From contig JAKSIZ010000008.1 of the NCBI GenBank assembly GCA_024398515.1, positions 1 through 60,384 of the forward strand: a DNA stretch of 60,384 nucleotides, given 5' to 3'. This document shows positions 1 through 60,384 of this stretch, one piece after another; positions within the stretch are counted from its first letter, which is position 1, and each line of letters begins with the position of its first letter. The DNA comes from Bacteroidaceae bacterium. GTDB taxonomy: Bacteria; Bacteroidota; Bacteroidia; Bacteroidales; Bacteroidaceae. The position numbers and the translations under genes were made by a program. A model generated the notes under the pieces. It had not been told where the DNA came from. It saw nothing but the letters and a program-made list of their open reading frames with translations, and did not search any database.

Positions 1-136
1 ACTTGTTCTTAAGCACCGGCACACCATACAAAGACATGGGCTTCAGTATGAAGCATACCATACATCATATCATTTTTTTCTTTTTGATAATGCGTTTATT
101 ACAAATGATACTCATACATACCACGGAAAATCTATC

Positions 137-176
137 GAAAAAAATAATGGGGCACGCCTGTTGACATGCCCCATTA
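137..176 (-). terminator. Rho-independent terminator of the BspA-like operon
   Basis: A perfect 10-bp stem (TAATGGGGCA at 145-154 paired with TGCCCCATTA at 167-176) has a 12-nt loop. Read on the minus strand it is followed by a run of seven U (138-144). It lies 18 nt beyond the stop of the 54-aa gene and closes the minus-strand unit made of the BspA-like gene and that small gene. I see no gene between it and the left edge. Confidence 0.9.
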
Positions 177-194
177 ATTTGATTATACATTGCG

Positions 195-359
195 TTACCA
201 GCCGAAGCTAGAATCTTCTTCCTTTGCACCAAAACTGCCCTGACCACCAGGAGTTGGATTTACGCCACTGGTATCATCCTTATCCCATGAACTGGCAATC
301 ATCGCGTTTGTGCTTATAGTCACAGCCCATACCTTTGGGCTAACATATAACTTTCTCAT
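195..359 (-). CDS. Small protein of the 'GW-tail' type (54 aa), downstream of a secreted protein
   Basis: This 54-codon ORF starts with ATG at 359, 15 nt after the stop of the BspA-like gene, and is followed by a strong terminator. A GGAG sequence lies just upstream. The protein begins MRKLYVSPK, has a short hydrophobic stretch (residues 10-24, containing MIASS), then an acidic and glycine-rich tail ending in Gly-Trp. There is no signal peptide cleavage pattern or transmembrane helix. A second gene in this window (30035-30190) has the same size, start pattern, GW end, 15-nt gap and secreted-protein neighbour, which argues strongly that both are real genes. From memory, short proteins beginning MKKxYxxP are common in Prevotella, but I know of no proven function; a peptide precursor or an accessory of the secreted protein are both only guesses. 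Confidence 0.75.
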   Translation of the reverse strand: MRKLYVSPKVWAVTISTNAMIASSWDKDDTSGVNPTPGGQGSFGAKEEDSSFGW

Positions 360-374
360 ACTCCAACAAAGAAT

Positions 375-2558
375 TTACTTTGCAATATACTTCTTGCCGT
401 TCATGATATAAATCTGACCACTCGTGATGCTTGTTACCCTTTGTCCGTTGAGGTTGTAGATTGCTCCCTCGCCTTGGGAGAGGGCTGGGGTGAGGTTGAT
501 GCCTGTCGGCTCATCATCACCAATCACAACAATGTCCATCTTGGCATTTGCATTAACCGATGTTGCGTAAGGGTTATCGTCGCGAGGGTCAATGGTCATG
601 TAGATGCGGAACGGACGGAGATAAACACCACTTCCCATCAACTGGAACTGTCCGTCAAGGTTCAAGGCATACCAGTTGCCAGGGGTTGTAGTCTTTTCAA
701 ACACGCCACCGATAGTATATTTATCAGTTGCCGACATCATAAGGAAACTGTTCGACTGTGTTGGCTGTAGGTCAGTTGTTGTTGTGATAGCCACTTCGCC
801 ACTCTTCTTTGGACGTACCACGTAAGGAGTGTTTGACTTTACCGTACCCTTGTCAAGTTTAAGGAATGCAAGAACAGCATTATTGTCCTTATCAAGCAGC
901 ACACCATGAATCTGTGCCACATCGTAAGCACCCTTCATATCGTCAAAATCCACATCAAACGGCATATACCAAGCCTGCCAAACCCCAGCCTTCTCAAAGT
1001 TGCGGGTGTAAGTGATATTCACATCTTCTAACTCTTTTGGAACGCTAATACTGTTTATGTTGTCATATAGCGTAATACTCTTATTAACAACAATAGATGC
1101 ATCATTGCCATCCTTGTCCTCAATAGAAACCTTTATTCCCTCATTAATCGAATTGAAATCCTTCCAATAATTTTTTGCAAAATAGAAATCTATAGTTCCT
1201 GAAGGTACATACAAATCGCATGTTGAATAAGGGAAACAGTATTTATCTATGCTTGGTATTTCGCTATCCTCTTTCCATTCTACATAAACACTTGTCAAGC
1301 CTGAACAGCCATTAAAAGCCCTTTCGCCAATCGAAGTCACGGAATTAGGGATTTCAATGCTTGTCAAGCCTGAACAGCCACTAAAAGCCTCTTGTCCAAT
1401 CGAAGTCACGGAATTAGGGATTGTCACACTTGTCAAGCCTGAACACCAAGCAAAAGCCCTTTCTCCAATCGAAGTCACGGAATTAGGGATTGTCACACTT
1501 GTCAATTTTGAACAGCCGCCAAAAGCCCTTTGTCCAATCGAAGTCACGGAATTAGGGATTGTCATACTTGTCAAGCCTGAACAATAAGAAAAAGCATAAC
1601 TGCCAATCGAAGTCACGGAATTAGGGATTGTCACACTTGTCAATTTTGAACAGTAATAAAAAGCACCACCTGCAATTGTTGTTATTCCATTTGGAATACT
1701 ATACGAACCAGAATATGAGGTTGGCATATAGGCAAATATCGTATTGTTATATACAGGATTTGTCAAGCCTTCACAGCCAGAAAAAGCAGAATTTTCAATC
1801 GAAGTCACGGAATTAGGGATTGTCATACTTGTCAAGCCTGAACAGTAAGAAAAAGCCTCATCTCCAATCGAAGTCACGGAATTAGGGATTGTCACACTTG
1901 TCAACCATGAACAGTTATTAAAAGCATAATCTCCAATCGAAGTCACGGAATTAGGGATTGTCACACTTGTTATTGATGTGAGACCTGTACTTAAAACAGT
2001 CTTTGTGCCTTCGCCATAGATAAGTTCTTTTACTTTATCACAGTGATAAAAAGCATAATCTCCAATCGAAGTAACGGAATTTCCGATCGTCACATTTGTC
2101 AAACCTGAACAGCCATAAAAAGCATTTTGACCAATCGAAATCACGGAATTTGGGATTGCCACACTTGTCAAACCTGAACAGCCATTAAAAGCATAATCCC
2201 CAATCGAAGTAACGGAATTTGGTATTGTCACACTTGTCAAGCCTGAACAACCACAAAAAGCATATTTGCCAATCGAAGTCACGGAATTAGGGATTGTCAC
2301 ACTTGTCAAGCCTGAACAGCCATTAAAAGCATAATCCCCAATCGAAGTCACATTGCCGTTAAACTTGATGATTCCCTTACCGTTGGAATAGGTGTTCAAT
2401 ACAATGCTTGCACCAAATACATCACTGATATCTGGAGTGACAACTTTCCCATCACTACTTGTGTACCAAATCTCGTTGTTTGGAATGACTTCCGCATTTG
2501 CTGCGAGGCTTATCAGGCAGAATAAACCGAGCATGAATAAATGTTTTAAAGTTTTCAT
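375..2558 (-). CDS. BspA-like secreted leucine-rich-repeat (LRR_5) surface protein
   Basis: The 727-aa protein has a signal peptide (residues 1-22, ending AANA), then 14 LRR_5 units of about 23 residues (roughly 68-430; each contains AF-x-x-C-x-x-L-x-S-x-x-I-P-N-S-V), then a beta-rich region with a YMPFDVDF motif near 540. The C-terminus, containing IYNLNGQRV and ending NGKKYIAK, resembles a type IX secretion sorting domain. BspA-type proteins are surface adhesins or binding proteins; the ligand is unknown here. The porT-family gene at 46035-46760 is consistent with type IX export. The first gene of a two-gene unit with the 54-aa gene at 195-359. The segment LTPALSQGEG (about 688-697) is encoded by a palindromic repeat inserted in frame. 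A structured RNA candidate lies upstream and no obvious separate promoter is seen. Confidence 0.88.
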   Translation of the reverse strand: MKTLKHLFMLGLFCLISLAANAEVIPNNEIWYTSSDGKVVTPDISDVFGASIVLNTYSNGKGIIKFNGNVTSIGDYAFNGCSGLTSVTIPNSVTSIGKYAFCGCSGLTSVTIPNSVTSIGDYAFNGCSGLTSVAIPNSVISIGQNAFYGCSGLTNVTIGNSVTSIGDYAFYHCDKVKELIYGEGTKTVLSTGLTSITSVTIPNSVTSIGDYAFNNCSWLTSVTIPNSVTSIGDEAFSYCSGLTSMTIPNSVTSIENSAFSGCEGLTNPVYNNTIFAYMPTSYSGSYSIPNGITTIAGGAFYYCSKLTSVTIPNSVTSIGSYAFSYCSGLTSMTIPNSVTSIGQRAFGGCSKLTSVTIPNSVTSIGERAFAWCSGLTSVTIPNSVTSIGQEAFSGCSGLTSIEIPNSVTSIGERAFNGCSGLTSVYVEWKEDSEIPSIDKYCFPYSTCDLYVPSGTIDFYFAKNYWKDFNSINEGIKVSIEDKDGNDASIVVNKSITLYDNINSISVPKELEDVNITYTRNFEKAGVWQAWYMPFDVDFDDMKGAYDVAQIHGVLLDKDNNAVLAFLKLDKGTVKSNTPYVVRPKKSGEVAITTTTDLQPTQSNSFLMMSATDKYTIGGVFEKTTTPGNWYALNLDGQFQLMGSGVYLRPFRIYMTIDPRDDNPYATSVNANAKMDIVVIGDDEPTGINLTPALSQGEGAIYNLNGQRVTSITSGQIYIMNGKKYIAK
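463..496. repeat. In-frame palindromic repeat inside the BspA-like gene
   Basis: The sequence CTCCCTCGCCTTGGGAGAGG followed by GCTGGGGTGAGG is a palindrome-bearing repeat of a kind I recognise from many bacterial genomes (pattern CTCCC-TTGGGAGAGGG-CTGGGGTGAGG). Here it lies inside the coding region and encodes LTPALSQGEG just before the conserved IYNLNGQRV motif, so it extends the linker without disturbing the C-terminal domain. Confidence 0.7.
1285..2357 (-). repeat. Tandem 69-bp coding repeats of the LRR array
   Basis: Fourteen 69-bp units encode the LRR_5 array. Many are almost identical in DNA; the block CGAAGTCACGGAATTAGGG recurs in most units with the same codons, while units nearer the N-terminus use the variant GGAATTTGG. 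This level of DNA identity is more than protein selection requires and suggests recent unit duplication or gene conversion, so copy number may vary between strains. Confidence 0.85.
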
Positions 2559-2649
2559 AATTCATTTCATTTATATTGTTCTGTTAAATAATAAGTTCTT
2601 CCTCTCACAATCACCCTTTGCCGAGAATTTTTTTAAAAGTTCGTTATGA

Positions 2650-2935
2650 TATGAAAAGAGCGTGGGTGACTTAAAGTGTCCGCCAATCCCACTGTTGGGT
2701 TCTGGTAAAACCATGTACAAGGATTAGCACTCAGTTAGCCCACGCAGCGGATTATATTTGGTTGGAATATAATCTCCGCGTGACGCTTAGTGCATCATCT
2801 TTTTTGATATGTAAATTTTCCAGATTTAACAGTAGAAGATAACGACTTCACGTCTTTTCATCGGCTTCTGCTCATGCGAGCATCTGCCGAAACCAATAAG
2901 ATTTTGACTCATCAGCCCATTCGGACTAACCAATC
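2650..2935 (-). ncRNA. Candidate structured non-coding RNA or long leader, family not recognised
   Basis: No protein frame is credible here, but the strand reads as a highly structured RNA. Hairpins include 2861-2890 (TCGGC with GCCGA enclosing TGCTC with GAGCA), 2747-2779 (GCGGATTATATT paired with AATATAAT and CCGC), and a closing stem GCGTGGG (2739-2745) with CCCACGC (2660-2666). That stem encloses smaller stems (GAGTG with CACTT, AATCC with GGATT, TGGT with ACCA, CCCA with TGGG). The last stem is followed on the minus strand by UCUUUU, which looks like a terminator. A consensus promoter (2941-2972) points into it. I checked for tmRNA, RNase P RNA and SRP RNA landmarks and did not see them. 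It could be a free-standing RNA, or a leader controlling the BspA-like gene that starts 90 nt further on. Confidence 0.6.
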
Positions 2936-2940
2936 GGTTG

Positions 2941-2972
2941 CAAAAGTAATAATTATTTTTCTTTCCGCCAAA
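2941..2972 (-). promoter_or_regulatory. Bacteroidetes promoter for the structured RNA
   Basis: On the minus strand TTTG (2972-2969), 20 nt, then TACTTTTG (2948-2941) match the -33/-7 pattern of the Bacteroidetes housekeeping sigma factor. Transcription would start near 2935, at the beginning of the structured region. Confidence 0.7.
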
Positions 2973-3052
2973 TGTTTAGAGATATTTTTTCTTTCCCATT
3001 TATAGACATATTTCCGTTGAAGCTATGAGTTATCTAAATGAATGCAAAAAGT

Positions 3053-3130
3053 TGTCTATATAAATGCAGGAAAATGTCTATATAATTTTCGCAAATTGTC
3101 CATATAATTCGCCCGAATTAAGCGCACGAC
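3053..3130 (+). repeat. Triple-repeat intergenic element, TGTCTATATAA type
   Basis: TGTCTATATAA, TGTCTATATAAT and TGTCCATATAAT start at 3053, 3075 and 3097, an exact 22-bp period. An inverted copy of TGTCTATA lies at 3001-3008. The array is followed by GAATTAAGCGCACG (3114-3127), close to the GAGTTAAGCGTTCG that borders the triple-palindrome element at 18473-18566. I therefore place it as a diverged member of that family; here the motif itself is not a clear palindrome. Confidence 0.6.
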
Positions 3131-3369
3131 TTGGGTAGTTTAATAGGACAACATGGACAAGTCGAAAAACAAAAATAAACCATGACCAAAACACAGATAT
3201 TATATCTTATCAACAACAATATGTATCGACAAAATGTTTATCTTGGTTTATCGAGTTTTTGTCTTTTTACAGCGGTATTGTCACCTATGCCGTAAGTGTT
3301 AAAAAAGCATAGTATTTGAAAAATAATTCCAGAAAAGTGAAACTTTCGAATGTTAAAACTATGATTATT

Positions 3370-3397
3370 TGTATGCGCGCGTACGCACGCGCGCGCA
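3370..3397. other. Alternating purine-pyrimidine tract with hairpin potential
   Basis: Twenty-eight bases alternate pyrimidine and purine without a break, mostly GC (GCGCGCGT and ACGCGCGC can pair around a 4-nt loop). It sits 30 bp past the polA stop in AT-rich DNA. Such sequence can adopt Z-DNA or act as a strong hairpin; a role as the polA transcript end is possible but there is no U-run beside it. Confidence 0.6.
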
Positions 3398-3428
3398 ATA
3401 TTAATAAGGTGTATTTGGGATAAAAGCA

Positions 3429-5906
3429 TCAATGTGCTTCAAGCCAGTTTGAGCCCCAGCCTGTGTCGGCAATAAGCGGGACGGACATCTGGCATGCAGA
3501 CTCCATCTCGTGTTTCACTATAGCCTCGACCTTCTCGCGCTCGTCAGGATAGACGTTGAAGTTGAGTTCATCGTGGACTTGCAGTATCATCCTTGAGCGA
3601 AGATGTTCCTCAGTGAAGCGAAGGTGTATGCGTATCATTGCAATCTTGATGATATCGGCTGCCGTGCCTTGTATTGGTGCATTGATGGCATTGCGCTCTG
3701 CATATCCACGTACAACGGAGTTTGCACTGTTGATGTCAGGCAAATAGCATCGACGACCGAACATCGTTACTGCGTAACCATTGTCGCGTGCCATCTGCTT
3801 TGATGTCTCCATATAAGCCTTGACTTTCGGATATGTGGCGAAGTATTCTTCGATGAGTTCCTTTGCTTCACCGCGACTCACCTGCATACGTTCAGCAAGT
3901 CCGAATGTTGTGATGCCGTAGATGATGCCGAAGTTTGCGGTCTTTGCCTTGCGTCGTTCGTCGGATGTAACCTCGGTAATAGGTTTCTTGAACACTTTCG
4001 ATGCCGTCGAAGCATGAATGTCGTGCCCTTCGCGGAAGGCTTCGATAAGGTTTTCGTCGCCACTGAGATGCGCCATGATGCGCAGTTCTATCTGTGAATA
4101 GTCAGCAGAGAAGAAGAGACAACCATCGTCAGGAATGAATGCCTTGCGCACTTCCCTGCCATTGTTGTCGCGAATCGGAATGTTCTGCAAGTTCGGATTG
4201 CTCGAACTCAAACGCCCTGTTACCGTTACTGCCTGATTAAAACTGGTGTGAATGTGCCCCGTCTTAGGGTTTATCAGCTTTGGCAGAGCGTCAATATAAG
4301 TGGAAAGGAGCTTTTTGTATCCGCGATAATCAAGTATCTGTTCCACGATAGGATGCTTTCCTTTCAGTGTCTGCAGTACCTCTTCGGAGGTAACATATTG
4401 TCCTTTTTTGGTCTTTTTTGCCTTTGCCATGAGCTTCAGCTTGTCGAAGAGCAACTCACCGATTTGCTTTGGCGACGATAGGTTGAGCGCTTCGCCAGCA
4501 ACCTCGCGAATTTCGTTTTCTATGGCATTCATCTTTGCATTGAACAGTTTTGCCGTTGCTGCGAGCGACTCTGTGTCAATCTTTACGCCAGTCATTTCCA
4601 TATCGGCAAGCACCGGAAGGAGTGGCATCTCGATGTTTTCAAAGAGGTTGAAGACACCGTCAGCCTTCATTTGCGCCTCAAGCTCGGTTCGTGTCTGCTC
4701 GTTGCACTCGCGTCGTTGATGCTGCACAGAGGAGTTGATGACGTATTCCGCAAGCATTGTGTCGAACATCTTGCAGCGAATATCGTTGCCCTGAGCCTTT
4801 AGTTCGGCAAAATGTTTCTTTATGTCATAGCCGATCCACGTGAAATTTGCATCTGCAAGGTTCGACGGTTCAGGCATGATGTTTTCCTTTTCCACTGCTG
4901 CGGCAAAGAGAGGAAGGTCGGAAAAAGTATCATCCTTGAGGTTTTGAAGTTCAGAAGTTTTAAGGTTTTCAGGTTGTTCGGCGGCAAACAAATCGAGTTC
5001 TGTGCCTATTGTAGGCTTATCTTTCACTGGCTTTACGCCTTTAATCATCTTCGATTTAAGACTGTGGAACTCCAGTTCAGTGAACAGTCGAGCCACCTCT
5101 TCCTCATTGATTGGCTTCATTCGAAGTTCATCGAGGTCAAGTTCTACAGGCACATCGCGTATAATTGTAACAAGTTTCTTCGACAGACGAATGTTATCGA
5201 CGTTCGATTCAACCTTCGTTTTCAATGCGCCCTTTAGTTGTGACGTGTTTTGAAGCAAGTTCTCAATGCTGCCGAATTGGTTTATCAGCTGTGTTGCAGT
5301 CTTTGGTCCTACGCCTGGACATCCTGGAACATTATCAGAAGCATCGCCCATCAATCCCAAGAGATCTATTACTTGCAGCGGATTGCTGATGCCATGTTTC
5401 TCGCAGACTTCCTTTGGTCCGAGTATGTCAAAGTTATTTCCTAAGTGTTGCGGTTTGAGCATCATCACGTTTTCCTTGACCAACTGACCATAGTCTTTGT
5501 CGAGAGTCATCATGTAAGTTTCGAGGTCAGAACGCTTTGAAGCCTTTTCTGCCAACGTTCCTATTACATCGTCGGCTTCGAACTCACCTACTTGATACAC
5601 CGGTATGTTGAATGCTTTCAGTATATCCTTTATTATAGGTACGGCAAACTTTATGTCTTCGGGCGTTGAATCACGCTGCGCCTTGTAGTTCGGGTCAATC
5701 TTCATGCGGAAGTTTCCGTCAAGAGGATCGAATGCTACACCGATGAAATCAGGGTGCATTTTGTTTATCACATCGTTAAGAGTTGCGACAAAACCGAAGA
5801 TTGCAGAAGTGTTCTGCCCCTTGCTGTTTATTCTCGGACTGCGAATGAAACCGTAGTAAGCACGGTAAATCATTGCGTATGCATCAATAAGTATCAGTTT
5901 TTGCAT
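3429..5906 (-). CDS. polA: DNA polymerase I with a degraded proofreading domain
   Basis: The 825-aa protein has the 5'-nuclease domain (1-290; DAYAMIYRAYY, FEADDVIGTLA, GDASDNVPG) and a complete polymerase domain (about 420-825; DYSQIELR near 603, the KTANFGIIYG helix, HDELNF). It serves in repair and Okazaki fragment processing. The 3'-5' exonuclease region between them is much shortened: only about 355-395 (GYDIKKHF and FDTMLAEYVINS) aligns by eye. The first catalytic motif (DTE), the aspartate of the second, and the third motif (YACEDAD-like) are absent, so proofreading should be lost. Residues 312-326 come from a simple repeat in the DNA. A TTG-N19-TACTTTTG promoter precedes the ATG. Confidence 0.96.
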   Translation of the reverse strand: MQKLILIDAYAMIYRAYYGFIRSPRINSKGQNTSAIFGFVATLNDVINKMHPDFIGVAFDPLDGNFRMKIDPNYKAQRDSTPEDIKFAVPIIKDILKAFNIPVYQVGEFEADDVIGTLAEKASKRSDLETYMMTLDKDYGQLVKENVMMLKPQHLGNNFDILGPKEVCEKHGISNPLQVIDLLGLMGDASDNVPGCPGVGPKTATQLINQFGSIENLLQNTSQLKGALKTKVESNVDNIRLSKKLVTIIRDVPVELDLDELRMKPINEEEVARLFTELEFHSLKSKMIKGVKPVKDKPTIGTELDLFAAEQPENLKTSELQNLKDDTFSDLPLFAAAVEKENIMPEPSNLADANFTWIGYDIKKHFAELKAQGNDIRCKMFDTMLAEYVINSSVQHQRRECNEQTRTELEAQMKADGVFNLFENIEMPLLPVLADMEMTGVKIDTESLAATAKLFNAKMNAIENEIREVAGEALNLSSPKQIGELLFDKLKLMAKAKKTKKGQYVTSEEVLQTLKGKHPIVEQILDYRGYKKLLSTYIDALPKLINPKTGHIHTSFNQAVTVTGRLSSSNPNLQNIPIRDNNGREVRKAFIPDDGCLFFSADYSQIELRIMAHLSGDENLIEAFREGHDIHASTASKVFKKPITEVTSDERRKAKTANFGIIYGITTFGLAERMQVSRGEAKELIEEYFATYPKVKAYMETSKQMARDNGYAVTMFGRRCYLPDINSANSVVRGYAERNAINAPIQGTAADIIKIAMIRIHLRFTEEHLRSRMILQVHDELNFNVYPDEREKVEAIVKHEMESACQMSVPLIADTGWGSNWLEAH
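4934..4976. repeat. In-frame simple repeat within polA
   Basis: The DNA is built of degenerate units (GAGGTTTTGAAGTT, CAGAAGTTTT, AAGGTTTTC) and encodes about residues 312-326 in the linker between the nuclease domain and the exonuclease remnant. Its low complexity differs from the flanking coding sequence. No second copy was found in the window, so calling it a mobile repeat is tentative. Confidence 0.4.
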
Positions 5907-5923
5907 ATTGAAATAATTTCTTG

Positions 5924-5953
5924 CAAAAGTAAGAAAAATAAATCACAAATCAA
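5924..5953 (-). promoter_or_regulatory. polA promoter
   Basis: Minus strand TTG (5953-5951), 19 nt, TACTTTTG (5931-5924). The predicted start of transcription lies about 10 nt before the polA ATG. Confidence 0.65.
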
Positions 5954-6142
5954 CTATATGCAGCATAAAATTTTATTAGACCAACACAATTTGCCATCTT
6001 CACAAAGGGCATTATTTATGCTATAATTAAAACAAACGAATCTACATTAAATCTGATTTTCTAATTGGAAAATCTAAAATTCCCTATTAAAAACCTGTAA
6101 AACGGAATAAAGTTTTGAGCAAATGCGTTCAATTCCTATTTG

Positions 6143-6214
6143 TACCCCTACCGAGAATCGAACTCGGATCTAATCTTTAGGAGAGACTTATTCTATCCAT
6201 TGAACTATAAGGGC
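6143..6214 (-). tRNA. tRNA-Arg (anticodon CCT)
   Basis: The minus strand folds as a tRNA: acceptor GCCCTTA with TAGGGGT, anticodon loop CTCCTAA giving CCT (reads AGG), and T-arm CCGAG-TTCGATT-CTCGG. CCA is not encoded. It lies 8 nt beyond the secDF hairpin and could be transcribed by read-through from secDF or on its own. Confidence 0.93.
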
Positions 6215-6221
6215 ATCATAA

Positions 6222-6269
6222 AACCTTTATCCCTGCGCATTTTCACGTAGGGATAAAGGTTATTTTTTT
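6222..6269. terminator. Strong hairpin between secDF and tRNA-Arg
   Basis: AACCTTTATCCCT (6222-6234) pairs with AGGGATAAAGGTT (6249-6261), a 13-bp stem. The longer T-run (6263-6269) is on the plus side; on the minus side only about four U follow. It probably ends secDF transcripts, perhaps incompletely. Confidence 0.75.
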
Positions 6270-6274
6270 CTCTA

Positions 6275-9200
6275 TTACTTCTTCTTGTTGCGCTTACCGA
6301 GGATGAGGTATGCTACTGGTGAAGCAATGAAGATTGATGACAATGTACCGAATACAACACCAAGTATCATTGCGAATGCGAATGAACGGATGCTCTGTCC
6401 ACCGAGTACGAAGATGCAGAGGAGCACGAGCATTGTTGTGAGTGATGTATTGATTGTACGTGCCAAAGTCTGGTTCAATGATTCGTTGAACAACTGGAAG
6501 TGCTCGCGGTTAGGATAGAGCTTGAGGTTCTCACGCATACGGTCGAATACAACCACCTTATCGTTGATTGAATAACCAATTACGGTAAGGATTGCACCGA
6601 TGAATGTCTGGTCTATTTCGAGTGAGAATGGCATCCATCCCCAGCAGATTGAATAGAGACCGAGAACTGTCAATGCGTCGAATGCGAGTGCTACAGTTGA
6701 ACCAACTGAGAAGGCAACGTTGCGGAAACGAAGCAATATATATAGGAATATAGCGATGAGTGCTATGATTACGCTGATGATTGCTCCGTGAGTGATATCC
6801 TTGGCAACTGATGGACCTACCTTTGTTGACGAGATGATTGAGCCGCCCTTGCGTACGTCTGGATCCTTGAATGTCTCGAAGTCCTTCTGTGTACAGAGAC
6901 CTGCGTCAGAGAGAGCCTTGAAGAGAATTTCTTCTACCTGTCCGTCAACTGCAGGATCGTTTTCTTCAATCTTATAGTTTGTAGAGATACGGATGGTCTT
7001 ATGATCTGTACCAAGTGCGATTGCTGATGAGTTGTAACCCTCGAATGCTGTTGAAAGAACGTCGCGTACCTGCTCTGGTTCTACTGCATTTTCGAATACT
7101 ACAACATAGTTGCGACCACCTGTGAAGTCGATGCTCTTGCTCAATCCGCGAGTGAAGAGGAAGGCAATGAATACGACTGCAACGATAGCAACAAGTGTAA
7201 AGGTCTTCTTGTAGATGCCCATGAAGTTGAACTTCGTGTTCTGCATAAAGTTCTTCGACATTGCTGTAACGAATGTAAGCTTAAGCCACTTGTCGTGCTT
7301 CATCTGGCGTTCGTAAACGAGACGTGTCAAGAATACTGCCGTGAAGAATGAGCAAACGATACCGATAATCAATGTCGTTGCGAAGCCGCGGATTGGACCT
7401 GTACCGAACATGTAGAGGATGATACCCGTGATGATTGACGTGAGGTTAGAGTCGAAGATTGCCGAGAATGCGTTGCTATAACCCTTGCCAAGTGCTTCGC
7501 GAGTGTTGTGACCTGCCTTGAGTTCTTCCTTCGTGCGTTCATATATAAGCACGTTGGCATCGACAGCCATACCGAGAGTCAGTACGATACCGGCAATACC
7601 TGGCATTGTCAACGCTGCCTGGAACGATGTAAGAATACCGAGAGTGAAGAAGAGGTTGAGAAGCAATGCGCAGTTTGCCACCATACCTGGGATGAAACCA
7701 TAGAGACAAATCATGAAAATCATCAAAAGAACGAATGCGATGATGAACGACATGATACCCTGGTTGATTGATGCCTGACCGAGAGAAGGGCCTACGACCT
7801 CTTCCTGAACGATACGTGCAGGAGCCGGCATCTTACCTGATACGAGTGTATTAGCCAAGTCCTTTGTGTCTTCTACTGTAAACGAACCTGTGATCTGTGA
7901 GTTACCACCGTCGATTTCGCAGTTTACGTTAGGTGCGCTATATACTACATCGTCGAGAACTATGGCTACTGCCTTGCCTACGTTAGCCTTTGTGAGCTGT
8001 GCCCAGCGGCGTGCGCCGTCGCTATTCATGCTCATGCTTACTGATGGCTTACCGAAATTGTCGAACTCGTCGCGTGCTGTAGTGATTACATCTCCCTCAA
8101 GTGGAGCACGCTTGTTAGCCTGTGTAACCTTGATTGCATAGAGTTCGAATATCTCATGGCGTGCATCGAAGTCGGCTGCCTTTGCGCCCCAAAGGAGCTT
8201 AAGGTCGCTTGGAAGTACCTTCTTTGCGCTTTCTGCATAGATAATTTTATTGACTTCAGCAGTGTCGCGGAAGCTTGCATATCCTACGCATGAGCCACGG
8301 GAACCTTGTGCAGGTTGGAATATCGCGAGCAGAGGATGCTGTTTCTTCATCTTCTCTATGTCTGCTGATTTCTTTGCTTTGTCCTTTGCTGCGTTCTGGT
8401 CGCCCGAATTGTTGAGTGCTGCTGCGAGGTCTTTCTTTACTGCGTCAGCCTTTGCTGTGTCCTTCACCTCTGCTTCTGCTACCTCTTCTGCAGGTGCTGC
8501 TTCTGCTTCAGCAACGGCTGTAGTGTCCTCTACGCCTGCTACTTCGGCTGCTGCCTGCTGGTCGAGTTGGTTGAGATAAGGTATAATCTCGCTACCGTTG
8601 AACGTCTCCCAGAACTCAAGGTTTGCACTTCCCTGGAGGAGTTTACGCATACGCTCTGGTTCCTTGATGCCTGGCATCTCGACCATGATACGTCCTTGCT
8701 GGCCTTCGAGTTTCTGAATGTTAGGCTGAACGACGCCAAACTTGTCGATACGGTTACGTACTACGTTGTACGAGTTTGCGATAGCTGCGTCAACTTCCTT
8801 GTTAAGTGCAGCTACGACTTCCTTGTCTGTACTCTGGGTGTTAACCTCACCCTTCAACTGCTGAGTAGCAAAGATTTCGGCAAGGCGTCCGTTTGGCTTC
8901 ACTTCCTTATACGCATTGACGAACAATGTGATGAAGTCTGACTGTGAAGTCTTAGCTTCTTCCTTGGCCATTGACATAGCCTTAACGTACTCAGGGTCTT
9001 TTTTGTGGTCGGCAAGAATGTCAACTACGTCTGGAACTGATACTTCCAGAATTACGTTCATACCACCTTTCAGGTCAAGACCAAGACCAATCTCTGTTTC
9101 ACGACACTGCTTGAACGTGTATCCGAGCCATACCTTTTCGTTTGCGATTGAGTCAAGATACTCTTGGCCTTCAACCTCTCCCATCGCAGCAGCCTTCTTT

Positions 9201-9295
9201 TCATAGTGGCTTGTTACGAAGGAGAACGAAAGGTAAAAGATGCATACAAGTGCCAATGCAATGGCGATGAACTTTACAATTCCTTTGTTTTGCAT
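6275..9295 (-). CDS. secDF: Protein translocase subunit SecDF (fused SecD and SecF)
   Basis: This 1006-aa inner-membrane protein uses the proton gradient to help SecYEG complete protein export. The SecD half has an N-terminal membrane helix (8-25), the LDLKGG motif (73-78), the large periplasmic domain and a helix bundle with GMAVDANVLIYER. The SecF half follows with DFTGG (about 720), KVGPSVAKDI and a second bundle with SINDKVVVFDR. Between them in the periplasmic domain, about 250-320, is an Ala/Glu/Lys-rich low-complexity stretch, as I recall from other Bacteroidetes SecDF. A TATATTTG box lies about 50 nt before the start codon. The gene ends before a strong hairpin. Confidence 0.97.
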   Translation of the reverse strand: MQNKGIVKFIAIALALVCIFYLSFSFVTSHYEKKAAAMGEVEGQEYLDSIANEKVWLGYTFKQCRETEIGLGLDLKGGMNVILEVSVPDVVDILADHKKDPEYVKAMSMAKEEAKTSQSDFITLFVNAYKEVKPNGRLAEIFATQQLKGEVNTQSTDKEVVAALNKEVDAAIANSYNVVRNRIDKFGVVQPNIQKLEGQQGRIMVEMPGIKEPERMRKLLQGSANLEFWETFNGSEIIPYLNQLDQQAAAEVAGVEDTTAVAEAEAAPAEEVAEAEVKDTAKADAVKKDLAAALNNSGDQNAAKDKAKKSADIEKMKKQHPLLAIFQPAQGSRGSCVGYASFRDTAEVNKIIYAESAKKVLPSDLKLLWGAKAADFDARHEIFELYAIKVTQANKRAPLEGDVITTARDEFDNFGKPSVSMSMNSDGARRWAQLTKANVGKAVAIVLDDVVYSAPNVNCEIDGGNSQITGSFTVEDTKDLANTLVSGKMPAPARIVQEEVVGPSLGQASINQGIMSFIIAFVLLMIFMICLYGFIPGMVANCALLLNLFFTLGILTSFQAALTMPGIAGIVLTLGMAVDANVLIYERTKEELKAGHNTREALGKGYSNAFSAIFDSNLTSIITGIILYMFGTGPIRGFATTLIIGIVCSFFTAVFLTRLVYERQMKHDKWLKLTFVTAMSKNFMQNTKFNFMGIYKKTFTLVAIVAVVFIAFLFTRGLSKSIDFTGGRNYVVVFENAVEPEQVRDVLSTAFEGYNSSAIALGTDHKTIRISTNYKIEENDPAVDGQVEEILFKALSDAGLCTQKDFETFKDPDVRKGGSIISSTKVGPSVAKDITHGAIISVIIALIAIFLYILLRFRNVAFSVGSTVALAFDALTVLGLYSICWGWMPFSLEIDQTFIGAILTVIGYSINDKVVVFDRMRENLKLYPNREHFQLFNESLNQTLARTINTSLTTMLVLLCIFVLGGQSIRSFAFAMILGVVFGTLSSIFIASPVAYLILGKRNKKK

Positions 9296-9347
9296 AATTT
9301 TTTTGATATTTTAATATAATATATTACCCGTTTTCGATTTTAGCGTG

Positions 9348-9355
9348 CAAATATA
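9348..9355 (-). promoter_or_regulatory. -7 box of the secDF promoter
   Basis: TATATTTG on the minus strand (9355-9348) matches TAnnTTTG. A -33 TTTG is not evident at the usual distance, so only the -7 element is supported. Confidence 0.45.
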
Positions 9356-9500
9356 ATGAATTTTTCTGACATTAAAGGATTTTTTGCTTAAAATTCGCAA
9401 AATTTTCATGCTTTTTTACATTAAATTAACGTGAACGCCGCATTTCGACGTGTTTTTCGCCTTGTTTTGGTGTTTGCGTCGAATGATGGCTTTTCTTCAG

Positions 9501-9599
9501 TTGAGCGTTAAACCCGTTTGCACATTCTAAGAATGTTCATCGGTACATTCTAAGAATGTTCACGTGTACATTCTAAGAATGTTCCAACGCCCCCAACAG
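9501..9599 (-). repeat. Triple-palindrome intergenic element, ACATTCTAAGAATGT type
   Basis: Three identical 15-bp palindromes (ACATTCTAAGAATGT) lie at 9522-9536, 9545-9559 and 9568-9582, an exact 23-bp period with differing 8-bp spacers. One side carries TTGAGCGTTAAACCC (9501-9515); the other carries CGCCCCCAACAG (9588-9599), whose complement matches 11 of 12 bases of the left border of the element at 18473. The element fills the gap between the 9661-10755 gene and secDF (9296-9660), in which I see no gene. Confidence 0.8.
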
Positions 9600-9660
9600 A
9601 GATACCTGTGGGGCATGGTGTTCAACTGGTGAAAAACATACGTTGAATCACGCCGGAAAT

Positions 9661-10755
9661 TTACTTTTTCGACAGCCAACAATATACCGGATAGTGGTCG
9701 CTGACTGAGATGCTTTTATCAACTTTGCAGCCGTAGGCCTGCATGTTTTCCGAACAAAGTATGTGGTCGATGCGCACGAAGAAGCCTTTCTCGTTGAACG
9801 AGATGCCAAGTCCATTGCCTGATGCCACGAAGCAATCCTGCATGTTGCGGGCAATGGTATGGTGCGTGTATGAGATTGGATTGTCGTTGAAGTCGCCGCT
9901 GACGATGATGGTCTTGCCCTTGTTTGCCTCGATGAAGCCGGCTATTACGCGTGCCTGATTGCTGCGCAATGCGGTGGCGTCGGAGAGTCTTTGCATCAGT
10001 CGCTTCGACTCTTCCTTTATGCTGTCGCCCTCGAAGTTGCGGTCGCGTATGTCGCGTAGCATTTCGCGGTACTCGTTCTTTTCTTCTACCGAGAACTGAT
10101 AGCTCCGCAAGTGGCAGTTGACAACGATTGTTGTGTCGCCCGAAACGTCAAGCCAGAACGCCATAGCACCGTTGCCGTTGTCTTCGAGAGTGAGGTTTTC
10201 AGCCTTCACGATGGGGTATTTGCTTATCAGCATAAGGTCGTGCTGCGACTCCATTTCGGTCATCTCGCCACTGAAATACTGGTATTTGTCGAGCATCTTG
10301 CGCAGGTCTTCGGATGGGATTGTCTTCCTGTTTGCCTCTTGTAAGCATACTATGTCGGCATCGCAGTCCTTGATATACTGCACTACATGGTTCACTCCGT
10401 CGTCGTTTACCTCTCGATGACCGAAGTCAAGAGTGTTGTATGTGAGTATTTTTATTGCTCCGTCGGGTGCTTCGGAAGGAAGGTTTAGCGGACAATATGT
10501 GCGGATTGGCGCACTGCAAAGCAACAATCCGACGATTGGAATGAGCAGACAGCGCTTTTTCACGAAGAACCAAAAGACAATAAATGCGACGTTTACGACA
10601 ACGAAAAAGGGGAAGAACAGCCCCATTGTCGCAAGTCTTGGGAAAGATTCAGGGTTGATATAGTAACTGTAACCCACGAGAATCATCATTGCAACCGTTG
10701 CAACATTGGCACCGGCAATGATGTTTCGCACAGCTTTTCCTATCTTGTTTGCCAT
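9661..10755 (-). CDS. Membrane-anchored endonuclease/exonuclease/phosphatase family protein
   Basis: The 364-aa protein starts with three likely membrane helices (about 10-30, 40-65 and 70-85), followed by an EEP-fold domain from about residue 104. The fold's motifs are present: TYNTLDF, CLQEAN (metal-binding Glu), SGDFNDNPIS, RIDHILCS and SDHYPVY (catalytic His). Members cut phosphodiester bonds in nucleic acids, lipids or inositol phosphates; the substrate cannot be told here. The membrane anchor and the catalytic domain, probably on the periplasmic side, favour a lipid or extracytoplasmic substrate, which is inference. It follows the rhomboid gene with a 12-nt gap and is probably cotranscribed. 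Confidence 0.85.
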   Translation of the reverse strand: MANKIGKAVRNIIAGANVATVAMMILVGYSYYINPESFPRLATMGLFFPFFVVVNVAFIVFWFFVKKRCLLIPIVGLLLCSAPIRTYCPLNLPSEAPDGAIKILTYNTLDFGHREVNDDGVNHVVQYIKDCDADIVCLQEANRKTIPSEDLRKMLDKYQYFSGEMTEMESQHDLMLISKYPIVKAENLTLEDNGNGAMAFWLDVSGDTTIVVNCHLRSYQFSVEEKNEYREMLRDIRDRNFEGDSIKEESKRLMQRLSDATALRSNQARVIAGFIEANKGKTIIVSGDFNDNPISYTHHTIARNMQDCFVASGNGLGISFNEKGFFVRIDHILCSENMQAYGCKVDKSISVSDHYPVYCWLSKK

Positions 10756-10767
10756 TGTTAAGCGTGA

Positions 10768-11490
10768 TTATTGGCGGAAGAAACGGTTCATCGGCCTTCT
10801 CCCAGTGAAGAATCTACGGTTTCCACCGCCTCGGTTTTGCCAATGACGAATGAGAAGGAACCCAAACAACATGCCTCCTAAATGGGCAAAATGCGCAACA
10901 TTTGAGCTGCCATAGCTTGCAAGTCCCGAGATTAACTCGATGGCTGCATACACCATGACGAACCATTTTGCCTTGATTGGCACGGGGAGTGGGAAGATGA
11001 AAATGCGCTCTTCGGGGAAGATCATGCCGAATGCAAGCAAAATACCATAGATGGCTCCGGATGCTCCAACGGTTGTCCACGAGTTAAGAAACACATCCAT
11101 ACCCATTTTCATCTGGCCGTTGAGATCGACTATTTCGTATGCCTGAAGCCCTTGAGCGTAATATGCAATCAACTGAACAAGCTCCTGGATAAGTCCTGCA
11201 CCGATGCCGCAGATGAGGTAATACGTAAGAAAACGCTTCTGTCCCATCACGTTTTCAATCGTCACACCGAACATCCATAGGGCGAACATGTTGAAAAATA
11301 TGTGTTGCCAATTGGCGTGCATGAACATGTAAGTGACCAATTGGTAGAGTTGGAAGTCGGATGCCTTGAAGAAATGAAGGCCGAGAATGTCGTTGAGGTC
11401 AATGCCCCGAAGCCCAAGTACGTACATTGCAAAGAAGGCAATGACGTTGATGATGAGCAGATTTTTGGTAACTGTTGGTATTTCGCGCAT
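10768..11490 (-). CDS. Rhomboid family intramembrane serine protease
   Basis: The 240-aa protein has at least six hydrophobic segments. It carries the catalytic Ser in GASG (Ser144), the catalytic His in FAHLGG (His203), and the conserved N-terminal pattern HANWQHIFFNM near 58-68. Rhomboids cleave transmembrane segments of client proteins; the client is unknown. First gene of a pair with the membrane endonuclease/phosphatase gene; a TACCTTTG box (11526-11519) precedes it. Confidence 0.92.
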   Translation of the reverse strand: MREIPTVTKNLLIINVIAFFAMYVLGLRGIDLNDILGLHFFKASDFQLYQLVTYMFMHANWQHIFFNMFALWMFGVTIENVMGQKRFLTYYLICGIGAGLIQELVQLIAYYAQGLQAYEIVDLNGQMKMGMDVFLNSWTTVGASGAIYGILLAFGMIFPEERIFIFPLPVPIKAKWFVMVYAAIELISGLASYGSSNVAHFAHLGGMLFGFLLIRHWQNRGGGNRRFFTGRRPMNRFFRQ

Positions 11491-11518
11491 AATTTTCGTA
11501 TGATTTTTATTCAGGGTG

Positions 11519-11526
11519 CAAAGGTA
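11519..11526 (-). promoter_or_regulatory. -7 box of the rhomboid promoter
   Basis: TACCTTTG on the minus strand, about 30 nt before the rhomboid ATG. No good -33 element is seen. Confidence 0.5.
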
Positions 11527-11651
11527 ATAAAAAGTTATGATTTAGTATTTACAATTTACATTTTATTCACAATTCGGGCTGTCTGCGGCATGAAAGAGTT
11601 TCGATTTATAACATCTTTCTACTTAAAATATGTGAAAAATACAGCCGTTTG

Positions 11652-11683
11652 CTTGGAGGATAAGCATAAATTGCGTAATTTTG
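11652..11683 (+). promoter_or_regulatory. Promoter of the AraC-family gene
   Basis: CTTG (11652-11655), 20 nt, TAATTTTG (11676-11683). Transcription would start near 11690, which places the upstream ATG at 11691 at or next to the transcript start and favours ATG 11709 as the real start. Confidence 0.65.
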
Positions 11684-11708
11684 CACAAACATGAAAGGAA
11701 TGAGCAAT

Positions 11709-12638
11709 ATGGATGTGGAGAAAAAGAACAATGCGCCAGCAATGCCAAAAGGGAAAAAAGGCATTAGAAATCTCAATCTTAAGAACGCAATCTCGCGCAT
11801 AAGCAAGACGTCGCTGAACTTCTTGGGCAATGACCTGATGCTATTTAGCGACTTCTCGGAAGTGCCGATTCCAAAGCGTGCATTCAAGATGGACTGCACG
11901 TTTGTCGTTATCTGCAGGAGTGGTTCAGCTAAGTTTGCGCTCAACACAATAGAACGACAAATCGAAACAAACGACATAATCCTTGTCAATACAAACGAGA
12001 CAGTAGAGAGTGTTTCCATATCTGACGACTTCAATGCATTCACGATTTTCATCTCGCACAACTTCATGGACGACATCATAATGCACTATGAGGACATCTC
12101 GTCGCTGCTGCTTTTCTCGCGTGAACATCCTATCCTTCATCTTTCCGACGATGATGCCAAGGCGTTTCAAGAGTATTATCAGATACTGAAATACCGCATC
12201 GACGACACCGAGAACCATTTCCGCAAGGAGACAGTAAGGTCGTTGCTGCTGTCGTGGATATACTATCTGAGCAACATTATCTATGCAAACCAGCAGACTT
12301 TAATGGACAGGAACAAGCGACGTGGCGACATTATCTTTGCAAACTTCCTTAAACTTGTCGAGGAAAACTTCAAGGCGGAACGTCGCGTAACGTGGTATAG
12401 CGACAAACTTTGCATCTCGTCGAAGTATCTTTCAACGGTCATAAAGGATGCGAGTCACCGTACACCTAACGATTGGATTGACTATTACGTGATACTTGAA
12501 GCACGTGTTCTGCTGAAAAACACTACTAAAAGTATAAAGGAAATAGCCGACGAGTTGAACTTCCCTAACCAATCATTCTTCGGGAAATTCTTTAAGGAAC
12601 GTGTAGGTTGTTCGCCTCTCTCATTCAGAAGGGAGTGA
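11709..12638 (+). CDS. AraC-family transcriptional regulator
   Basis: The protein (309 aa from ATG 11709; 315 aa from ATG 11691) has a basic N-terminal tail, a cupin-like sensing region (about 45-190) and a C-terminal double helix-turn-helix (about 215-309) with the AraC signature IKEIADELNFPNQSFFGKFF and a GCSPLSFRR end. It is soluble, with no receiver domain. I chose ATG 11709 because the promoter start site lies near 11690 and AAAGGA stands at 11694-11699. It stands alone, divergent from rhomboid, so its targets cannot be guessed from context. A long opposite-strand frame over its 5' half is a shadow. Confidence 0.9.
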   Translation: MDVEKKNNAPAMPKGKKGIRNLNLKNAISRISKTSLNFLGNDLMLFSDFSEVPIPKRAFKMDCTFVVICRSGSAKFALNTIERQIETNDIILVNTNETVESVSISDDFNAFTIFISHNFMDDIIMHYEDISSLLLFSREHPILHLSDDDAKAFQEYYQILKYRIDDTENHFRKETVRSLLLSWIYYLSNIIYANQQTLMDRNKRRGDIIFANFLKLVEENFKAERRVTWYSDKLCISSKYLSTVIKDASHRTPNDWIDYYVILEARVLLKNTTKSIKEIADELNFPNQSFFGKFFKERVGCSPLSFRRE

Positions 12639-12664
12639 CGATTCCATGCAATTCGGTGGTTTAG

Positions 12665-12704
12665 ATTGTCGGGATTTCGAGTATTCGAGTTCTCGAAATT
12701 TCGG
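12665..12704. repeat. Short CGA-rich degenerate repeat downstream of xth
   Basis: The tract is made of TTCGAG/TCTCGAA/TTTCGG units. It shares the 17-mer GATTGTCGGGATTTCGA exactly with 43626-43642, and ATTCGAGTTCTCGAA with the tract at 42401-42462. All three copies begin within about 6 nt of the stop codon of a minus-strand gene. Confidence 0.7.
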
Positions 12705-12709
12705 AAAAA

Positions 12710-13465
12710 CTAACAACTTATGACCAGTTCCACTGGGCAATGATCCGAGCCAAAGACCTCGGTATGGATGCTTGCGCCCTGCAATTTGTCCTTCAATCTT
12801 TCGCTTACGATGAAGTAATCTATACGCCAACCAGTGTTCTTCTCTCTTGCATGAAAGCGATACGACCACCACGAATAAACATCGGTTTTATCGGGATAAA
12901 AGTAGCGGAACGTGTCGATGAAACCTGACGAAAGCAGAGTTGTCATCTTGCCTCGTTCCTCGTCAGTGAAGCCGGCATTGCGGTGATTGGTCTTCGGATT
13001 CTTCAAATCTATTTCCTGATGGGCAACATTAAGGTCGCCGCAAAGAACGACAGGCTTTTTCTTGTCAAGGTCTAACAGGTATTCGCGGAAAGCATCTTCC
13101 CATTCCATGCGGTAATCAAGGCGTTTCAGTTCCTCTTGTGAGTTAGGTGTGTAGCAACATACAAGGTAGAACTCGTCCATCTCAAGCGTTATTACACGTC
13201 CTTCCTTGTCGTGTTCCTCGATGCCAATACCGTAGGAAACGGAAAGAGGAGTGTGCTTAGTGTATATTGCAGTGCCTGAATACCCCTTCTTTTCGGCATA
13301 GTTCCAATAACTTTGATAGCCTAAGAATGGCAAGTCAAGTTGTCCAGCCTGCATCTTTGTCTCTTGCAAGCAGAAGAAATCAGCGTCCAAACTATCAAAT
13401 ATCTCAGCAAATCCCTTGTTTGCCACAGCCCTGAGGCCGTTCACGTTCCACGATATAAGTTTCAT
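12710..13465 (-). CDS. xth: Exodeoxyribonuclease III
   Basis: The 251-aa protein has the full AP endonuclease/exonuclease III motif set: [38 protein letters not shown] and GSDHCPVEL. It cuts DNA at abasic sites and removes 3' blocks during base excision repair. I start it at MKLISW (13465); an upstream in-frame ATG at 13507 lies inside a palindromic repeat element and adds residues with no family counterpart. Confidence 0.95.
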
Positions 13466-13484
13466 ATACGGTTTTGATATTTTT

Positions 13485-13560
13485 GAGCCTCCTCCATGCT
13501 CCCCCAAGGGGGAGTGATTGGTAACCTTTCTCCCCTCCTTGGAGGGGTTGGGGGAGGCTT
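13485..13560. repeat. Palindromic repeat element, intergenic copy of the priA insertions
   Basis: The 76-bp element has terminal inverted repeats (AGCCTCC at 13486-13492, GGAGGCT at 13553-13559) and two inner palindromes (CTCCCCCAAGGGGGAG and CCCCTCCTTGGAGGGG). The same layout and much of the sequence recur at 27759-27837 and 28126-28199 inside priA. Here it lies between the PAP2 gene, whose stop codon it touches, and xth. Confidence 0.85.
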
Positions 13561-14525
13561 TATTTTTGATTAAAAGTTTTCCACATCCACATACAAGCGA
13601 AATAAACTATCGTTCCCCATATCAAGCCAGCAAATACGTCTATGGCATAATGTGCCTTTACATACACGGTACTGAAGCATAAAAGTACGAAAAGCACGAG
13701 TAGTCCTGCACCAAGTTTACGGTTTGCCTTGAATGCAAGAATGACCATCGAGAGCGTCACACTAACATGACTGCTCGGAAATGCTGCTATTGGTCGTTCA
13801 CCAGCATCGAATGCATAGACATGAAGCTTATAGAAGATACCTGGTCCCCATCCTTCAAGTGGCAGCACTTCTTGGTGATTGGCGAAGTAATTACCCAAGT
13901 CAGGGAACTCACCCGCGGCTATCTTTTCCAATCCTACTGCCTGATAATAGAACTGAGGACCTGATACGGAGAGGAAAAGGAAGATGATATACGAGAAGAA
14001 GAATGACGTAAAGAACACGAAAGCCGACTTCTCAAAGTTTGCATAGTCCTTGAAGAAATAGTAGAACACAACGACAAACATTATTATATAGTAGCTCACA
14101 TAGCCCATATCCATCAGTTCGCTGATGACAGGATGAGAGAATGCGTCGTAGAAAAGCAACGCTGGTTGACAGCCGAATATGCTTTGTTCTATGCCAGCAA
14201 AAACGTGGTCGAGGTTCGGGAACACGCGATTGAACTCGTAGATGTCGGGATACCATGAGCCAAGCAGAGCCATCTGCAGACAGCAACGAAGCATAAAAAT
14301 GAACTTACATGGTATGCAGCGATACGCAAACCATAGTGCTGCAGTCATGGCAATGGCCTGAACACGGAGCGAGATTATAGCATCAGGATTCGGAATGTCT
14401 GTGCGCAAAACGATAAAAAGCACAAACGTAAACGCTATGTATCCCAGTACTACCCACTCCAAAGATATCAATCCCTTGCGTGGTTTCTTCTCAATTGCAA
14501 ATATATTTTTCAATAGTTTATTCAT
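13560..14525 (-). CDS. PAP2-superfamily membrane phosphatase or phosphotransferase
   Basis: The 321-aa protein (ATG 14525; an in-frame GTG at 14540 is less likely) has about six membrane segments. The PAP2 motifs are FPSSHVS near 245 and [10 protein letters not shown] near 290, with the catalytic histidines. GPQFYYQ near 195 recalls the Aur1-like subgroup. Such enzymes hydrolyse lipid phosphates or transfer head groups. It follows the epimerase gene with a 5-nt gap, so the two are likely one transcript; together they suggest membrane-lipid metabolism. A role in sphingolipid head-group chemistry is an inference. Confidence 0.8.
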
Positions 14526-14530
14526 ATTTA

Positions 14531-15529
14531 TTATATCCACCCTTCTTTTTTATACCATTCCATTGTCAGTTTTACGCCTCGTGGCAAGTCGTATTCAGGC
14601 TTATAGCCGAGTTCATTGACCGCTGGAGTTATGTCGCATCTCCAATTGCGTTGGCGTAATATGTTGAACTTATCCTTGTTCAGTGCGGTCATCTTGCCTG
14701 TCATCTGCGCCCAGATTTCGCCAAACGTGCACACAACTCGCAGAAACCATACGGGTGCCTTTATTCGCAACATGCGTATATCGCCCAGTTCATGGCGTAT
14801 CAGGTCGCTGAAATCAGTGGAATGATACACGTTCCCATCTGAGATAAAATACTTCCTTCCGCCTTTCCCACGCTCAAGAGCAAGGAAAATGGCGTTCACA
14901 AGGTCGTTCACATAGACGAAAGTTATCTCTTGCGGCTTGTAGCCTACAGCGAAATCAACGTGTCCCTTTATGCTTTTTGCCATGAGGAAATAATCCTTTT
15001 CGCGCGGACCATATACGCCAGTCGGGCGCAGGGTGACGATTTCCATCTTGTCGTTCAGCGCATCAAGCATCTGCTCTGCACGCATCTTGCTCTCGCCGTA
15101 TGCCGTATTTGGCTGCGGAGTATCGGTTTCCAGTATTTCGGTATAAGGGAGTTGTTCGCGCACTGCACCGAAAGCACTGAGGCTGCTGATAAAAACAAAT
15201 CGCTCGGGCACGGCATCAGATTCGATGAGAGCACGCGCAAAATTGTCGGTTCCATCGGCATTTATCTGGAAAAACTCTTCGCGATGCAAGCACTTTGTTA
15301 CGCCTGCAGCATGCACAACATAATCCCAACTCTTACCCTGGAAAGCGCTTTTCATTTGCTCTTTCGACGATAAATCGAGTTCGATGATGTGTATCCGCTC
15401 GTCGGCAATATGTTTGCGATTGGTGGTTTTGCGCACTGCAGCCCACACTTCGAAGCCACGTTTCAGTGCCTCCTGAGCAATAAAACTTCCAATGAACCCA
15501 CTTACGCCTGTGATAAGAACCTTTTTCAT
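14531..15529 (-). CDS. NAD(P)-dependent epimerase/dehydratase family protein
   Basis: The 332-aa extended short-chain dehydrogenase has the Rossmann motif TGVSGFIG (7-14), a Ser in FISSLSAFG, and YGESK (Tyr and Lys of the active site) near 147. The C-terminal half is adapted to substrate. Start chosen at MKKVLITG (15529): a TACCTTTG promoter box at 15546-15539 lies between it and the earlier ATG. From memory it resembles the Bacteroidetes proteins proposed as ceramide (keto-group) reductases, which would fit the adjacent PAP2 gene, but a sugar-nucleotide substrate cannot be excluded. Confidence 0.85.
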   Translation of the reverse strand: MKKVLITGVSGFIGSFIAQEALKRGFEVWAAVRKTTNRKHIADERIHIIELDLSSKEQMKSAFQGKSWDYVVHAAGVTKCLHREEFFQINADGTDNFARALIESDAVPERFVFISSLSAFGAVREQLPYTEILETDTPQPNTAYGESKMRAEQMLDALNDKMEIVTLRPTGVYGPREKDYFLMAKSIKGHVDFAVGYKPQEITFVYVNDLVNAIFLALERGKGGRKYFISDGNVYHSTDFSDLIRHELGDIRMLRIKAPVWFLRVVCTFGEIWAQMTGKMTALNKDKFNILRQRNWRCDITPAVNELGYKPEYDLPRGVKLTMEWYKKEGWI

Positions 15530-15538
15530 AACGGACTG

Positions 15539-15546
15539 CAAAGGTA
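15539..15546 (-). promoter_or_regulatory. -7 box of the epimerase-PAP2 promoter
   Basis: TACCTTTG on the minus strand, 10 nt before the chosen ATG of the epimerase gene. It decides against the upstream start codon. Confidence 0.55.
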
Positions 15547-15619
15547 ATAAATAATTGATAATTGACAAATTTTTACTCATTTTTTATGCTAAAATGTGGT
15601 GAGGGTGCAAAATATTTCT

Positions 15620-15627
15620 TATATTTG
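15620..15627 (+). promoter_or_regulatory. -7 box of the propeller-AraC regulator promoter
   Basis: TATATTTG lies 32 nt before the ATG at 15660. The -33 region (TGTG at 15595-15598) is a weak match. Confidence 0.5.
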
Positions 15628-15659
15628 CACGGTTATATTTCGTCAACAACTTAAATAGT

Positions 15660-18377
15660 ATGTTAAAATACCTCATTGCAATAGCGTTGACATGGCTTTG
15701 CCCAGCAGTTTTCGCAAACCGTGTGCAGACCAACCAACTTTCGATTTACGAAGGTCTGGCTGGTGTTTCGGTCAATGCCATATTCAATGACGGTAACAAT
15801 ATTATATGGATAGGCACGACAAACGGACTGACCATCTTCAACGGAAAGAAGATGCGAACCATCAATGTCAGCCCTATGCATTCGAAAAACATCATCAAGA
15901 ACATTGCCAGCACAGCCGACGGAAAGATATGGCTCGGCACTTCAAATGGTGTTTTCCTCGTTGACAATCAACGCAGTTCGCAGGCAACCCGAGTAATCGA
16001 CGAAGTAAATAAAGCCGTAAACGCCATCCTTGTTGTCGAGAAAGATCTTTACATCTGCACCGACGCCGGCCTATTCATATATAATATTGAGACGAAGAAA
16101 ACCAAGCGACTATGGGTAAACGCCGACCACATGTCGAAGACAAATGCCATCTGCGACGCCAAGTTAGACAACAAAGGACACGTATGGTTGCTGTCGAACA
16201 AGGATTTGTTTCTCTTCGACAAGAAGAAAGGCGTGGCAATCCCGATGAATATAACACGGAAAATCAAGATCTACAATGTCCTCCGCACAATGGACATCGT
16301 GGGCAACAGGATATTCATCGGCAGTTACAACGACGGCGTATTCGAGTTCAACATGCACGACAAGACCATCAACCACTACACTGATGTCGATTGCCGCGTG
16401 ATAACAACCATCTCACATAGTGCCGACAACCTCTATGTGGGCACCGATGGCGCAGGGGTGAGTGTCATTGATCTCGGCACAAACCAATTAGTGAAACAAT
16501 ACACAACAAGCGATGAAAGCGAGATAAAACTGCTCGACAACAGCATCTACTCGTTCCTTCATCTCGACAATGGCGTGAACTTCTTTGGCTTCTATCAACG
16601 CGGTTTGCAGTACAACTACTACACTAATCCTCTGTTCCAGGTTTATCAATTCGGCGACTTCTCAACTGAAAAAATCAATGTCCGCAGCTTTTATATCGAC
16701 GGGAAACGCAAGGTCATAGGCACGAGAAACGGCCTTTATTTCGTTGACGAGGAACGGAACATTGTCAAAAATTATTCGTTCACGCAGCTTGGGGGAGGCA
16801 TTGTCACCAACATTGTCAAGTACAACGGCAAGTATTATTTCTCCACTTTCAACAACGGAGTGAGTATGCTCGACCCTGCAACCATGCAGTTGTCACGCTT
16901 CGGAAAGAACGAAGCGTTGCAGACAATGAGCTTTGGAAGCATGGCTGTCTCGCCTGATAATGAGCTGTGGATGTCGAGCAACAATGGTGTATATGTATAT
17001 AACAGTGCCACCGGCGTGGAGCGAGTGTTCAACAAAAACAACTGTTCGCTGCTCAACAGCTACGTGAAAAGCCTTGCCTTCGACAGCAAAAACCGCTGTT
17101 GGATGGGCACAGAACTTGGTCTATGCATATACAATCCTATCGACGACGTCATATCAACCGACTTCCCTGAAGGCTATTTCAACAGCCAACCCGAACTGAT
17201 TTGTCGCCGTGGAAAGACCGATGAAATCATTGCATACTGCTCTGACGGACTCTTCCGCACCAATGAAGACCTGACGGAATTTGAGCATATCGACACCGAG
17301 AAGACCATTGGGAACAGTTATGTCAGCATGGCTTTGTACGACAACAATCACAAGAACTATTGGATTGGAACCGAAAGAGGACTCTTCTGCTTCGATGAGA
17401 AGTTTGCCACATGCTCGAAATTCTCGGAAGCATCGGGCATGAACAGCCGCCAATTCAGCAGCGATGCAATGAGCATTACAGACGGCAAACAACTGTGGGT
17501 AGGCACTATGGAAGGCCTATACTACGCTGACCTCGACAAGGTTGCAGGCGACAAACACCAGAACTACAAGATACTAATCGACGACATTAGCGTTAACGAT
17601 GTGAAGATGTCGGACAATGAAATGGAGACTGTCTTCAATAATAACAGCATCCGACTGTCGTATCACTGGGGAGTAGATAAGCTCTCGTTCGTGCCGGTAC
17701 TGCTCAATCTTGCCAACCTCAACAACATCTGCTACGAATATCGTATCAACGACGGCGAATGGAACGTGCTTGTCACGGGCGACAAAGTGGAGTGCTCCGA
17801 CTTCAGTTTAGGGCACAACATGCTCAACATAAGGGAAGCCGGCAAGGTTGACTTCACTACATACGACGTATATGTCACGCTCTCGCCATGGTACATCGCC
17901 GAACTGCTCGCAGTCATCGGCTTCATGCTCGTGCTCTATTTTGCGTGGAACCGGCAGAAGAAACTCGAACGCGTAAGGAAGGACCTTGAGATATTGAAGT
18001 CGAAATACAGTCGCGTATCACTTGGCTCCGACGAAAGCGAAGTGCTCTACAAGCAGCTCAACGACTATATGGTGGCTGAGAAACCTTACATGAACCCTAA
18101 TCTGAAACTGTCGGACATTGCCGTGAAGCTGAACTGCTCGACCGTGAAACTATCGCAGATGCTCAACGTCTATGCCAACCAAAACTATTACGACTACATA
18201 AACAAGTACCGCCTTGCCGAGTTCAAGCAGCGAGTGAAGTCGCCGGAATACAAGAACTACACGCTCATGGCACTTGCCGAGATGTGTGGCTTCAAGAAGA
18301 GTTCGTTCTTCACCACATTCAAGAAGAGCGAAGGCATAACCCCTGCCGAGTTCGCCAAAAACGAAGGAAAAGACTAA
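15660..18377 (+). CDS. Membrane-spanning sensor-regulator: two-component-type propeller fused to an AraC domain, no kinase
   Basis: The 905-aa protein has a signal peptide (1-19), then many Reg_prop-type repeats (WIGTTNGL, IWLGTSNGV, YVGTDGAGV, WMGTELGL, YWIGTERGL) forming two likely beta-propellers to about 640. A Y_Y_Y-like domain follows (about 645-740), then one membrane helix (about 743-762), a short coiled coil, and a C-terminal AraC helix-turn-helix (about 795-905). It resembles the hybrid two-component sensors that control Bacteroidetes polysaccharide loci, but lacks the histidine kinase, the ATPase domain and the receiver. It should pass a periplasmic signal straight to a membrane-tethered DNA-binding domain. 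No target genes are adjacent on the same strand. The ligand is probably a glycan, by analogy only. Confidence 0.88.
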   Translation: MLKYLIAIALTWLCPAVFANRVQTNQLSIYEGLAGVSVNAIFNDGNNIIWIGTTNGLTIFNGKKMRTINVSPMHSKNIIKNIASTADGKIWLGTSNGVFLVDNQRSSQATRVIDEVNKAVNAILVVEKDLYICTDAGLFIYNIETKKTKRLWVNADHMSKTNAICDAKLDNKGHVWLLSNKDLFLFDKKKGVAIPMNITRKIKIYNVLRTMDIVGNRIFIGSYNDGVFEFNMHDKTINHYTDVDCRVITTISHSADNLYVGTDGAGVSVIDLGTNQLVKQYTTSDESEIKLLDNSIYSFLHLDNGVNFFGFYQRGLQYNYYTNPLFQVYQFGDFSTEKINVRSFYIDGKRKVIGTRNGLYFVDEERNIVKNYSFTQLGGGIVTNIVKYNGKYYFSTFNNGVSMLDPATMQLSRFGKNEALQTMSFGSMAVSPDNELWMSSNNGVYVYNSATGVERVFNKNNCSLLNSYVKSLAFDSKNRCWMGTELGLCIYNPIDDVISTDFPEGYFNSQPELICRRGKTDEIIAYCSDGLFRTNEDLTEFEHIDTEKTIGNSYVSMALYDNNHKNYWIGTERGLFCFDEKFATCSKFSEASGMNSRQFSSDAMSITDGKQLWVGTMEGLYYADLDKVAGDKHQNYKILIDDISVNDVKMSDNEMETVFNNNSIRLSYHWGVDKLSFVPVLLNLANLNNICYEYRINDGEWNVLVTGDKVECSDFSLGHNMLNIREAGKVDFTTYDVYVTLSPWYIAELLAVIGFMLVLYFAWNRQKKLERVRKDLEILKSKYSRVSLGSDESEVLYKQLNDYMVAEKPYMNPNLKLSDIAVKLNCSTVKLSQMLNVYANQNYYDYINKYRLAEFKQRVKSPEYKNYTLMALAEMCGFKKSSFFTTFKKSEGITPAEFAKNEGKD

Positions 18378-18472
18378 CCCACAGCGCTTGCATTTCCCTA
18401 TACAAACGCTTGAATTCAGAAGAATCTACTATAGTTTTTCACCGAACAAACCATACCCCTTCACAATACGTT

Positions 18473-18566
18473 CTGTTGGGGGTGAAAAAAGTTGTACAAC
18501 TTTCGCGCGAAAGTTGTACAACATTCAGCTGAAAGTTGTACAACTTTTTTTCGAGTTAAGCGTTCG
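18473..18566 (+). repeat. Triple-palindrome intergenic element, AAGTTGTACAACTT type
   Basis: Three GTTGTACAAC palindromes lie at 18491, 18513 and 18535, a 22-bp period; the outer two extend to AAAGTTGTACAACTTT. The left border CTGTTGGGGGTG (18473-18484) matches the border of the element at 9501-9599, and the right border GAGTTAAGCGTTCG (18553-18566) matches GAGTTAAGCGTTCA of the element at 33267. It lies between two convergent genes, so it may also serve as a transcript end, but the same family occurs in other contexts. Confidence 0.82.
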
Positions 18567-18569
18567 TCT

Positions 18570-19580
18570 CTATGATTGATTAGTGAGAAGGTCGCAAACT
18601 TCATCGAGGATTGAAGAAAGTTCTTCGTATGTTTCGGCACGAAGCATGCGTATTCTTGTCTCGCGGAAATTAGGTATTCCCTTGAACACTGGCGTTGAGG
18701 CGAGGTGTCGGCGAGTGTGGAGTATGCCGCGGTATTCGTCGATTCGCTCAACGTTGATGCGAAGGAGTTCCTTGAGGATTGCAATCTTTTCGGCTACGGT
18801 AAAGCCGGAATCTCCGGAAATCTCAGGTTTCACGGAGTCCCCAGAGGAGAGATAATCCCTCACGTCGCGGAAGAGCCACGGCTGTCCGAACGTTGCACGG
18901 CCTATCATCACGGCATCGACTCCGTAGCGTTCGAACATCATTCGTGCCTGTTCGGGCGTTGTGACGTCACCGTTGCCTATAACGGGTATGCGCATCCTTG
19001 GGTTTCGCTTCACCTCGCCGATAAGCCTCCAGTCGGCAGGACCAGTGTACATCTGCGACCGTGTACGCCCATGAATGGTCAGTGCCTGAATGCCGCAGTC
19101 CTGAAGTTGTTCTGCCAAATCGACTATGATTTGGTGTTCGTTGTCCCATCCCAAGCGTGTCTTCACGGTGACGGGAATGTTGACCGCTTTCACCACTTCG
19201 CGTGTTATTTCGAGCATCAAAGGTATGTTTTGCAGCATTCCTGCGCCTGCACCTTTCGATGCAACCTTTTTCACAGGGCATCCAAAGTTGATGTCGATGA
19301 CGTCGGGATGCACCTCGGCGACAACTTTTGCCGCTTCAACCATCGAATCTACGCTCTTGCCATAGATCTGAATACCCACCGGTCGTTCCGATTCATTGAT
19401 TTGAAACTTGCTGATTGTGCTGCGAACACTGCGTATTACAGCGTCGGCATTGACAAATTCAGTGTAAACCATCGAGGCACCATAACGCTTACAGAGCATA
19501 CGGAAACCTATGTCGGTGACATCTTCCATCGGTGCCAGGAACACTGGAAACGGCTCAAATTCTATATTTCCTATCTTCAT
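18570..19580 (-). CDS. dusB: tRNA-dihydrouridine synthase
   Basis: The 336-aa flavoenzyme reduces uridines in tRNA. Signatures: FLAPMEDVTDIGFR at the start of the TIM barrel, NFGCPVKKVASKGAGAGML with the catalytic Cys, VKTRLGWD, IHGRTRSQMYTGPADW and GRATFGQPW for FMN binding. A C-terminal helical domain follows. Length fits the DusB group. The DUF486 gene lies 9 nt upstream and is probably cotranscribed. The long opposite-strand frame over it is a shadow. Confidence 0.93.
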   Translation of the reverse strand: MKIGNIEFEPFPVFLAPMEDVTDIGFRMLCKRYGASMVYTEFVNADAVIRSVRSTISKFQINESERPVGIQIYGKSVDSMVEAAKVVAEVHPDVIDINFGCPVKKVASKGAGAGMLQNIPLMLEITREVVKAVNIPVTVKTRLGWDNEHQIIVDLAEQLQDCGIQALTIHGRTRSQMYTGPADWRLIGEVKRNPRMRIPVIGNGDVTTPEQARMMFERYGVDAVMIGRATFGQPWLFRDVRDYLSSGDSVKPEISGDSGFTVAEKIAILKELLRINVERIDEYRGILHTRRHLASTPVFKGIPNFRETRIRMLRAETYEELSSILDEVCDLLTNQS

Positions 19581-19589
19581 CGCGACCTA

Positions 19590-19967
19590 TCATTTGAGAA
19601 AACAGAAGTAAACAGCAGCGATGAGAAGGCCGAATGCAACGAAGTGATTCCACTGCAAAGACTCACCCTTGAAGAGAAGAGTAGTGAAGAGCACGAACAC
19701 CACAAGCGTCACTACCTCCTGTATAATCTTTAGTTGCATGAGAGTATAAACGCCGCCATTGCCCACGAAACCCATGCGGTTGGCTGGGACTTGGAAACAA
19801 TATTCAACCAGAGCAAGCCCCCAACTGATGAGAATTACTATATATAATGGTGTGTTGTCGGAAAGAACGCCGACTTGCTGAAGCTTGATATGACCATACC
19901 ATGCGAATGTCATGAAGATGTTTGCCACTATCAGAAGCAAAACAGGATATAAATACTGTGTGAACAT
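19590..19967 (-). CDS. DUF486 (DMT-like) small membrane protein
   Basis: The 125-aa protein has four hydrophobic segments and the DUF486 pattern NIFMTFAWYGH, SWGLALVEYCFQVPANR and LKIIQEVVTLVVF. It is related to half-size drug/metabolite transporters; no substrate is known. A TAACTTTG box (20000-19993) lies about 26 nt before the start. Likely in one transcript with dusB. Confidence 0.9.
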   Translation of the reverse strand: MFTQYLYPVLLLIVANIFMTFAWYGHIKLQQVGVLSDNTPLYIVILISWGLALVEYCFQVPANRMGFVGNGGVYTLMQLKIIQEVVTLVVFVLFTTLLFKGESLQWNHFVAFGLLIAAVYFCFLK

Positions 19968-19992
19968 TAGCGATATTTTTGAAAATCCGACG

Positions 19993-20000
19993 CAAAGTTA
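19993..20000 (-). promoter_or_regulatory. -7 box of the DUF486-dusB promoter
   Basis: TAACTTTG on the minus strand just upstream of the DUF486 start. No matching -33 element is seen. Confidence 0.5.
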
Positions 20001-20062
20001 TAAAAAAAATGTAATTATTCCGATATATTTTCTTTTTCTCTTCTTATTTACGTAAAATTTAT

Positions 20063-20070
20063 TATCTTTG
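20063..20070 (+). promoter_or_regulatory. -7 box of the DUF4254 promoter
   Basis: TATCTTTG lies 21 nt before the ATG at 20092; the -33 region is weak. Confidence 0.5.
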
Positions 20071-20091
20071 CAGAAATAAAACTTGAATATT

Positions 20092-20697
20092 ATGACATTT
20101 ACACAAATTTGCGACCCGATTTTCCGTCAGGCAATAGACAATTATCACGTGACTGACAACGTTGACACACCAATTAATAACCCTTTTGAAGAGGGAACAA
20201 TAGAGAACAGACTGTACCTGAAGTGCTGGATTGACACTGTACAATGGCATTTTGAAGACATAATCCGCGACCCGAACATTGACCCTGTTGAGGCTTTGAC
20301 GCTTAAACGTCGCATCGACAAGAGCAATCAGGACCGCACAGATCTCGTTGAACAAATCGACAGTTACTTCCGTGAGAAGTATGCTGACGTGAAGGTTCTC
20401 GACTCGGCAACCATCAACACTGAGAGTCCGGCATGGGCTGTTGACCGACTTTCAATACTGTATCTGAAGATTTATCACATGCAGGAACAGGTTTCGCGCA
20501 CTGATGCTGAGGCTGCACATATACAGAAATGCCAGGCAAAACTTGATGTCCTGCTCGAACAACGCGTTGATCTTTCGTCGGCAATCGACCAACTTTTGGC
20601 AGATATAGAGGACGGAAAGAAGTACATGAAGGTTTATCGGCAGATGAAGATGTACAACGATCCATCGACAAATCCAATCCTTTACCAACAGAAGTGA
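20092..20697 (+). CDS. DUF4254 family protein
   Basis: The 201-aa protein is soluble and mostly helical, rich in charged residues, with no signal peptide. It matches what I recall as DUF4254 (NPFEEGTIENRLYLKCWIDTVQWHFED near the N-terminus; coiled-coil-like C-terminus). I chose ATG 20092 over the upstream TTG at 20083. Its TGA overlaps the GTG start of the glycosyltransferase gene by 4 nt, so the two are translationally coupled. The partner suggests a role in lipopolysaccharide or glycan assembly; the biochemical function is unknown. Confidence 0.85.
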   Translation: MTFTQICDPIFRQAIDNYHVTDNVDTPINNPFEEGTIENRLYLKCWIDTVQWHFEDIIRDPNIDPVEALTLKRRIDKSNQDRTDLVEQIDSYFREKYADVKVLDSATINTESPAWAVDRLSILYLKIYHMQEQVSRTDAEAAHIQKCQAKLDVLLEQRVDLSSAIDQLLADIEDGKKYMKVYRQMKMYNDPSTNPILYQQK

Positions 20698-21683
20698 AGA
20701 CACAACACTTGCTTATAATGCGCTTTTCGGCTATGGGCGACGTTGCAATGACGGTGCCTGTAGTGAAGGCTTTGGCACTGCGATACCCCGATTTGAGGAT
20801 TACAGTGCTTAGCCGACCGTTTGCAAAACCGTTCTTTGAGGGCATCTCACCGAACATCAGCTTTATGGGAGCGGACGTGAAAAACGAGTATAAGCATCTT
20901 TCTGGCTTGAATGAACTTTATCGCCGACTCACGGCAAAGCAGTTTACAGCCGTGGCAGACTTTCATGGCGTGCTGCGGACAGAGTATTTGCGCAGTCGTT
21001 TTATGCTCGATGGCGTGAAGGTAGCGCATATTGACAAGCATCGCAAAGGGCGAAAAAAACTCTGCCGACTGAAGAATAAAGAGATGATAAGGCAGCCTTC
21101 GCCGTTCCAAAACTATGCAGATGTGCTCGCGAAACTGGGCTTTCCTGTTGAATTGAACGCAGGAAAATATCAGTTTTCAGGCATAAAGCATGGCGCAATT
21201 GGCATTGCTCCAACCGCAGCATTCGTAGGGAAATGTTATCCTTTGAGCAAGATGAAGGAGGTTGTTCGCCTATTGTTGCTGAAACATTCGGAGGCTAAAA
21301 TATACGTTTTCGGTGCAAAACAAGACGAAATTGAAGCAATCACACCTGAAACATTTGCCGACAGCGGAAGAATAATCAACGTCAGCAGTGTGGCAAAAGG
21401 CTTGGGCGCAGAGCTGGAACTGATGAAAGAACTCGACGTGATGATTAGCATGGACAGTGCAAACATGCACTTTGCATCGCTCGTTGGTGTGCCTGTAATC
21501 AGTATCTGGGGGCAAACTCATCCATTCGCAGGCTTTATGGGATGGGGACAAAGTGAGGAAAACGCCATTCAATTAAACGAATCTTGCCGACCATGCAGCA
21601 TATTCGGCAACAAGAAATGCCCTTTCGGCGACTATCATTGCATCGCTTCCATCGCCCCAGAACAGATAGTTGAACGCATCTGA
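20694..21683 (+). CDS. Glycosyltransferase family 9 (heptosyltransferase-like)
   Basis: The 329-aa protein starts with GTG overlapping the preceding stop. It has the GT9 N-terminal motif LLIMRFSAMGDVAMTVPVVKAL, a central KYPL/IAPTAAF region, and the C-terminal donor-site pattern SMDSANMHFASLVGVPVISIWGQTHP. GT9 enzymes add heptose or related sugars to the lipopolysaccharide core at the cytoplasmic face. The acceptor here is not known. A 31-nt gap separates it from the GH105 gene. Confidence 0.92.
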   Translation: MKTQHLLIMRFSAMGDVAMTVPVVKALALRYPDLRITVLSRPFAKPFFEGISPNISFMGADVKNEYKHLSGLNELYRRLTAKQFTAVADFHGVLRTEYLRSRFMLDGVKVAHIDKHRKGRKKLCRLKNKEMIRQPSPFQNYADVLAKLGFPVELNAGKYQFSGIKHGAIGIAPTAAFVGKCYPLSKMKEVVRLLLLKHSEAKIYVFGAKQDEIEAITPETFADSGRIINVSSVAKGLGAELELMKELDVMISMDSANMHFASLVGVPVISIWGQTHPFAGFMGWGQSEENAIQLNESCRPCSIFGNKKCPFGDYHCIASIAPEQIVERI

Positions 21684-21714
21684 AACACGATAAAAACTAT
21701 ATATAATATTAATA

Positions 21715-23148
21715 ATGAATAGGAGAACCATCACATTCGCATTGGCAATCTTTGGTTTTTACCAACTTACACTGGCGCAAAAGAAAGTCATCAACGACAT
21801 CAATACGCCTTTACACTTAATGCAGCCGAACTATGAAACGCCGTATAAAGTGCCCGACGTGCAGGATGTAAAGGCCGACATAGACCGTGTCTTAAGCTTT
21901 ATGGCGCAGTCTATGCCAACAAAAGGCGACAGCAGCTCAACGGCTGGCCGCTTGCACAAAGGAGTTTACGACGACTGCAATAAACTTCCAGTGGGTGCAT
22001 TCCGACTGACATCATACGAGGCTGGAGTGCTCTACAATGCCACTCTTTGTGCTGCAAAAGCAACGGGCGACAATAATTATATGACGTTTGCCGCCGACCG
22101 ACTCAACCTTATTGCCAATCTTGCACCACGCTCAATAAAAGGATTCCAGACCGATAAGAACTACGATTCGCAGATGCGACCAGTCGTAAATCCACAGGCT
22201 CTCGACGATGCAGGAGCAATGTGCGCAGCATTCATACGCCTTCAACTCAGCAACACATCATCGGCTTGCCGCTTGCACAAAGCGCAAAAGTGCGACTGCA
22301 AGAAAGCTGATAAGGCCGTAAAAGAAGTGATAGAACGCTATGCCGACTACGTCATGAACAAGCAAATGCGCCTTAATGACGGCTTATTGGCACGCAATCG
22401 CCCACACAAAAACTCCGTTTGGCTCGACGATATGTACATGGGAATTCCTTGTTTAGCATGGTATGGAAGGCTCACGGGCAACACAAAATATTACGATGAA
22501 GCCCTTCGACAGTTGCGATTATTCAAGCAACGCATGTGGGTACCGGAGCAAAAACTCTTCCGCCACGGATGGATTGAAGCCATGAATCCTCACCCTTGTT
22601 TCCCTTGGGGAAGGGCTAACGGATGGGCAATCCTCACAATGTGCGAGGTGCTTGATGCCATTCCAACCGATTACCCAGGGCGTGAAGAAGTGCTCGACCT
22701 GCTTCGTCAACACATAGAAGGACTGTGTGCCGTGCAGGACAAGACTGGTTTCTGGCATCAACTCTTGGACAGAAACGACACATATCTTGAGACTTCAGCC
22801 ACTGCAATCTTCACTTATTGCATGTCACACGCCATTTGTGAAGGATGGATTGATGCTCTTGCATACGGTTCGCAGACGCTTCAAGGCTGGCAAGCCACGG
22901 CTACAAAAATCAACAATCAAGGTCAAGTGGAGGGCACTTGCGTAGGTTCCGGCATGGGATTCGACGCTGCTTTCTACAGTTATCGACCTGTTCACGTTAT
23001 GGCTTTGCACGGCTATGGTCCGGTGATTTGGGCTGGTTCGGAGGTCATCAGGATGCTCAACGCCACCCATCCTAAGTTTAACGATTCGGCAATTCATTTC
23101 TATTCTACGCCTCAAACCACCCCTTCGCCTATCTTCAACGAACAATAG
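21715..23148 (+). CDS. Glycoside hydrolase family 105, unsaturated rhamnogalacturonyl hydrolase-like
   Basis: The 477-aa protein has a signal peptide (1-21, ending LAQ). The (alpha/alpha)6-barrel signatures of GH105 follow: LPVGAFRLTSYEAGVLYN, SVWLDDMYMGIPCLAW (catalytic Asp), WGRANGWAI and CVGSGMGFD. These enzymes remove unsaturated uronic acid from lyase products of pectin. Residues about 183-197 (ACRLHKAQKCDCKK) are encoded by a palindromic repeat in frame, and a shorter relative lies at 21947-21962 (GRLHKG). It stands outside any SusC/SusD locus, followed by an AGCS transporter gene 13 nt downstream. Confidence 0.88.
   Translation: MNRRTITFALAIFGFYQLTLAQKKVINDINTPLHLMQPNYETPYKVPDVQDVKADIDRVLSFMAQSMPTKGDSSSTAGRLHKGVYDDCNKLPVGAFRLTSYEAGVLYNATLCAAKATGDNNYMTFAADRLNLIANLAPRSIKGFQTDKNYDSQMRPVVNPQALDDAGAMCAAFIRLQLSNTSSACRLHKAQKCDCKKADKAVKEVIERYADYVMNKQMRLNDGLLARNRPHKNSVWLDDMYMGIPCLAWYGRLTGNTKYYDEALRQLRLFKQRMWVPEQKLFRHGWIEAMNPHPCFPWGRANGWAILTMCEVLDAIPTDYPGREEVLDLLRQHIEGLCAVQDKTGFWHQLLDRNDTYLETSATAIFTYCMSHAICEGWIDALAYGSQTLQGWQATATKINNQGQVEGTCVGSGMGFDAAFYSYRPVHVMALHGYGPVIWAGSEVIRMLNATHPKFNDSAIHFYSTPQTTPSPIFNEQ
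22261..22302. repeat. In-frame palindromic repeat inside the GH105 gene
   Basis: The core 22272-22302 begins CTTGCACAAAGCG and ends GCGACTGCAAG, so its ends pair. The complement of 24945-24971, in the ompH upstream region, has the same sequence with a 4-base shorter loop. The preceding 22 bases (22261-22282) match 25013-25034 with one mismatch. A shorter match (GCCGCTTGCACAAAG) lies in the same gene at 21947. It encodes about 14 extra residues without a frameshift. Confidence 0.75.
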
Positions 23149-23161
23149 TATTCATTATAAT

Positions 23162-24517
23162 ATGGATTGGATCCACGATTTCCTGACGCAAGCAAACGGT
23201 ATATTATGGGGTTGGCCCATGATAATCCTCCTTCTTGGCACCCATTTGTTTCTCACCATAAGGCTGAAACTCCCACAAAGATACATCTTCCAAGCCATTA
23301 AGTTGAGCATGAAGAAAGACGTAAGCAGCAGCGGCGACGTCAGTCAACTCGGCGCACTTGCCACTGCTCTTGCCGCAACAATAGGCACAGGAAACATCGT
23401 AGGCGTAGCTACAGCCGTCGCACTTGGCGGTCCTGGTGCCGTACTTTGGTGCTGGTTGACGGGTGTATTGGGCATTGCAACCAAGTACAGCGAGGCATTG
23501 CTTGCCGTGAAATATAGGGTAAAAGACGAGAAAACGGGCCGTACTTTCGGTGGACCTATGCTTGTTCTTGAGCGTGGACTGCACTTGAAATGGCTCGGAA
23601 TCATCTTTGCCGTGCTCACAACCGTCACTTCTCTCGGCATCGGATGCTCGGTACAATCCAACTCCATCTCGCTCCTGATGAACGAAACCTTCGACATTCC
23701 CTTCGTTACAACAGGCATTGTGCTGGCAATCCTCGCAGCCACCGTACTCATCGGAGGCGTTAAGGTTATAGCAAAAGTATGCACATTCTTCGTGCCGTTC
23801 ATGGCTTTCTTCTACATCGTCGGCTGCTTATACATCCTCTGCATAAACCATGAATTCCTCGGCGAGGCGCTTATTCTCATCGGCAAATGCGCATTCACGC
23901 CGACGGCAGCAACGGGTGGATTTATCGGAGGAGGCATTATGATTGCCATGCGCTACGGTATTGCCCGCGGACTTTTCTCGAACGAATCTGGTCTCGGCTC
24001 TGCTCCTATCGTTGCAGCTACGGCAAAGACTCGCAACCCTGTACGCCAAGCATTGGTATCGGCAAGCGGCACATTCTGGGACACTGTCGTCATCTGTGCC
24101 CTCACAGGACTGGTCATCGTCAGCAGTGTGATAGCATATCCCGACATAAGCATCGATGATGGTGCCACACTGACAAAGCTTTGCTTCGACAAGATTCCAT
24201 ACGTAGGCTCGCCACTTCTCGCATTCGGCATCCTCACCTTTGCCTTCAGCACCATCCTCGGATGGAGTTACTACGGCAAGAGTGCCATGTGGTACTTGTT
24301 CGGCAAAAAGGGAACAACCATCTACCTCATCGTCTATGTCGTATGCCTTTTCATTGGAAGTATCGTCAGCCTTAACCTCATCTGGGACATTGCCGACACA
24401 ATGAATGCGCTGATGGCGATACCAAACCTCATCTCGCTTCTCTTCTTGAGCGGAGTGATAGTCAGTGAGACTCGAAAGTTTCTCTGGTCGAACCGCCTCG
24501 ACGAAAAGGAAGAATAA
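23162..24517 (+). CDS. AGCS family sodium:amino acid (alanine/glycine) symporter
   Basis: The 451-aa inner-membrane protein has about eleven hydrophobic segments and the AGCS signatures ATIGTGNIVGVATAVALGGPG, WLTGVLGIATKYSEA and GLFSNESGLGSAPI. It should import a small amino acid with sodium. It lies 13 nt after the GH105 gene and is probably in the same transcript; the functional link is not obvious. Confidence 0.94.
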   Translation: MDWIHDFLTQANGILWGWPMIILLLGTHLFLTIRLKLPQRYIFQAIKLSMKKDVSSSGDVSQLGALATALAATIGTGNIVGVATAVALGGPGAVLWCWLTGVLGIATKYSEALLAVKYRVKDEKTGRTFGGPMLVLERGLHLKWLGIIFAVLTTVTSLGIGCSVQSNSISLLMNETFDIPFVTTGIVLAILAATVLIGGVKVIAKVCTFFVPFMAFFYIVGCLYILCINHEFLGEALILIGKCAFTPTAATGGFIGGGIMIAMRYGIARGLFSNESGLGSAPIVAATAKTRNPVRQALVSASGTFWDTVVICALTGLVIVSSVIAYPDISIDDGATLTKLCFDKIPYVGSPLLAFGILTFAFSTILGWSYYGKSAMWYLFGKKGTTIYLIVYVVCLFIGSIVSLNLIWDIADTMNALMAIPNLISLLFLSGVIVSETRKFLWSNRLDEKEE

Positions 24518-24614
24518 CCCCCACTACACACATAGTGCAAACCGTTTCGTAGCATAGTTTCAGTCCATGCGACGCTTATCTTTGCGCGACTTGAACGTTA
24601 TGCCTTCCCGAGAC

Positions 24615-24716
24615 GAACGCTTGACTCGGAAAAACATTGCAGCAATGTTGGTCCGAACATTGCAGCAATGTTGACTCGAACATTGGAGCAATGTTTGAAC
24701 GACTTTAACGCTCAAC
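24615..24716 (+). repeat. Triple-palindrome intergenic element, AACATTGCWGCAATGTT type (copy 1)
   Basis: Seventeen-bp palindromes AACATTGCAGCAATGTT, the same again, and AACATTGGAGCAATGTT start at 24633, 24656 and 24679 (23-bp period), with 6-bp spacers GGTCCG and GACTCG. Borders are GAACGCTTGACTC (24615-24627) and GACTTTAACGCTCAAC (24701-24716). Confidence 0.85.
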
Positions 24717-24902
24717 CCAAGAAACGCAAACGTTCGTGTCGTTGAATTCAACCGAAAGACTACAACATTGGTTGCGGTTGGCTGAGCATACAGCAATACC
24801 GAATCGCATCGCGTAATAACGCTCCGGAGGAGCAATAAGCCATCAGCCCAGGGCCCTGGGCTAATAGGTATAAGCCTTTCAGGCTATAATTTAGCGGACA
24901 AT

Positions 24903-24944
24903 AAGCAAAAAACTTTGTTTTTTTCTTTGTATTGTCTTCGATTT
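24903..24944 (+). repeat. 42-bp direct repeat, copy 1
   Basis: Identical over 42 bases to 25078-25119 (contains AACTTTGTTTTTTTC and GTATTGTCTTCGATTT). This upstream copy lacks a following -7 box. Confidence 0.85.
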
Positions 24945-24971
24945 CTTGCAGTCGCTTTCGCTTTGTGCAAG
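24945..24971. repeat. Intergenic copy of the GH105 palindromic repeat
   Basis: CTTGCAGTCGC at one end and GCTTTGTGCAAG at the other; the complement is the same sequence as 22272-22302 apart from a 4-base shorter loop. It directly follows the first 42-bp repeat. Confidence 0.75.
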
Positions 24972-25077
24972 CGTCCAAAGGACGATAAGCACTAACGTTG
25001 GCTACGCCGTTATCGGCTTGCCGCTTTCACAAAGGGCTTGCCCGACTGAAAGAAATTAGGCGGCATCTCAACAATAA

Positions 25078-25119
25078 AAGCAAAAAACTTTGTTTTTTTC
25101 TTTGTATTGTCTTCGATTT
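25078..25119 (+). repeat. 42-bp direct repeat, copy 2 (carries the -33 box of ompH)
   Basis: Perfect copy of 24903-24944, 175 bp downstream of it. The TTTG at 25101-25104 within this copy is the -33 element of the ompH promoter. Confidence 0.85.
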
Positions 25120-25131
25120 GCACTAACTTTG
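25101..25131 (+). promoter_or_regulatory. Consensus promoter of ompH-murI
   Basis: TTTG (25101-25104), exactly 19 nt, TAACTTTG (25124-25131). The match to the Bacteroidetes consensus is perfect. It places transcription start near 25138 and shows that the ompH start is ATG 25152, not an earlier in-frame codon. Confidence 0.85.
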
Positions 25132-25151
25132 CCAAAAATTTAGATTTGGTT

Positions 25152-25655
25152 ATGAGAAAGGTTATTTTATCAACATTGTTTTTAGTTTGCAGCATGGGCA
25201 TCGCCCAAGCTCAACGCTCGTTCGGATATTTCAGTTACGACAACCTCCTGAAGGCTATGCCTGGCTATGAGGAAGCACAAGCATCGTTGGCAGAACTCAA
25301 AGAGAAGTACGACGCCGAGACAAAACGCGTCGAAGCCGACTTCAACAGTAAATACGAGGAGTTTCTCGAAGGACAGAAGGAGTTTCCATCCATCATCCTG
25401 CAAAAGCGACAGACTGAACTGCAGGAAATGATGGAGAAGAACGTCACCTTCAAGCGTGAGGCACGACGACTCTACAAGCAAGCCGAAGATGAAGCAATGG
25501 CTCCAATCAAGGCAAAGCTCGACGAGGCAATCGCTGCCATTGGCACTGCAAAGAAGTATGACTTCATATTGAACACCGACTCGAATGCTTGTCCGTGGGT
25601 AAACAAAAACAAGGGCGACGACATCACAAACGAGATACTGAAGAAAGTTAAATAG
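25152..25655 (+). CDS. ompH: OmpH/Skp family periplasmic chaperone
   Basis: The 167-aa protein has a signal peptide (1-20, ending AQAQ) and then a long charged coiled-coil region, the two-arm Skp architecture: start GYFSYDNLLKAMPGYEEA, end KKYDFILNTDSNACPWVN. It holds unfolded outer-membrane proteins in the periplasm. Start set by the promoter. murI follows after 4 nt. From memory, Bacteroidetes usually place ompH-like genes after bamA; here bamA is not in the window and a repeat-rich gap lies upstream. Confidence 0.92.
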   Translation: MRKVILSTLFLVCSMGIAQAQRSFGYFSYDNLLKAMPGYEEAQASLAELKEKYDAETKRVEADFNSKYEEFLEGQKEFPSIILQKRQTELQEMMEKNVTFKREARRLYKQAEDEAMAPIKAKLDEAIAAIGTAKKYDFILNTDSNACPWVNKNKGDDITNEILKKVK

Positions 25656-25659
25656 GGCA

Positions 25660-26478
25660 ATGGGTCCGATAGGCTTCTTTGATTCGGGTTACGGAGGGCT
25701 TACTGTCATGCAGAAATGCAGGGCAATGATGCCGGAGTATGACTATCTGTACCTCGGCGACAATGCCCGTGCACCATACGGATCACGCTCGTTCGAGATA
25801 GTATATCAGTTCACCCGTGAGGCAGTAAAGGCGTTGTTCGACATGGGTTGCAGCCTCGTCATCGTGGCTTGCAACACTGCTTCAGCCAAAGCCTTGCGCA
25901 CAATTCAGCAGAATGATCTGCCCAAGTGGGACCCGTCGAAACGTGTTCTCGGAGTAATCAGACCAACGGCTGAGGTGATAGGAACGCTCACCGAGACACG
26001 TCATATAGGCGTTGTTGCCACACCAGGAACCATACTTTCCAACTCATACAACCTCGAAATAGCCAAACTTTACCCTGACATAGTGGTAAACGGAGAGCCT
26101 TGTCCGCTGTGGGCACCTATCGTCGAGAGCAACGAATGCGATAGCGAAGGGGCAGAATACTTCGTGTGGAAGAACCTGAAAAGCCTCTTCGGCAGGGATC
26201 CAATGATTGATACCATCGTACTTGGATGCACACATTACCCTCTGCTGATAAAGCAAATAGAGAAGCATGTGCCCGAAGGAACGCGGATTGTACCGCAGGG
26301 AGAACTCGTTGCAACGAGCCTGAAAGACTATCTCATGCGTCATCCGGAGATAGACAACCGCTGCTCAAAGCACGCGACATGCCAGTATCTGACCACCGAA
26401 AGCCCCGAAAAGTTCCGCGAATGTGCAAGGATTTTCATTCATGAAGACGTCGAAGTAAAGAAGTATGAACTATCTTAA
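25660..26478 (+). CDS. murI: Glutamate racemase
   Basis: The 272-aa enzyme makes D-glutamate for peptidoglycan. It has GFFDSGYGGLTV at the N-terminus, the first catalytic Cys in VACNTASA (about 72) and the second in LGCTHYPLL (about 188). Cotranscribed with ompH (4-nt gap); the vanZ-like gene overlaps its end by 14 nt. Confidence 0.96.
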   Translation: MGPIGFFDSGYGGLTVMQKCRAMMPEYDYLYLGDNARAPYGSRSFEIVYQFTREAVKALFDMGCSLVIVACNTASAKALRTIQQNDLPKWDPSKRVLGVIRPTAEVIGTLTETRHIGVVATPGTILSNSYNLEIAKLYPDIVVNGEPCPLWAPIVESNECDSEGAEYFVWKNLKSLFGRDPMIDTIVLGCTHYPLLIKQIEKHVPEGTRIVPQGELVATSLKDYLMRHPEIDNRCSKHATCQYLTTESPEKFRECARIFIHEDVEVKKYELS

Positions 26479-26869
26479 ACACCTCATAAAGTGTTATCCC
26501 GTCAGTTCCATATACATACTTTTTATATGGATACTGTCGCTTTCGCCTTTCATTCCCGTTTCTGGATTGGAAGGAGTGCCGTTCATCGACAAGTGGACAC
26601 ACTTCGTGATGTATGGCGGAACGTGCCTCACAATATGGATTGAATACCTGCGCCGGCACACGAAACGCAATTGGAAACGCATAGCATTGCTTGCCGTCAT
26701 CGCACCAATACTGATGAGTGGACTGCTCGAACTGCTTCAGGAATACTGCACTGGCGGTCATCGAAGCGGAGAATGGCTCGACTTTGCAGCCAATAGCACA
26801 GGCGTTTTGCTTGCAGCAATCGTAGGAATCGTACTCGCAAAGTTCATCCACAGCAAGCAAAAAGCATAG
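26465..26869 (+). CDS. VanZ-like family membrane protein
   Basis: The 134-aa protein has four membrane segments and the VanZ-like pattern FIDKWTHFVMYGG and ELLQEYCTGGHRSGEWLDFAANSTGVLLA. VanZ relatives are small inner-membrane proteins of unclear role, some linked to glycopeptide tolerance; no resistance function should be inferred. The start overlaps the murI end. Confidence 0.88.
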   Translation: MNYLKHLIKCYPVSSIYILFIWILSLSPFIPVSGLEGVPFIDKWTHFVMYGGTCLTIWIEYLRRHTKRNWKRIALLAVIAPILMSGLLELLQEYCTGGHRSGEWLDFAANSTGVLLAAIVGIVLAKFIHSKQKA

Positions 26870-26907
26870 AAAAAAGCATATACAAACATTTACATTTAAT
26901 TAATATT

Positions 26908-27606
26908 ATGAAGGAAAAAGTTATTTCTTCGGCTATTATTGCCGCTGGTATTATCATTCTTGGCCTTTGCATAAAGGGCGGTATCGACAATTTCGTAAAT
27001 AAAGACCGACAGGTTACAGTGAAAGGACTTGCCGAAGTTGAAGTCATGGCAGACAAGGTGACGTGGCCTGTGCAGACAAAGATAATGGGCAATGACCTGC
27101 CAAGTCTATACGCTGAGGCATCGTCAAAGCAGCAAACCATAAAAAGTTTCTTCATGCACAACGGCTTAAAAGAGGATGAAATCATGTTGGGAGTATCAAC
27201 AGTCAACGACCTCGAAGCAAACGAATGGAGCGAAAACAAGAAGGGATACCGTTATATCGTAACATCGAACATGACCGTAACTTCAACCAATGTTGAGCTT
27301 GTGCGCAGTCTTATCAACAGGCAAAGCGAGATGCTGAAGCAAGGCATTGCGTTCAGCAACGACTACAACTCAATGCCTATCTACGAGTTCATAGCGTTCA
27401 AGGAGAAGAAGGCAGAGATGATGAAAGACGCGATAACCAATGCCCAGAAGACGGCAGAACAGTTTGCCGAGAACTCGCACAGCACGATAAACAAGATTGT
27501 GAAAGCCGACCAAGGGCAGTTCTCAATAGACAATTCAAGCGAGACGACGCCTTGGGTGAAGAAGATAAGAGTGGTAACGACGGTGACCTATTCGCTGAAA
27601 GACTAA
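26908..27606 (+). CDS. SIMPL domain (DUF541) protein
   Basis: The 232-aa protein has an N-terminal membrane anchor (about 4-22) followed by a SIMPL/DUF541 domain (DRQVTVKGLAEVEVMADKVTWPV, then the KAEMMKDAITNAQKTAEQFAE helix). Relatives are periplasmic or membrane-anchored proteins of poorly known role, some linked to stress. It lies between vanZ-like and priA, 4 nt before priA. Confidence 0.88.
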   Translation: MKEKVISSAIIAAGIIILGLCIKGGIDNFVNKDRQVTVKGLAEVEVMADKVTWPVQTKIMGNDLPSLYAEASSKQQTIKSFFMHNGLKEDEIMLGVSTVNDLEANEWSENKKGYRYIVTSNMTVTSTNVELVRSLINRQSEMLKQGIAFSNDYNSMPIYEFIAFKEKKAEMMKDAITNAQKTAEQFAENSHSTINKIVKADQGQFSIDNSSETTPWVKKIRVVTTVTYSLKD

Positions 27607-27610
27607 ACCG

Positions 27611-29962
27611 ATGTACGTCGATGTCATACTTCCTGTGCCTCTGAACAGCACGTTTACATACTTGCTGCCTGATGGTATGCCGCATGTAGAACGTGGCATG
27701 AGGGTTCTTGTTCCGTTCGGAAAGACCAAGACCTACATAGGAATTGTGGCTGGATGCAGAGCCTCCTCACTGCTCCCCAAAGGAGGAGGAGTGAATGGAA
27801 ATCTATCATCCCCCCTTGTGGAGACAGAGGGGGGCTCGTCTTTTACGATAAAACCAATCATCGAAGTGCTCGACAAGAAGCCTTCGGTCACTGAAAATCA
27901 ATTCAGGATTTGGCAGTGGATTTCCGAGTATTACATCGCTCCTATGGGTGATGTGTATAAGGCTGCAATGCCATCAAGGCTGAAAATTGAGGACAATTAT
28001 AAGCCGAAGACCGAGGTTTGTGTGCGACTTGCAACGAAACTTCTCGACGGAAAGACACAGCATCTGGCACTCGAAACCCTTGCTCGCGCCAAATCACAGC
28101 ATAAGGCTTTGAGCGTTTTAATTGAAGCCCCCTCCCTGCTCCCCCAAGGGGGAGTGAATAGTATCCTTTCATCCCCCCTTGGGGGGAACGAGGGGGGCTC
28201 TCTCACTCGCGATGAACTCATCAACCTTTCAGGCACAAATACGACTATCGTAAAGCAGTTGGCAGACAAGGGATTCATTGAAATTTATGAACGTGAGGTT
28301 GGCCGACTGAACACTCAGGCGCAGTATAACCCCGAAGCAATCAATCCCCTCAACGGACATCAGCAGAAGGCTTACGAAGAAATAAAGGAAAGTTTCGGTA
28401 AGCATAACGTCACACTGCTGCATGGCGTAACGTCGAGTGGCAAGACGGAGATATACATCCACCTGATAAAAGAGCAAATAGAACAAGGGCGACAGGTGTT
28501 GTATCTGCTGCCGGAAATAGCCCTGACGGTGCAGATAATGCAACGACTGCAACGAGTCTTCGGCAAGCGCTTGGGCATTTATCATTCGAAGTATTCCGAT
28601 GCAGAGCGTGTGGAAGTGTGGCAGAAGCAATTGTCGGACAAGCCTTTTGATGTCATTCTTGGTGTGCGTTCATCTGTATTCCTGCCATTCAACAACCTCG
28701 GATTGGTGATTATCGACGAAGAGCACGAGACTTCATACAAACAACAAGACCCATCGCCACGCTATCATGCACGCAGTGTAGCCATCATGTTGGCGCAGAT
28801 GTATGGAGCAAAAACGCTTCTCGGCACTGCAACTCCGTCAATGGAAAGCATGTATAACGCCAAGATGGGCAAGTTCGGAATGGTGACATTAAGTGTGCGC
28901 CACAAGAACATCAACCTGCCCGAGATATGTGTGGTCGATGTAAAAGACCTGCAAAGGCGCAAGATTATGCGTACTCCATTCTCGCCTCTGCTTACGGAAA
29001 GCATTCGCGAGGCACTTGCAAACGGAGAACAAGTGATACTTTTCCAAAACCGGCGAGGGTTCAATTCGATGATTGAATGCAAGGACTGCGGATGGGTGCC
29101 GAAATGTTCATCGTGCGACGTGAGCCTTACATACCACAAAAGTGCCGACATTATGAGTTGTCACTACTGTGGACACACGTACCGCATACCAGAGAAATGC
29201 CCTGTCTGTGGCAGCAAGCATCTTCGTGGCAAAGGAATTGGAACGGAGAAAATAGAAGAATATGTGCATGAGTTGTTTCCTGAAGCACGTGTTGCTCGAA
29301 TGGATTTAGACACAACCCGCTCAAGAACTGCATACGAAAGGATCATATCAGACTTCTCGTCGGGGCAAACAAATATGCTCATCGGCACACAAATGATAAG
29401 CAAAGGCTTGGACTTTGACCGTGTAAGCGTGGTGGGAATCATCGATGCCGACACCATGCTTAACTATCCTGACTTCCGTGCTTACGAGCAGGCATTCATG
29501 ATGATGACGCAGGTCAGCGGCCGTGCTGGCAGAAAGGAAAAGCAGGGGAAAGTGATATTGCAGACAAAAAATGCCGACCTTCAGCTGATACAACAGGTTG
29601 TCGGCAACGATTACAAGGCGTTCTTCGAGGCGACATTAAGCGAAAGGCAGCTGTTCCATTACCCGCCTTTCCACCATATTATATATATATATGTAAAGCA
29701 TCGTCAAGTTGATGCGGCAGAGAAGGCAAGTTATGAACTCGCGGAAAAGCTTCGTCGCTCACTCGGTGAACGTGTGCTCGGACCAGACAAACCTGCCGTC
29801 GCAAAGGTTCAGGCACTTCATATAAGGAAGATAATGCTGAAACTTGAGAACAGACTTTCGCTTGCCACAGTGCGGAAGGCAATACTTTCTGCCCAAGACG
29901 AACTGCTGCAATCAAACCATTATCCGAGCCTGCAGATATACTACGACGTTGATCCACTATAG
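27611..29962 (+). CDS. priA: Primosomal protein N' (replication restart helicase) with two repeat-derived insertions
   Basis: The 783-aa protein restarts stalled replication forks. Its 3'-end-binding N-terminal domain is followed by a DEAH-type helicase: Walker A GVTSSGKTE near 273-281 and Walker B IIDEEHE. A zinc domain follows with eight Cys (CKDCGWVPKCSSC and CHYC, CPVC), then GTQMISKGLDF and QVSGRAGR. Two segments have no counterpart that I recall in other PriA proteins: residues 51-76 (SSLLPKGGG to EGGSS) and about 172-197 (APSLLPQGGV to NEGGS). They resemble each other and are encoded by copies of the palindromic element also found at 13485-13560. Both lie in the N-terminal part, away from the helicase core, and both keep the frame. 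Confidence 0.96.
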   Translation: MYVDVILPVPLNSTFTYLLPDGMPHVERGMRVLVPFGKTKTYIGIVAGCRASSLLPKGGGVNGNLSSPLVETEGGSSFTIKPIIEVLDKKPSVTENQFRIWQWISEYYIAPMGDVYKAAMPSRLKIEDNYKPKTEVCVRLATKLLDGKTQHLALETLARAKSQHKALSVLIEAPSLLPQGGVNSILSSPLGGNEGGSLTRDELINLSGTNTTIVKQLADKGFIEIYEREVGRLNTQAQYNPEAINPLNGHQQKAYEEIKESFGKHNVTLLHGVTSSGKTEIYIHLIKEQIEQGRQVLYLLPEIALTVQIMQRLQRVFGKRLGIYHSKYSDAERVEVWQKQLSDKPFDVILGVRSSVFLPFNNLGLVIIDEEHETSYKQQDPSPRYHARSVAIMLAQMYGAKTLLGTATPSMESMYNAKMGKFGMVTLSVRHKNINLPEICVVDVKDLQRRKIMRTPFSPLLTESIREALANGEQVILFQNRRGFNSMIECKDCGWVPKCSSCDVSLTYHKSADIMSCHYCGHTYRIPEKCPVCGSKHLRGKGIGTEKIEEYVHELFPEARVARMDLDTTRSRTAYERIISDFSSGQTNMLIGTQMISKGLDFDRVSVVGIIDADTMLNYPDFRAYEQAFMMMTQVSGRAGRKEKQGKVILQTKNADLQLIQQVVGNDYKAFFEATLSERQLFHYPPFHHIIYIYVKHRQVDAAEKASYELAEKLRRSLGERVLGPDKPAVAKVQALHIRKIMLKLENRLSLATVRKAILSAQDELLQSNHYPSLQIYYDVDPL
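27759..27837 (+). repeat. In-frame palindromic element in priA, copy 1
   Basis: The 79-bp segment runs from GAGCCTCC to GGGGGGCTC with inner palindromes around CCCCAAAGGAGG and CCCCCCTTGTGGAG. It encodes residues 51-76 of PriA. Sequence and layout match 13485-13560 and 28126-28199, with more divergence than copy 2, suggesting it is older. Confidence 0.85.
28126..28199 (+). repeat. In-frame palindromic element in priA, copy 2
   Basis: The 74-bp segment has ends AGCCCCCT and AGGGGGGCT and inner palindromes CTCCCCCAAGGGGGAG and CCCCCCTTGGGGGG. The stretch CTCCCCCAAGGGGGAGTGA is identical to the intergenic copy at 13500. It encodes about residues 172-197. Confidence 0.87.
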
Positions 29963-29969
29963 AAAACAA

Positions 29970-30010
29970 TTCGGGATGGCTTCACTTGAAACCATCCCGA
30001 ACTTCTTTTT
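29970..30010. terminator. Bidirectional terminator between priA and the small GW gene
   Basis: TTCGGGATGG (29970-29979) pairs with CCATCCCGAA (29992-30001). A T-rich run follows on the plus strand (30003-30010) and a shorter one on the minus strand. It serves both convergent units. Confidence 0.88.
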
Positions 30011-30034
30011 ATGCTTTTGGTTCACGGCATATTA

Positions 30035-30190
30035 TTACCATCCCCAACGGCCATCCATTTCTAAAATTTCAAACTTAGATGCACCTTCAAGGTTATCTTC
30101 TGGTTTATTGTCAATTGAAGCATCAATCATTTGCAGGCACTCAACTGAAAGCATTATTTCCTTTGCCTGTGGCTGAACATATTTCTTCAT
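30035..30190 (-). CDS. Small protein of the 'GW-tail' type (51 aa), downstream of a secreted protein
   Basis: A 51-codon ORF begins at ATG 30190, 15 nt after the stop of the 947-aa secreted protein gene, with AGGAGA 8 nt before the ATG. It starts MKKYVQPQAK, has a hydrophobic stretch around IMLSVECLQMI followed by DAS, then an acidic region and ends RWGW. No signal peptide is evident. Size, N-terminal pattern, Gly-Trp end, 15-nt gap and terminator all parallel the 54-aa gene at 195-359. A peptide precursor cleaved near the Ala-Ser is possible; no modifying enzyme is nearby. Function unknown. Confidence 0.8.
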   Translation of the reverse strand: MKKYVQPQAKEIMLSVECLQMIDASIDNKPEDNLEGASKFEILEMDGRWGW

Positions 30191-30205
30191 AACTTGTTTC
30201 TCCTA

Positions 30206-33049
30206 TTACTTAAAAATGTACTTAACTCCGTTCTTTGTGAACACACCCTTCGTTGGCTGTGCTACTGGCTGACCATTGAGGTTATACCACTGACCAGGGG
30301 CTGTAACCTTCTGCATCAACTCATTGATTGATGTAGGTGTCTCAAGCTCAATTGTGATAGTCTCGCCCTTTGCAGGTAATTCGTCAACATACTTTGCAGG
30401 GTCAATATATGCGCGGTTTGCTGCGATTGAGCAACCAGTTCCGCACTTCTTAACCTTATTGCTGTTAATGATATACTTACCTTCAGCAACGTCTGTGCCT
30501 TCAAGACTTCCAACAAGACCATTGTTGTCAGCCTCTGTCTTAGCCTCAGAAATATATTCTGCAGTGAGTTCTGTAGCAGATGCCTTGAACAGATAACCCT
30601 TACCACCTTCTACCTTTTCAACAGGAGAGAATGTAATTGCAGATATGTTATCGCCATCCTTTGTCATCGAAGAAACTTCGTAAGCCTGTGCACCTTCAAC
30701 AAGTGCATCTGACTCTAAGCAAATAGTACCCAAGTTACCTTCTGCCAAACCTTCGCGAGTATAGTCGTCAAATACTGTTGTTGTTGAATATATTCTTGTA
30801 ACATTGCTCAATGTCACTACAATGTCTGTGAAACGGCAAGCTGCACTTGACATGATGTAGCCAGTCTTATATCCATTCGGAATATTAAGCACTACATCTT
30901 CACCTGCTTCTGTCGTTTTTGCAACAACTAAAGCCTCAGCATTATTATCACATTCGGTACGGAAATATATATCACCTGTATATTGCGCATTGCTTCCATT
31001 GTTTACATCCTTAAGCATTATTGACACAATGTTTGAATTAAAATCAGGAAGCTTAACATAACTTGTTGCAGCGTTTTTTCTGATTTGCATATACTTTACA
31101 CCAGTTTTGCTATATGTCTGTGTACATGCATTATATTCCCAAACATCATTGCCTACCTTAATAGAACCTGTATTATATGAACCAGCAATATATTTAACAA
31201 TGCTGTCATTGCACAGTGTAGCAATTGCCATACCTGTAGAAGAACCTGCAGTAATTGACTTCGAGAATACTGCATACAGGATTGTGTCCTGTGTTACAGG
31301 TGTCTCGTCTGTGAAGTATGTAGGCACTGCTGTACTTGTAGTAAAGGTTTCGTCGGCTGTCCATCCTGCGAACTCCCAGCCTTCTGGTGCTGTAACTTCA
31401 GGAGCATTGGCAATGCATTCGCCTGCATAAACTTCTTCGCCATCTCCAACTTCTTCGCCAAGACTTGTATATATTACGTAGTACTTAGCTGACTCTGCGA
31501 ATGTAGCAGATACTGTTATATTGTAAGCTGGCATTATGAATGAATAGTCAGCTTCATTGTATTCTACATTAGCGCCATTGCTATCAGTGATAGTCAAAGT
31601 TGATAACTCGTAATGTGTTTCTGGTTCTATAGTAAGAGTTACTTTTGTGCCTTCTATAGCAGAGGTAACGTTAGGGGTAACGGTACCATGCTCAATGCCT
31701 TCAGCAACTGTGATTGAGTATTTTGCAGCTGTCACTTCTTCAATGTCATCCTTGCTTCTTGGAGCGATCTCTTTTATTGTGCTGAACTGAATATATACTC
31801 CAGTCACATTATACTTCTTACTCGTATCGAATGTTGGTAATGTCATAAACGTCTTATATGGCAGAATTGAATTAGTGCCATCCGTGAAGTTTGTTCCATC
31901 ATAATTCACACCCTTCAATACTATCACAGCACCTGTATTTAAGCCTGAGAGTTTATCTATTGTTGTTTCTTTAGGCGTTACAGTGCCACCAGTCGTAACA
32001 GTCAAACCTTCTGTCGTTGATGTGATACTTGTTAATTCTGCAGAGCCATTGTACAATTGAAGCGAGCATGTTACTGTTCCACTAAGTATATCTCCTACTT
32101 TGAATCCATGGTCTTTCGCGTATATAATAAATCCGTTTGTTCCGTCTGTTACATAAGCATTACTGCTTGCAACTCCAGAAACCACCCAATTACCAAATTT
32201 GATGGTTGAGCTTGTTGCTGTAGAACCATAGTTGACAGCTGCATCATACATTGATCCTATCGTGTCAAATGGTTTCCCCTTCTGAGTGATGGTTACAACC
32301 TTATCCGTTGCTCCATCGTATTTCAATGTAATATCTGCTGTACGCGCTGCTGTTGTAGTATTTGCTTCTGTTGTAAAAGTAACAGTGTTGTCTGTATATT
32401 CAAAGTTTGAAATCCAATCTGCAGTTGTTGATGCAGAAATAGACTTGCCTTCCACTGGGTTTGAAATACTATAACTTATCGTTCCAGATGTTGCATCAGC
32501 AGCAAGTTCTACGTTTGATGCGTTGATTAAAGGAGTTGAGGAAGAGGATTCATAAGTAAGCGTTATGTCATCAATAACTCTTACGGCACTTGTTCCTGTA
32601 TAATATACACGCACATATACGTTAGAAAAAGCAGTCAAATCAGCTGTCAATTCTTCCCATATGCCTTTTGTAACGTTGTTCATTGTCTTACCTTTTGCAA
32701 CATCCGTCCACTTGGAATTGTCCGATGAAACTTGTATGACAAAATAGGAAGAGGTGTTTGTGTTAGATGAAGTTTTAGTATAATAACAAGTCATGCTTTG
32801 TGGAAATGCTATTGCATTAGCGGTTGCCACATAAGCAGTTGTTACGCCTCCAGTGCTACCAGAGTGTGTACCACTGCGGAAAAATTCCGTAGTACTACTT
32901 ACACTTTTCACCGTCCAATCGGTACAAGAGCTCAACTCTTTTTCAAAATCAAGAGAAATCACGTCTGCTTGTACAGCAGATGTTACTCCGAAGAGGAGTA
33001 GGCATAAGGTCATGAAGACCTTCAAGTTTTGTGTAATTGTTTTTTTCAT
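30206..33049 (-). CDS. Large multidomain secreted protein with BACON and InlB-like repeats
   Basis: The 947-aa protein has a signal peptide (1-28, ending VQA), then a jelly-roll-like N-terminal domain (about 30-165), a BACON domain (about 175-260; WISNFEYTDNTVTFT, TITQKG) and an OB-like domain (about 265-440). A repeat with GTVTPNVTSAIEGTKVTLT follows, then an InlB B-type repeat near 530-590 (WEFAGWTADETF) and a further beta-rich part. The C-terminus contains WYNLNGQPV and ends NGVKYIFK, resembling the type IX sorting domain and the BspA-like protein in this window. BACON and InlB repeats suggest carbohydrate or surface binding; no catalytic domain is recognised. First gene of a unit with the 51-aa gene, driven by a good promoter. 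Confidence 0.85.
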   Translation of the reverse strand: MKKTITQNLKVFMTLCLLLFGVTSAVQADVISLDFEKELSSCTDWTVKSVSSTTEFFRSGTHSGSTGGVTTAYVATANAIAFPQSMTCYYTKTSSNTNTSSYFVIQVSSDNSKWTDVAKGKTMNNVTKGIWEELTADLTAFSNVYVRVYYTGTSAVRVIDDITLTYESSSSTPLINASNVELAADATSGTISYSISNPVEGKSISASTTADWISNFEYTDNTVTFTTEANTTTAARTADITLKYDGATDKVVTITQKGKPFDTIGSMYDAAVNYGSTATSSTIKFGNWVVSGVASSNAYVTDGTNGFIIYAKDHGFKVGDILSGTVTCSLQLYNGSAELTSITSTTEGLTVTTGGTVTPKETTIDKLSGLNTGAVIVLKGVNYDGTNFTDGTNSILPYKTFMTLPTFDTSKKYNVTGVYIQFSTIKEIAPRSKDDIEEVTAAKYSITVAEGIEHGTVTPNVTSAIEGTKVTLTIEPETHYELSTLTITDSNGANVEYNEADYSFIMPAYNITVSATFAESAKYYVIYTSLGEEVGDGEEVYAGECIANAPEVTAPEGWEFAGWTADETFTTSTAVPTYFTDETPVTQDTILYAVFSKSITAGSSTGMAIATLCNDSIVKYIAGSYNTGSIKVGNDVWEYNACTQTYSKTGVKYMQIRKNAATSYVKLPDFNSNIVSIMLKDVNNGSNAQYTGDIYFRTECDNNAEALVVAKTTEAGEDVVLNIPNGYKTGYIMSSAACRFTDIVVTLSNVTRIYSTTTVFDDYTREGLAEGNLGTICLESDALVEGAQAYEVSSMTKDGDNISAITFSPVEKVEGGKGYLFKASATELTAEYISEAKTEADNNGLVGSLEGTDVAEGKYIINSNKVKKCGTGCSIAANRAYIDPAKYVDELPAKGETITIELETPTSINELMQKVTAPGQWYNLNGQPVAQPTKGVFTKNGVKYIFK

Positions 33050-33137
33050 CGTTTTTTTTAATGTTTTTATGTTTAACTAATTATTGAATATATTTTGTCT
33101 TTTTATCTTTTGGGGTATTAATATTATACTTCCGTTG

Positions 33138-33169
33138 CAAAGTTAATATTTTTTTGCGGAACTGGCAAA
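33138..33169 (-). promoter_or_regulatory. Promoter of the secreted protein gene at 30206-33049
   Basis: Minus strand TTTG (33169-33166), 20 nt, TAACTTTG (33145-33138). It gives an untranslated leader of about 80 nt. Confidence 0.75.
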
Positions 33170-33451
33170 TTTTCTGACGCGTAATCGCATATTTTTTTGC
33201 GATGGACGTATGTTTTTTTGTCGGTCATGCTTTATGGTTTTATGCTTTGTTCGGTCGGGTTTTTCAAGTCGAGCGTTAGAGTGGAAAAAACATTGCTGCA
33301 ATGTTGACTCTAACATTGCTCCAATGTTGGGCCGAACATTGCAGCAATGTTTGACGGAGTTAAGCGTTCAATCTTTCATACGCATTCGGTGAAGTCGGGC
33401 AATTGATTCGCATGTCCGCTGTGAGGGGTATGCAAAATATTGTGGAAATAA
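33170..33451. other. Divergent intergenic region upstream of rplS
   Basis: No gene is seen. It contains a small hairpin (ATCGCA 33184-33189 with TGCGAT 33198-33203) and the triple-palindrome element at 33267-33373. Confidence 0.65.
33267..33373 (+). repeat. Triple-palindrome intergenic element, AACATTGCWGCAATGTT type (copy 2)
   Basis: AACATTGCTGCAATGTT, AACATTGCTCCAATGTT and AACATTGCAGCAATGTT start at 33289, 33312 and 33335 (23-bp period), with spacers GACTCT and GGGCCG. Borders are AGTCGAGCGTTAGAGT (33267-33282) and GGAGTTAAGCGTTCAATC (33356-33373). Unlike the other copies it lies between divergent genes, which argues against a simple terminator role. Confidence 0.85.
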
Positions 33452-33483
33452 TTTGGTGGTTTGGGGAATTTGATGTAACTTTG
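33452..33483 (+). promoter_or_regulatory. rplS promoter
   Basis: TTTG (33452-33455), 20 nt, TAACTTTG (33476-33483). It leaves an untranslated leader of about 80 nt that could hold an L19 autoregulatory structure, though I could not fold one with confidence. Confidence 0.75.
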
Positions 33484-33571
33484 CACCGCTTTTGGCGTAA
33501 CCTATGGCAGGAAGTAACGTGTGACCTCGCTATGTTGCGTTGGAACGATAACAGTAAATATTTAAAAAACA

Positions 33572-33934
33572 ATGGATTTAATTAAAATTGCTGAAGAAGC
33601 ATTTGCAACTGGCAAGCAGTACCCTAAGTTTAAGTCGGGTGATACTGTAACTGTCGCTTACAAAATTATCGAAGGTTCTAAGGAGCGTATTCAGCTCTTC
33701 CGTGGCGTAGTAATTCGCATTTCCGGCCATGGCGAGAAGAAGCGTTTCACTGTACGCAAGATGTCGGGTACAGTAGGTGTTGAACGTATTTTCCCTATCG
33801 AATCGCCAAACATTGACTCTATTACAGTCAACAAGATTGGTAAGGTTCGCCGCGCTAAGCTTTATTATCTGCGCAAGCTCACTGGTAAGAAGGCTCGTAT
33901 TAAGGAGAAGAGAGTTCAGATTGAACAGAACTAA
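33572..33934 (+). CDS. rplS: 50S ribosomal protein L19
   Basis: The 120-aa protein matches L19 along its length: [47 protein letters not shown] and [18 protein letters not shown]. It sits at the interface of the two ribosomal subunits. Monocistronic here, with its own promoter and terminator. Confidence 0.97.
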
Positions 33935-33947
33935 TTTACTGGTAAAC

Positions 33948-33979
33948 AAAGAGTGGACGATATGCCCACTCTTTTTTTT
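33948..33979. terminator. Terminator between rplS and the nuclease gene
   Basis: AAAGAGTGG (33948-33956) pairs with CCACTCTTT (33966-33974), followed by a run of T on the plus strand (to 33979). Its A-run side serves the convergent nuclease gene, whose stop overlaps the edge. Confidence 0.9.
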
Positions 33980-34877
33980 ACCATTGCCGGAGGTCGTATG
34001 ATGCCTCGACTTCGGTCTCTATATCGTCGGGGAGGTTGCCGAAGAAGTCTATCCCCGTGATGCGCTCTACTTGGTCTATGGAGTTTACATAGCTGCTGAG
34101 CGCCTTGTCGCCGCTTTGATTTTTATAGATGAAGCCTATGCCCTTGGGGTTTCCTTCGAGGCATAGCACGACTTTGAAGAATGCTTCGGGCACTGTTACG
34201 CGGTTCTTCCCGATGGTTTTATGCTTCTGGTTGTAAAGAATTGGGCCGCATACGATGTAGATCTTGCCCATGCGGTTCGCCCAGTTACGGCATTTCATTT
34301 CGAGTTCATTCCAATCTCCCTTGTTGAGATTTGGGTTCTGCGGACAGATGTTAGTCATCAGGAAAGTCTCGTCAAGGGCTTGTGCATCCCATTTGTTATC
34401 GCCAGCCGGACACATGTGGCCCCTGTCGTAACCCGACTGTATATAGTCGAAATGCGTGGCGCGAGGCGTCGGAACGTCGTAGTCTTCGTGAAACTGGCTG
34501 TTCTTTCTCTTGTTGATTCCCGACGTATGAGCGTCTGTCAGCACCCATCCTACCCAATTAGGTATTCTAAGGTCAGCGTTGTACGACGTGACGTAACCCG
34601 TGCGAGTCAGTAGTTGTTCGGCACGGTTGTTGACGATTGAAGCAATGATGAGCGTGTCTTCATTGAAGTTTTGCAGCGACTTAGGCTGCCGTTTTGATGC
34701 CTGAATGCGTTGCTGCGCCTTTTCGGTAAGGTTGTCGGCATACTTCTTTATGCCTTTCTTTGCTTCTTTATATATATGCTTGTCAATCTTGTTGGCTATC
34801 TGTTTTGCGTTGCCAGTGCTTAGGTCACACGAAACGAGGAGCATGATGGCAAGGCAAGGGATGAGGTATTTTTTCAT
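33978..34877 (-). CDS. DNA/RNA non-specific endonuclease, lipoprotein
   Basis: The 299-aa protein has a lipoprotein signal (LLVSC, Cys17) and a beta-beta-alpha-metal nuclease domain with the catalytic motif DRGHMCPAGD near 150 and the metal-binding Asn in NICPQNPNLN. It belongs to the NucA/NucB-like (Endonuclease_NS) group and should degrade nucleic acid outside the cytoplasm. It lies beyond the SusD terminator, probably reached by partial read-through or from its own unseen promoter. Confidence 0.92.
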   Translation of the reverse strand: MKKYLIPCLAIMLLVSCDLSTGNAKQIANKIDKHIYKEAKKGIKKYADNLTEKAQQRIQASKRQPKSLQNFNEDTLIIASIVNNRAEQLLTRTGYVTSYNADLRIPNWVGWVLTDAHTSGINKRKNSQFHEDYDVPTPRATHFDYIQSGYDRGHMCPAGDNKWDAQALDETFLMTNICPQNPNLNKGDWNELEMKCRNWANRMGKIYIVCGPILYNQKHKTIGKNRVTVPEAFFKVVLCLEGNPKGIGFIYKNQSGDKALSSYVNSIDQVERITGIDFFGNLPDDIETEVEASYDLRQW

Positions 34878-34889
34878 GTGATATGAATT

Positions 34890-34922
34890 AAAAACGTCGT
34901 GCTGGACAAAAGCCCAGCACGA
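34890..34922 (-). terminator. Terminator of the SusC/SusD operon
   Basis: On the minus strand TCGTGCTGG (34922-34914) pairs with CCAGCACGA (34905-34897), followed by CG and a run of five U (34894-34890). It lies 21 nt after the SusD stop. Confidence 0.88.
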
Positions 34923-34943
34923 TGTTCAGTGTTATTTCTTGTA

Positions 34944-37211
34944 TTATTCTGCAAGAGGGTCGAATGTTCCTTGAGCTCCGTTGGCACGAGAATTCTCCCA
35001 TCCGATGGTCTGCGGCAGTGCAATGTTGTTGCTCTGTGCACCGCTTGTGAGGCCGAGGAAGTAGTAGCGTGGAAGGAAATCAACGTAGAGCATAGCCTGT
35101 GTTGACGAACGTCCATCGCCGAGAATAGTCTTGCGAGTAAGGTAATTGGTGTAGAATGGAAGCAATTTCTTCTGCTCAATGCTTGCAGAATCCCTAAGCG
35201 TCATAGCAAATGTGCTGCGCTTTGTAAGGTATTGCTTCTGCTTGTCTGGGTCAGGACCAATACTCAACATTGTGAACAATGGGTCAGGGTTTGCAGCACC
35301 TACAGCCCATGAGTTGCCGCCTGTACCGGCTCCAACCTTTATACGGAACTGAAGATTTTCACGGCGTTGACCGTTGAGTGGAGTCACTCCAAGCCATGCA
35401 CAAGTGCCGCCAGCCCATTCTCCACCGAGTTTCCACGTTTCAGGACAGCCTTCGATTTCGTCGAAGTGAGTGCCGCCATCGAACAACAACCAACGGCGCA
35501 TGTCCTCGAAACGACGGCCTTCGTATGCCAATTCAATCTGACGTTCATAGAGAACAGCACTCATAAGAGCTGCACCTGAGAGTCCGTCGCTGATGCCGCA
35601 GTCGCCTGTATAGCCTACACGCTTGCGGATCTGACGCAGCAAATCGATAGCTTCAGCATTCTGTCCGGCACCTGCAGCAGCTTCTGCAAGGTTGAGCAGA
35701 ACCTCAGCATAGCGAAGTTCAATGAATGCGTTGTAGCAGAGTGAGAAGTTCTTGCTCGTAGCATAGTTGTAGTGTGGAGTAGAGTTAAGGTCGCCATCAT
35801 CAGTTGCCTTGCGCAGATAGATACCCTTTACACCACTGAGGAGGTTGTCAGGACCATAGTATTTTGAGTTGTCAACGCTTGCAGGATCAGTGTCCTTCTC
35901 ATACCATACATAGTTCCAAAGCTCATAATTAGCACCCGTGAAAGGATTGTTGTTAGGGTCGCCAGTATCAGTTTTTGTTGGGTCGAACGATGAAGCAAAT
36001 GCCCAGCGAACGCCAGGGAAGGCGTATGTACGATAGAAACGAGGGTCGCGATCCACAAACGGAGCAGCATCATTTACAGGAAATTCAGACTTCTCAAGCT
36101 TAGTGTAAGTGCTTGCATTCTGTGGCAACTTACCGTCAGCCATAGGGAAGAGGTCGAAGAGATTTGCTGCTGGTTCAACTCCACCGCCACCAAAACAGTT
36201 CTTTGGTCGGATGCTCTGCTCCCAACCATTGTTGCGATGGTAGTCAGGAGTCAGTCCAGAAGTGATGTCATTATAAAGCGTGAAGAAGATTGCTTCGCCG
36301 TTGCTCTTGTCGTTAACATCAGAGAACATCTTTGCCCATCCTGCAGCATTGATACCTGGTTCTTCAGCATAGGCAAGTTTGTAGCCACATGCGTTGATAA
36401 CTGAGAGGTCTTTCTTAATCTCGTTGTATGCAGTAGTGTAACGGCTCATGTCAGCCTTGCGGTTGAAAAGAGGGCTGCACCAGAGAAGCATCAAGCGGCT
36501 CTTAACTGCGAGTGCCGTACCAGCCGTAACGCAAGCAAACTCAGAAGACTTAGTCCAACCTGTGCCATTGGCAGTGAAAGGCTTAAGAAGTTCTGCTGAA
36601 TTGTTGAGGTCGTTAAGTATGAAATTATAAACTTTTTCTGCCGATGAACGTGGAGTTACATTCTCAGCTATTGGCTCCAACACCTTATCTATAATAGGAA
36701 CACCACCGTAGAGTTGGAAGAGGTTGTAATAGCACCATGCTCTCCAGAAGTAAGCCTGACCAAGAATTTTGTTCTTGTCTTCCTGCTCCATCTTGCCAGC
36801 AAGAGTGCCTTCGATAATATCGTTTACCTGACGGATATTACCCCAAGGCGTCTGGAGAATGTTGTTTGCCTGATTCTGGAAATAGTCAGGCATTGAGCCT
36901 GTACCGGTCATTACATCAAGATGAGCCTCTGGATTGACGAAGCGTCCAAAGCCAGCATACTCTTCTGTACACTTTGAGAAATCATCTGGGCCACCCTTTG
37001 GGTCATAGAACCATCCCTGTCCTGAGTTGGCACCACCAGGTTGGCAAAGAGCCATAACGGCAGCAATACGTCCTAATGCACCATCATAATAGTCGTAGAG
37101 GTCTGTACTAACTTGTGAATAGTTCTTTTTTTCCTTGAGGAACTCGTCGCTACAACCAGTCATTGCAACGATTACAAGACCTAAAACAATAAACTTAAAT
37201 ATATTTTTCAT
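34944..37211 (-). CDS. RagB/SusD family nutrient-binding outer-membrane lipoprotein
   Basis: The 755-aa protein has a lipoprotein signal (Cys20 in AMTGCSDEF; the acidic residues after the Cys fit a surface-export signal). It has the SusD fold: TPR-like helices with AYFWRAWCYYNLFQLYGGVPI, and the C-terminal ELRYAEVLLNLAEAA and RQIELAYEGRRFEDMRRW. It caps the SusC channel and binds the glycan. Start taken at MKNIF (37211), with GGAG 13 nt upstream; an earlier in-frame ATG at 37226 overlaps that site. It is longer than the common 500-650 aa. Confidence 0.95.
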   Translation of the reverse strand: MKNIFKFIVLGLVIVAMTGCSDEFLKEKKNYSQVSTDLYDYYDGALGRIAAVMALCQPGGANSGQGWFYDPKGGPDDFSKCTEEYAGFGRFVNPEAHLDVMTGTGSMPDYFQNQANNILQTPWGNIRQVNDIIEGTLAGKMEQEDKNKILGQAYFWRAWCYYNLFQLYGGVPIIDKVLEPIAENVTPRSSAEKVYNFILNDLNNSAELLKPFTANGTGWTKSSEFACVTAGTALAVKSRLMLLWCSPLFNRKADMSRYTTAYNEIKKDLSVINACGYKLAYAEEPGINAAGWAKMFSDVNDKSNGEAIFFTLYNDITSGLTPDYHRNNGWEQSIRPKNCFGGGGVEPAANLFDLFPMADGKLPQNASTYTKLEKSEFPVNDAAPFVDRDPRFYRTYAFPGVRWAFASSFDPTKTDTGDPNNNPFTGANYELWNYVWYEKDTDPASVDNSKYYGPDNLLSGVKGIYLRKATDDGDLNSTPHYNYATSKNFSLCYNAFIELRYAEVLLNLAEAAAGAGQNAEAIDLLRQIRKRVGYTGDCGISDGLSGAALMSAVLYERQIELAYEGRRFEDMRRWLLFDGGTHFDEIEGCPETWKLGGEWAGGTCAWLGVTPLNGQRRENLQFRIKVGAGTGGNSWAVGAANPDPLFTMLSIGPDPDKQKQYLTKRSTFAMTLRDSASIEQKKLLPFYTNYLTRKTILGDGRSSTQAMLYVDFLPRYYFLGLTSGAQSNNIALPQTIGWENSRANGAQGTFDPLAE

Positions 37212-37228
37212 AATGTATTTCTCCATAA

Positions 37229-40200
37229 TTAGAATGAAACGTTTACACCGAGAGTAATCTTGCGCAAGTTAGGATACTTGCCAAAGTCACCCGACATAGA
37301 ACTCATGAAATGATCTGGATATGGATTGTAGAACGTCAAGAGGTTCATACCCGTAACATTCAGGCGAACGCTTGAAATGCCAAGTGGATCAATCCATTTC
37401 TTAGGAAGAGAGTAAGCCAATGTAATACGTGAAAGTTCAACTGATGCTGAGCTTACGCGCCAGAATGTAGATGGAACTGCATTCGTAGATGACCAAGCAA
37501 GGTTAGGATACTTTGCTTCAAGATTCTGCTTTACGAGAATGTTGCCAGCATCGTCGGTAACATCCTGATAGCTGAACATGTTGTCAACGTTCCAGAACGA
37601 AGGCATGTTAGTAAATTCAAGTCCAAGTCCTGGCTTCAAGGCATCTGTAGGAATGCAAGTGTAGCCACCCCAGTTTGCACTGAACTGTCCCTGCAATGAG
37701 AGTTGTTTCCATTCGCAACCGAAGTTGATTGTGAATCCGTAAGGGTTCGAACGGTTAGAGAGCTGTACCTGGTCGTTGTTGTTGTCAACGATTCCGTCAG
37801 GACCAGCGTATGTTCCTGTCTCGTCATCGTATGCACCACGGATATCCTTATATATAAGCATACCTGGACGAACCTTGTCCTTTGTCATACCCATGTATGA
37901 AGTGATGTTGTACTTGTCGAAGTATTCCTCAATCTCCTGGAAACTGCGGAACATGCCCAAGCACTGCATACCCCAAGTGCCTTGGTCGGTACGATCACCA
38001 TACTGTATGCTTCTATAAATATTGGTGTTTGTCCAGTCCATCAACAGCACTTCGTTGTCGTTGTAACCTGTGTTGAGACTTACGTGATACTTGAAGTCCT
38101 TGCCAATCTTGTCGCTCCACTTGAAGCCAAATTCATAGCCCCACATGTTCATCTTACCAAAGTTCATACTTGCTGACTGAGTTCCTATCGTACCAGCAAG
38201 TGATGCTGAGAATGGCATCAACATTTCGCGGTTTGCTTCACGATAGAAGTCGAATGTGAAGCCAAGGCGATTGTGGAGTGTGTTGAAGTCTAAACCGATA
38301 TTGAGTTTGTAAGACTTATCCCAATGAACATCTTCGTTTACGGCTGAGTTCTCCTTATTAATAATAATACGTGTACCAGCATTTCCGTTTACACCCATGA
38401 CTGCACCCTTGTCAAGGTCTGTGCCGTAAGTCTGCATCCACTGCCAAGGCTTAAGGTTGTCACGACCAGTAAGACCGAATGAAGCACGTAACTTGAGGAA
38501 GTCAACCCATGGTGCTGCTTTCTGGAACCAGTTTTCTTCGCTGATAACCCAACCACCACTTACTGATGGGAAGTAGCCCCAATAGTTGTTTGGATGGAAC
38601 TTTGTAGATGAGTCAACACGGAAGAGGAACTCAAACAGGTACTTGTTTGCAAAAGCATAGTTCAAACGTCCGATGTAAGAAAGACGTCCAGCCTCAGAAC
38701 GAGTGAAACTTGCTGTGGTTACACTCTCCTGACCAACGTTGCTCGACTGACCTGTACCGAATACATAAGGGTCTGTCACCTGTGCCTGATTGTCTTCCAT
38801 CCATGATTCTTCTCTTTCAATTGAGAACAATGCATTAACGTGATGCTGACCGAAGTCGCGTGCATACGTTGCAAAGAAGTTGAGCTGATAGCTGTCACTA
38901 CGGCTCATAGTACGTGAACGATAACCGAGGTCTGGACCATTATAGATTTCCTTTTGTGTAGAAAGTTGGAAGTTTCCTGGAACCATCAATGCCTCGTAAG
39001 CAGCTTCCTGCCCTGGTATTGGAGTATAGAGATGCTGTCCGCTACCTGAGCGTTCTGCCATATTGTAAATCTTATAAGCCGAACCTGACTGGTTGTTCTT
39101 GGTTGTTGCAATGTTCTTACCGTAAGAAACCTTGAACACCAAACCCTTCAAAGGCTTAATCCAACCCATATCCATTTCCAGACTTCCATTGATTGCCATG
39201 TGAGTGGTGAGCGTATTCGACTCGTCGCCCATGTTCTGCAATACGTCGAATGAATAGTTCTGGTTCTGGTTTATGTTGCTGTTGCTTACGCCGTATGCCG
39301 ACATTGGATAGCCGTTTACATACTCCGGAACGTAAGGAAGACGTGTCTGAAGAAGGTTGTAGTCCTTTTCATCATTTGTGCCACCAACCTTTACGTTTGG
39401 TTTTGTATGGTCACTGTAGTCGCCCTGAATCTGCAAAGTTGCCTTTACATATTTGCCAAGCTTGAGGTCAGTACCCGCACGATAGTTCCAACGATCATAG
39501 TCGAGATGACCAAGATTACCATCCTGCATGAAGTAACCTATGCCTGCAAAGTAGTTTGCTGTTTCGGTTGCACCGCTGAGGTTCACGCTATGCTGATGTG
39601 TAACTGCCGTCTTCCAGTTCTTGTCGAGAAGGTTATAGTCGAGGTTTTTCATTGCCTCAAGTTCGTCAACCTGGAACAAGTCGAGAGTCTTGTTAATGCC
39701 TGTTGCCGTTGGGTCGGCAGCCTTTACAGCATTCCACAAACGTCCATATTCGTATGAGTTAAGCATATCGGCACGTGAAACCTCGTCTGCCCAACCTATC
39801 TTTCCGCTATATGAAATCTTTGGAGCACCAATCTTACCACGCTTTGTGGTAACGAGGATTACACCGTTTGCTGCTCTTGCACCATAAACTGCTGCGGAAG
39901 CATCCTTCAAAACGGAGATACTCTCTACCATTGTCGGGTCGAGATTACTGAACACATCACCGTCCTGAACGAATCCGTCGATTACGTAGAGTGGTTCTTC
40001 TGACTTACTTCCAACCTTGTCGAGAGAGCGTGCATCACGTATGCGGATGGTTGCTCTGTTACCTGGACGAGCCTCACCGCCACTTACGCCGACACCTGCC
40101 ATCATGCCTTTCAACGAAAGAGCAAGGTCGCCTGTAGGCAAATCTTCTATCTCTTCCATCTTTACCGTAGCAACAGATCCCGTCAAGTGTGCCTTCTTCT

Positions 40201-40513
40201 GAACGCCATAACCTACGACAACGAGTTCGTTAAGGTCTGTGCTTGCCACTTTCAGCTGCACTTTCCCACCAGGAGTTACTGTCTGAGTGTCGTATCCTAT
40301 GTATGAGATTGCCACCTTTGCACCTTTTGGAACATCGATGGTGTAGTTTCCGTTGATGTCGGTAATGACTCCAGTCGATGCTCCGACAACCTTGACTGTT
40401 GCGCCGATGACTGGTTCGCCGAGTTCATCAACAACAGTTCCCGTCACCTTGTTTTGTGCAAACGTAAGCGTCATGCACATCAGGGCGATTATTGATAATA
40501 TTACTTTCTTCAT
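37229..40513 (-). CDS. SusC/RagA family TonB-linked outer-membrane transporter
   Basis: The 1094-aa protein has a signal peptide (1-19), a CarboxypepD_reg-like domain (about 22-100; VTGTVVDELGEPVIGATV), a TonB-box-like segment (ELVVVGYGVQKK) and a plug domain (PLYVIDGFV, SISVLKDASAAVYGARAANGVILVTTKRG). A 22-strand barrel ends in the C-terminal aromatic residue (LGVNVSF). It imports oligosaccharides with the SusD partner 17 nt downstream. The DUF5123 lipoprotein gene is 25 nt upstream. Confidence 0.97.
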   Translation of the reverse strand: MKKVILSIIALMCMTLTFAQNKVTGTVVDELGEPVIGATVKVVGASTGVITDINGNYTIDVPKGAKVAISYIGYDTQTVTPGGKVQLKVASTDLNELVVVGYGVQKKAHLTGSVATVKMEEIEDLPTGDLALSLKGMMAGVGVSGGEARPGNRATIRIRDARSLDKVGSKSEEPLYVIDGFVQDGDVFSNLDPTMVESISVLKDASAAVYGARAANGVILVTTKRGKIGAPKISYSGKIGWADEVSRADMLNSYEYGRLWNAVKAADPTATGINKTLDLFQVDELEAMKNLDYNLLDKNWKTAVTHQHSVNLSGATETANYFAGIGYFMQDGNLGHLDYDRWNYRAGTDLKLGKYVKATLQIQGDYSDHTKPNVKVGGTNDEKDYNLLQTRLPYVPEYVNGYPMSAYGVSNSNINQNQNYSFDVLQNMGDESNTLTTHMAINGSLEMDMGWIKPLKGLVFKVSYGKNIATTKNNQSGSAYKIYNMAERSGSGQHLYTPIPGQEAAYEALMVPGNFQLSTQKEIYNGPDLGYRSRTMSRSDSYQLNFFATYARDFGQHHVNALFSIEREESWMEDNQAQVTDPYVFGTGQSSNVGQESVTTASFTRSEAGRLSYIGRLNYAFANKYLFEFLFRVDSSTKFHPNNYWGYFPSVSGGWVISEENWFQKAAPWVDFLKLRASFGLTGRDNLKPWQWMQTYGTDLDKGAVMGVNGNAGTRIIINKENSAVNEDVHWDKSYKLNIGLDFNTLHNRLGFTFDFYREANREMLMPFSASLAGTIGTQSASMNFGKMNMWGYEFGFKWSDKIGKDFKYHVSLNTGYNDNEVLLMDWTNTNIYRSIQYGDRTDQGTWGMQCLGMFRSFQEIEEYFDKYNITSYMGMTKDKVRPGMLIYKDIRGAYDDETGTYAGPDGIVDNNNDQVQLSNRSNPYGFTINFGCEWKQLSLQGQFSANWGGYTCIPTDALKPGLGLEFTNMPSFWNVDNMFSYQDVTDDAGNILVKQNLEAKYPNLAWSSTNAVPSTFWRVSSASVELSRITLAYSLPKKWIDPLGISSVRLNVTGMNLLTFYNPYPDHFMSSMSGDFGKYPNLRKITLGVNVSF

Positions 40514-40538
40514 ATTTCTTTTCCTTTCTCGTTAGAAT

Positions 40539-42086
40539 TTATTCAAACCATCTTGGGTCACCATACTGCTTGCCGCCTGCAATTGCTGATGTAGGCTTGA
40601 AGTTAAGACCGCACTTATCCTTTGTAAAGTCGAGTGCCTTGATAGTTGGATCTTCAAACATTGGGTCTTCCAATGTTGCATATTTTTCCTTATCAGTGTT
40701 GTCTGGCTCGAATGTGATACCCCATATCGTGTTGTCATCTACGGTAAAGTTTGCCGTATTCGACCTGATAAGCTTCTGCAAGTAACGTGTTTCATAGAAG
40801 ATATTCTTCCTGAAAGTGAACGTCATTCCTGACTGTGGATACTGGTTTCCGAGTTGTCCTTTTGCCAATGCCTGTGCGAAAGTACAGCTTTCGATAGTCA
40901 TTCCTCCGGTTTCTCCTGTACCGTAAACCTTGTAAGGAGTGGTGTTACTGAGGTTAGCAAAACGGATGAGATAGCCGTTTTCAGCACCAAGTTCTGTGTT
41001 GAGGAAGGTTGAATTCTTGAATGTCATATCCTTCATACCACCTTGTCCGCCGGATGAACGCCACATGTTGATCAGGCAGTTTGATGCTCCTTCTGGGTTG
41101 CATTGCTGTATGATACAGTCGGTAATGCGGAAGTCTTTCATATTGATTGACGCTCCACTGTCGCCGCCATGAACGAGTCCGTTGGCAAGATTCTTCACAT
41201 AACATTCCTGGAACAGCACTGTGCGCATGATTACGAAACAGTCCTGTGAGCCTCCGAGGGCCTTCAGTCCGAGTGCTTCTGTGGTTATTGCATCGTCGCC
41301 GACAGCGTCAGTGCAGAGCAAACCCTTTGCTTTCATTGCCGTACAATCGAAGTTAATCCACTTGATTTTTGTGCCTGCCATAGTCACAATCCTTCCCTTT
41401 TCGCCTACGATTACCGTTGGTCGGTTGACCTTATCACCGCGGAAAGTTACTGCGAACACGCCGAAGCCCACTGAATCGTTCAGTTCGTATGTCTGTCCTC
41501 CTTCGAGTTCGAATGCCAATTCGTAGTTTGCTGGGTCGGCATCACGCAATGGTCGGAACTCGTCATAGTGTGAATCGATGTAGTCGTTGATGAACTTTGA
41601 GATCTCTTGCCCTGCTGGTATTTTCACTGCAGTAAGCATTGTAGTGTAAGGGTAGATTGTTGCAGTGTCGGCATCAGTGTTGTTGAGTGTCTTGTCGCCA
41701 AGTGCCTTGACGCTGATTTCGTAGTTGGTATCTTCTTTCTTTTCGAAGATGATACGGCAACCGTCAATCTCGATAGGACCAACGCCCTCCTGTGCCTTGC
41801 CCTTGATGCTCATTGCAACAGGGTTCGTAGGATCGTCAACAATGTTTACCGAACACAGATAACTTGAAGCACCTGACGATGCTTTCCACTCGACGACACA
41901 GCTTTCGGTGCCGTCGGCATTTGTCTGCGATGTGATTGAGAACGTTGATGGGTCGGGCGATGTGACTTGCGAATTGGTCACGTCGCGGGTAAACGATTCC
42001 TCGTCAACGCCATCTGCACATGAAGACAAAACAAATACCAATGCAATGACCATCGGCCATGCAAACGACTTAATTGTTTTAATCAT
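40539..42086 (-). CDS. DUF4957/DUF5123 domain lipoprotein of the polysaccharide locus
   Basis: The 515-aa protein has a lipoprotein signal (Cys23 in VLSSCADG), an N-terminal fibronectin-III-like domain (about 45-150), then a beta-helix-like region matching DUF4957 (ELNDSVGFGVFAVTFRGD, IKWINFDCTAM) and a C-terminal DUF5123-like part (TFRKNIFYETRYLQKLI to YGDPRWFE). Such proteins occur next to SusC/SusD pairs in pectin-related loci as I recall; this points to a glycan-binding or lyase-like role, but no catalytic residues are recognised. First gene of the SusC/SusD transcript. Confidence 0.8.
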   Translation of the reverse strand: MIKTIKSFAWPMVIALVFVLSSCADGVDEESFTRDVTNSQVTSPDPSTFSITSQTNADGTESCVVEWKASSGASSYLCSVNIVDDPTNPVAMSIKGKAQEGVGPIEIDGCRIIFEKKEDTNYEISVKALGDKTLNNTDADTATIYPYTTMLTAVKIPAGQEISKFINDYIDSHYDEFRPLRDADPANYELAFELEGGQTYELNDSVGFGVFAVTFRGDKVNRPTVIVGEKGRIVTMAGTKIKWINFDCTAMKAKGLLCTDAVGDDAITTEALGLKALGGSQDCFVIMRTVLFQECYVKNLANGLVHGGDSGASINMKDFRITDCIIQQCNPEGASNCLINMWRSSGGQGGMKDMTFKNSTFLNTELGAENGYLIRFANLSNTTPYKVYGTGETGGMTIESCTFAQALAKGQLGNQYPQSGMTFTFRKNIFYETRYLQKLIRSNTANFTVDDNTIWGITFEPDNTDKEKYATLEDPMFEDPTIKALDFTKDKCGLNFKPTSAIAGGKQYGDPRWFE

Positions 42087-42171
42087 AAGTACTGTTTTTA
42101 AGTTTATAAATTAAGTTAGTTAATATAAATTCATCCTTACAAGCAACGCGCGTGCGCGATACTATGCGCTA

Positions 42172-42179
42172 CAAAGGTA
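42172..42179 (-). promoter_or_regulatory. -7 box of the SusC/SusD operon promoter
   Basis: TACCTTTG on the minus strand, about 85 nt before the lipoprotein start. The leader that follows is GC-rich in one part (GCGCACGCGCG near 42148-42158). No -33 TTTG is evident, consistent with a need for an activator. Confidence 0.5.
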
Positions 42180-42271
42180 ATACATTTATTTGAATAATCG
42201 TTAGTCTTTGGTTAAAAAAATGACTTTGAGCGTTGTTTTTTCTTTGTTTGAGCGAATGGGGTTGAAAAGTT

Positions 42272-42373
42272 GAACGCTTAACCCGTAAAAACATTGCTGC
42301 AATGTTGACTCCAACATTGGAGCAATGTTGAGTCGAACATTGGAGCAATGTTTTTCAAGGTTAAGCGCTCGAT
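42272..42373 (+). repeat. Triple-palindrome intergenic element, AACATTGCWGCAATGTT type (copy 3)
   Basis: AACATTGCTGCAATGTT, AACATTGGAGCAATGTT and the same again start at 42290, 42313 and 42336 (23-bp period), with spacers GACTCC and GAGTCG. The borders GAACGCTTAACC (42272-42283) and GGTTAAGCGCTC (42359-42370) are inverted repeats with one mismatch; this is the clearest case of terminal inverted repeats in the family. Confidence 0.87.
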
Positions 42374-42400
42374 ATACATTGCGACTTCGGAGAACCTGCC

Positions 42401-42462
42401 TATCGAGACCTCGGGTTCTCAGGAATTCGAGTTCTCGAAGTTTCGAAATTTCGAAGTTTCGA
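42401..42462. repeat. CGA-rich degenerate repeat downstream of the Sel1 gene
   Basis: Units such as TTCGAGTTCTCGAAG and TTTCGAAATTTCGAAG abut the stop codon of the Sel1 gene. It shares ATTCGAGTTCTCGAA with 12665-12704. Confidence 0.7.
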
Positions 42463-43587
42463 TTAATAATCTGTGCGTACAACGCGCTGCATGTCTATCA
42501 TCATTTCCTTGTGGCGTGCACGCGATTCCTCTGCTTCCTTGTCGAGGTCGGTCACCATCACGCCGTCGTTGTTTATCCATGCATCCATGCGTTTCTTGTA
42601 CTCGTCAAGGTCGTCGAGGAACTGCTGTGCCTCGATACTGCCTTCGTTTGCCGATTTGTTGAGCCACTTCATTGCCTCCTTCTCATTCTTCTTCACGCCT
42701 TCGCCCTGGAAGTAGCATATACCGAGATAGAACTCAGCTGCAACGACGTTGAGGTTGGCAGCCTTCTCGAAGTATGTGAATGCCTTTTTTTCGTTCTTTG
42801 CCACGCCCGAGCCATAGTAGTAACATGCGCCGAGGTTATAGTACGATTCGGCAAAACCTTGCTTGGCAGCTGCGCTGTAGTACTCAAATGCTTTCTTTGG
42901 GTCCTGCTCTACACCAAGTCCATATTCGTATCTTTCACCGAGTTTGTTCTGCGCATTAGGGTCGCCGGCGTCGGCTGCTTTCTTGAAATATTCGGCAGCC
43001 TTCTTGTCGTTGAAGTCGGTGCCTTGCCCGTCGGCATAGCATACACCCATATAGAACATGGCACTTGTGACGTTCTTGTCGGCAGCTTTATTGAAGTATT
43101 CAAACGCTTGTTTCGGATTCTGCGTCACTCCCATGCCGTGGAAATACATCAGTCCAAGGCGGAAGATTGCATCCGGAAAGCTTTGGTCGGCAGCCTTCTT
43201 ATAGTATTTTGCGGCAGTTTCTACGTTGCTCGACACTCCTTTGCCCATTTCATTTGCGAAAGCCCACTCGTATTGTCCAGGCGCAAAGTCTTGGTCGGCA
43301 GCCTTCTTAAACAGTTCTGCAGCGGCTCCATCATCGACAGGAAGCCCATGTCCAGCCTGATAACACTTGCCCAAAAGGTATTGTGCCTCGGCATAACCTT
43401 GGTCGGCAGCCTGCTTGTACCATGCCACCGCCTCTTCGTAATCCTGCTCTACGCCGTCGCCTTTCTCGTAGAGTTGGCCCATCTTTACTTGGTCGCTGGC
43501 ACTTCCCATCTTTGCTTTCAGCTTGCTAATCTGCTGACAGGAAGCGAGTGCAGCGGCAAGAAAAATCAATACAAATGCTTTTTTCAT
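42463..43587 (-). CDS. Sel1-repeat (TPR-like) lipoprotein
   Basis: The 374-aa protein has a lipoprotein signal (Cys17 in ALASC) followed by about eight 36-residue Sel1 repeats (A-x-x-x-L-G-x-x-Y-x-x-G-x-G-V-x-x-D-x-x-x-A-x-x-Y-x-x-A-A). Sel1 proteins are scaffolds for protein contacts. It lies 63 nt after the GH2 gene on the same strand. The partner is unknown. Confidence 0.93.
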   Translation of the reverse strand: MKKAFVLIFLAAALASCQQISKLKAKMGSASDQVKMGQLYEKGDGVEQDYEEAVAWYKQAADQGYAEAQYLLGKCYQAGHGLPVDDGAAAELFKKAADQDFAPGQYEWAFANEMGKGVSSNVETAAKYYKKAADQSFPDAIFRLGLMYFHGMGVTQNPKQAFEYFNKAADKNVTSAMFYMGVCYADGQGTDFNDKKAAEYFKKAADAGDPNAQNKLGERYEYGLGVEQDPKKAFEYYSAAAKQGFAESYYNLGACYYYGSGVAKNEKKAFTYFEKAANLNVVAAEFYLGICYFQGEGVKKNEKEAMKWLNKSANEGSIEAQQFLDDLDEYKKRMDAWINNDGVMVTDLDKEAEESRARHKEMMIDMQRVVRTDY

Positions 43588-43605
43588 AGAGTTTTTATAT
43601 TATTT

Positions 43606-43645
43606 TTCGAGTTATCGGGTTCTCGGATTGTCGGGATTTCGAAGA
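43606..43645. repeat. CGA-rich degenerate repeat downstream of the GH2 gene
   Basis: It contains the 17-mer GATTGTCGGGATTTCGA also present at 12664-12680, plus TTCGAG and GGTTCTCGG units. It ends 6 nt from the GH2 stop codon. Confidence 0.7.
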
Positions 43646-43650
43646 GTCAA

Positions 43651-46032
43651 TTACAGATTTATCTGCTTGCGGAAGCCGTTTCCACTGACTATGAGCGTTG
43701 CTTTTCCGCCTTTTGCATTGCCACGGATAGCCGCAAGTGCCATGCCTTTATATGTCATGCGGGTGGCTTTTGTGTAGGCATTTGTGTCCTTCAGGTCGCC
43801 GGAACCGGTTGCTATAAGCTTGGCATTGCCCTTTACTTCAAAGCGAAGTTCCTGCTCTGCATCCTGTACACGGACACCATTCTTGTCTATCAGCTCTACC
43901 GTAACGAAGCAAACATCTTCCTCACCAGCAATGAATTTGTTGCCATCAGAGGTCAGTCGGACATTTACAGCATCGCCTGACGTGACAATCTGACGGTCTT
44001 CGACCTCGTTTCCTTGGCTGTCAACGCCTACTGCCTTGAGTGTTCCTGGCTCGTATGGAATGCCGAAGACGGCCTTGAACTGCTCGGCACGAGTGGTAGG
44101 ACGCTCTCCCATCAGCTTTCCATTAAGGTAAAGTCGCACCTTCGGATAACGCGAGCACACCTCTACATCAATGTTTTTTCCTTCATGACCTTTCCAGTTC
44201 CAGCACTCCCAGGTAGGCCATACCGACCACTGAGTCTCCTTTATCTTGCCGAAATATCCGTCGGGTTCCTTCACTGCCATGTAGAGTTTGTTACCTTCAG
44301 GATTGAAAAGCATGTCGCGATAATGGGCAATTGGCTTGTTCCAACCTATGAGATCGACGTTTCCACAGTATGTGCCATGCCAAGGGAACTGCATGTTCAT
44401 CCAAGGTTCACCCTCCGTTTCGCCTTCGTAGAAGAAACGTCCGATGCCCGACTCACCGAGATAATCGATGCCTGTCCATACTACATCGCCTATGATGTAA
44501 GGGTTATCATTGACCATTTCCCAGTTGCTGAAGGCATCGCGAGGGTAGCTTTCGGTCTGCCACATCACACGGTCTGGCACTCGCTGATGGTCGCCCTTTG
44601 CCTTGAACATCATGTAATTTAAGCCCGTGATGTCGAGCACAGCAGCATGAGGATCATAGATTTCCCACTCCGGATCCCACGCACAGAGTGCTTCAGTGAC
44701 GGGTCGGGTAGTATCATATTTGTGGATTGCGCCCTTCAGACGCTGCGCTGTTGTTATTGTGCTTATTTGCTTACGCTCGATTATTTCGTTGCCAATGCTC
44801 CAGCTTATGATGCTTGGGTGGTTGCGGTCGCGTCGTACCATGACAGCCACATCGTCGCTGCTCTCCGCGTTGAAGCGAAGATGATAGTCGTAAGGGTTCT
44901 TCTGTATAGCCCAACCATCGAATGCCTCGTCGATAACCATAAGTCCAATTTCGTCGCAGGCACGCAGGAAATCCTCTGAAGAAGGGTTATGGCTGGTGCG
45001 CACGAGGTTGAATCCAGCCTCTTTCAGCAGTCTTGCCTTGCGGTATTCAGCATTGCGGTAGCTTGCAGCACCGACGATTCCATTGTCGTGATGGGCACAT
45101 CCACCGTTGATGAGAGTAGGTTTTCCATTGAGACGGAAACCTTTCTGCGCATCGTATTCTATTGTGCGGATGCCGAATTTCTCGGTCTTTTCGTCGATGA
45201 CTTTGCCGTTTTCAATGATTTCCACCTTTGCCTCGTAGAGGTTAGGAGTGTCGCAACTCCATAGTTTTGGATTGCTGATGGTAAGTTGCATTGCCACATT
45301 ATCCCTGACAATGTTAGGGTTAATTGTTATGCCTGGGCTCGTCATCGATGCGTTTTCCGAAGGGATGGAGACTCTTATCTTAATGTCCTTCGGTGTGTTG
45401 CCATCGTTTTTCAGTTCTGTCTGCACAACAACTGCCGCTTCATTCTGCTCAACCTTCGGTGTTGTTACAGCAATACCCCAAGGTTCTATGTGAACAGGAT
45501 TGCATACAATGAGCTGTACCTTGCGGTAGATACCCGAGCCAGAGTACCAACGACTGTTTTTCTGTCCGGAATTATCTACGCGAACTGCCACGATGTTATT
45601 GCCCACCTTTAACTGTTTCGTAATATCTATAACGAAAGGTGTATAGCCATAGAAATGAGCACCAACGGAGTCGCCATTGACAAATACCTTGGAATCATAA
45701 TAAACTCCGTCGAACATCAACTTTACTATTTTGCCTTCCCACTCCTTTGGCATGTTAAAAGTCTTGCGATACCAACCTATGCCTGCAGGCAGATAGGCAC
45801 TCTCATTACCCATTGCAGCATCCTTCTTGAAGTCGCTGTCAATACTCCAATCGTGAGGAAGAGTGATGTTTGTCCACGACTTATCATTGAAATTTACATT
45901 CTTGAATTCAGGGTTATCCTGAAGGTTAAAACGCCAGTTTGCGTTCCAGTTCTTTTCTATTCGGGAGGATTGTGCCATTGCCATTGTTGTGGCAAATAGC
46001 ATGATAAGGATTACATGTAATTTTGTTTTCAT
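43651..46032 (-). CDS. Glycoside hydrolase family 2 (beta-galactosidase-like), secreted
   Basis: The 793-aa protein has a signal peptide (1-21, ending AMAQ), the N-terminal jelly-roll sugar-binding domain (about 25-180), an immunoglobulin-like domain, the TIM barrel (about 290-590) and C-terminal beta domains. The acid/base is Glu416 in WSIGNEI and the nucleophile Glu494 in WQTESYPRD. NLVRTSHNPSSEDFLRACDEIG is typical of GH2. Beta-galactosidase is likeliest, but other GH2 activities are possible. It starts 3 nt after the porT-family stop and lies close to the SusC/SusD operon, so it probably works on the imported or surface-bound glycan. Confidence 0.92.
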   Translation of the reverse strand: MKTKLHVILIMLFATTMAMAQSSRIEKNWNANWRFNLQDNPEFKNVNFNDKSWTNITLPHDWSIDSDFKKDAAMGNESAYLPAGIGWYRKTFNMPKEWEGKIVKLMFDGVYYDSKVFVNGDSVGAHFYGYTPFVIDITKQLKVGNNIVAVRVDNSGQKNSRWYSGSGIYRKVQLIVCNPVHIEPWGIAVTTPKVEQNEAAVVVQTELKNDGNTPKDIKIRVSIPSENASMTSPGITINPNIVRDNVAMQLTISNPKLWSCDTPNLYEAKVEIIENGKVIDEKTEKFGIRTIEYDAQKGFRLNGKPTLINGGCAHHDNGIVGAASYRNAEYRKARLLKEAGFNLVRTSHNPSSEDFLRACDEIGLMVIDEAFDGWAIQKNPYDYHLRFNAESSDDVAVMVRRDRNHPSIISWSIGNEIIERKQISTITTAQRLKGAIHKYDTTRPVTEALCAWDPEWEIYDPHAAVLDITGLNYMMFKAKGDHQRVPDRVMWQTESYPRDAFSNWEMVNDNPYIIGDVVWTGIDYLGESGIGRFFYEGETEGEPWMNMQFPWHGTYCGNVDLIGWNKPIAHYRDMLFNPEGNKLYMAVKEPDGYFGKIKETQWSVWPTWECWNWKGHEGKNIDVEVCSRYPKVRLYLNGKLMGERPTTRAEQFKAVFGIPYEPGTLKAVGVDSQGNEVEDRQIVTSGDAVNVRLTSDGNKFIAGEEDVCFVTVELIDKNGVRVQDAEQELRFEVKGNAKLIATGSGDLKDTNAYTKATRMTYKGMALAAIRGNAKGGKATLIVSGNGFRKQINL

Positions 46033-46034
46033 AT

Positions 46035-46760
46035 CTATTCAAAGTATAATGTTAGAATTATCATCTTGCTATGACCAGAATTAACGGCATTGGTATATTT
46101 CTTCATAGTCTTGTCTTGGAGTTCGTCAGCGTGTTTCGTGTCGATGCAATTAGTTAGACCATAGCAGAAACGAAGCTCAGGGATGAGCTTAAAAAACGGC
46201 AAATAACGGTCGCAACCCACTGCGAGATTGAGGAATACATCGCTGCTGTTCACCTGAAGGAAGTCTTGTTTCTTGCCTGTGATATTAAGCATCGGAGTGA
46301 TTCCTGCGCTCACGTAAGGGCGGATATTATTGTATCGCTGCGATGCAAACTTAATGTCAAGAGGCAACGCAACGTAGGTTGTCTTCAGCGTTTGCTGCTG
46401 CGGAATCTCGTCAGAAAGTGTCTTGTTAAGAAACTTAAAGTGCCTCTGACCGAAGTGCATCGTTGGCGACACACGGAAACTAAAGTATTCGTTGAGCCTT
46501 AATTCGCCCATCACACCAACAGAAAAACCTGGGCTCCAGTTGTCAACATCGGTAACGATAGTCTCCACCGAACCATCTTCAAGCGTCTGTGGGCCTACGT
46601 TCTCCACCTCCATATCGAGCAAGTGCAATCCGAAGTGTATGCCAAAGTGCATCGTTCGCAAATCACAATACGGACGATTCTGCACCTTCTTCTTCTCCTG
46701 GGCACTCGCCGAAGCAAGAAAAGAAGCGGCTATCAGCATAAAAATAAGCAGTCTTTTCAT
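46035..46760 (-). CDS. porT: PorT family outer-membrane protein (type IX secretion)
   Basis: The 241-aa protein has a signal peptide (1-20, ending ASAQ) and a beta-barrel composition, with PYCDLRTMHFGIHFGLHLLDM near the N-terminus, SFRVSPTMHFGQRHFKF, and a C-terminal Phe-Glu strand. This fits PorT, an outer-membrane component needed for type IX secretion in Porphyromonas gingivalis. It would explain how the two CTD-bearing proteins of this window leave the cell. General outer-membrane barrel relatives cannot be fully excluded. The GH2 gene follows after 2 nt. Confidence 0.75.
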   Translation of the reverse strand: MKRLLIFMLIAASFLASASAQEKKKVQNRPYCDLRTMHFGIHFGLHLLDMEVENVGPQTLEDGSVETIVTDVDNWSPGFSVGVMGELRLNEYFSFRVSPTMHFGQRHFKFLNKTLSDEIPQQQTLKTTYVALPLDIKFASQRYNNIRPYVSAGITPMLNITGKKQDFLQVNSSDVFLNLAVGCDRYLPFFKLIPELRFCYGLTNCIDTKHADELQDKTMKKYTNAVNSGHSKMIILTLYFE

Positions 46761-46821
46761 TTTTATATATTCTTAACGTAAAATTTCTAACATTATTTTT
46801 AGGTAATTGGAAAAAAAGTTG

Positions 46822-46829
46822 TATTTTTG
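46822..46829 (+). promoter_or_regulatory. -7 box of the ferredoxin promoter
   Basis: TATTTTTG lies 39 nt before the ferredoxin ATG. The -33 region is weak. Confidence 0.5.
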
Positions 46830-46868
46830 CACTCGAATTGATTTATTAACATCTAAAAATAGAAATTT

Positions 46869-47039
46869 ATGGCTTACGTAATTAGTAGTGATTGTATTAA
46901 GTGCGGAACTTGCGCAGACGAATGCCCAGTAGGAGCAATCTCTGAAGGTGACGCTCAGTATGTAATTGATGCAGACGCTTGCACAGAGTGCGGCACATGC
47001 GCAGACGCTTGTCCATCAGAGGCAATCTCTCTTCCTTAA
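46869..47039 (+). CDS. 2[4Fe-4S] ferredoxin (56 aa)
   Basis: This 56-aa protein has two classical cluster motifs, C-x-x-C-x-x-C-x-x-x-C-P, at residues 9-20 (CIKCGTCADECP) and 38-49 (CTECGTCADACP). The internal duplication is plain. It carries electrons in anaerobic metabolism, for example for pyruvate:ferredoxin oxidoreductase. It is a single gene with its own -7 box and a strong terminator. Confidence 0.96.
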   Translation: MAYVISSDCIKCGTCADECPVGAISEGDAQYVIDADACTECGTCADACPSEAISLP

Positions 47040-47075
47040 TTATTAAAGACCTATTTGGGTTAAACACGAAAAGAC

Positions 47076-47108
47076 AAAAAAAAAGTGCACCGCGGTGCAC
47101 TTTTTTTT
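47076..47108. terminator. Bidirectional terminator between ferredoxin and the DUF3467 gene
   Basis: The perfect palindrome GTGCACCGCGGTGCAC (47085-47100) is flanked by nine A and eight T, so it works for both convergent genes. Confidence 0.95.
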
Positions 47109-47124
47109 GTATTAGCTAATAAAT

Positions 47125-47442
47125 CTACGCCTCACCCTTGTTTATATCAAATGGGGCGATTGGCTTTTGTTGCTTTGGCTGTGGGAGTCTTATCTGCCCA
47201 AATGTGTTCTCATATTTGCCAATGTTATCCTGCAAAGCAAAAAGCAATCGCTTTGCATGTTCTGGCGCAAGGACTACACGGTCGCATACTTCTGGCTGCT
47301 TTAAACCTGGACTTACGCGTGCGAAGTCGATAACAAATTCCGAACTTGAATGAGAAATAACTGCTAAGTTGGAATAGTTTCCTCGATAAGTCTCTTGTGA
47401 CAATATGAGGTGGAAATTGTTGTCTATATTATTGTTGTCCAT
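47125..47442 (-). CDS. DUF3467 family protein
   Basis: The 105-aa protein matches DUF3467 as I recall it (GNYSNLAVISHSSSEFVIDFARVSPG, RVVLAPEHAKRLLFALQDNIGKYE). It is soluble with no signal peptide, and its function is not known. It lies 88 nt downstream of rpoC, beyond the rpoC terminator. Such genes are found next to rpoC in other Bacteroidetes, which suggests partial read-through. Confidence 0.88.
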   Translation of the reverse strand: MDNNNIDNNFHLILSQETYRGNYSNLAVISHSSSEFVIDFARVSPGLKQPEVCDRVVLAPEHAKRLLFALQDNIGKYENTFGQIRLPQPKQQKPIAPFDINKGEA

Positions 47443-47465
47443 AATTATTCTTTGTTTTTATAGTT

Positions 47466-47516
47466 AAAAAAATAGATTCTATAGTTGCTATAGTAGTTAT
47501 AGTTCCTATAGAATCT
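47466..47516 (-). terminator. Terminator of the rpoBC operon
   Basis: On the minus strand AGATTCTATAG (47516-47506) pairs with CTATAGAATCT (47484-47474), then AUUUUUUU (47473-47466). The loop contains further CTATAG-like repeats (TATAGTTGCTATAGTAGTTATAG). Confidence 0.88.
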
Positions 47517-47530
47517 ATCTTGAATTCAAT

Positions 47531-51844
<4,314 letters not shown>

Positions 51845-51881
51845 AGTATCTTTACTTTTTCAGATTTGCTATTTTAATTAA

Positions 51882-54800
51882 TTAGTCAAGAGTAACGCTC
51901 AGACCTAAGCCCTTGAGTTCGTGGAGAAGAACGTTGAGAGACTCTGGAATACCAGGTGTAGGCATTGGATCGCCCTTAACGATTGCCTCATAAGCCTTAG
52001 CACGGCCTACTACATCATCAGACTTGATAGTCAGTATTTCCTGAAGCACGTGAGAAGCACCAAATGCTTCAAGTGCCCAGACTTCCATTTCACCGAAACG
52101 CTGACCACCAAATTGCGCTTTACCACCAAGAGGTTGCTGAGTTATCAGAGAGTAAGGACCGATAGAGCGTGCATGCATCTTGTCCTCAACCATGTGACCG
52201 AGTTTGAGGAAGTATGTGATACCTACAGTTGCAGGTTGGTCGAAGAGTTCGCCTGTCTCACCATCGTAAAGACGTGTTGAGCAGAGACGTGGCAGACCTG
52301 CCTTATCTGTCCATTCACAAAGATCTTCAATATGTGCACCGTCAAAGATTGGAGTTGCAAATTTTACTCCCATCTTTTTTCCAGCAGCACCGAGGATAGC
52401 TTCGAATATCTGTCCAAGGTTCATACGAGAAGGTACACCTAATGGGTTCAATACCAAATCGACTGGTGTTCCGTCTGCAAGGAACGGCATGTCCTCTTGA
52501 CGTACTATCTTTGATACGATACCCTTATTTCCATGGCGACCTGCAAGTTTGTCGCCAACGCTAATCTTACGTTTCTTTGCGACATAAACCTTTGCCATCT
52601 GTATAATGCCAGAAGGAAGTTCGTCGCCAATTGTAATAGCATACTTCTTGCGGTTTACTTCTGCTGCGAGCAGCTTGTATTTCTTCAAGAAGTTTGTAAT
52701 CAGTTGAGCAATAAGTTCATTAGTATGGGCATCTGAAGTCCACTTGCTAATCTGAACGTCGCAATACTCAAGATTATTGAGGTTTGCAGCAGAGAACTTG
52801 CTGCCCTTTGTAATTATTTCGGCACCAGCATAGTCCTTTATGCCCTGTGAAGACTTACCTTTTGTGAGAACCAAGAGTTTATCAACAAGTATTGACTTCA
52901 AATCAGCAACCTTTGCATCATATTCTTCGTCAATCTTCTTGAGCAATTCTTTGTCAGCAAGCTTAGAGGCACGTGTCTTTATTGCTTTTGAGAATAATTT
53001 CTTATCTATGATAGTTCCAGAAAGTGACGGATTTGCCTTGAGTGAAGAATCCTTCACATCACCAGCCTTTTCACCGAAGATTGCGCGAAGCAGTTTCTCT
53101 TCTGGTGAAGGATCACTTTCACCCTTAGGAGAAATCTTTCCGATTAGAATGTCACCAGGGACAATATTTGCACCAATACGAATGATACCATTCTCGTCCA
53201 AATCCTTTGTTGCTTCTTCACTTACGTTTGGAATATCAGAAGTGAGTTCTTCCATTCCGCGTTTTGTTTCACGAACATCAAGTGAGTATTCATCAACGTG
53301 AACGGAAGTCAATACATCCTCGCGTACCATTCGTTCATTAAGAACAATGGCATCCTCATAGTTATAACCCTTCCATGGCATATATGCTACAAGAAGATTG
53401 CGTCCCAATGCAAGTTCGCCATTGTCTGTAGCATAACCTTCCGTAAGAATATCACCCTTTGTTACTCTCTGTCCCTTGTGGCAAATAGGACGGAGGTCAA
53501 TTGTCATATTCTGGTTTGTACGGCGGAACTTCTGAATGCGATATTCCTTTAATGCAGGTTCGAAGCTTACGAAATCCTCTTCTTCTGTGCGGTCATAAAG
53601 AATACGGATTGTTGTAGCATCTACATATTCAATTACACCATCAGCTTCTGCTGTTACCATTGTACGGGAATCTTCACAAACCTGCTTCTCAATACCTGTT
53701 CCAACGATTGGACTTTCATTGTGAAGCAATGGCACTGCCTGACGCATCATGTTAGAACCCATCAATGCACGGTGAGCATCGTCATGCTCTAGGAATGGAA
53801 TCAATGCTGCTGCAATAGAAGCTATCTGCTGTGGAGCAACGTCCATATACTCAACTTGTGTAGGTGGGACTACTGGATAGTCTGCATCCTGACGACACTT
53901 CACATAAGTACGGATGAAACTTCCATCCTCTCTAAGAGGTGCATTACCCTGACCGATTATTTTATTTTCCTCTTGTTCAGCTGAAAGATACTCAATATGA
54001 TCATTATCAAGATCCACCATTGCCTTTTCTACTTTTCTATAAGGTGTCTCTATAAAACCAAGATTGTTTATCTTAGCATAAACGCAAAGTGAAGAAATCA
54101 AACCAATATTAGGACCTTCTGGACTTTCAATAGGACACAGACGTCCATAGTGTGTATAGTGTACGTCACGAACCTCAAAACCGGCACGCTCACGAGACAA
54201 GCCACCAGGACCGAGGGCAGAAAGACGACGTTTGTGAGTAACCTCTGCCAATGGATTGGTCTGGTCCATAAACTGTGACAAAGGATTTGTTCCAAAGAAC
54301 GAATTTATTACGCTTGAAATAGTCTTCGCATTGATAAGGTCTGTTGGTGAAAAAACTTCGTTATCACGAACATTCATTCGTTCACGAATAGTACGGCTCA
54401 TGCGTGCAAGACCTATTGAGAATTGGTTTGCCAATTGCTCACCAACTGTTCTAACACGACGATTGCTCAAGTGGTCAATATCATCGACTGTTGCCTTTGA
54501 GTTTATCAATTGAATGAGGTATTTGATAATTTCAACAATATCCTCTACTGTAAGAACTCGAACATCTGCATCAGTTGAAAGTTTGAGTTTTTTATTGATT
54601 CTATAACGACCTACATCACCAAGATCATAACGCTTTTCCGAGAAGAAAAGATTCTGAATAACTTCTCTTGCACTTGCTTCATCCGCAGGATCTGTATTTC
54701 TCAATACACGATATATATGAATGACAGCCTCTTTTGCAGACTTACTTGGATCCTTATGCAATGTATTAAATATAATGGAGAATTCACTTGCACCTGTGTC

Positions 54801-55691
54801 ATCCTTATGTACAAGAATAGTTTGAACACCACTTTCGATGATGGCATCAATATTCTCCTCGGTTATCTCAGTCTCACGATCAAAGATGATTTCATTACGC
54901 TCGATAGAAACAACTTCACCTGTATCTTCATCAACAAAGTCTTCTGTCCAACTCTTCAAGATTTGTCCTGCAATCTTCTTGCCAATGTTCTTCTTAAGAG
55001 TAGTCTTATTGACCTTTATTTCTTCTGCCAAGTCAAATATCTGGAGGATATCCTTATCCGTATCAAAACCTATGGCACGAAGCAAAGTTGTTACTGGCAA
55101 CTTCTTCTTTCTGTCAATGTATGCATACATGACATTATTGATGTCTGTTGCAAATTCTATCCACGAGCCCTTGAATGGGATGATTCGTGCAGAGTATAGC
55201 ATTACACCATTAGCGTGGACATTTTGACCAAAGAATACACCAGGTGAACGATGCAATTGAGAAACAACAACTCGCTCAGCACCATTGATAACAAATGTTC
55301 CGTTATGAGTCATATATGGGATTGGTCCCAAGAATACATCTTGAATTACCGTGCCAAAATCCTCATGATCAGGGTCTGTGCAATAGAGTTTCAACTTAGC
55401 CTTCAAAGGCACACTATAAGTCAAACCACGTTCAAGACATTCTTCAATAGTATAACGAGGCGGATCTATATAGTAATCCAGAAACTCAAGAACGAAATTA
55501 TTACGTGTGTCTGTTATAGGGAAGTTCTCAGCGAACACCTTATACAAGCCATCATTCTTGCGTTTCTCAGGCGGAGTGTCTAACTGCAGGAAATCCTGAA
55601 ACGATTTTAATTGCACGTCAAGGAAATCAGGAAAAGGCATCTGATTCTGGACTGTTGCAAAATTTATTCTGTTATCAATGATTTTTGACAT
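51882..55691 (-). CDS. rpoB: DNA-directed RNA polymerase subunit beta
   Basis: The 1269-aa protein has the rifampicin-pocket segment [34 protein letters not shown] with the usual sensitive-type residues, [11 protein letters not shown], and [23 protein letters not shown] near the C-terminus. A strong attenuator-like hairpin precedes it in the gap after rplL. Confidence 0.98.
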
Positions 55692-55752
55692 TGCTTGTTT
55701 ATTTTTTGTTATTGTTTAATGCATCTTATTCGTTACGATATCTATGCTAAGA

Positions 55753-55796
55753 CAAAAAAAAGACTAAGAATCCCCTACTTGGAGACTCTTAATCTT
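55753..55796 (-). terminator. Attenuator-like hairpin between rplL and rpoB
   Basis: On the minus strand a 16-bp stem with some G-U pairs (55796-55781 with 55775-55760) encloses a 5-nt loop and is followed by about seven U (55759-55753). It lies between rplL and rpoB, where partial termination is known in other bacteria to lower polymerase expression relative to ribosomal protein. Confidence 0.85.
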
Positions 55797-55819
55797 TCTC
55801 TATTATGAAGTAATTCTTA

Positions 55820-56197
55820 TTACTTGAGTTCTACCTTAGCACCAGCTTCTTCGATAGCCTTCTTAAGGTTTTCAGCCTCGTCCTTTGACATACCTTCCTT
55901 CAAAGTTGAAGGTGCACCGTCAACGAGATCCTTAGCTTCCTTCAGACCAAGACCGCAAGCTTCCTTAACAGCCTTTACGACCTGAAGCTTAGCTGCACCT
56001 ACTTCTGCAAGAACAACATCGAAAGATGTCTTCTCTTCAACAGCTTCAGCAGCACCAGCTGCAGGACCAGCAGCAACAGCAACAGCTGCAGCAGCAGGCT
56101 CGATTCCATACTCGTCCTTGAGGACTGTTGCCAACTCATTTACTTCTTTCACTGTCAAGTTTACCAACTCTTCAGCAATAGCTTTAATATCTGCCAT
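55820..56197 (-). CDS. rplL: 50S ribosomal protein L7/L12
   Basis: The 125-aa protein forms the ribosomal stalk. It has the N-terminal dimerisation region, an Ala/Gly-rich hinge ([18 protein letters not shown]) and the factor-binding domain [40 protein letters not shown]. It follows rplJ by 50 nt. Confidence 0.98.
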
Positions 56198-56247
56198 TTT
56201 ATTCTAAAAAATTTTAATTTGTTTTGAATTTACTTAATTTTGAAATT

Positions 56248-56766
56248 TTATTCAGGACGCTCACCTAAAGTCTTAAGCACACCATGAATAGTGTTTGCGC
56301 CTGACTGAAGAGAAGAAACAACGTTCTTGATTGGAGACTGCAGCAATGCCACGATGTCTGCAATAACTTCGTTCTTGCTCTTGATAGCTGCTAACGCATC
56401 GAGCTGGTCGGCTCCGACGAAAGTCATTTCCTCTGCGTATGCTGCCTTAAGTGCAGGAATTCCTTCCTTCTTATATTCCTTAAGCAACTTAGCAGGAGCA
56501 TTTGCTGTATTGCAGAACATTACAGCTGTATTGCCCTTCAAAGAACCATAAAGCTCAGAATAGTCGATGTCTGATTTCTCGAGTGCTTTCTGCAGGAGGG
56601 TATTCTTTACCATCACCAGCTTAATGTCACTCTTGAAACACTTGCGGCGGAAATCTGATGTCTTTTGAGCATTTAATCCCTCACAATTAACGAGGTAAAA
56701 ATGTGGAAATTCTTTCAGTTTCTCACCCAATTCAACGATAATAGTATCTTTTACTTCTTTTCTCAT
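56248..56766 (-). CDS. rplJ: 50S ribosomal protein L10
   Basis: The 172-aa protein anchors the L7/L12 stalk; it has FYLVNCEGLNAQKTSDFRRKC, KNTLLQKALE and a C-terminal helix for L12 dimers. It starts 20 nt after rplA and in most bacteria regulates its own operon. Confidence 0.97.
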   Translation of the reverse strand: MRKEVKDTIIVELGEKLKEFPHFYLVNCEGLNAQKTSDFRRKCFKSDIKLVMVKNTLLQKALEKSDIDYSELYGSLKGNTAVMFCNTANAPAKLLKEYKKEGIPALKAAYAEEMTFVGADQLDALAAIKSKNEVIADIVALLQSPIKNVVSSLQSGANTIHGVLKTLGERPE

Positions 56767-56786
56767 TGTTCTTAACGTTTAAAGAA

Positions 56787-57482
56787 TTAATCAACTACTG
56801 ACTTAGGGTCAACTTTTATACCCTTACTCATAGTGCTCGAAATAAAGATACTCTTGATATATGTACCTTTAGCAGCTGCAGGTTTAAGTTTGATGATTGT
56901 CTGAATAAACTCTTTTGCGTTCTCATAAATCTTATCAGGAGTAAAAGATACCTTACCGATTGATGTGTGGACAATACCACCCTTATCAACCTTAAAGTCT
57001 ATCTTACCACTCTTAACTTCCTTGACTGCTTTAGCAACATCCATAGTCACAGTACCACTCTTTGGGTTTGGCATCAAACCACGTGGACCGAGTACACGGC
57101 CTAAAGGACCGACCTTACCCATGCATGAAGGCATAGTGATGATAACATCAATGTCTGTCCAACCGCCTTTTATCTTCTCGATATACTCATCGAGACCTAC
57201 ATAGTCAGCACCTGCTTCCTTAGCAGCAGCTTCGGCATCTGGAGTACAGAGGCACAATACACGAGTAACCTTACCTGTTCCGTTCGGCAGTGTAACGACA
57301 CCGCGAACCATCTGGTTGGCCTTACGTGGATCTACGCCCAAACGTACGTCGATATCCAGAGAAGCCTCAAACTTTGTATAGGTGATTTCCTTTACAAGCT
57401 CTGCAGCTTCTTTGAGAGTATATGCCTTCCCTGCTTCAATCTTATCAGCTACTAACTTCTGATTTTTTGTCAGTTTACTCAT
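56787..57482 (-). CDS. rplA: 50S ribosomal protein L1
   Basis: The 231-aa protein has the L1 signatures [32 protein letters not shown] and [20 protein letters not shown]. It forms the mobile L1 stalk. It follows rplK by 20 nt. Confidence 0.98.
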
Positions 57483-57502
57483 TTCTTTAATTGAAGTTAA
57501 AA

Positions 57503-57943
57503 TTATTTACCAGGGAAGTCACCTTCTACAGTGATACCCATACTTCTCGCTGTTCCAGCTACCAGTTTCATTGCTGATTCTACAGTAAAGCAATTCAAAT
57601 CCTTCATCTTGTCCTCAGCGATAGCCTTAACCTGATCCCAAGTCACCTTGCCGACCTTTTTACGATTAGGCTGTGCTGATCCACCCTTCACCTTGGCAGC
57701 TTCAACCAACTGAACTGCTGCAGGAGGAGTCTTGATTTCAAAAGAGAATGACTTATCTGCATAATAAGTGATAACAACTGGAAGAACCTTTCCAGCCTTA
57801 TCCTGGGTACGTGCATTGAATTCCTTACAGAATCCCATAATGTTGATACCCTTAGAACCGAGGGCAGGACCTACAGGAGGAGAAGGATTAGCTGCACCAC
57901 CTTTAATCTGTAATTTGATTTGTCCAGCAACTTCTTTAGCCAT
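57503..57943 (-). CDS. rplK: 50S ribosomal protein L11
   Basis: The 146-aa protein has [18 protein letters not shown]-type N-terminal sequence and a C-terminal RNA-binding domain ending [13 protein letters not shown]. It forms part of the factor-binding centre. It follows nusG by 60 nt. Confidence 0.98.
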
Positions 57944-58003
57944 TTCTTGATTGTATTTAAAAATTAATTATATTAAGAAATCTGTGTATCGTAACACTAC
58001 ACA

Positions 58004-58549
58004 TCATTCTTTCTCGACTTGCATAAAACCAAGTTCCAATGGAGTTTTACGTCCGAAAATCTTGACCATAACCTTAAGTTTACGCTTTTCCAAGTTTACT
58101 TCCTCTATAATACCAGAGAAATCTTTGAAAGGCCCATCGGTTACCTTGACCGTCTCGTCAACAGAATAAGGGACGTTCACTTCTTCGCCCTGAATTTCCA
58201 TTTCCTCGGCATTGCCAAGCATTTTGTTCAACTCGGATTGTCTGATAGGTGACGGATGATCCAGACCACCAAGAAAGCCTAATACATTCGGCATAAAGCG
58301 CAAAGTATGCGCTGTCTCGCCTTTAAGGTTAGCTTCTATCAAAACATAGCCAGGAAGATAATTCTTCTCAGAAACGACTCTTTTGCCATTCCTAAGAGAA
58401 GTCCTCTTTTCCTTCGGTATCAGAACTTGAGAGACATTATTTTGAAGCAAATCATTATGCCTCATCTCTGCCTCTATATATTCTTTAACCTTAGACTCCT
58501 GACCAGTAACTGCTCGAAGCACGTACCACCTGAATTTTGTATCAGCCAT
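58004..58549 (-). CDS. nusG: Transcription termination/antitermination protein NusG
   Basis: The 181-aa protein has the NGN domain (KFRWYVLRAVTGQESKVKEYIEAE) and a C-terminal KOW domain (VTDGPFKDFSGIIEEVNLEKRKLKV). It binds RNA polymerase and couples it to the ribosome or Rho. It follows secE by 7 nt. Confidence 0.97.
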   Translation of the reverse strand: MADTKFRWYVLRAVTGQESKVKEYIEAEMRHNDLLQNNVSQVLIPKEKRTSLRNGKRVVSEKNYLPGYVLIEANLKGETAHTLRFMPNVLGFLGGLDHPSPIRQSELNKMLGNAEEMEIQGEEVNVPYSVDETVKVTDGPFKDFSGIIEEVNLEKRKLKVMVKIFGRKTPLELGFMQVEKE

Positions 58550-58556
58550 CTCTCGA

Positions 58557-58748
58557 TTAGTTAGGATATACGGTACTCATCACAAGACCAAAAACCTGAT
58601 CCATAACAAACACTATGAGTGCAATGATAAGGGAAGCAGATAAAACAACCACCGCACTGTTTGTTAACTCTTTCCGAGTAGGCCAAGATGTTTTATGCAC
58701 AAGTTCGTCGTAGCAAGCTTTGCAATAATTTACAAATTTCTTAATCAT
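58557..58748 (-). CDS. secE: Preprotein translocase subunit SecE
   Basis: The 63-aa protein has a single C-terminal membrane helix (about 30-55) after the conserved cytoplasmic segment ELVHKTSWPTRKEL. It stabilises SecY. It lies 20 nt after tRNA-Trp and 7 nt before nusG. Confidence 0.97.
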   Translation of the reverse strand: MIKKFVNYCKACYDELVHKTSWPTRKELTNSAVVVLSASLIIALIVFVMDQVFGLVMSTVYPN

Positions 58749-58768
58749 ACCTTTTATTTTTTATCCTG

Positions 58769-58841
58769 CACGGGAAGAGGGGCTCGAACCCCCGACCTTC
58801 GGTTTTGGAGACCGACACTCTACCAACTAAGCTATTCCCGT
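58769..58841 (-). tRNA. tRNA-Trp (anticodon CCA)
   Basis: The minus strand folds with acceptor ACGGGAA/TTCCCGT, anticodon stem TCGGT/ACCGA with loop CTCCAAA, and T-arm GGGGG-TTCGAGC-CCCTC; discriminator base G. It lies between tuf and secE. Confidence 0.95.
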
Positions 58842-58845
58842 AAAT

Positions 58846-58882
58846 CAAGGTTCCCCGAGTTTCGGAGAACCTTGCCTTTTTA
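58846..58882. terminator. Hairpin between tuf and tRNA-Trp
   Basis: CAAGGTTC (58846-58853) pairs with GAACCTTG (58867-58874). The T-run is on the plus side (58877-58881); the minus side has only AUUUA. It may act as a processing or partial termination site between tuf and the tRNA. Confidence 0.6.
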
Positions 58883-58905
58883 TGTTTCTCCTTTATTCTT
58901 TCGAA

Positions 58906-60090
58906 TTAATCGTAGAGTTCAGTAATCTGACCAGCACCTACTGTACGACCACCTTCACGGATAGCGAAACGAAGACCGATGTTCAATGCTACTGCGTAGA
59001 TAAGTTCAACTGTGATTTCTACGTTATCACCAGGCATTACCATTTCTGTTCCTTCTGGAAGAGAGATTTCACCTGTACAGTCCATTGTACGGAGATAGAA
59101 CTGAGGGCGATACTTGTTTCCGAATGGAGTGTGACGACCACCTTCTTCTTTCTTCAATACATAGATAGATGCCTTGAACTTCTTGTGAGGCTTGATTGTT
59201 CCTGGGTGAGTGATTACCATACCACGCTTAACCTCATTCTTGTCAATACCACGGAGGAGAAGACCTACGTTATCACCTGCCTGACCTTCGTCAAGGAGCT
59301 TACGGAACATTTCAACACCTGTTACAACAGACTTCTTGTCTTCACCAAGACCGAGGAGCTGTACATCATCACCAACATGGATAACACCTGTTTCGATACG
59401 ACCTGTAGCAACTGTACCACGACCTGTGATTGAGAATACGTCTTCAACTGGCATAAGGAATGGCTTATCTGTATCACGTGGAGGAAGTGGAATCCATGTG
59501 TCAACAGCGTCCATAAGTTCCATAACCTTATCTTCCCATTCAGCTACACCATTGAGTGCACCAAGTGCAGAACCACGAATGATAGGAGTTTCGTCACCGC
59601 TGAATTCATAGAAGTCGAGAAGCTCACGCATTTCCATTTCAACGAGTTCGAGCATTTCTGCATCGTCAACCATATCACACTTGTTCAAGAAAACAACCAA
59701 CTTAGGAACGTTTACCTGACGAGCGAGAAGGATGTGCTCACGAGTCTGAGGCATAGGACCATCAGTTGCAGCTACAACGATGATAGCACCGTCCATCTGA
59801 GCAGCACCTGTTACCATGTTCTTTACATAGTCAGCGTGTCCCGGGCAGTCAACGTGTGCATAGTGACGGTTAGCTGTTTCGTACTCAACGTGAGCAGTGT
59901 TGATAGTGATACCGCGTTCCTTTTCTTCTGGAGCGTTATCAATCTGATCGAATGACTTTACTTCTGAAAGACCCTTCTTTGCCAATACTGTTGTGATAGC
60001 TGCAGTAAGGGTAGTCTTACCGTGGTCAACGTGACCAATTGTACCAATGTTTACGTGCGGTTTGGTACGTTCGAATTTCTCTTTTGCCAT
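58906..60090 (-). CDS. tuf: Elongation factor Tu
   Basis: The 394-aa GTPase delivers aminoacyl-tRNA to the ribosome. It has the P-loop GHVDHGKTT (residues 19-27), switch region [24 protein letters not shown] and NKCDM, then beta-barrel domains 2 and 3. It lies after three tRNA genes and before tRNA-Trp, the usual arrangement in this operon. Confidence 0.99.
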
Positions 60091-60155
60091 AGTTTTACTT
60101 TAATTATAAATTAGAATTATGATATTTCGTTAATAAATATATTCCCAGTTAATAG

Positions 60156-60227
<72 letters not shown>

Positions 60228-60232
60228 AAGAG

Positions 60233-60305
60233 AGCGGAAAACGGGGCTCAAACCCGCGACCCCCAGCTTGGAAGGCTAGTGCTCTATCAACTGAGCTATT
60301 TCCGC
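60233..60305 (-). tRNA. tRNA-Gly (anticodon TCC)
   Basis: Acceptor GCGGAAA/TTTCCGC, anticodon loop CTTCCAA (TCC), T-arm CGGGG-like with TTTGAGC. Five bases separate it from tRNA-Thr, so the two are cotranscribed. Confidence 0.95.
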
Positions 60306-60322
60306 AAAATCACTGTGAGAGG

Positions 60323-60384
60323 TGGGTGGTGATGGATTCGAACCACCGTAGGCGTGCGCCAGCAGATTTACAGTCTGCCCCATT
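60323..60384 (-). tRNA. tRNA-Tyr (anticodon GTA), partial
   Basis: The 3' part of a class II tRNA is present: anticodon stem-loop CAGACTGTAAATCTG (GTA), a long variable arm, T-arm GGTGG-TTCGAAT-CCATC and 3' acceptor strand ACCACCC. The 5' acceptor strand and D-arm lie beyond the right edge. Confidence 0.92.

Follow-up and report, generated by a model that had tools for sequence, protein, structure and literature searches.

Evenly Spaced Triple Palindromes Anchor the Phase of an 11.0-bp G+C Rhythm in a Bacteroidaceae Genome

Arrays of three palindromes in the genome of a Bacteroidaceae bacterium act as phase anchors: on the stretches of sequence that we read, they set the phase of an 11.0-bp rhythm in G+C content that runs through the neighboring genes. 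They are also spaced far more evenly than expected by chance. We propose that the triple palindromes are probably evenly dispersed phase anchors at which a putative nucleoprotein fiber is nucleated.

The window, as we call the whole stretch of DNA analyzed (60,384 bp), is contained in a host genome represented by one assembly of 2.65 Mb in 90 contigs (87.8% complete). Four contigs of this genome (451 kb), including the window, C34, C1, and C23, were read. The nearest named relatives of the host by priA are Prevotella and its kin, at 55 to 63% protein identity. Of 299 same-genus genomes sampled, the host's own included, 197 gave a match, and the closest rpoB DNA outside the host genome is 78% identical.

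A three-unit element in four word families

The first-pass annotation of the window had drawn attention to three loci, each with three exact 17-bp palindromes at a 23-bp period, and all three were confirmed (Table 1). When up to two mismatches were allowed, the unit of these arrays (word A, AACATTG-N3-CAATGTT) had 10 matches in the window, 9 of which were the units themselves, compared with a mean of 0.58 and a maximum of 4 in 100 shuffles. The borders quoted for these loci are present; however, they are not separate borders but part of a longer, mirror-symmetric 22-bp pattern that decays outward. A word-free scan accepted any three palindromic dyads 21.5 to 24 bp apart with units alike at 11 or more of 17 positions. 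Because it demands both palindromes and this degree of likeness, strongly decayed copies would escape it. The scan raised the window total to five triples, those of words B and D having been absent from the earlier annotation, and it gave further triples in C34, C1, and C23. It placed no anchor between 42.4 and 60.4 kb, the region of rpoC, rpoB, and tuf. Past the end of rpoC, at position 47092, a perfect GTGCACCGCGGTGCAC palindrome is followed by a T run and looks like an ordinary terminator.

Table 1. Triple palindromes and associated patterns in the 60,384-bp window
Feature	Positions	Strand	Basis
Triple palindrome, word B, ACATTCTWAGAATGT x3, 23-bp period	9522..9582	.	Word-free scan
Triple palindrome, word D, AAAGTTGTACAACTTT x3, 22-bp period; middle unit ending ATT	18488..18547	.	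Word-free scan
Triple palindrome, word A; centers CAG, CAG, GAG; spacers GGTCCG, GACTCG	24633..24695	.	Exact, 23-bp period
Outer decaying 22-bp pattern, TTGAACGCTTAA-like outer units, ~90 bp each side of the 24633 element	24543..24785	.	Extent from pooled word-A flanks
Triple palindrome, word A	33289..33351	.	Exact, 23-bp period
Triple palindrome, word A	42290..42352	.	Exact, 23-bp period
11.0-bp G+C rhythm, genes and gaps	1..60384	.	Mean power 4.31 vs median 0.79, periods 9-13, 1100-bp pieces

The four words are interchangeable families that share one layout. The host genome contains 70 exact triples of word A, 25 of word B (ACATTCTWAGAATGT), and 64 of word C (AAACTG-N3-CAGTTT), all with a 23-bp period, and 43 of word D (AAAGTTGTACAACTTT) with a 22-bp period; this total of 202 covers exact triples only, inexact ones being uncounted. 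No fifth word appeared, as a word-free scan of the larger gaps gave no triples of a new word.

That the element is a defined triple, as had been proposed, was borne out by the genome-wide count. Word A has 216 exact units, 142 adjacent pairs, and 70 exact triples, so that only 6 units and 2 pairs lie outside triples, and the genome-wide list of word-A triples holds no exact four-unit array. A single two-unit copy of word A, one unit of which has a changed arm, lies at C1:108541-108581. Triples are therefore the rule, and ones, twos, and fours are not as common.

The arms of the palindromes are nearly invariant. The four contigs hold 42 elements including the two-unit copy; in the 41 triples that remain without it, arm substitutions numbered 0/840 for word A, 0/210 for word B, 2/432 for word C, and 3/168 for word D (5/1650 in total). 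Word-A spacers, by comparison, agree at a mean of 49% of positions among the 70 copies, and mean flank identity declines from 61% at 1 to 25 bp to 42% at 26 to 50 bp, 36% at 51 to 75 bp, and 29% at 76 to 100 bp. Among pairs of flanks, the 99.9% quantile was 0.80 and the maximum 0.88 at 26 to 50 bp, with single pairs reaching 0.92 at 51 to 75 bp and 0.84 at 76 to 100 bp. The 70 word-A cores of 63 bp comprise 58 distinct sequences, one of which is common to 7 copies. The near-invariance of the arms against the divergence of spacers and flanks indicates that the words are maintained while the remainder drifts.

Conservation in the word-A flanks fades outward with a 22-bp period, mirror symmetrically on both sides. 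Information in the 140 half-flanks of the 70 copies fell from 24.5 bits at 1 to 25 bp to 9.7 (26 to 47 bp), 7.9 (48 to 69 bp), 2.4 (70 to 91 bp), and 0.9 (92 to 113 bp). By eye, outer modules such as GAACGCTTAACTCG, GACCTTTATACTCG, and TCTGTTGGGGGTG are common to different words. Of the border-motif matches in the 451 kb, 36 lie no more than 150 bp from an element and 5 lie farther off. The two spacers of a word-A element are not equivalent, since none of the 70 copies has two GGWCC spacers and 67 have at least one GASTC spacer; this nonequivalence gives the element a hidden polarity.

Outside the elements, 127 sixteen-mers are each found at a minimum of three and a maximum of six places, and many of them belong to one internal gene repeat. 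One such word, AATCGAAGACAATACA, occurs at six places (window 24928 and 25103; C23 53612, 60122, 73671, and 80464). Direct repeats, mostly 138 bp apart, lie at window positions 1290 to 2300 within the reading frame 375 to 2558. The palindrome CTCCCCCAAGGGGGAG occurs at five places (window 13499 and 28139; C34 35890 and 106222; C23 34975), and its copy at window position 28139 falls within the priA reading frame.

The placement of the elements between genes, also suggested by the first-pass annotation, was upheld with a codon-trained gene caller, by which none of the 70 word-A copies overlaps a called gene. On a cruder list of all ORFs of at least 100 amino acids, 35 of the 42 elements of all words on the four contigs lie outside ORFs and 7 overlap one. 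The word-A copies occupy 38 codirectional, 20 divergent, and 8 convergent gaps, the other 4 being at contig edges. In the codirectional gaps, element orientation matched the direction of transcription in 21 cases and opposed it in 17, and the polarity derived from the spacers did so in 15 and 16 cases, respectively. Thus, as had been argued, a terminator alone is insufficient, since every gap type is occupied and orientation is independent of the genes. The earlier suggestion of an RNA with three hairpins fared less well, because an orientation unrelated to transcription is evidence against an RNA role. An RNA that folds into three hairpins, or into a single long one, and serves as a terminator, processing site, or small RNA would agree with the strong folds predicted for the five window elements (z of -4.6 to -10.5), although such folds are expected of palindromic arrays anyway. 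With elements in every type of gap, no Rfam match in the window except 4 tRNAs, and a register that extends into genes (see below), we hold such an RNA-level element to be exceedingly unlikely. A terminator or RNA element was accordingly rejected as the main reading on the basis of orientation and gap types.

Even spacing and the 11.0-bp register

Neighboring exact triples on the same contig, which mix words, are separated by a minimum of 4.6 kb and a median of 9.6 kb (138 gaps). For the 42 elements on the four contigs (451 kb, 38 gaps), the coefficient of variation (CV) of the spacing was 0.34, and no gap was shorter than 4.5 kb. Random placement in non-ORF stretches gave a CV of 1.09 and a mean of 15.4 gaps shorter than 4.5 kb, never fewer than 8. 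A stricter null model with one element per gap (5000 trials) gave a CV of 0.80, never below 0.50, and a mean of 10.2 such short gaps, never fewer than 2.

A mobile element with target immunity could produce such spacing if REPIN- or MITE-like copies sat in the gaps and blocked insertion within ~5 kb, the four words being four lineages. The many copies with species-specific words, the hard minimum gap of 4.6 kb, and the identity of some cores (58 distinct among 70, with one in 7 copies) are in keeping with this explanation. However, the arms are fixed whereas spacers and flanks have diverged, and the MITE-like origin considered in the first-pass annotation found no support in the flanks, where borders are gradual rather than sharp and recent duplicates are lacking. 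The sole Y1_Tnp match in the genome is partial (28.4 bits against a family cutoff of 23, positions 4 to 71 of 121) and has an internal stop. Furthermore, a mobile element accounts for the spacing but predicts no 11-bp register in neighboring genes. We consider this origin quite improbable.

Averaging G+C over flanks aligned on the elements revealed a regular rhythm that extends far past the element. Around the 70 word-A elements, the coherence z (maximum, ~8.4) of single 220-bp windows, taken separately to the left and to the right, was 3.6 to 6.1 at distances of 130 bp to 1.67 kb and 2.9 to 4.7 at 1.67 to 2.55 kb, whereas three control sets with anchors displaced by as much as 30 bp gave 0.3 to 1.6. 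The best period in these flanks was 10.98 to 11.04 bp. Phases on the left and right agree when both are read toward the element, which means that the pattern is mirror symmetric. For the 41 triples of all words on the four contigs, with the period set to 11.008 bp from an earlier fit, z was 6.4 (maximum, 9.06) at 150 to 1250 bp, and none of 1000 sets shifted by up to 200 bp exceeded 2.76. Phase locking is alike for words A, B, and C, which lie between -67 and -114 degrees over the first four bins; word D, with only 8 halves and weak z, lies at -34 to -82 degrees.

The register passes from one anchor to the next. Across 36 intervals, with the reference phase fitted on the same anchors, the lock to the left anchor fell from 0.63 to between 0.08 and 0.14 as the lock to the right anchor rose from between 0.03 and 0.05 to 0.60 (0.46 in the last bin), and the hand-over fell at 0.5 to 0.7 of the interval. 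Along C34, the phase changes at elements, between which it drifts or slips, and the rhythm is weak in places, for example at 20 to 25 kb. Local phases 1100 bp apart correlated at 0.27 to 0.36 in three contigs, compared with -0.02 in 50 kb of Escherichia coli.

The rhythm extends through coding DNA, where it is carried mainly by synonymous sites. In windows with a coding fraction of 95% or more, the 11.0-bp power was 6.75 for C34, 4.02 for C1, and 5.23 for C23. Synonymous shuffling within genes reduced it to 1.1 to 1.5 (1.2 to 1.5 for C34), and shuffling of codon order reduced it to 0.7 to 1.1. In C34, power was 8.11 at third codon positions versus 1.54 and 1.12 at the others. Around the anchors, at distances of 150 to 2050 bp, GC3 ranged from 0.435 to 0.665 over one cycle. 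Relative to the anchors, codon positions 1, 2, and 3 had phases of -65, -67, and -66 degrees (z of 4.5, 3.7, and 6.3), and DNA outside ORFs of at least 150 amino acids had a phase of -50 degrees (z of 3.8); the maxima in 200 null sets for these values were 2.2 to 3.2. Like phases at all codon positions and outside long ORFs indicate that the register belongs to the DNA rather than to the proteins. Codon structure and amphipathic helices are ruled out as sources of the rhythm by the synonymous shuffling and by the like phases of the three codon positions. An implication is that, in these bacteria, which synonymous codon is used depends in part on how far away the nearest anchor lies.

These data also bear on the possibility that the rhythm is a mutational footprint, left where something stably bound in register protects one side of the helix and thereby skews mutation, with only the anchors under selection. 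The signal peaks at third codon positions, at which mutations are filtered least; codon positions 1 and 2, with the same phase at lower power, would fit a footprint or selection alike. Such a footprint is compatible with the nucleation of a fiber at the anchors, and only as the whole cause of the rhythm do we give it little chance.

The main rival to a nucleated fiber is supercoil organization. As barriers, topoisomerase sites, or sites at loop apices, the elements would then delimit supercoil domains of ~10 kb, and the rhythm would reflect the geometry of pinned, negatively supercoiled DNA, without a continuous fiber. The element spacing of ~10 kb agrees with this reading, as do the mirror symmetry and the hand-over near mid-interval; supercoil domains in E. 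coli are ~10 kb. A free plectoneme, however, would offer no obvious cause of a rotational register that extends for kilobases to both sides. In the accessible portions of the literature, a period of 11 bp has been linked to negative supercoiling (PMC3431218, PMC4132750), but the published signals are ~100 bp long (PMC4132750). On balance, we regard supercoil organization as unlikely to be the explanation.

Arrays and rhythm in related bacteria

The exact pair pattern of word A occurred in 0/99 other relatives, and word A matched no stretch in genome-contig and viral-contig collections, which may leave out near-own-species records. Named species of Prevotella and Hoylesella have arrays of 17-bp palindromes at 22 to 23 bp with other words. 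Among 32 named priA loci, whose gene order around priA was not conserved, 12 contained 21 arrays, and the five non-Prevotellaceae or unplaced loci contained none. Likewise, no array was found in 50 kb of E. coli or in three shuffles of each locus set. At the common threshold, same-genus pieces held 4 arrays in 4/17 loci (20 fetched, with 3 of less than 3 kb dropped), and the pieces nearest by rpoB held 6 arrays in 3/20 loci; an earlier, stricter scan of the same-genus pieces gave no array with a period of 21.5 to 24 bp. The relative genomes G045, G016, and G024 had no array in 100 kb each, and G290 had one.

Some relatives have abundant words of their own, for which the numbers of matches are not element counts because 2 mismatches and overlapping windows were allowed. 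The Hoylesella loescheii word TTCCA-N7-TGGAA x3 had 320 matches genome-wide and 0 in 11 other genomes. The Prevotella histicola word CTTTT-N7-AAAAG x3 had 415 matches (0 to 3 for the reversed control); elsewhere, it had 58 in Prevotella bivia, 35 in Hoylesella saccharolytica, six in oral taxon 376, one in P. conceptionensis, and none in seven others. Over 200 kb of H. loescheii, 12 arrays are built from the main word, and 10 of these have exactly three units. A second, TTGTAGTGnCACTACAA-like word (in L222, L223, and L228, at positions 9565-9700, 34344, and 133865 of the joined 200 kb) is interleaved with TTCCA-N7-TGGAA, and the same minimum spacing is kept. With this word included, there are 15 arrays with a minimum gap of 5.6 kb, none of which lies in an ORF of at least 100 amino acids, and the P value for their evenness was 0.0026 to 0.003 under the stricter null model. 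With 11 of the 15 arrays as anchors, the register had a z of 3.3, compared with a maximum of 2.66 in 500 shifted sets; read at 11.0 bp, it fades within ~2 kb. In Prevotella veroralis, about seven AAGAGTGTTTAACACCCTT-like units at 23 bp (L172:30-200) are followed by AGTTCGCGAACAATT x3 at 22 bp (L172:385-445). Judging from the run of about seven, unit number in relatives is not always three.

The 11.0-bp line itself, read in 1100-bp windows, stood at 3.8 to 6.2 in the host's own contigs, 6.1 in P. histicola, 3.1 in P. bivia, 2.8 in H. loescheii, and 5.49 in G016. It was low in G045 (1.0), G290 (0.95), G024 (0.92), and E. coli (1.6 versus a local median of 1.2). Line and arrays were only moderately associated across 62 relative loci, of which 7 had both, 4 the line only, 12 arrays only, and 39 neither (Fisher P = 0.026); L177 and L253, among the 7, overlap on one contig. 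One of the line-only loci, L193, is from H. saccharolytica, a genome that carries matches to CTTTT-N7-AAAAG x3.

The coupling of anchors and rhythm is imperfect and not strictly one to one, because G016 has a line without arrays and 12 of the 19 array-bearing relative loci are without a clear line. In the 100 kb of G016 (L206 to L210), the line is strong and coherent over more than 1 kb, and no palindrome array was detected; one weak, chance-like candidate came up at low thresholds, and a search for recurring inverted-repeat words gave none. Either the rhythm is possible without this class of anchor or the anchors of G016 look different. We also counted against the anchor reading the array in G290, which comes without a line, the fading register of H. 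loescheii, the weak 20- to 25-kb stretch of C34, the anchor-free rpoC-rpoB-tuf region, and the representation of the host by a single incomplete assembly.

A putative nucleated fiber and comparison with known systems

The two-turn arrays, the conservation of the arms, the mirror symmetry, the hand-over, and the even spacing are jointly covered most simply by nucleation followed by an outward run in a fixed register. We favor cooperative binding of a putative protein on one face of the helix. Each anchor would be a strong, palindromic, sequence-specific putative binding array, its three sites spaced by two helical turns and flanked at greater distance by weaker sites that are partly conserved. 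A DNA-binding complex may be set down at the anchor in a fixed rotational register and may spread or continue symmetrically about halfway to the next anchor on each side, as a nucleation-and-spreading filament or a wrapped fiber that the rhythm would help. The underlying DNA, third codon positions included, would have been adapted to or shaped by this register, with the 11.0-bp G+C rhythm as the result.

We lean slightly toward a broader picture in which the chromosome is tiled by domains of ~10 kb, each centered on an interchangeable anchor that fixes the rotational register of the putative bound fiber. Genes on both sides would be written, largely by synonymous codon choice, to a mirror-symmetric 11.0-bp grid that starts at the nearest anchor, the grids would meet in register slips, and lineages of the Prevotellaceae would keep the layout and change the words. 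It has long been asked why an 11-bp rhythm is found in many bacterial genomes and whether the packing of bacterial DNA follows a defined register. Because the elements set its phase, they provide discrete, deletable handles for testing the rhythm, and they point to a unit of chromosome packing of ~10 kb centered on an anchor.

Dispersed palindromic sites for a chromosome-organizing protein, in some cases with spreading from the site, are familiar from parS-ParB, SlmA, Noc, and MatP. Those sites are single rather than in triple arrays and are not known to be evenly spaced over the chromosome, and we know of no sequence register in the genes that neighbor them. A search by title and abstract of the accessible literature, which excludes most subscription journals and all bioRxiv preprints, yielded no description of elements that set the phase of an 11-bp rhythm, and the four palindrome words did not occur in the accessible papers.

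REP, BIME, and REPIN sequences share with the host elements the occurrence of hundreds of short extragenic palindromes with species-specific words. As described in the accessible parts of PMC2817692 and PMC3733652, REP and REPIN palindromes have a GTAG/GTGG or CGTC tetranucleotide head at one end. No such head lies beside the palindrome in words A to D; GTAG sits centrally in most word-C units and in word-A units with a TAG center. The host elements further differ from what those parts describe in their strict three-unit, two-turn array, in the use of four words under one spacing rule, and in the register in neighboring genes. A cognate RAYT (Y1_Tnp) gene with the repeats on its flanks would be expected for such sequences; no intact one was found in the host assembly, which is 87.8% complete. 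A MITE would have sharp terminal inverted repeats and a target-site duplication; the borders of the host elements show gradual mirror-symmetric decay. The word-A flanks gave no sign of recent, near-identical copies, although some of the 63-bp cores are identical to one another.

Among intergenic repeats described from related bacteria, BrickBuilt and PINSR come nearest, as far as the accessible text of the two reports goes. BrickBuilt, a MITE of Porphyromonas gingivalis, is intergenic and consists of 23-nucleotide tandem repeats without spacers, with a leader and a tail that have small inverted-repeat ends, at 19 places in ATCC 33277 (PMC4596501). The host elements resemble it in their intergenic position and 23-nucleotide unit and differ in having 17-bp palindromes separated by 6-bp spacers and flanks that are variable and degenerate; the accessible part of that report mentions neither even spacing nor a register for BrickBuilt. 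PINSR of Prevotella intermedia is a 188-bp intergenic repeat of unknown function without terminal inverted repeats, with 177 and 184 copies in two strains, and occurs in four species of one clade (PMC4755523). The accessible text allows PINSR to be likened to the host elements by description only and not by consensus sequence.

The rhythm is most closely comparable with the structural code of 10 to 11 bp. In the accessible portions of PMC3431218 and PMC4132750, signals of this period are strongest at third codon positions, have an unclear role, and are strong in some genomes and absent in others; in some genomes, the signal is persistently strong along most of the chromosome (PMC3431218). Those portions describe no fixed starting points of the signal, and the terms Bacteroid- and Prevotella do not occur in the main texts of the two papers. 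The host stretches that we analyzed share with this code a bias of ~11 bp mainly at synonymous sites. Nevertheless, the short (~100 bp), unanchored signal reported in the accessible text of PMC4132750 is not matched by the host rhythm, the line of which is narrow at 11.0 bp and coherent over 1 to 2 kb, with its phase set by discrete repeated elements.
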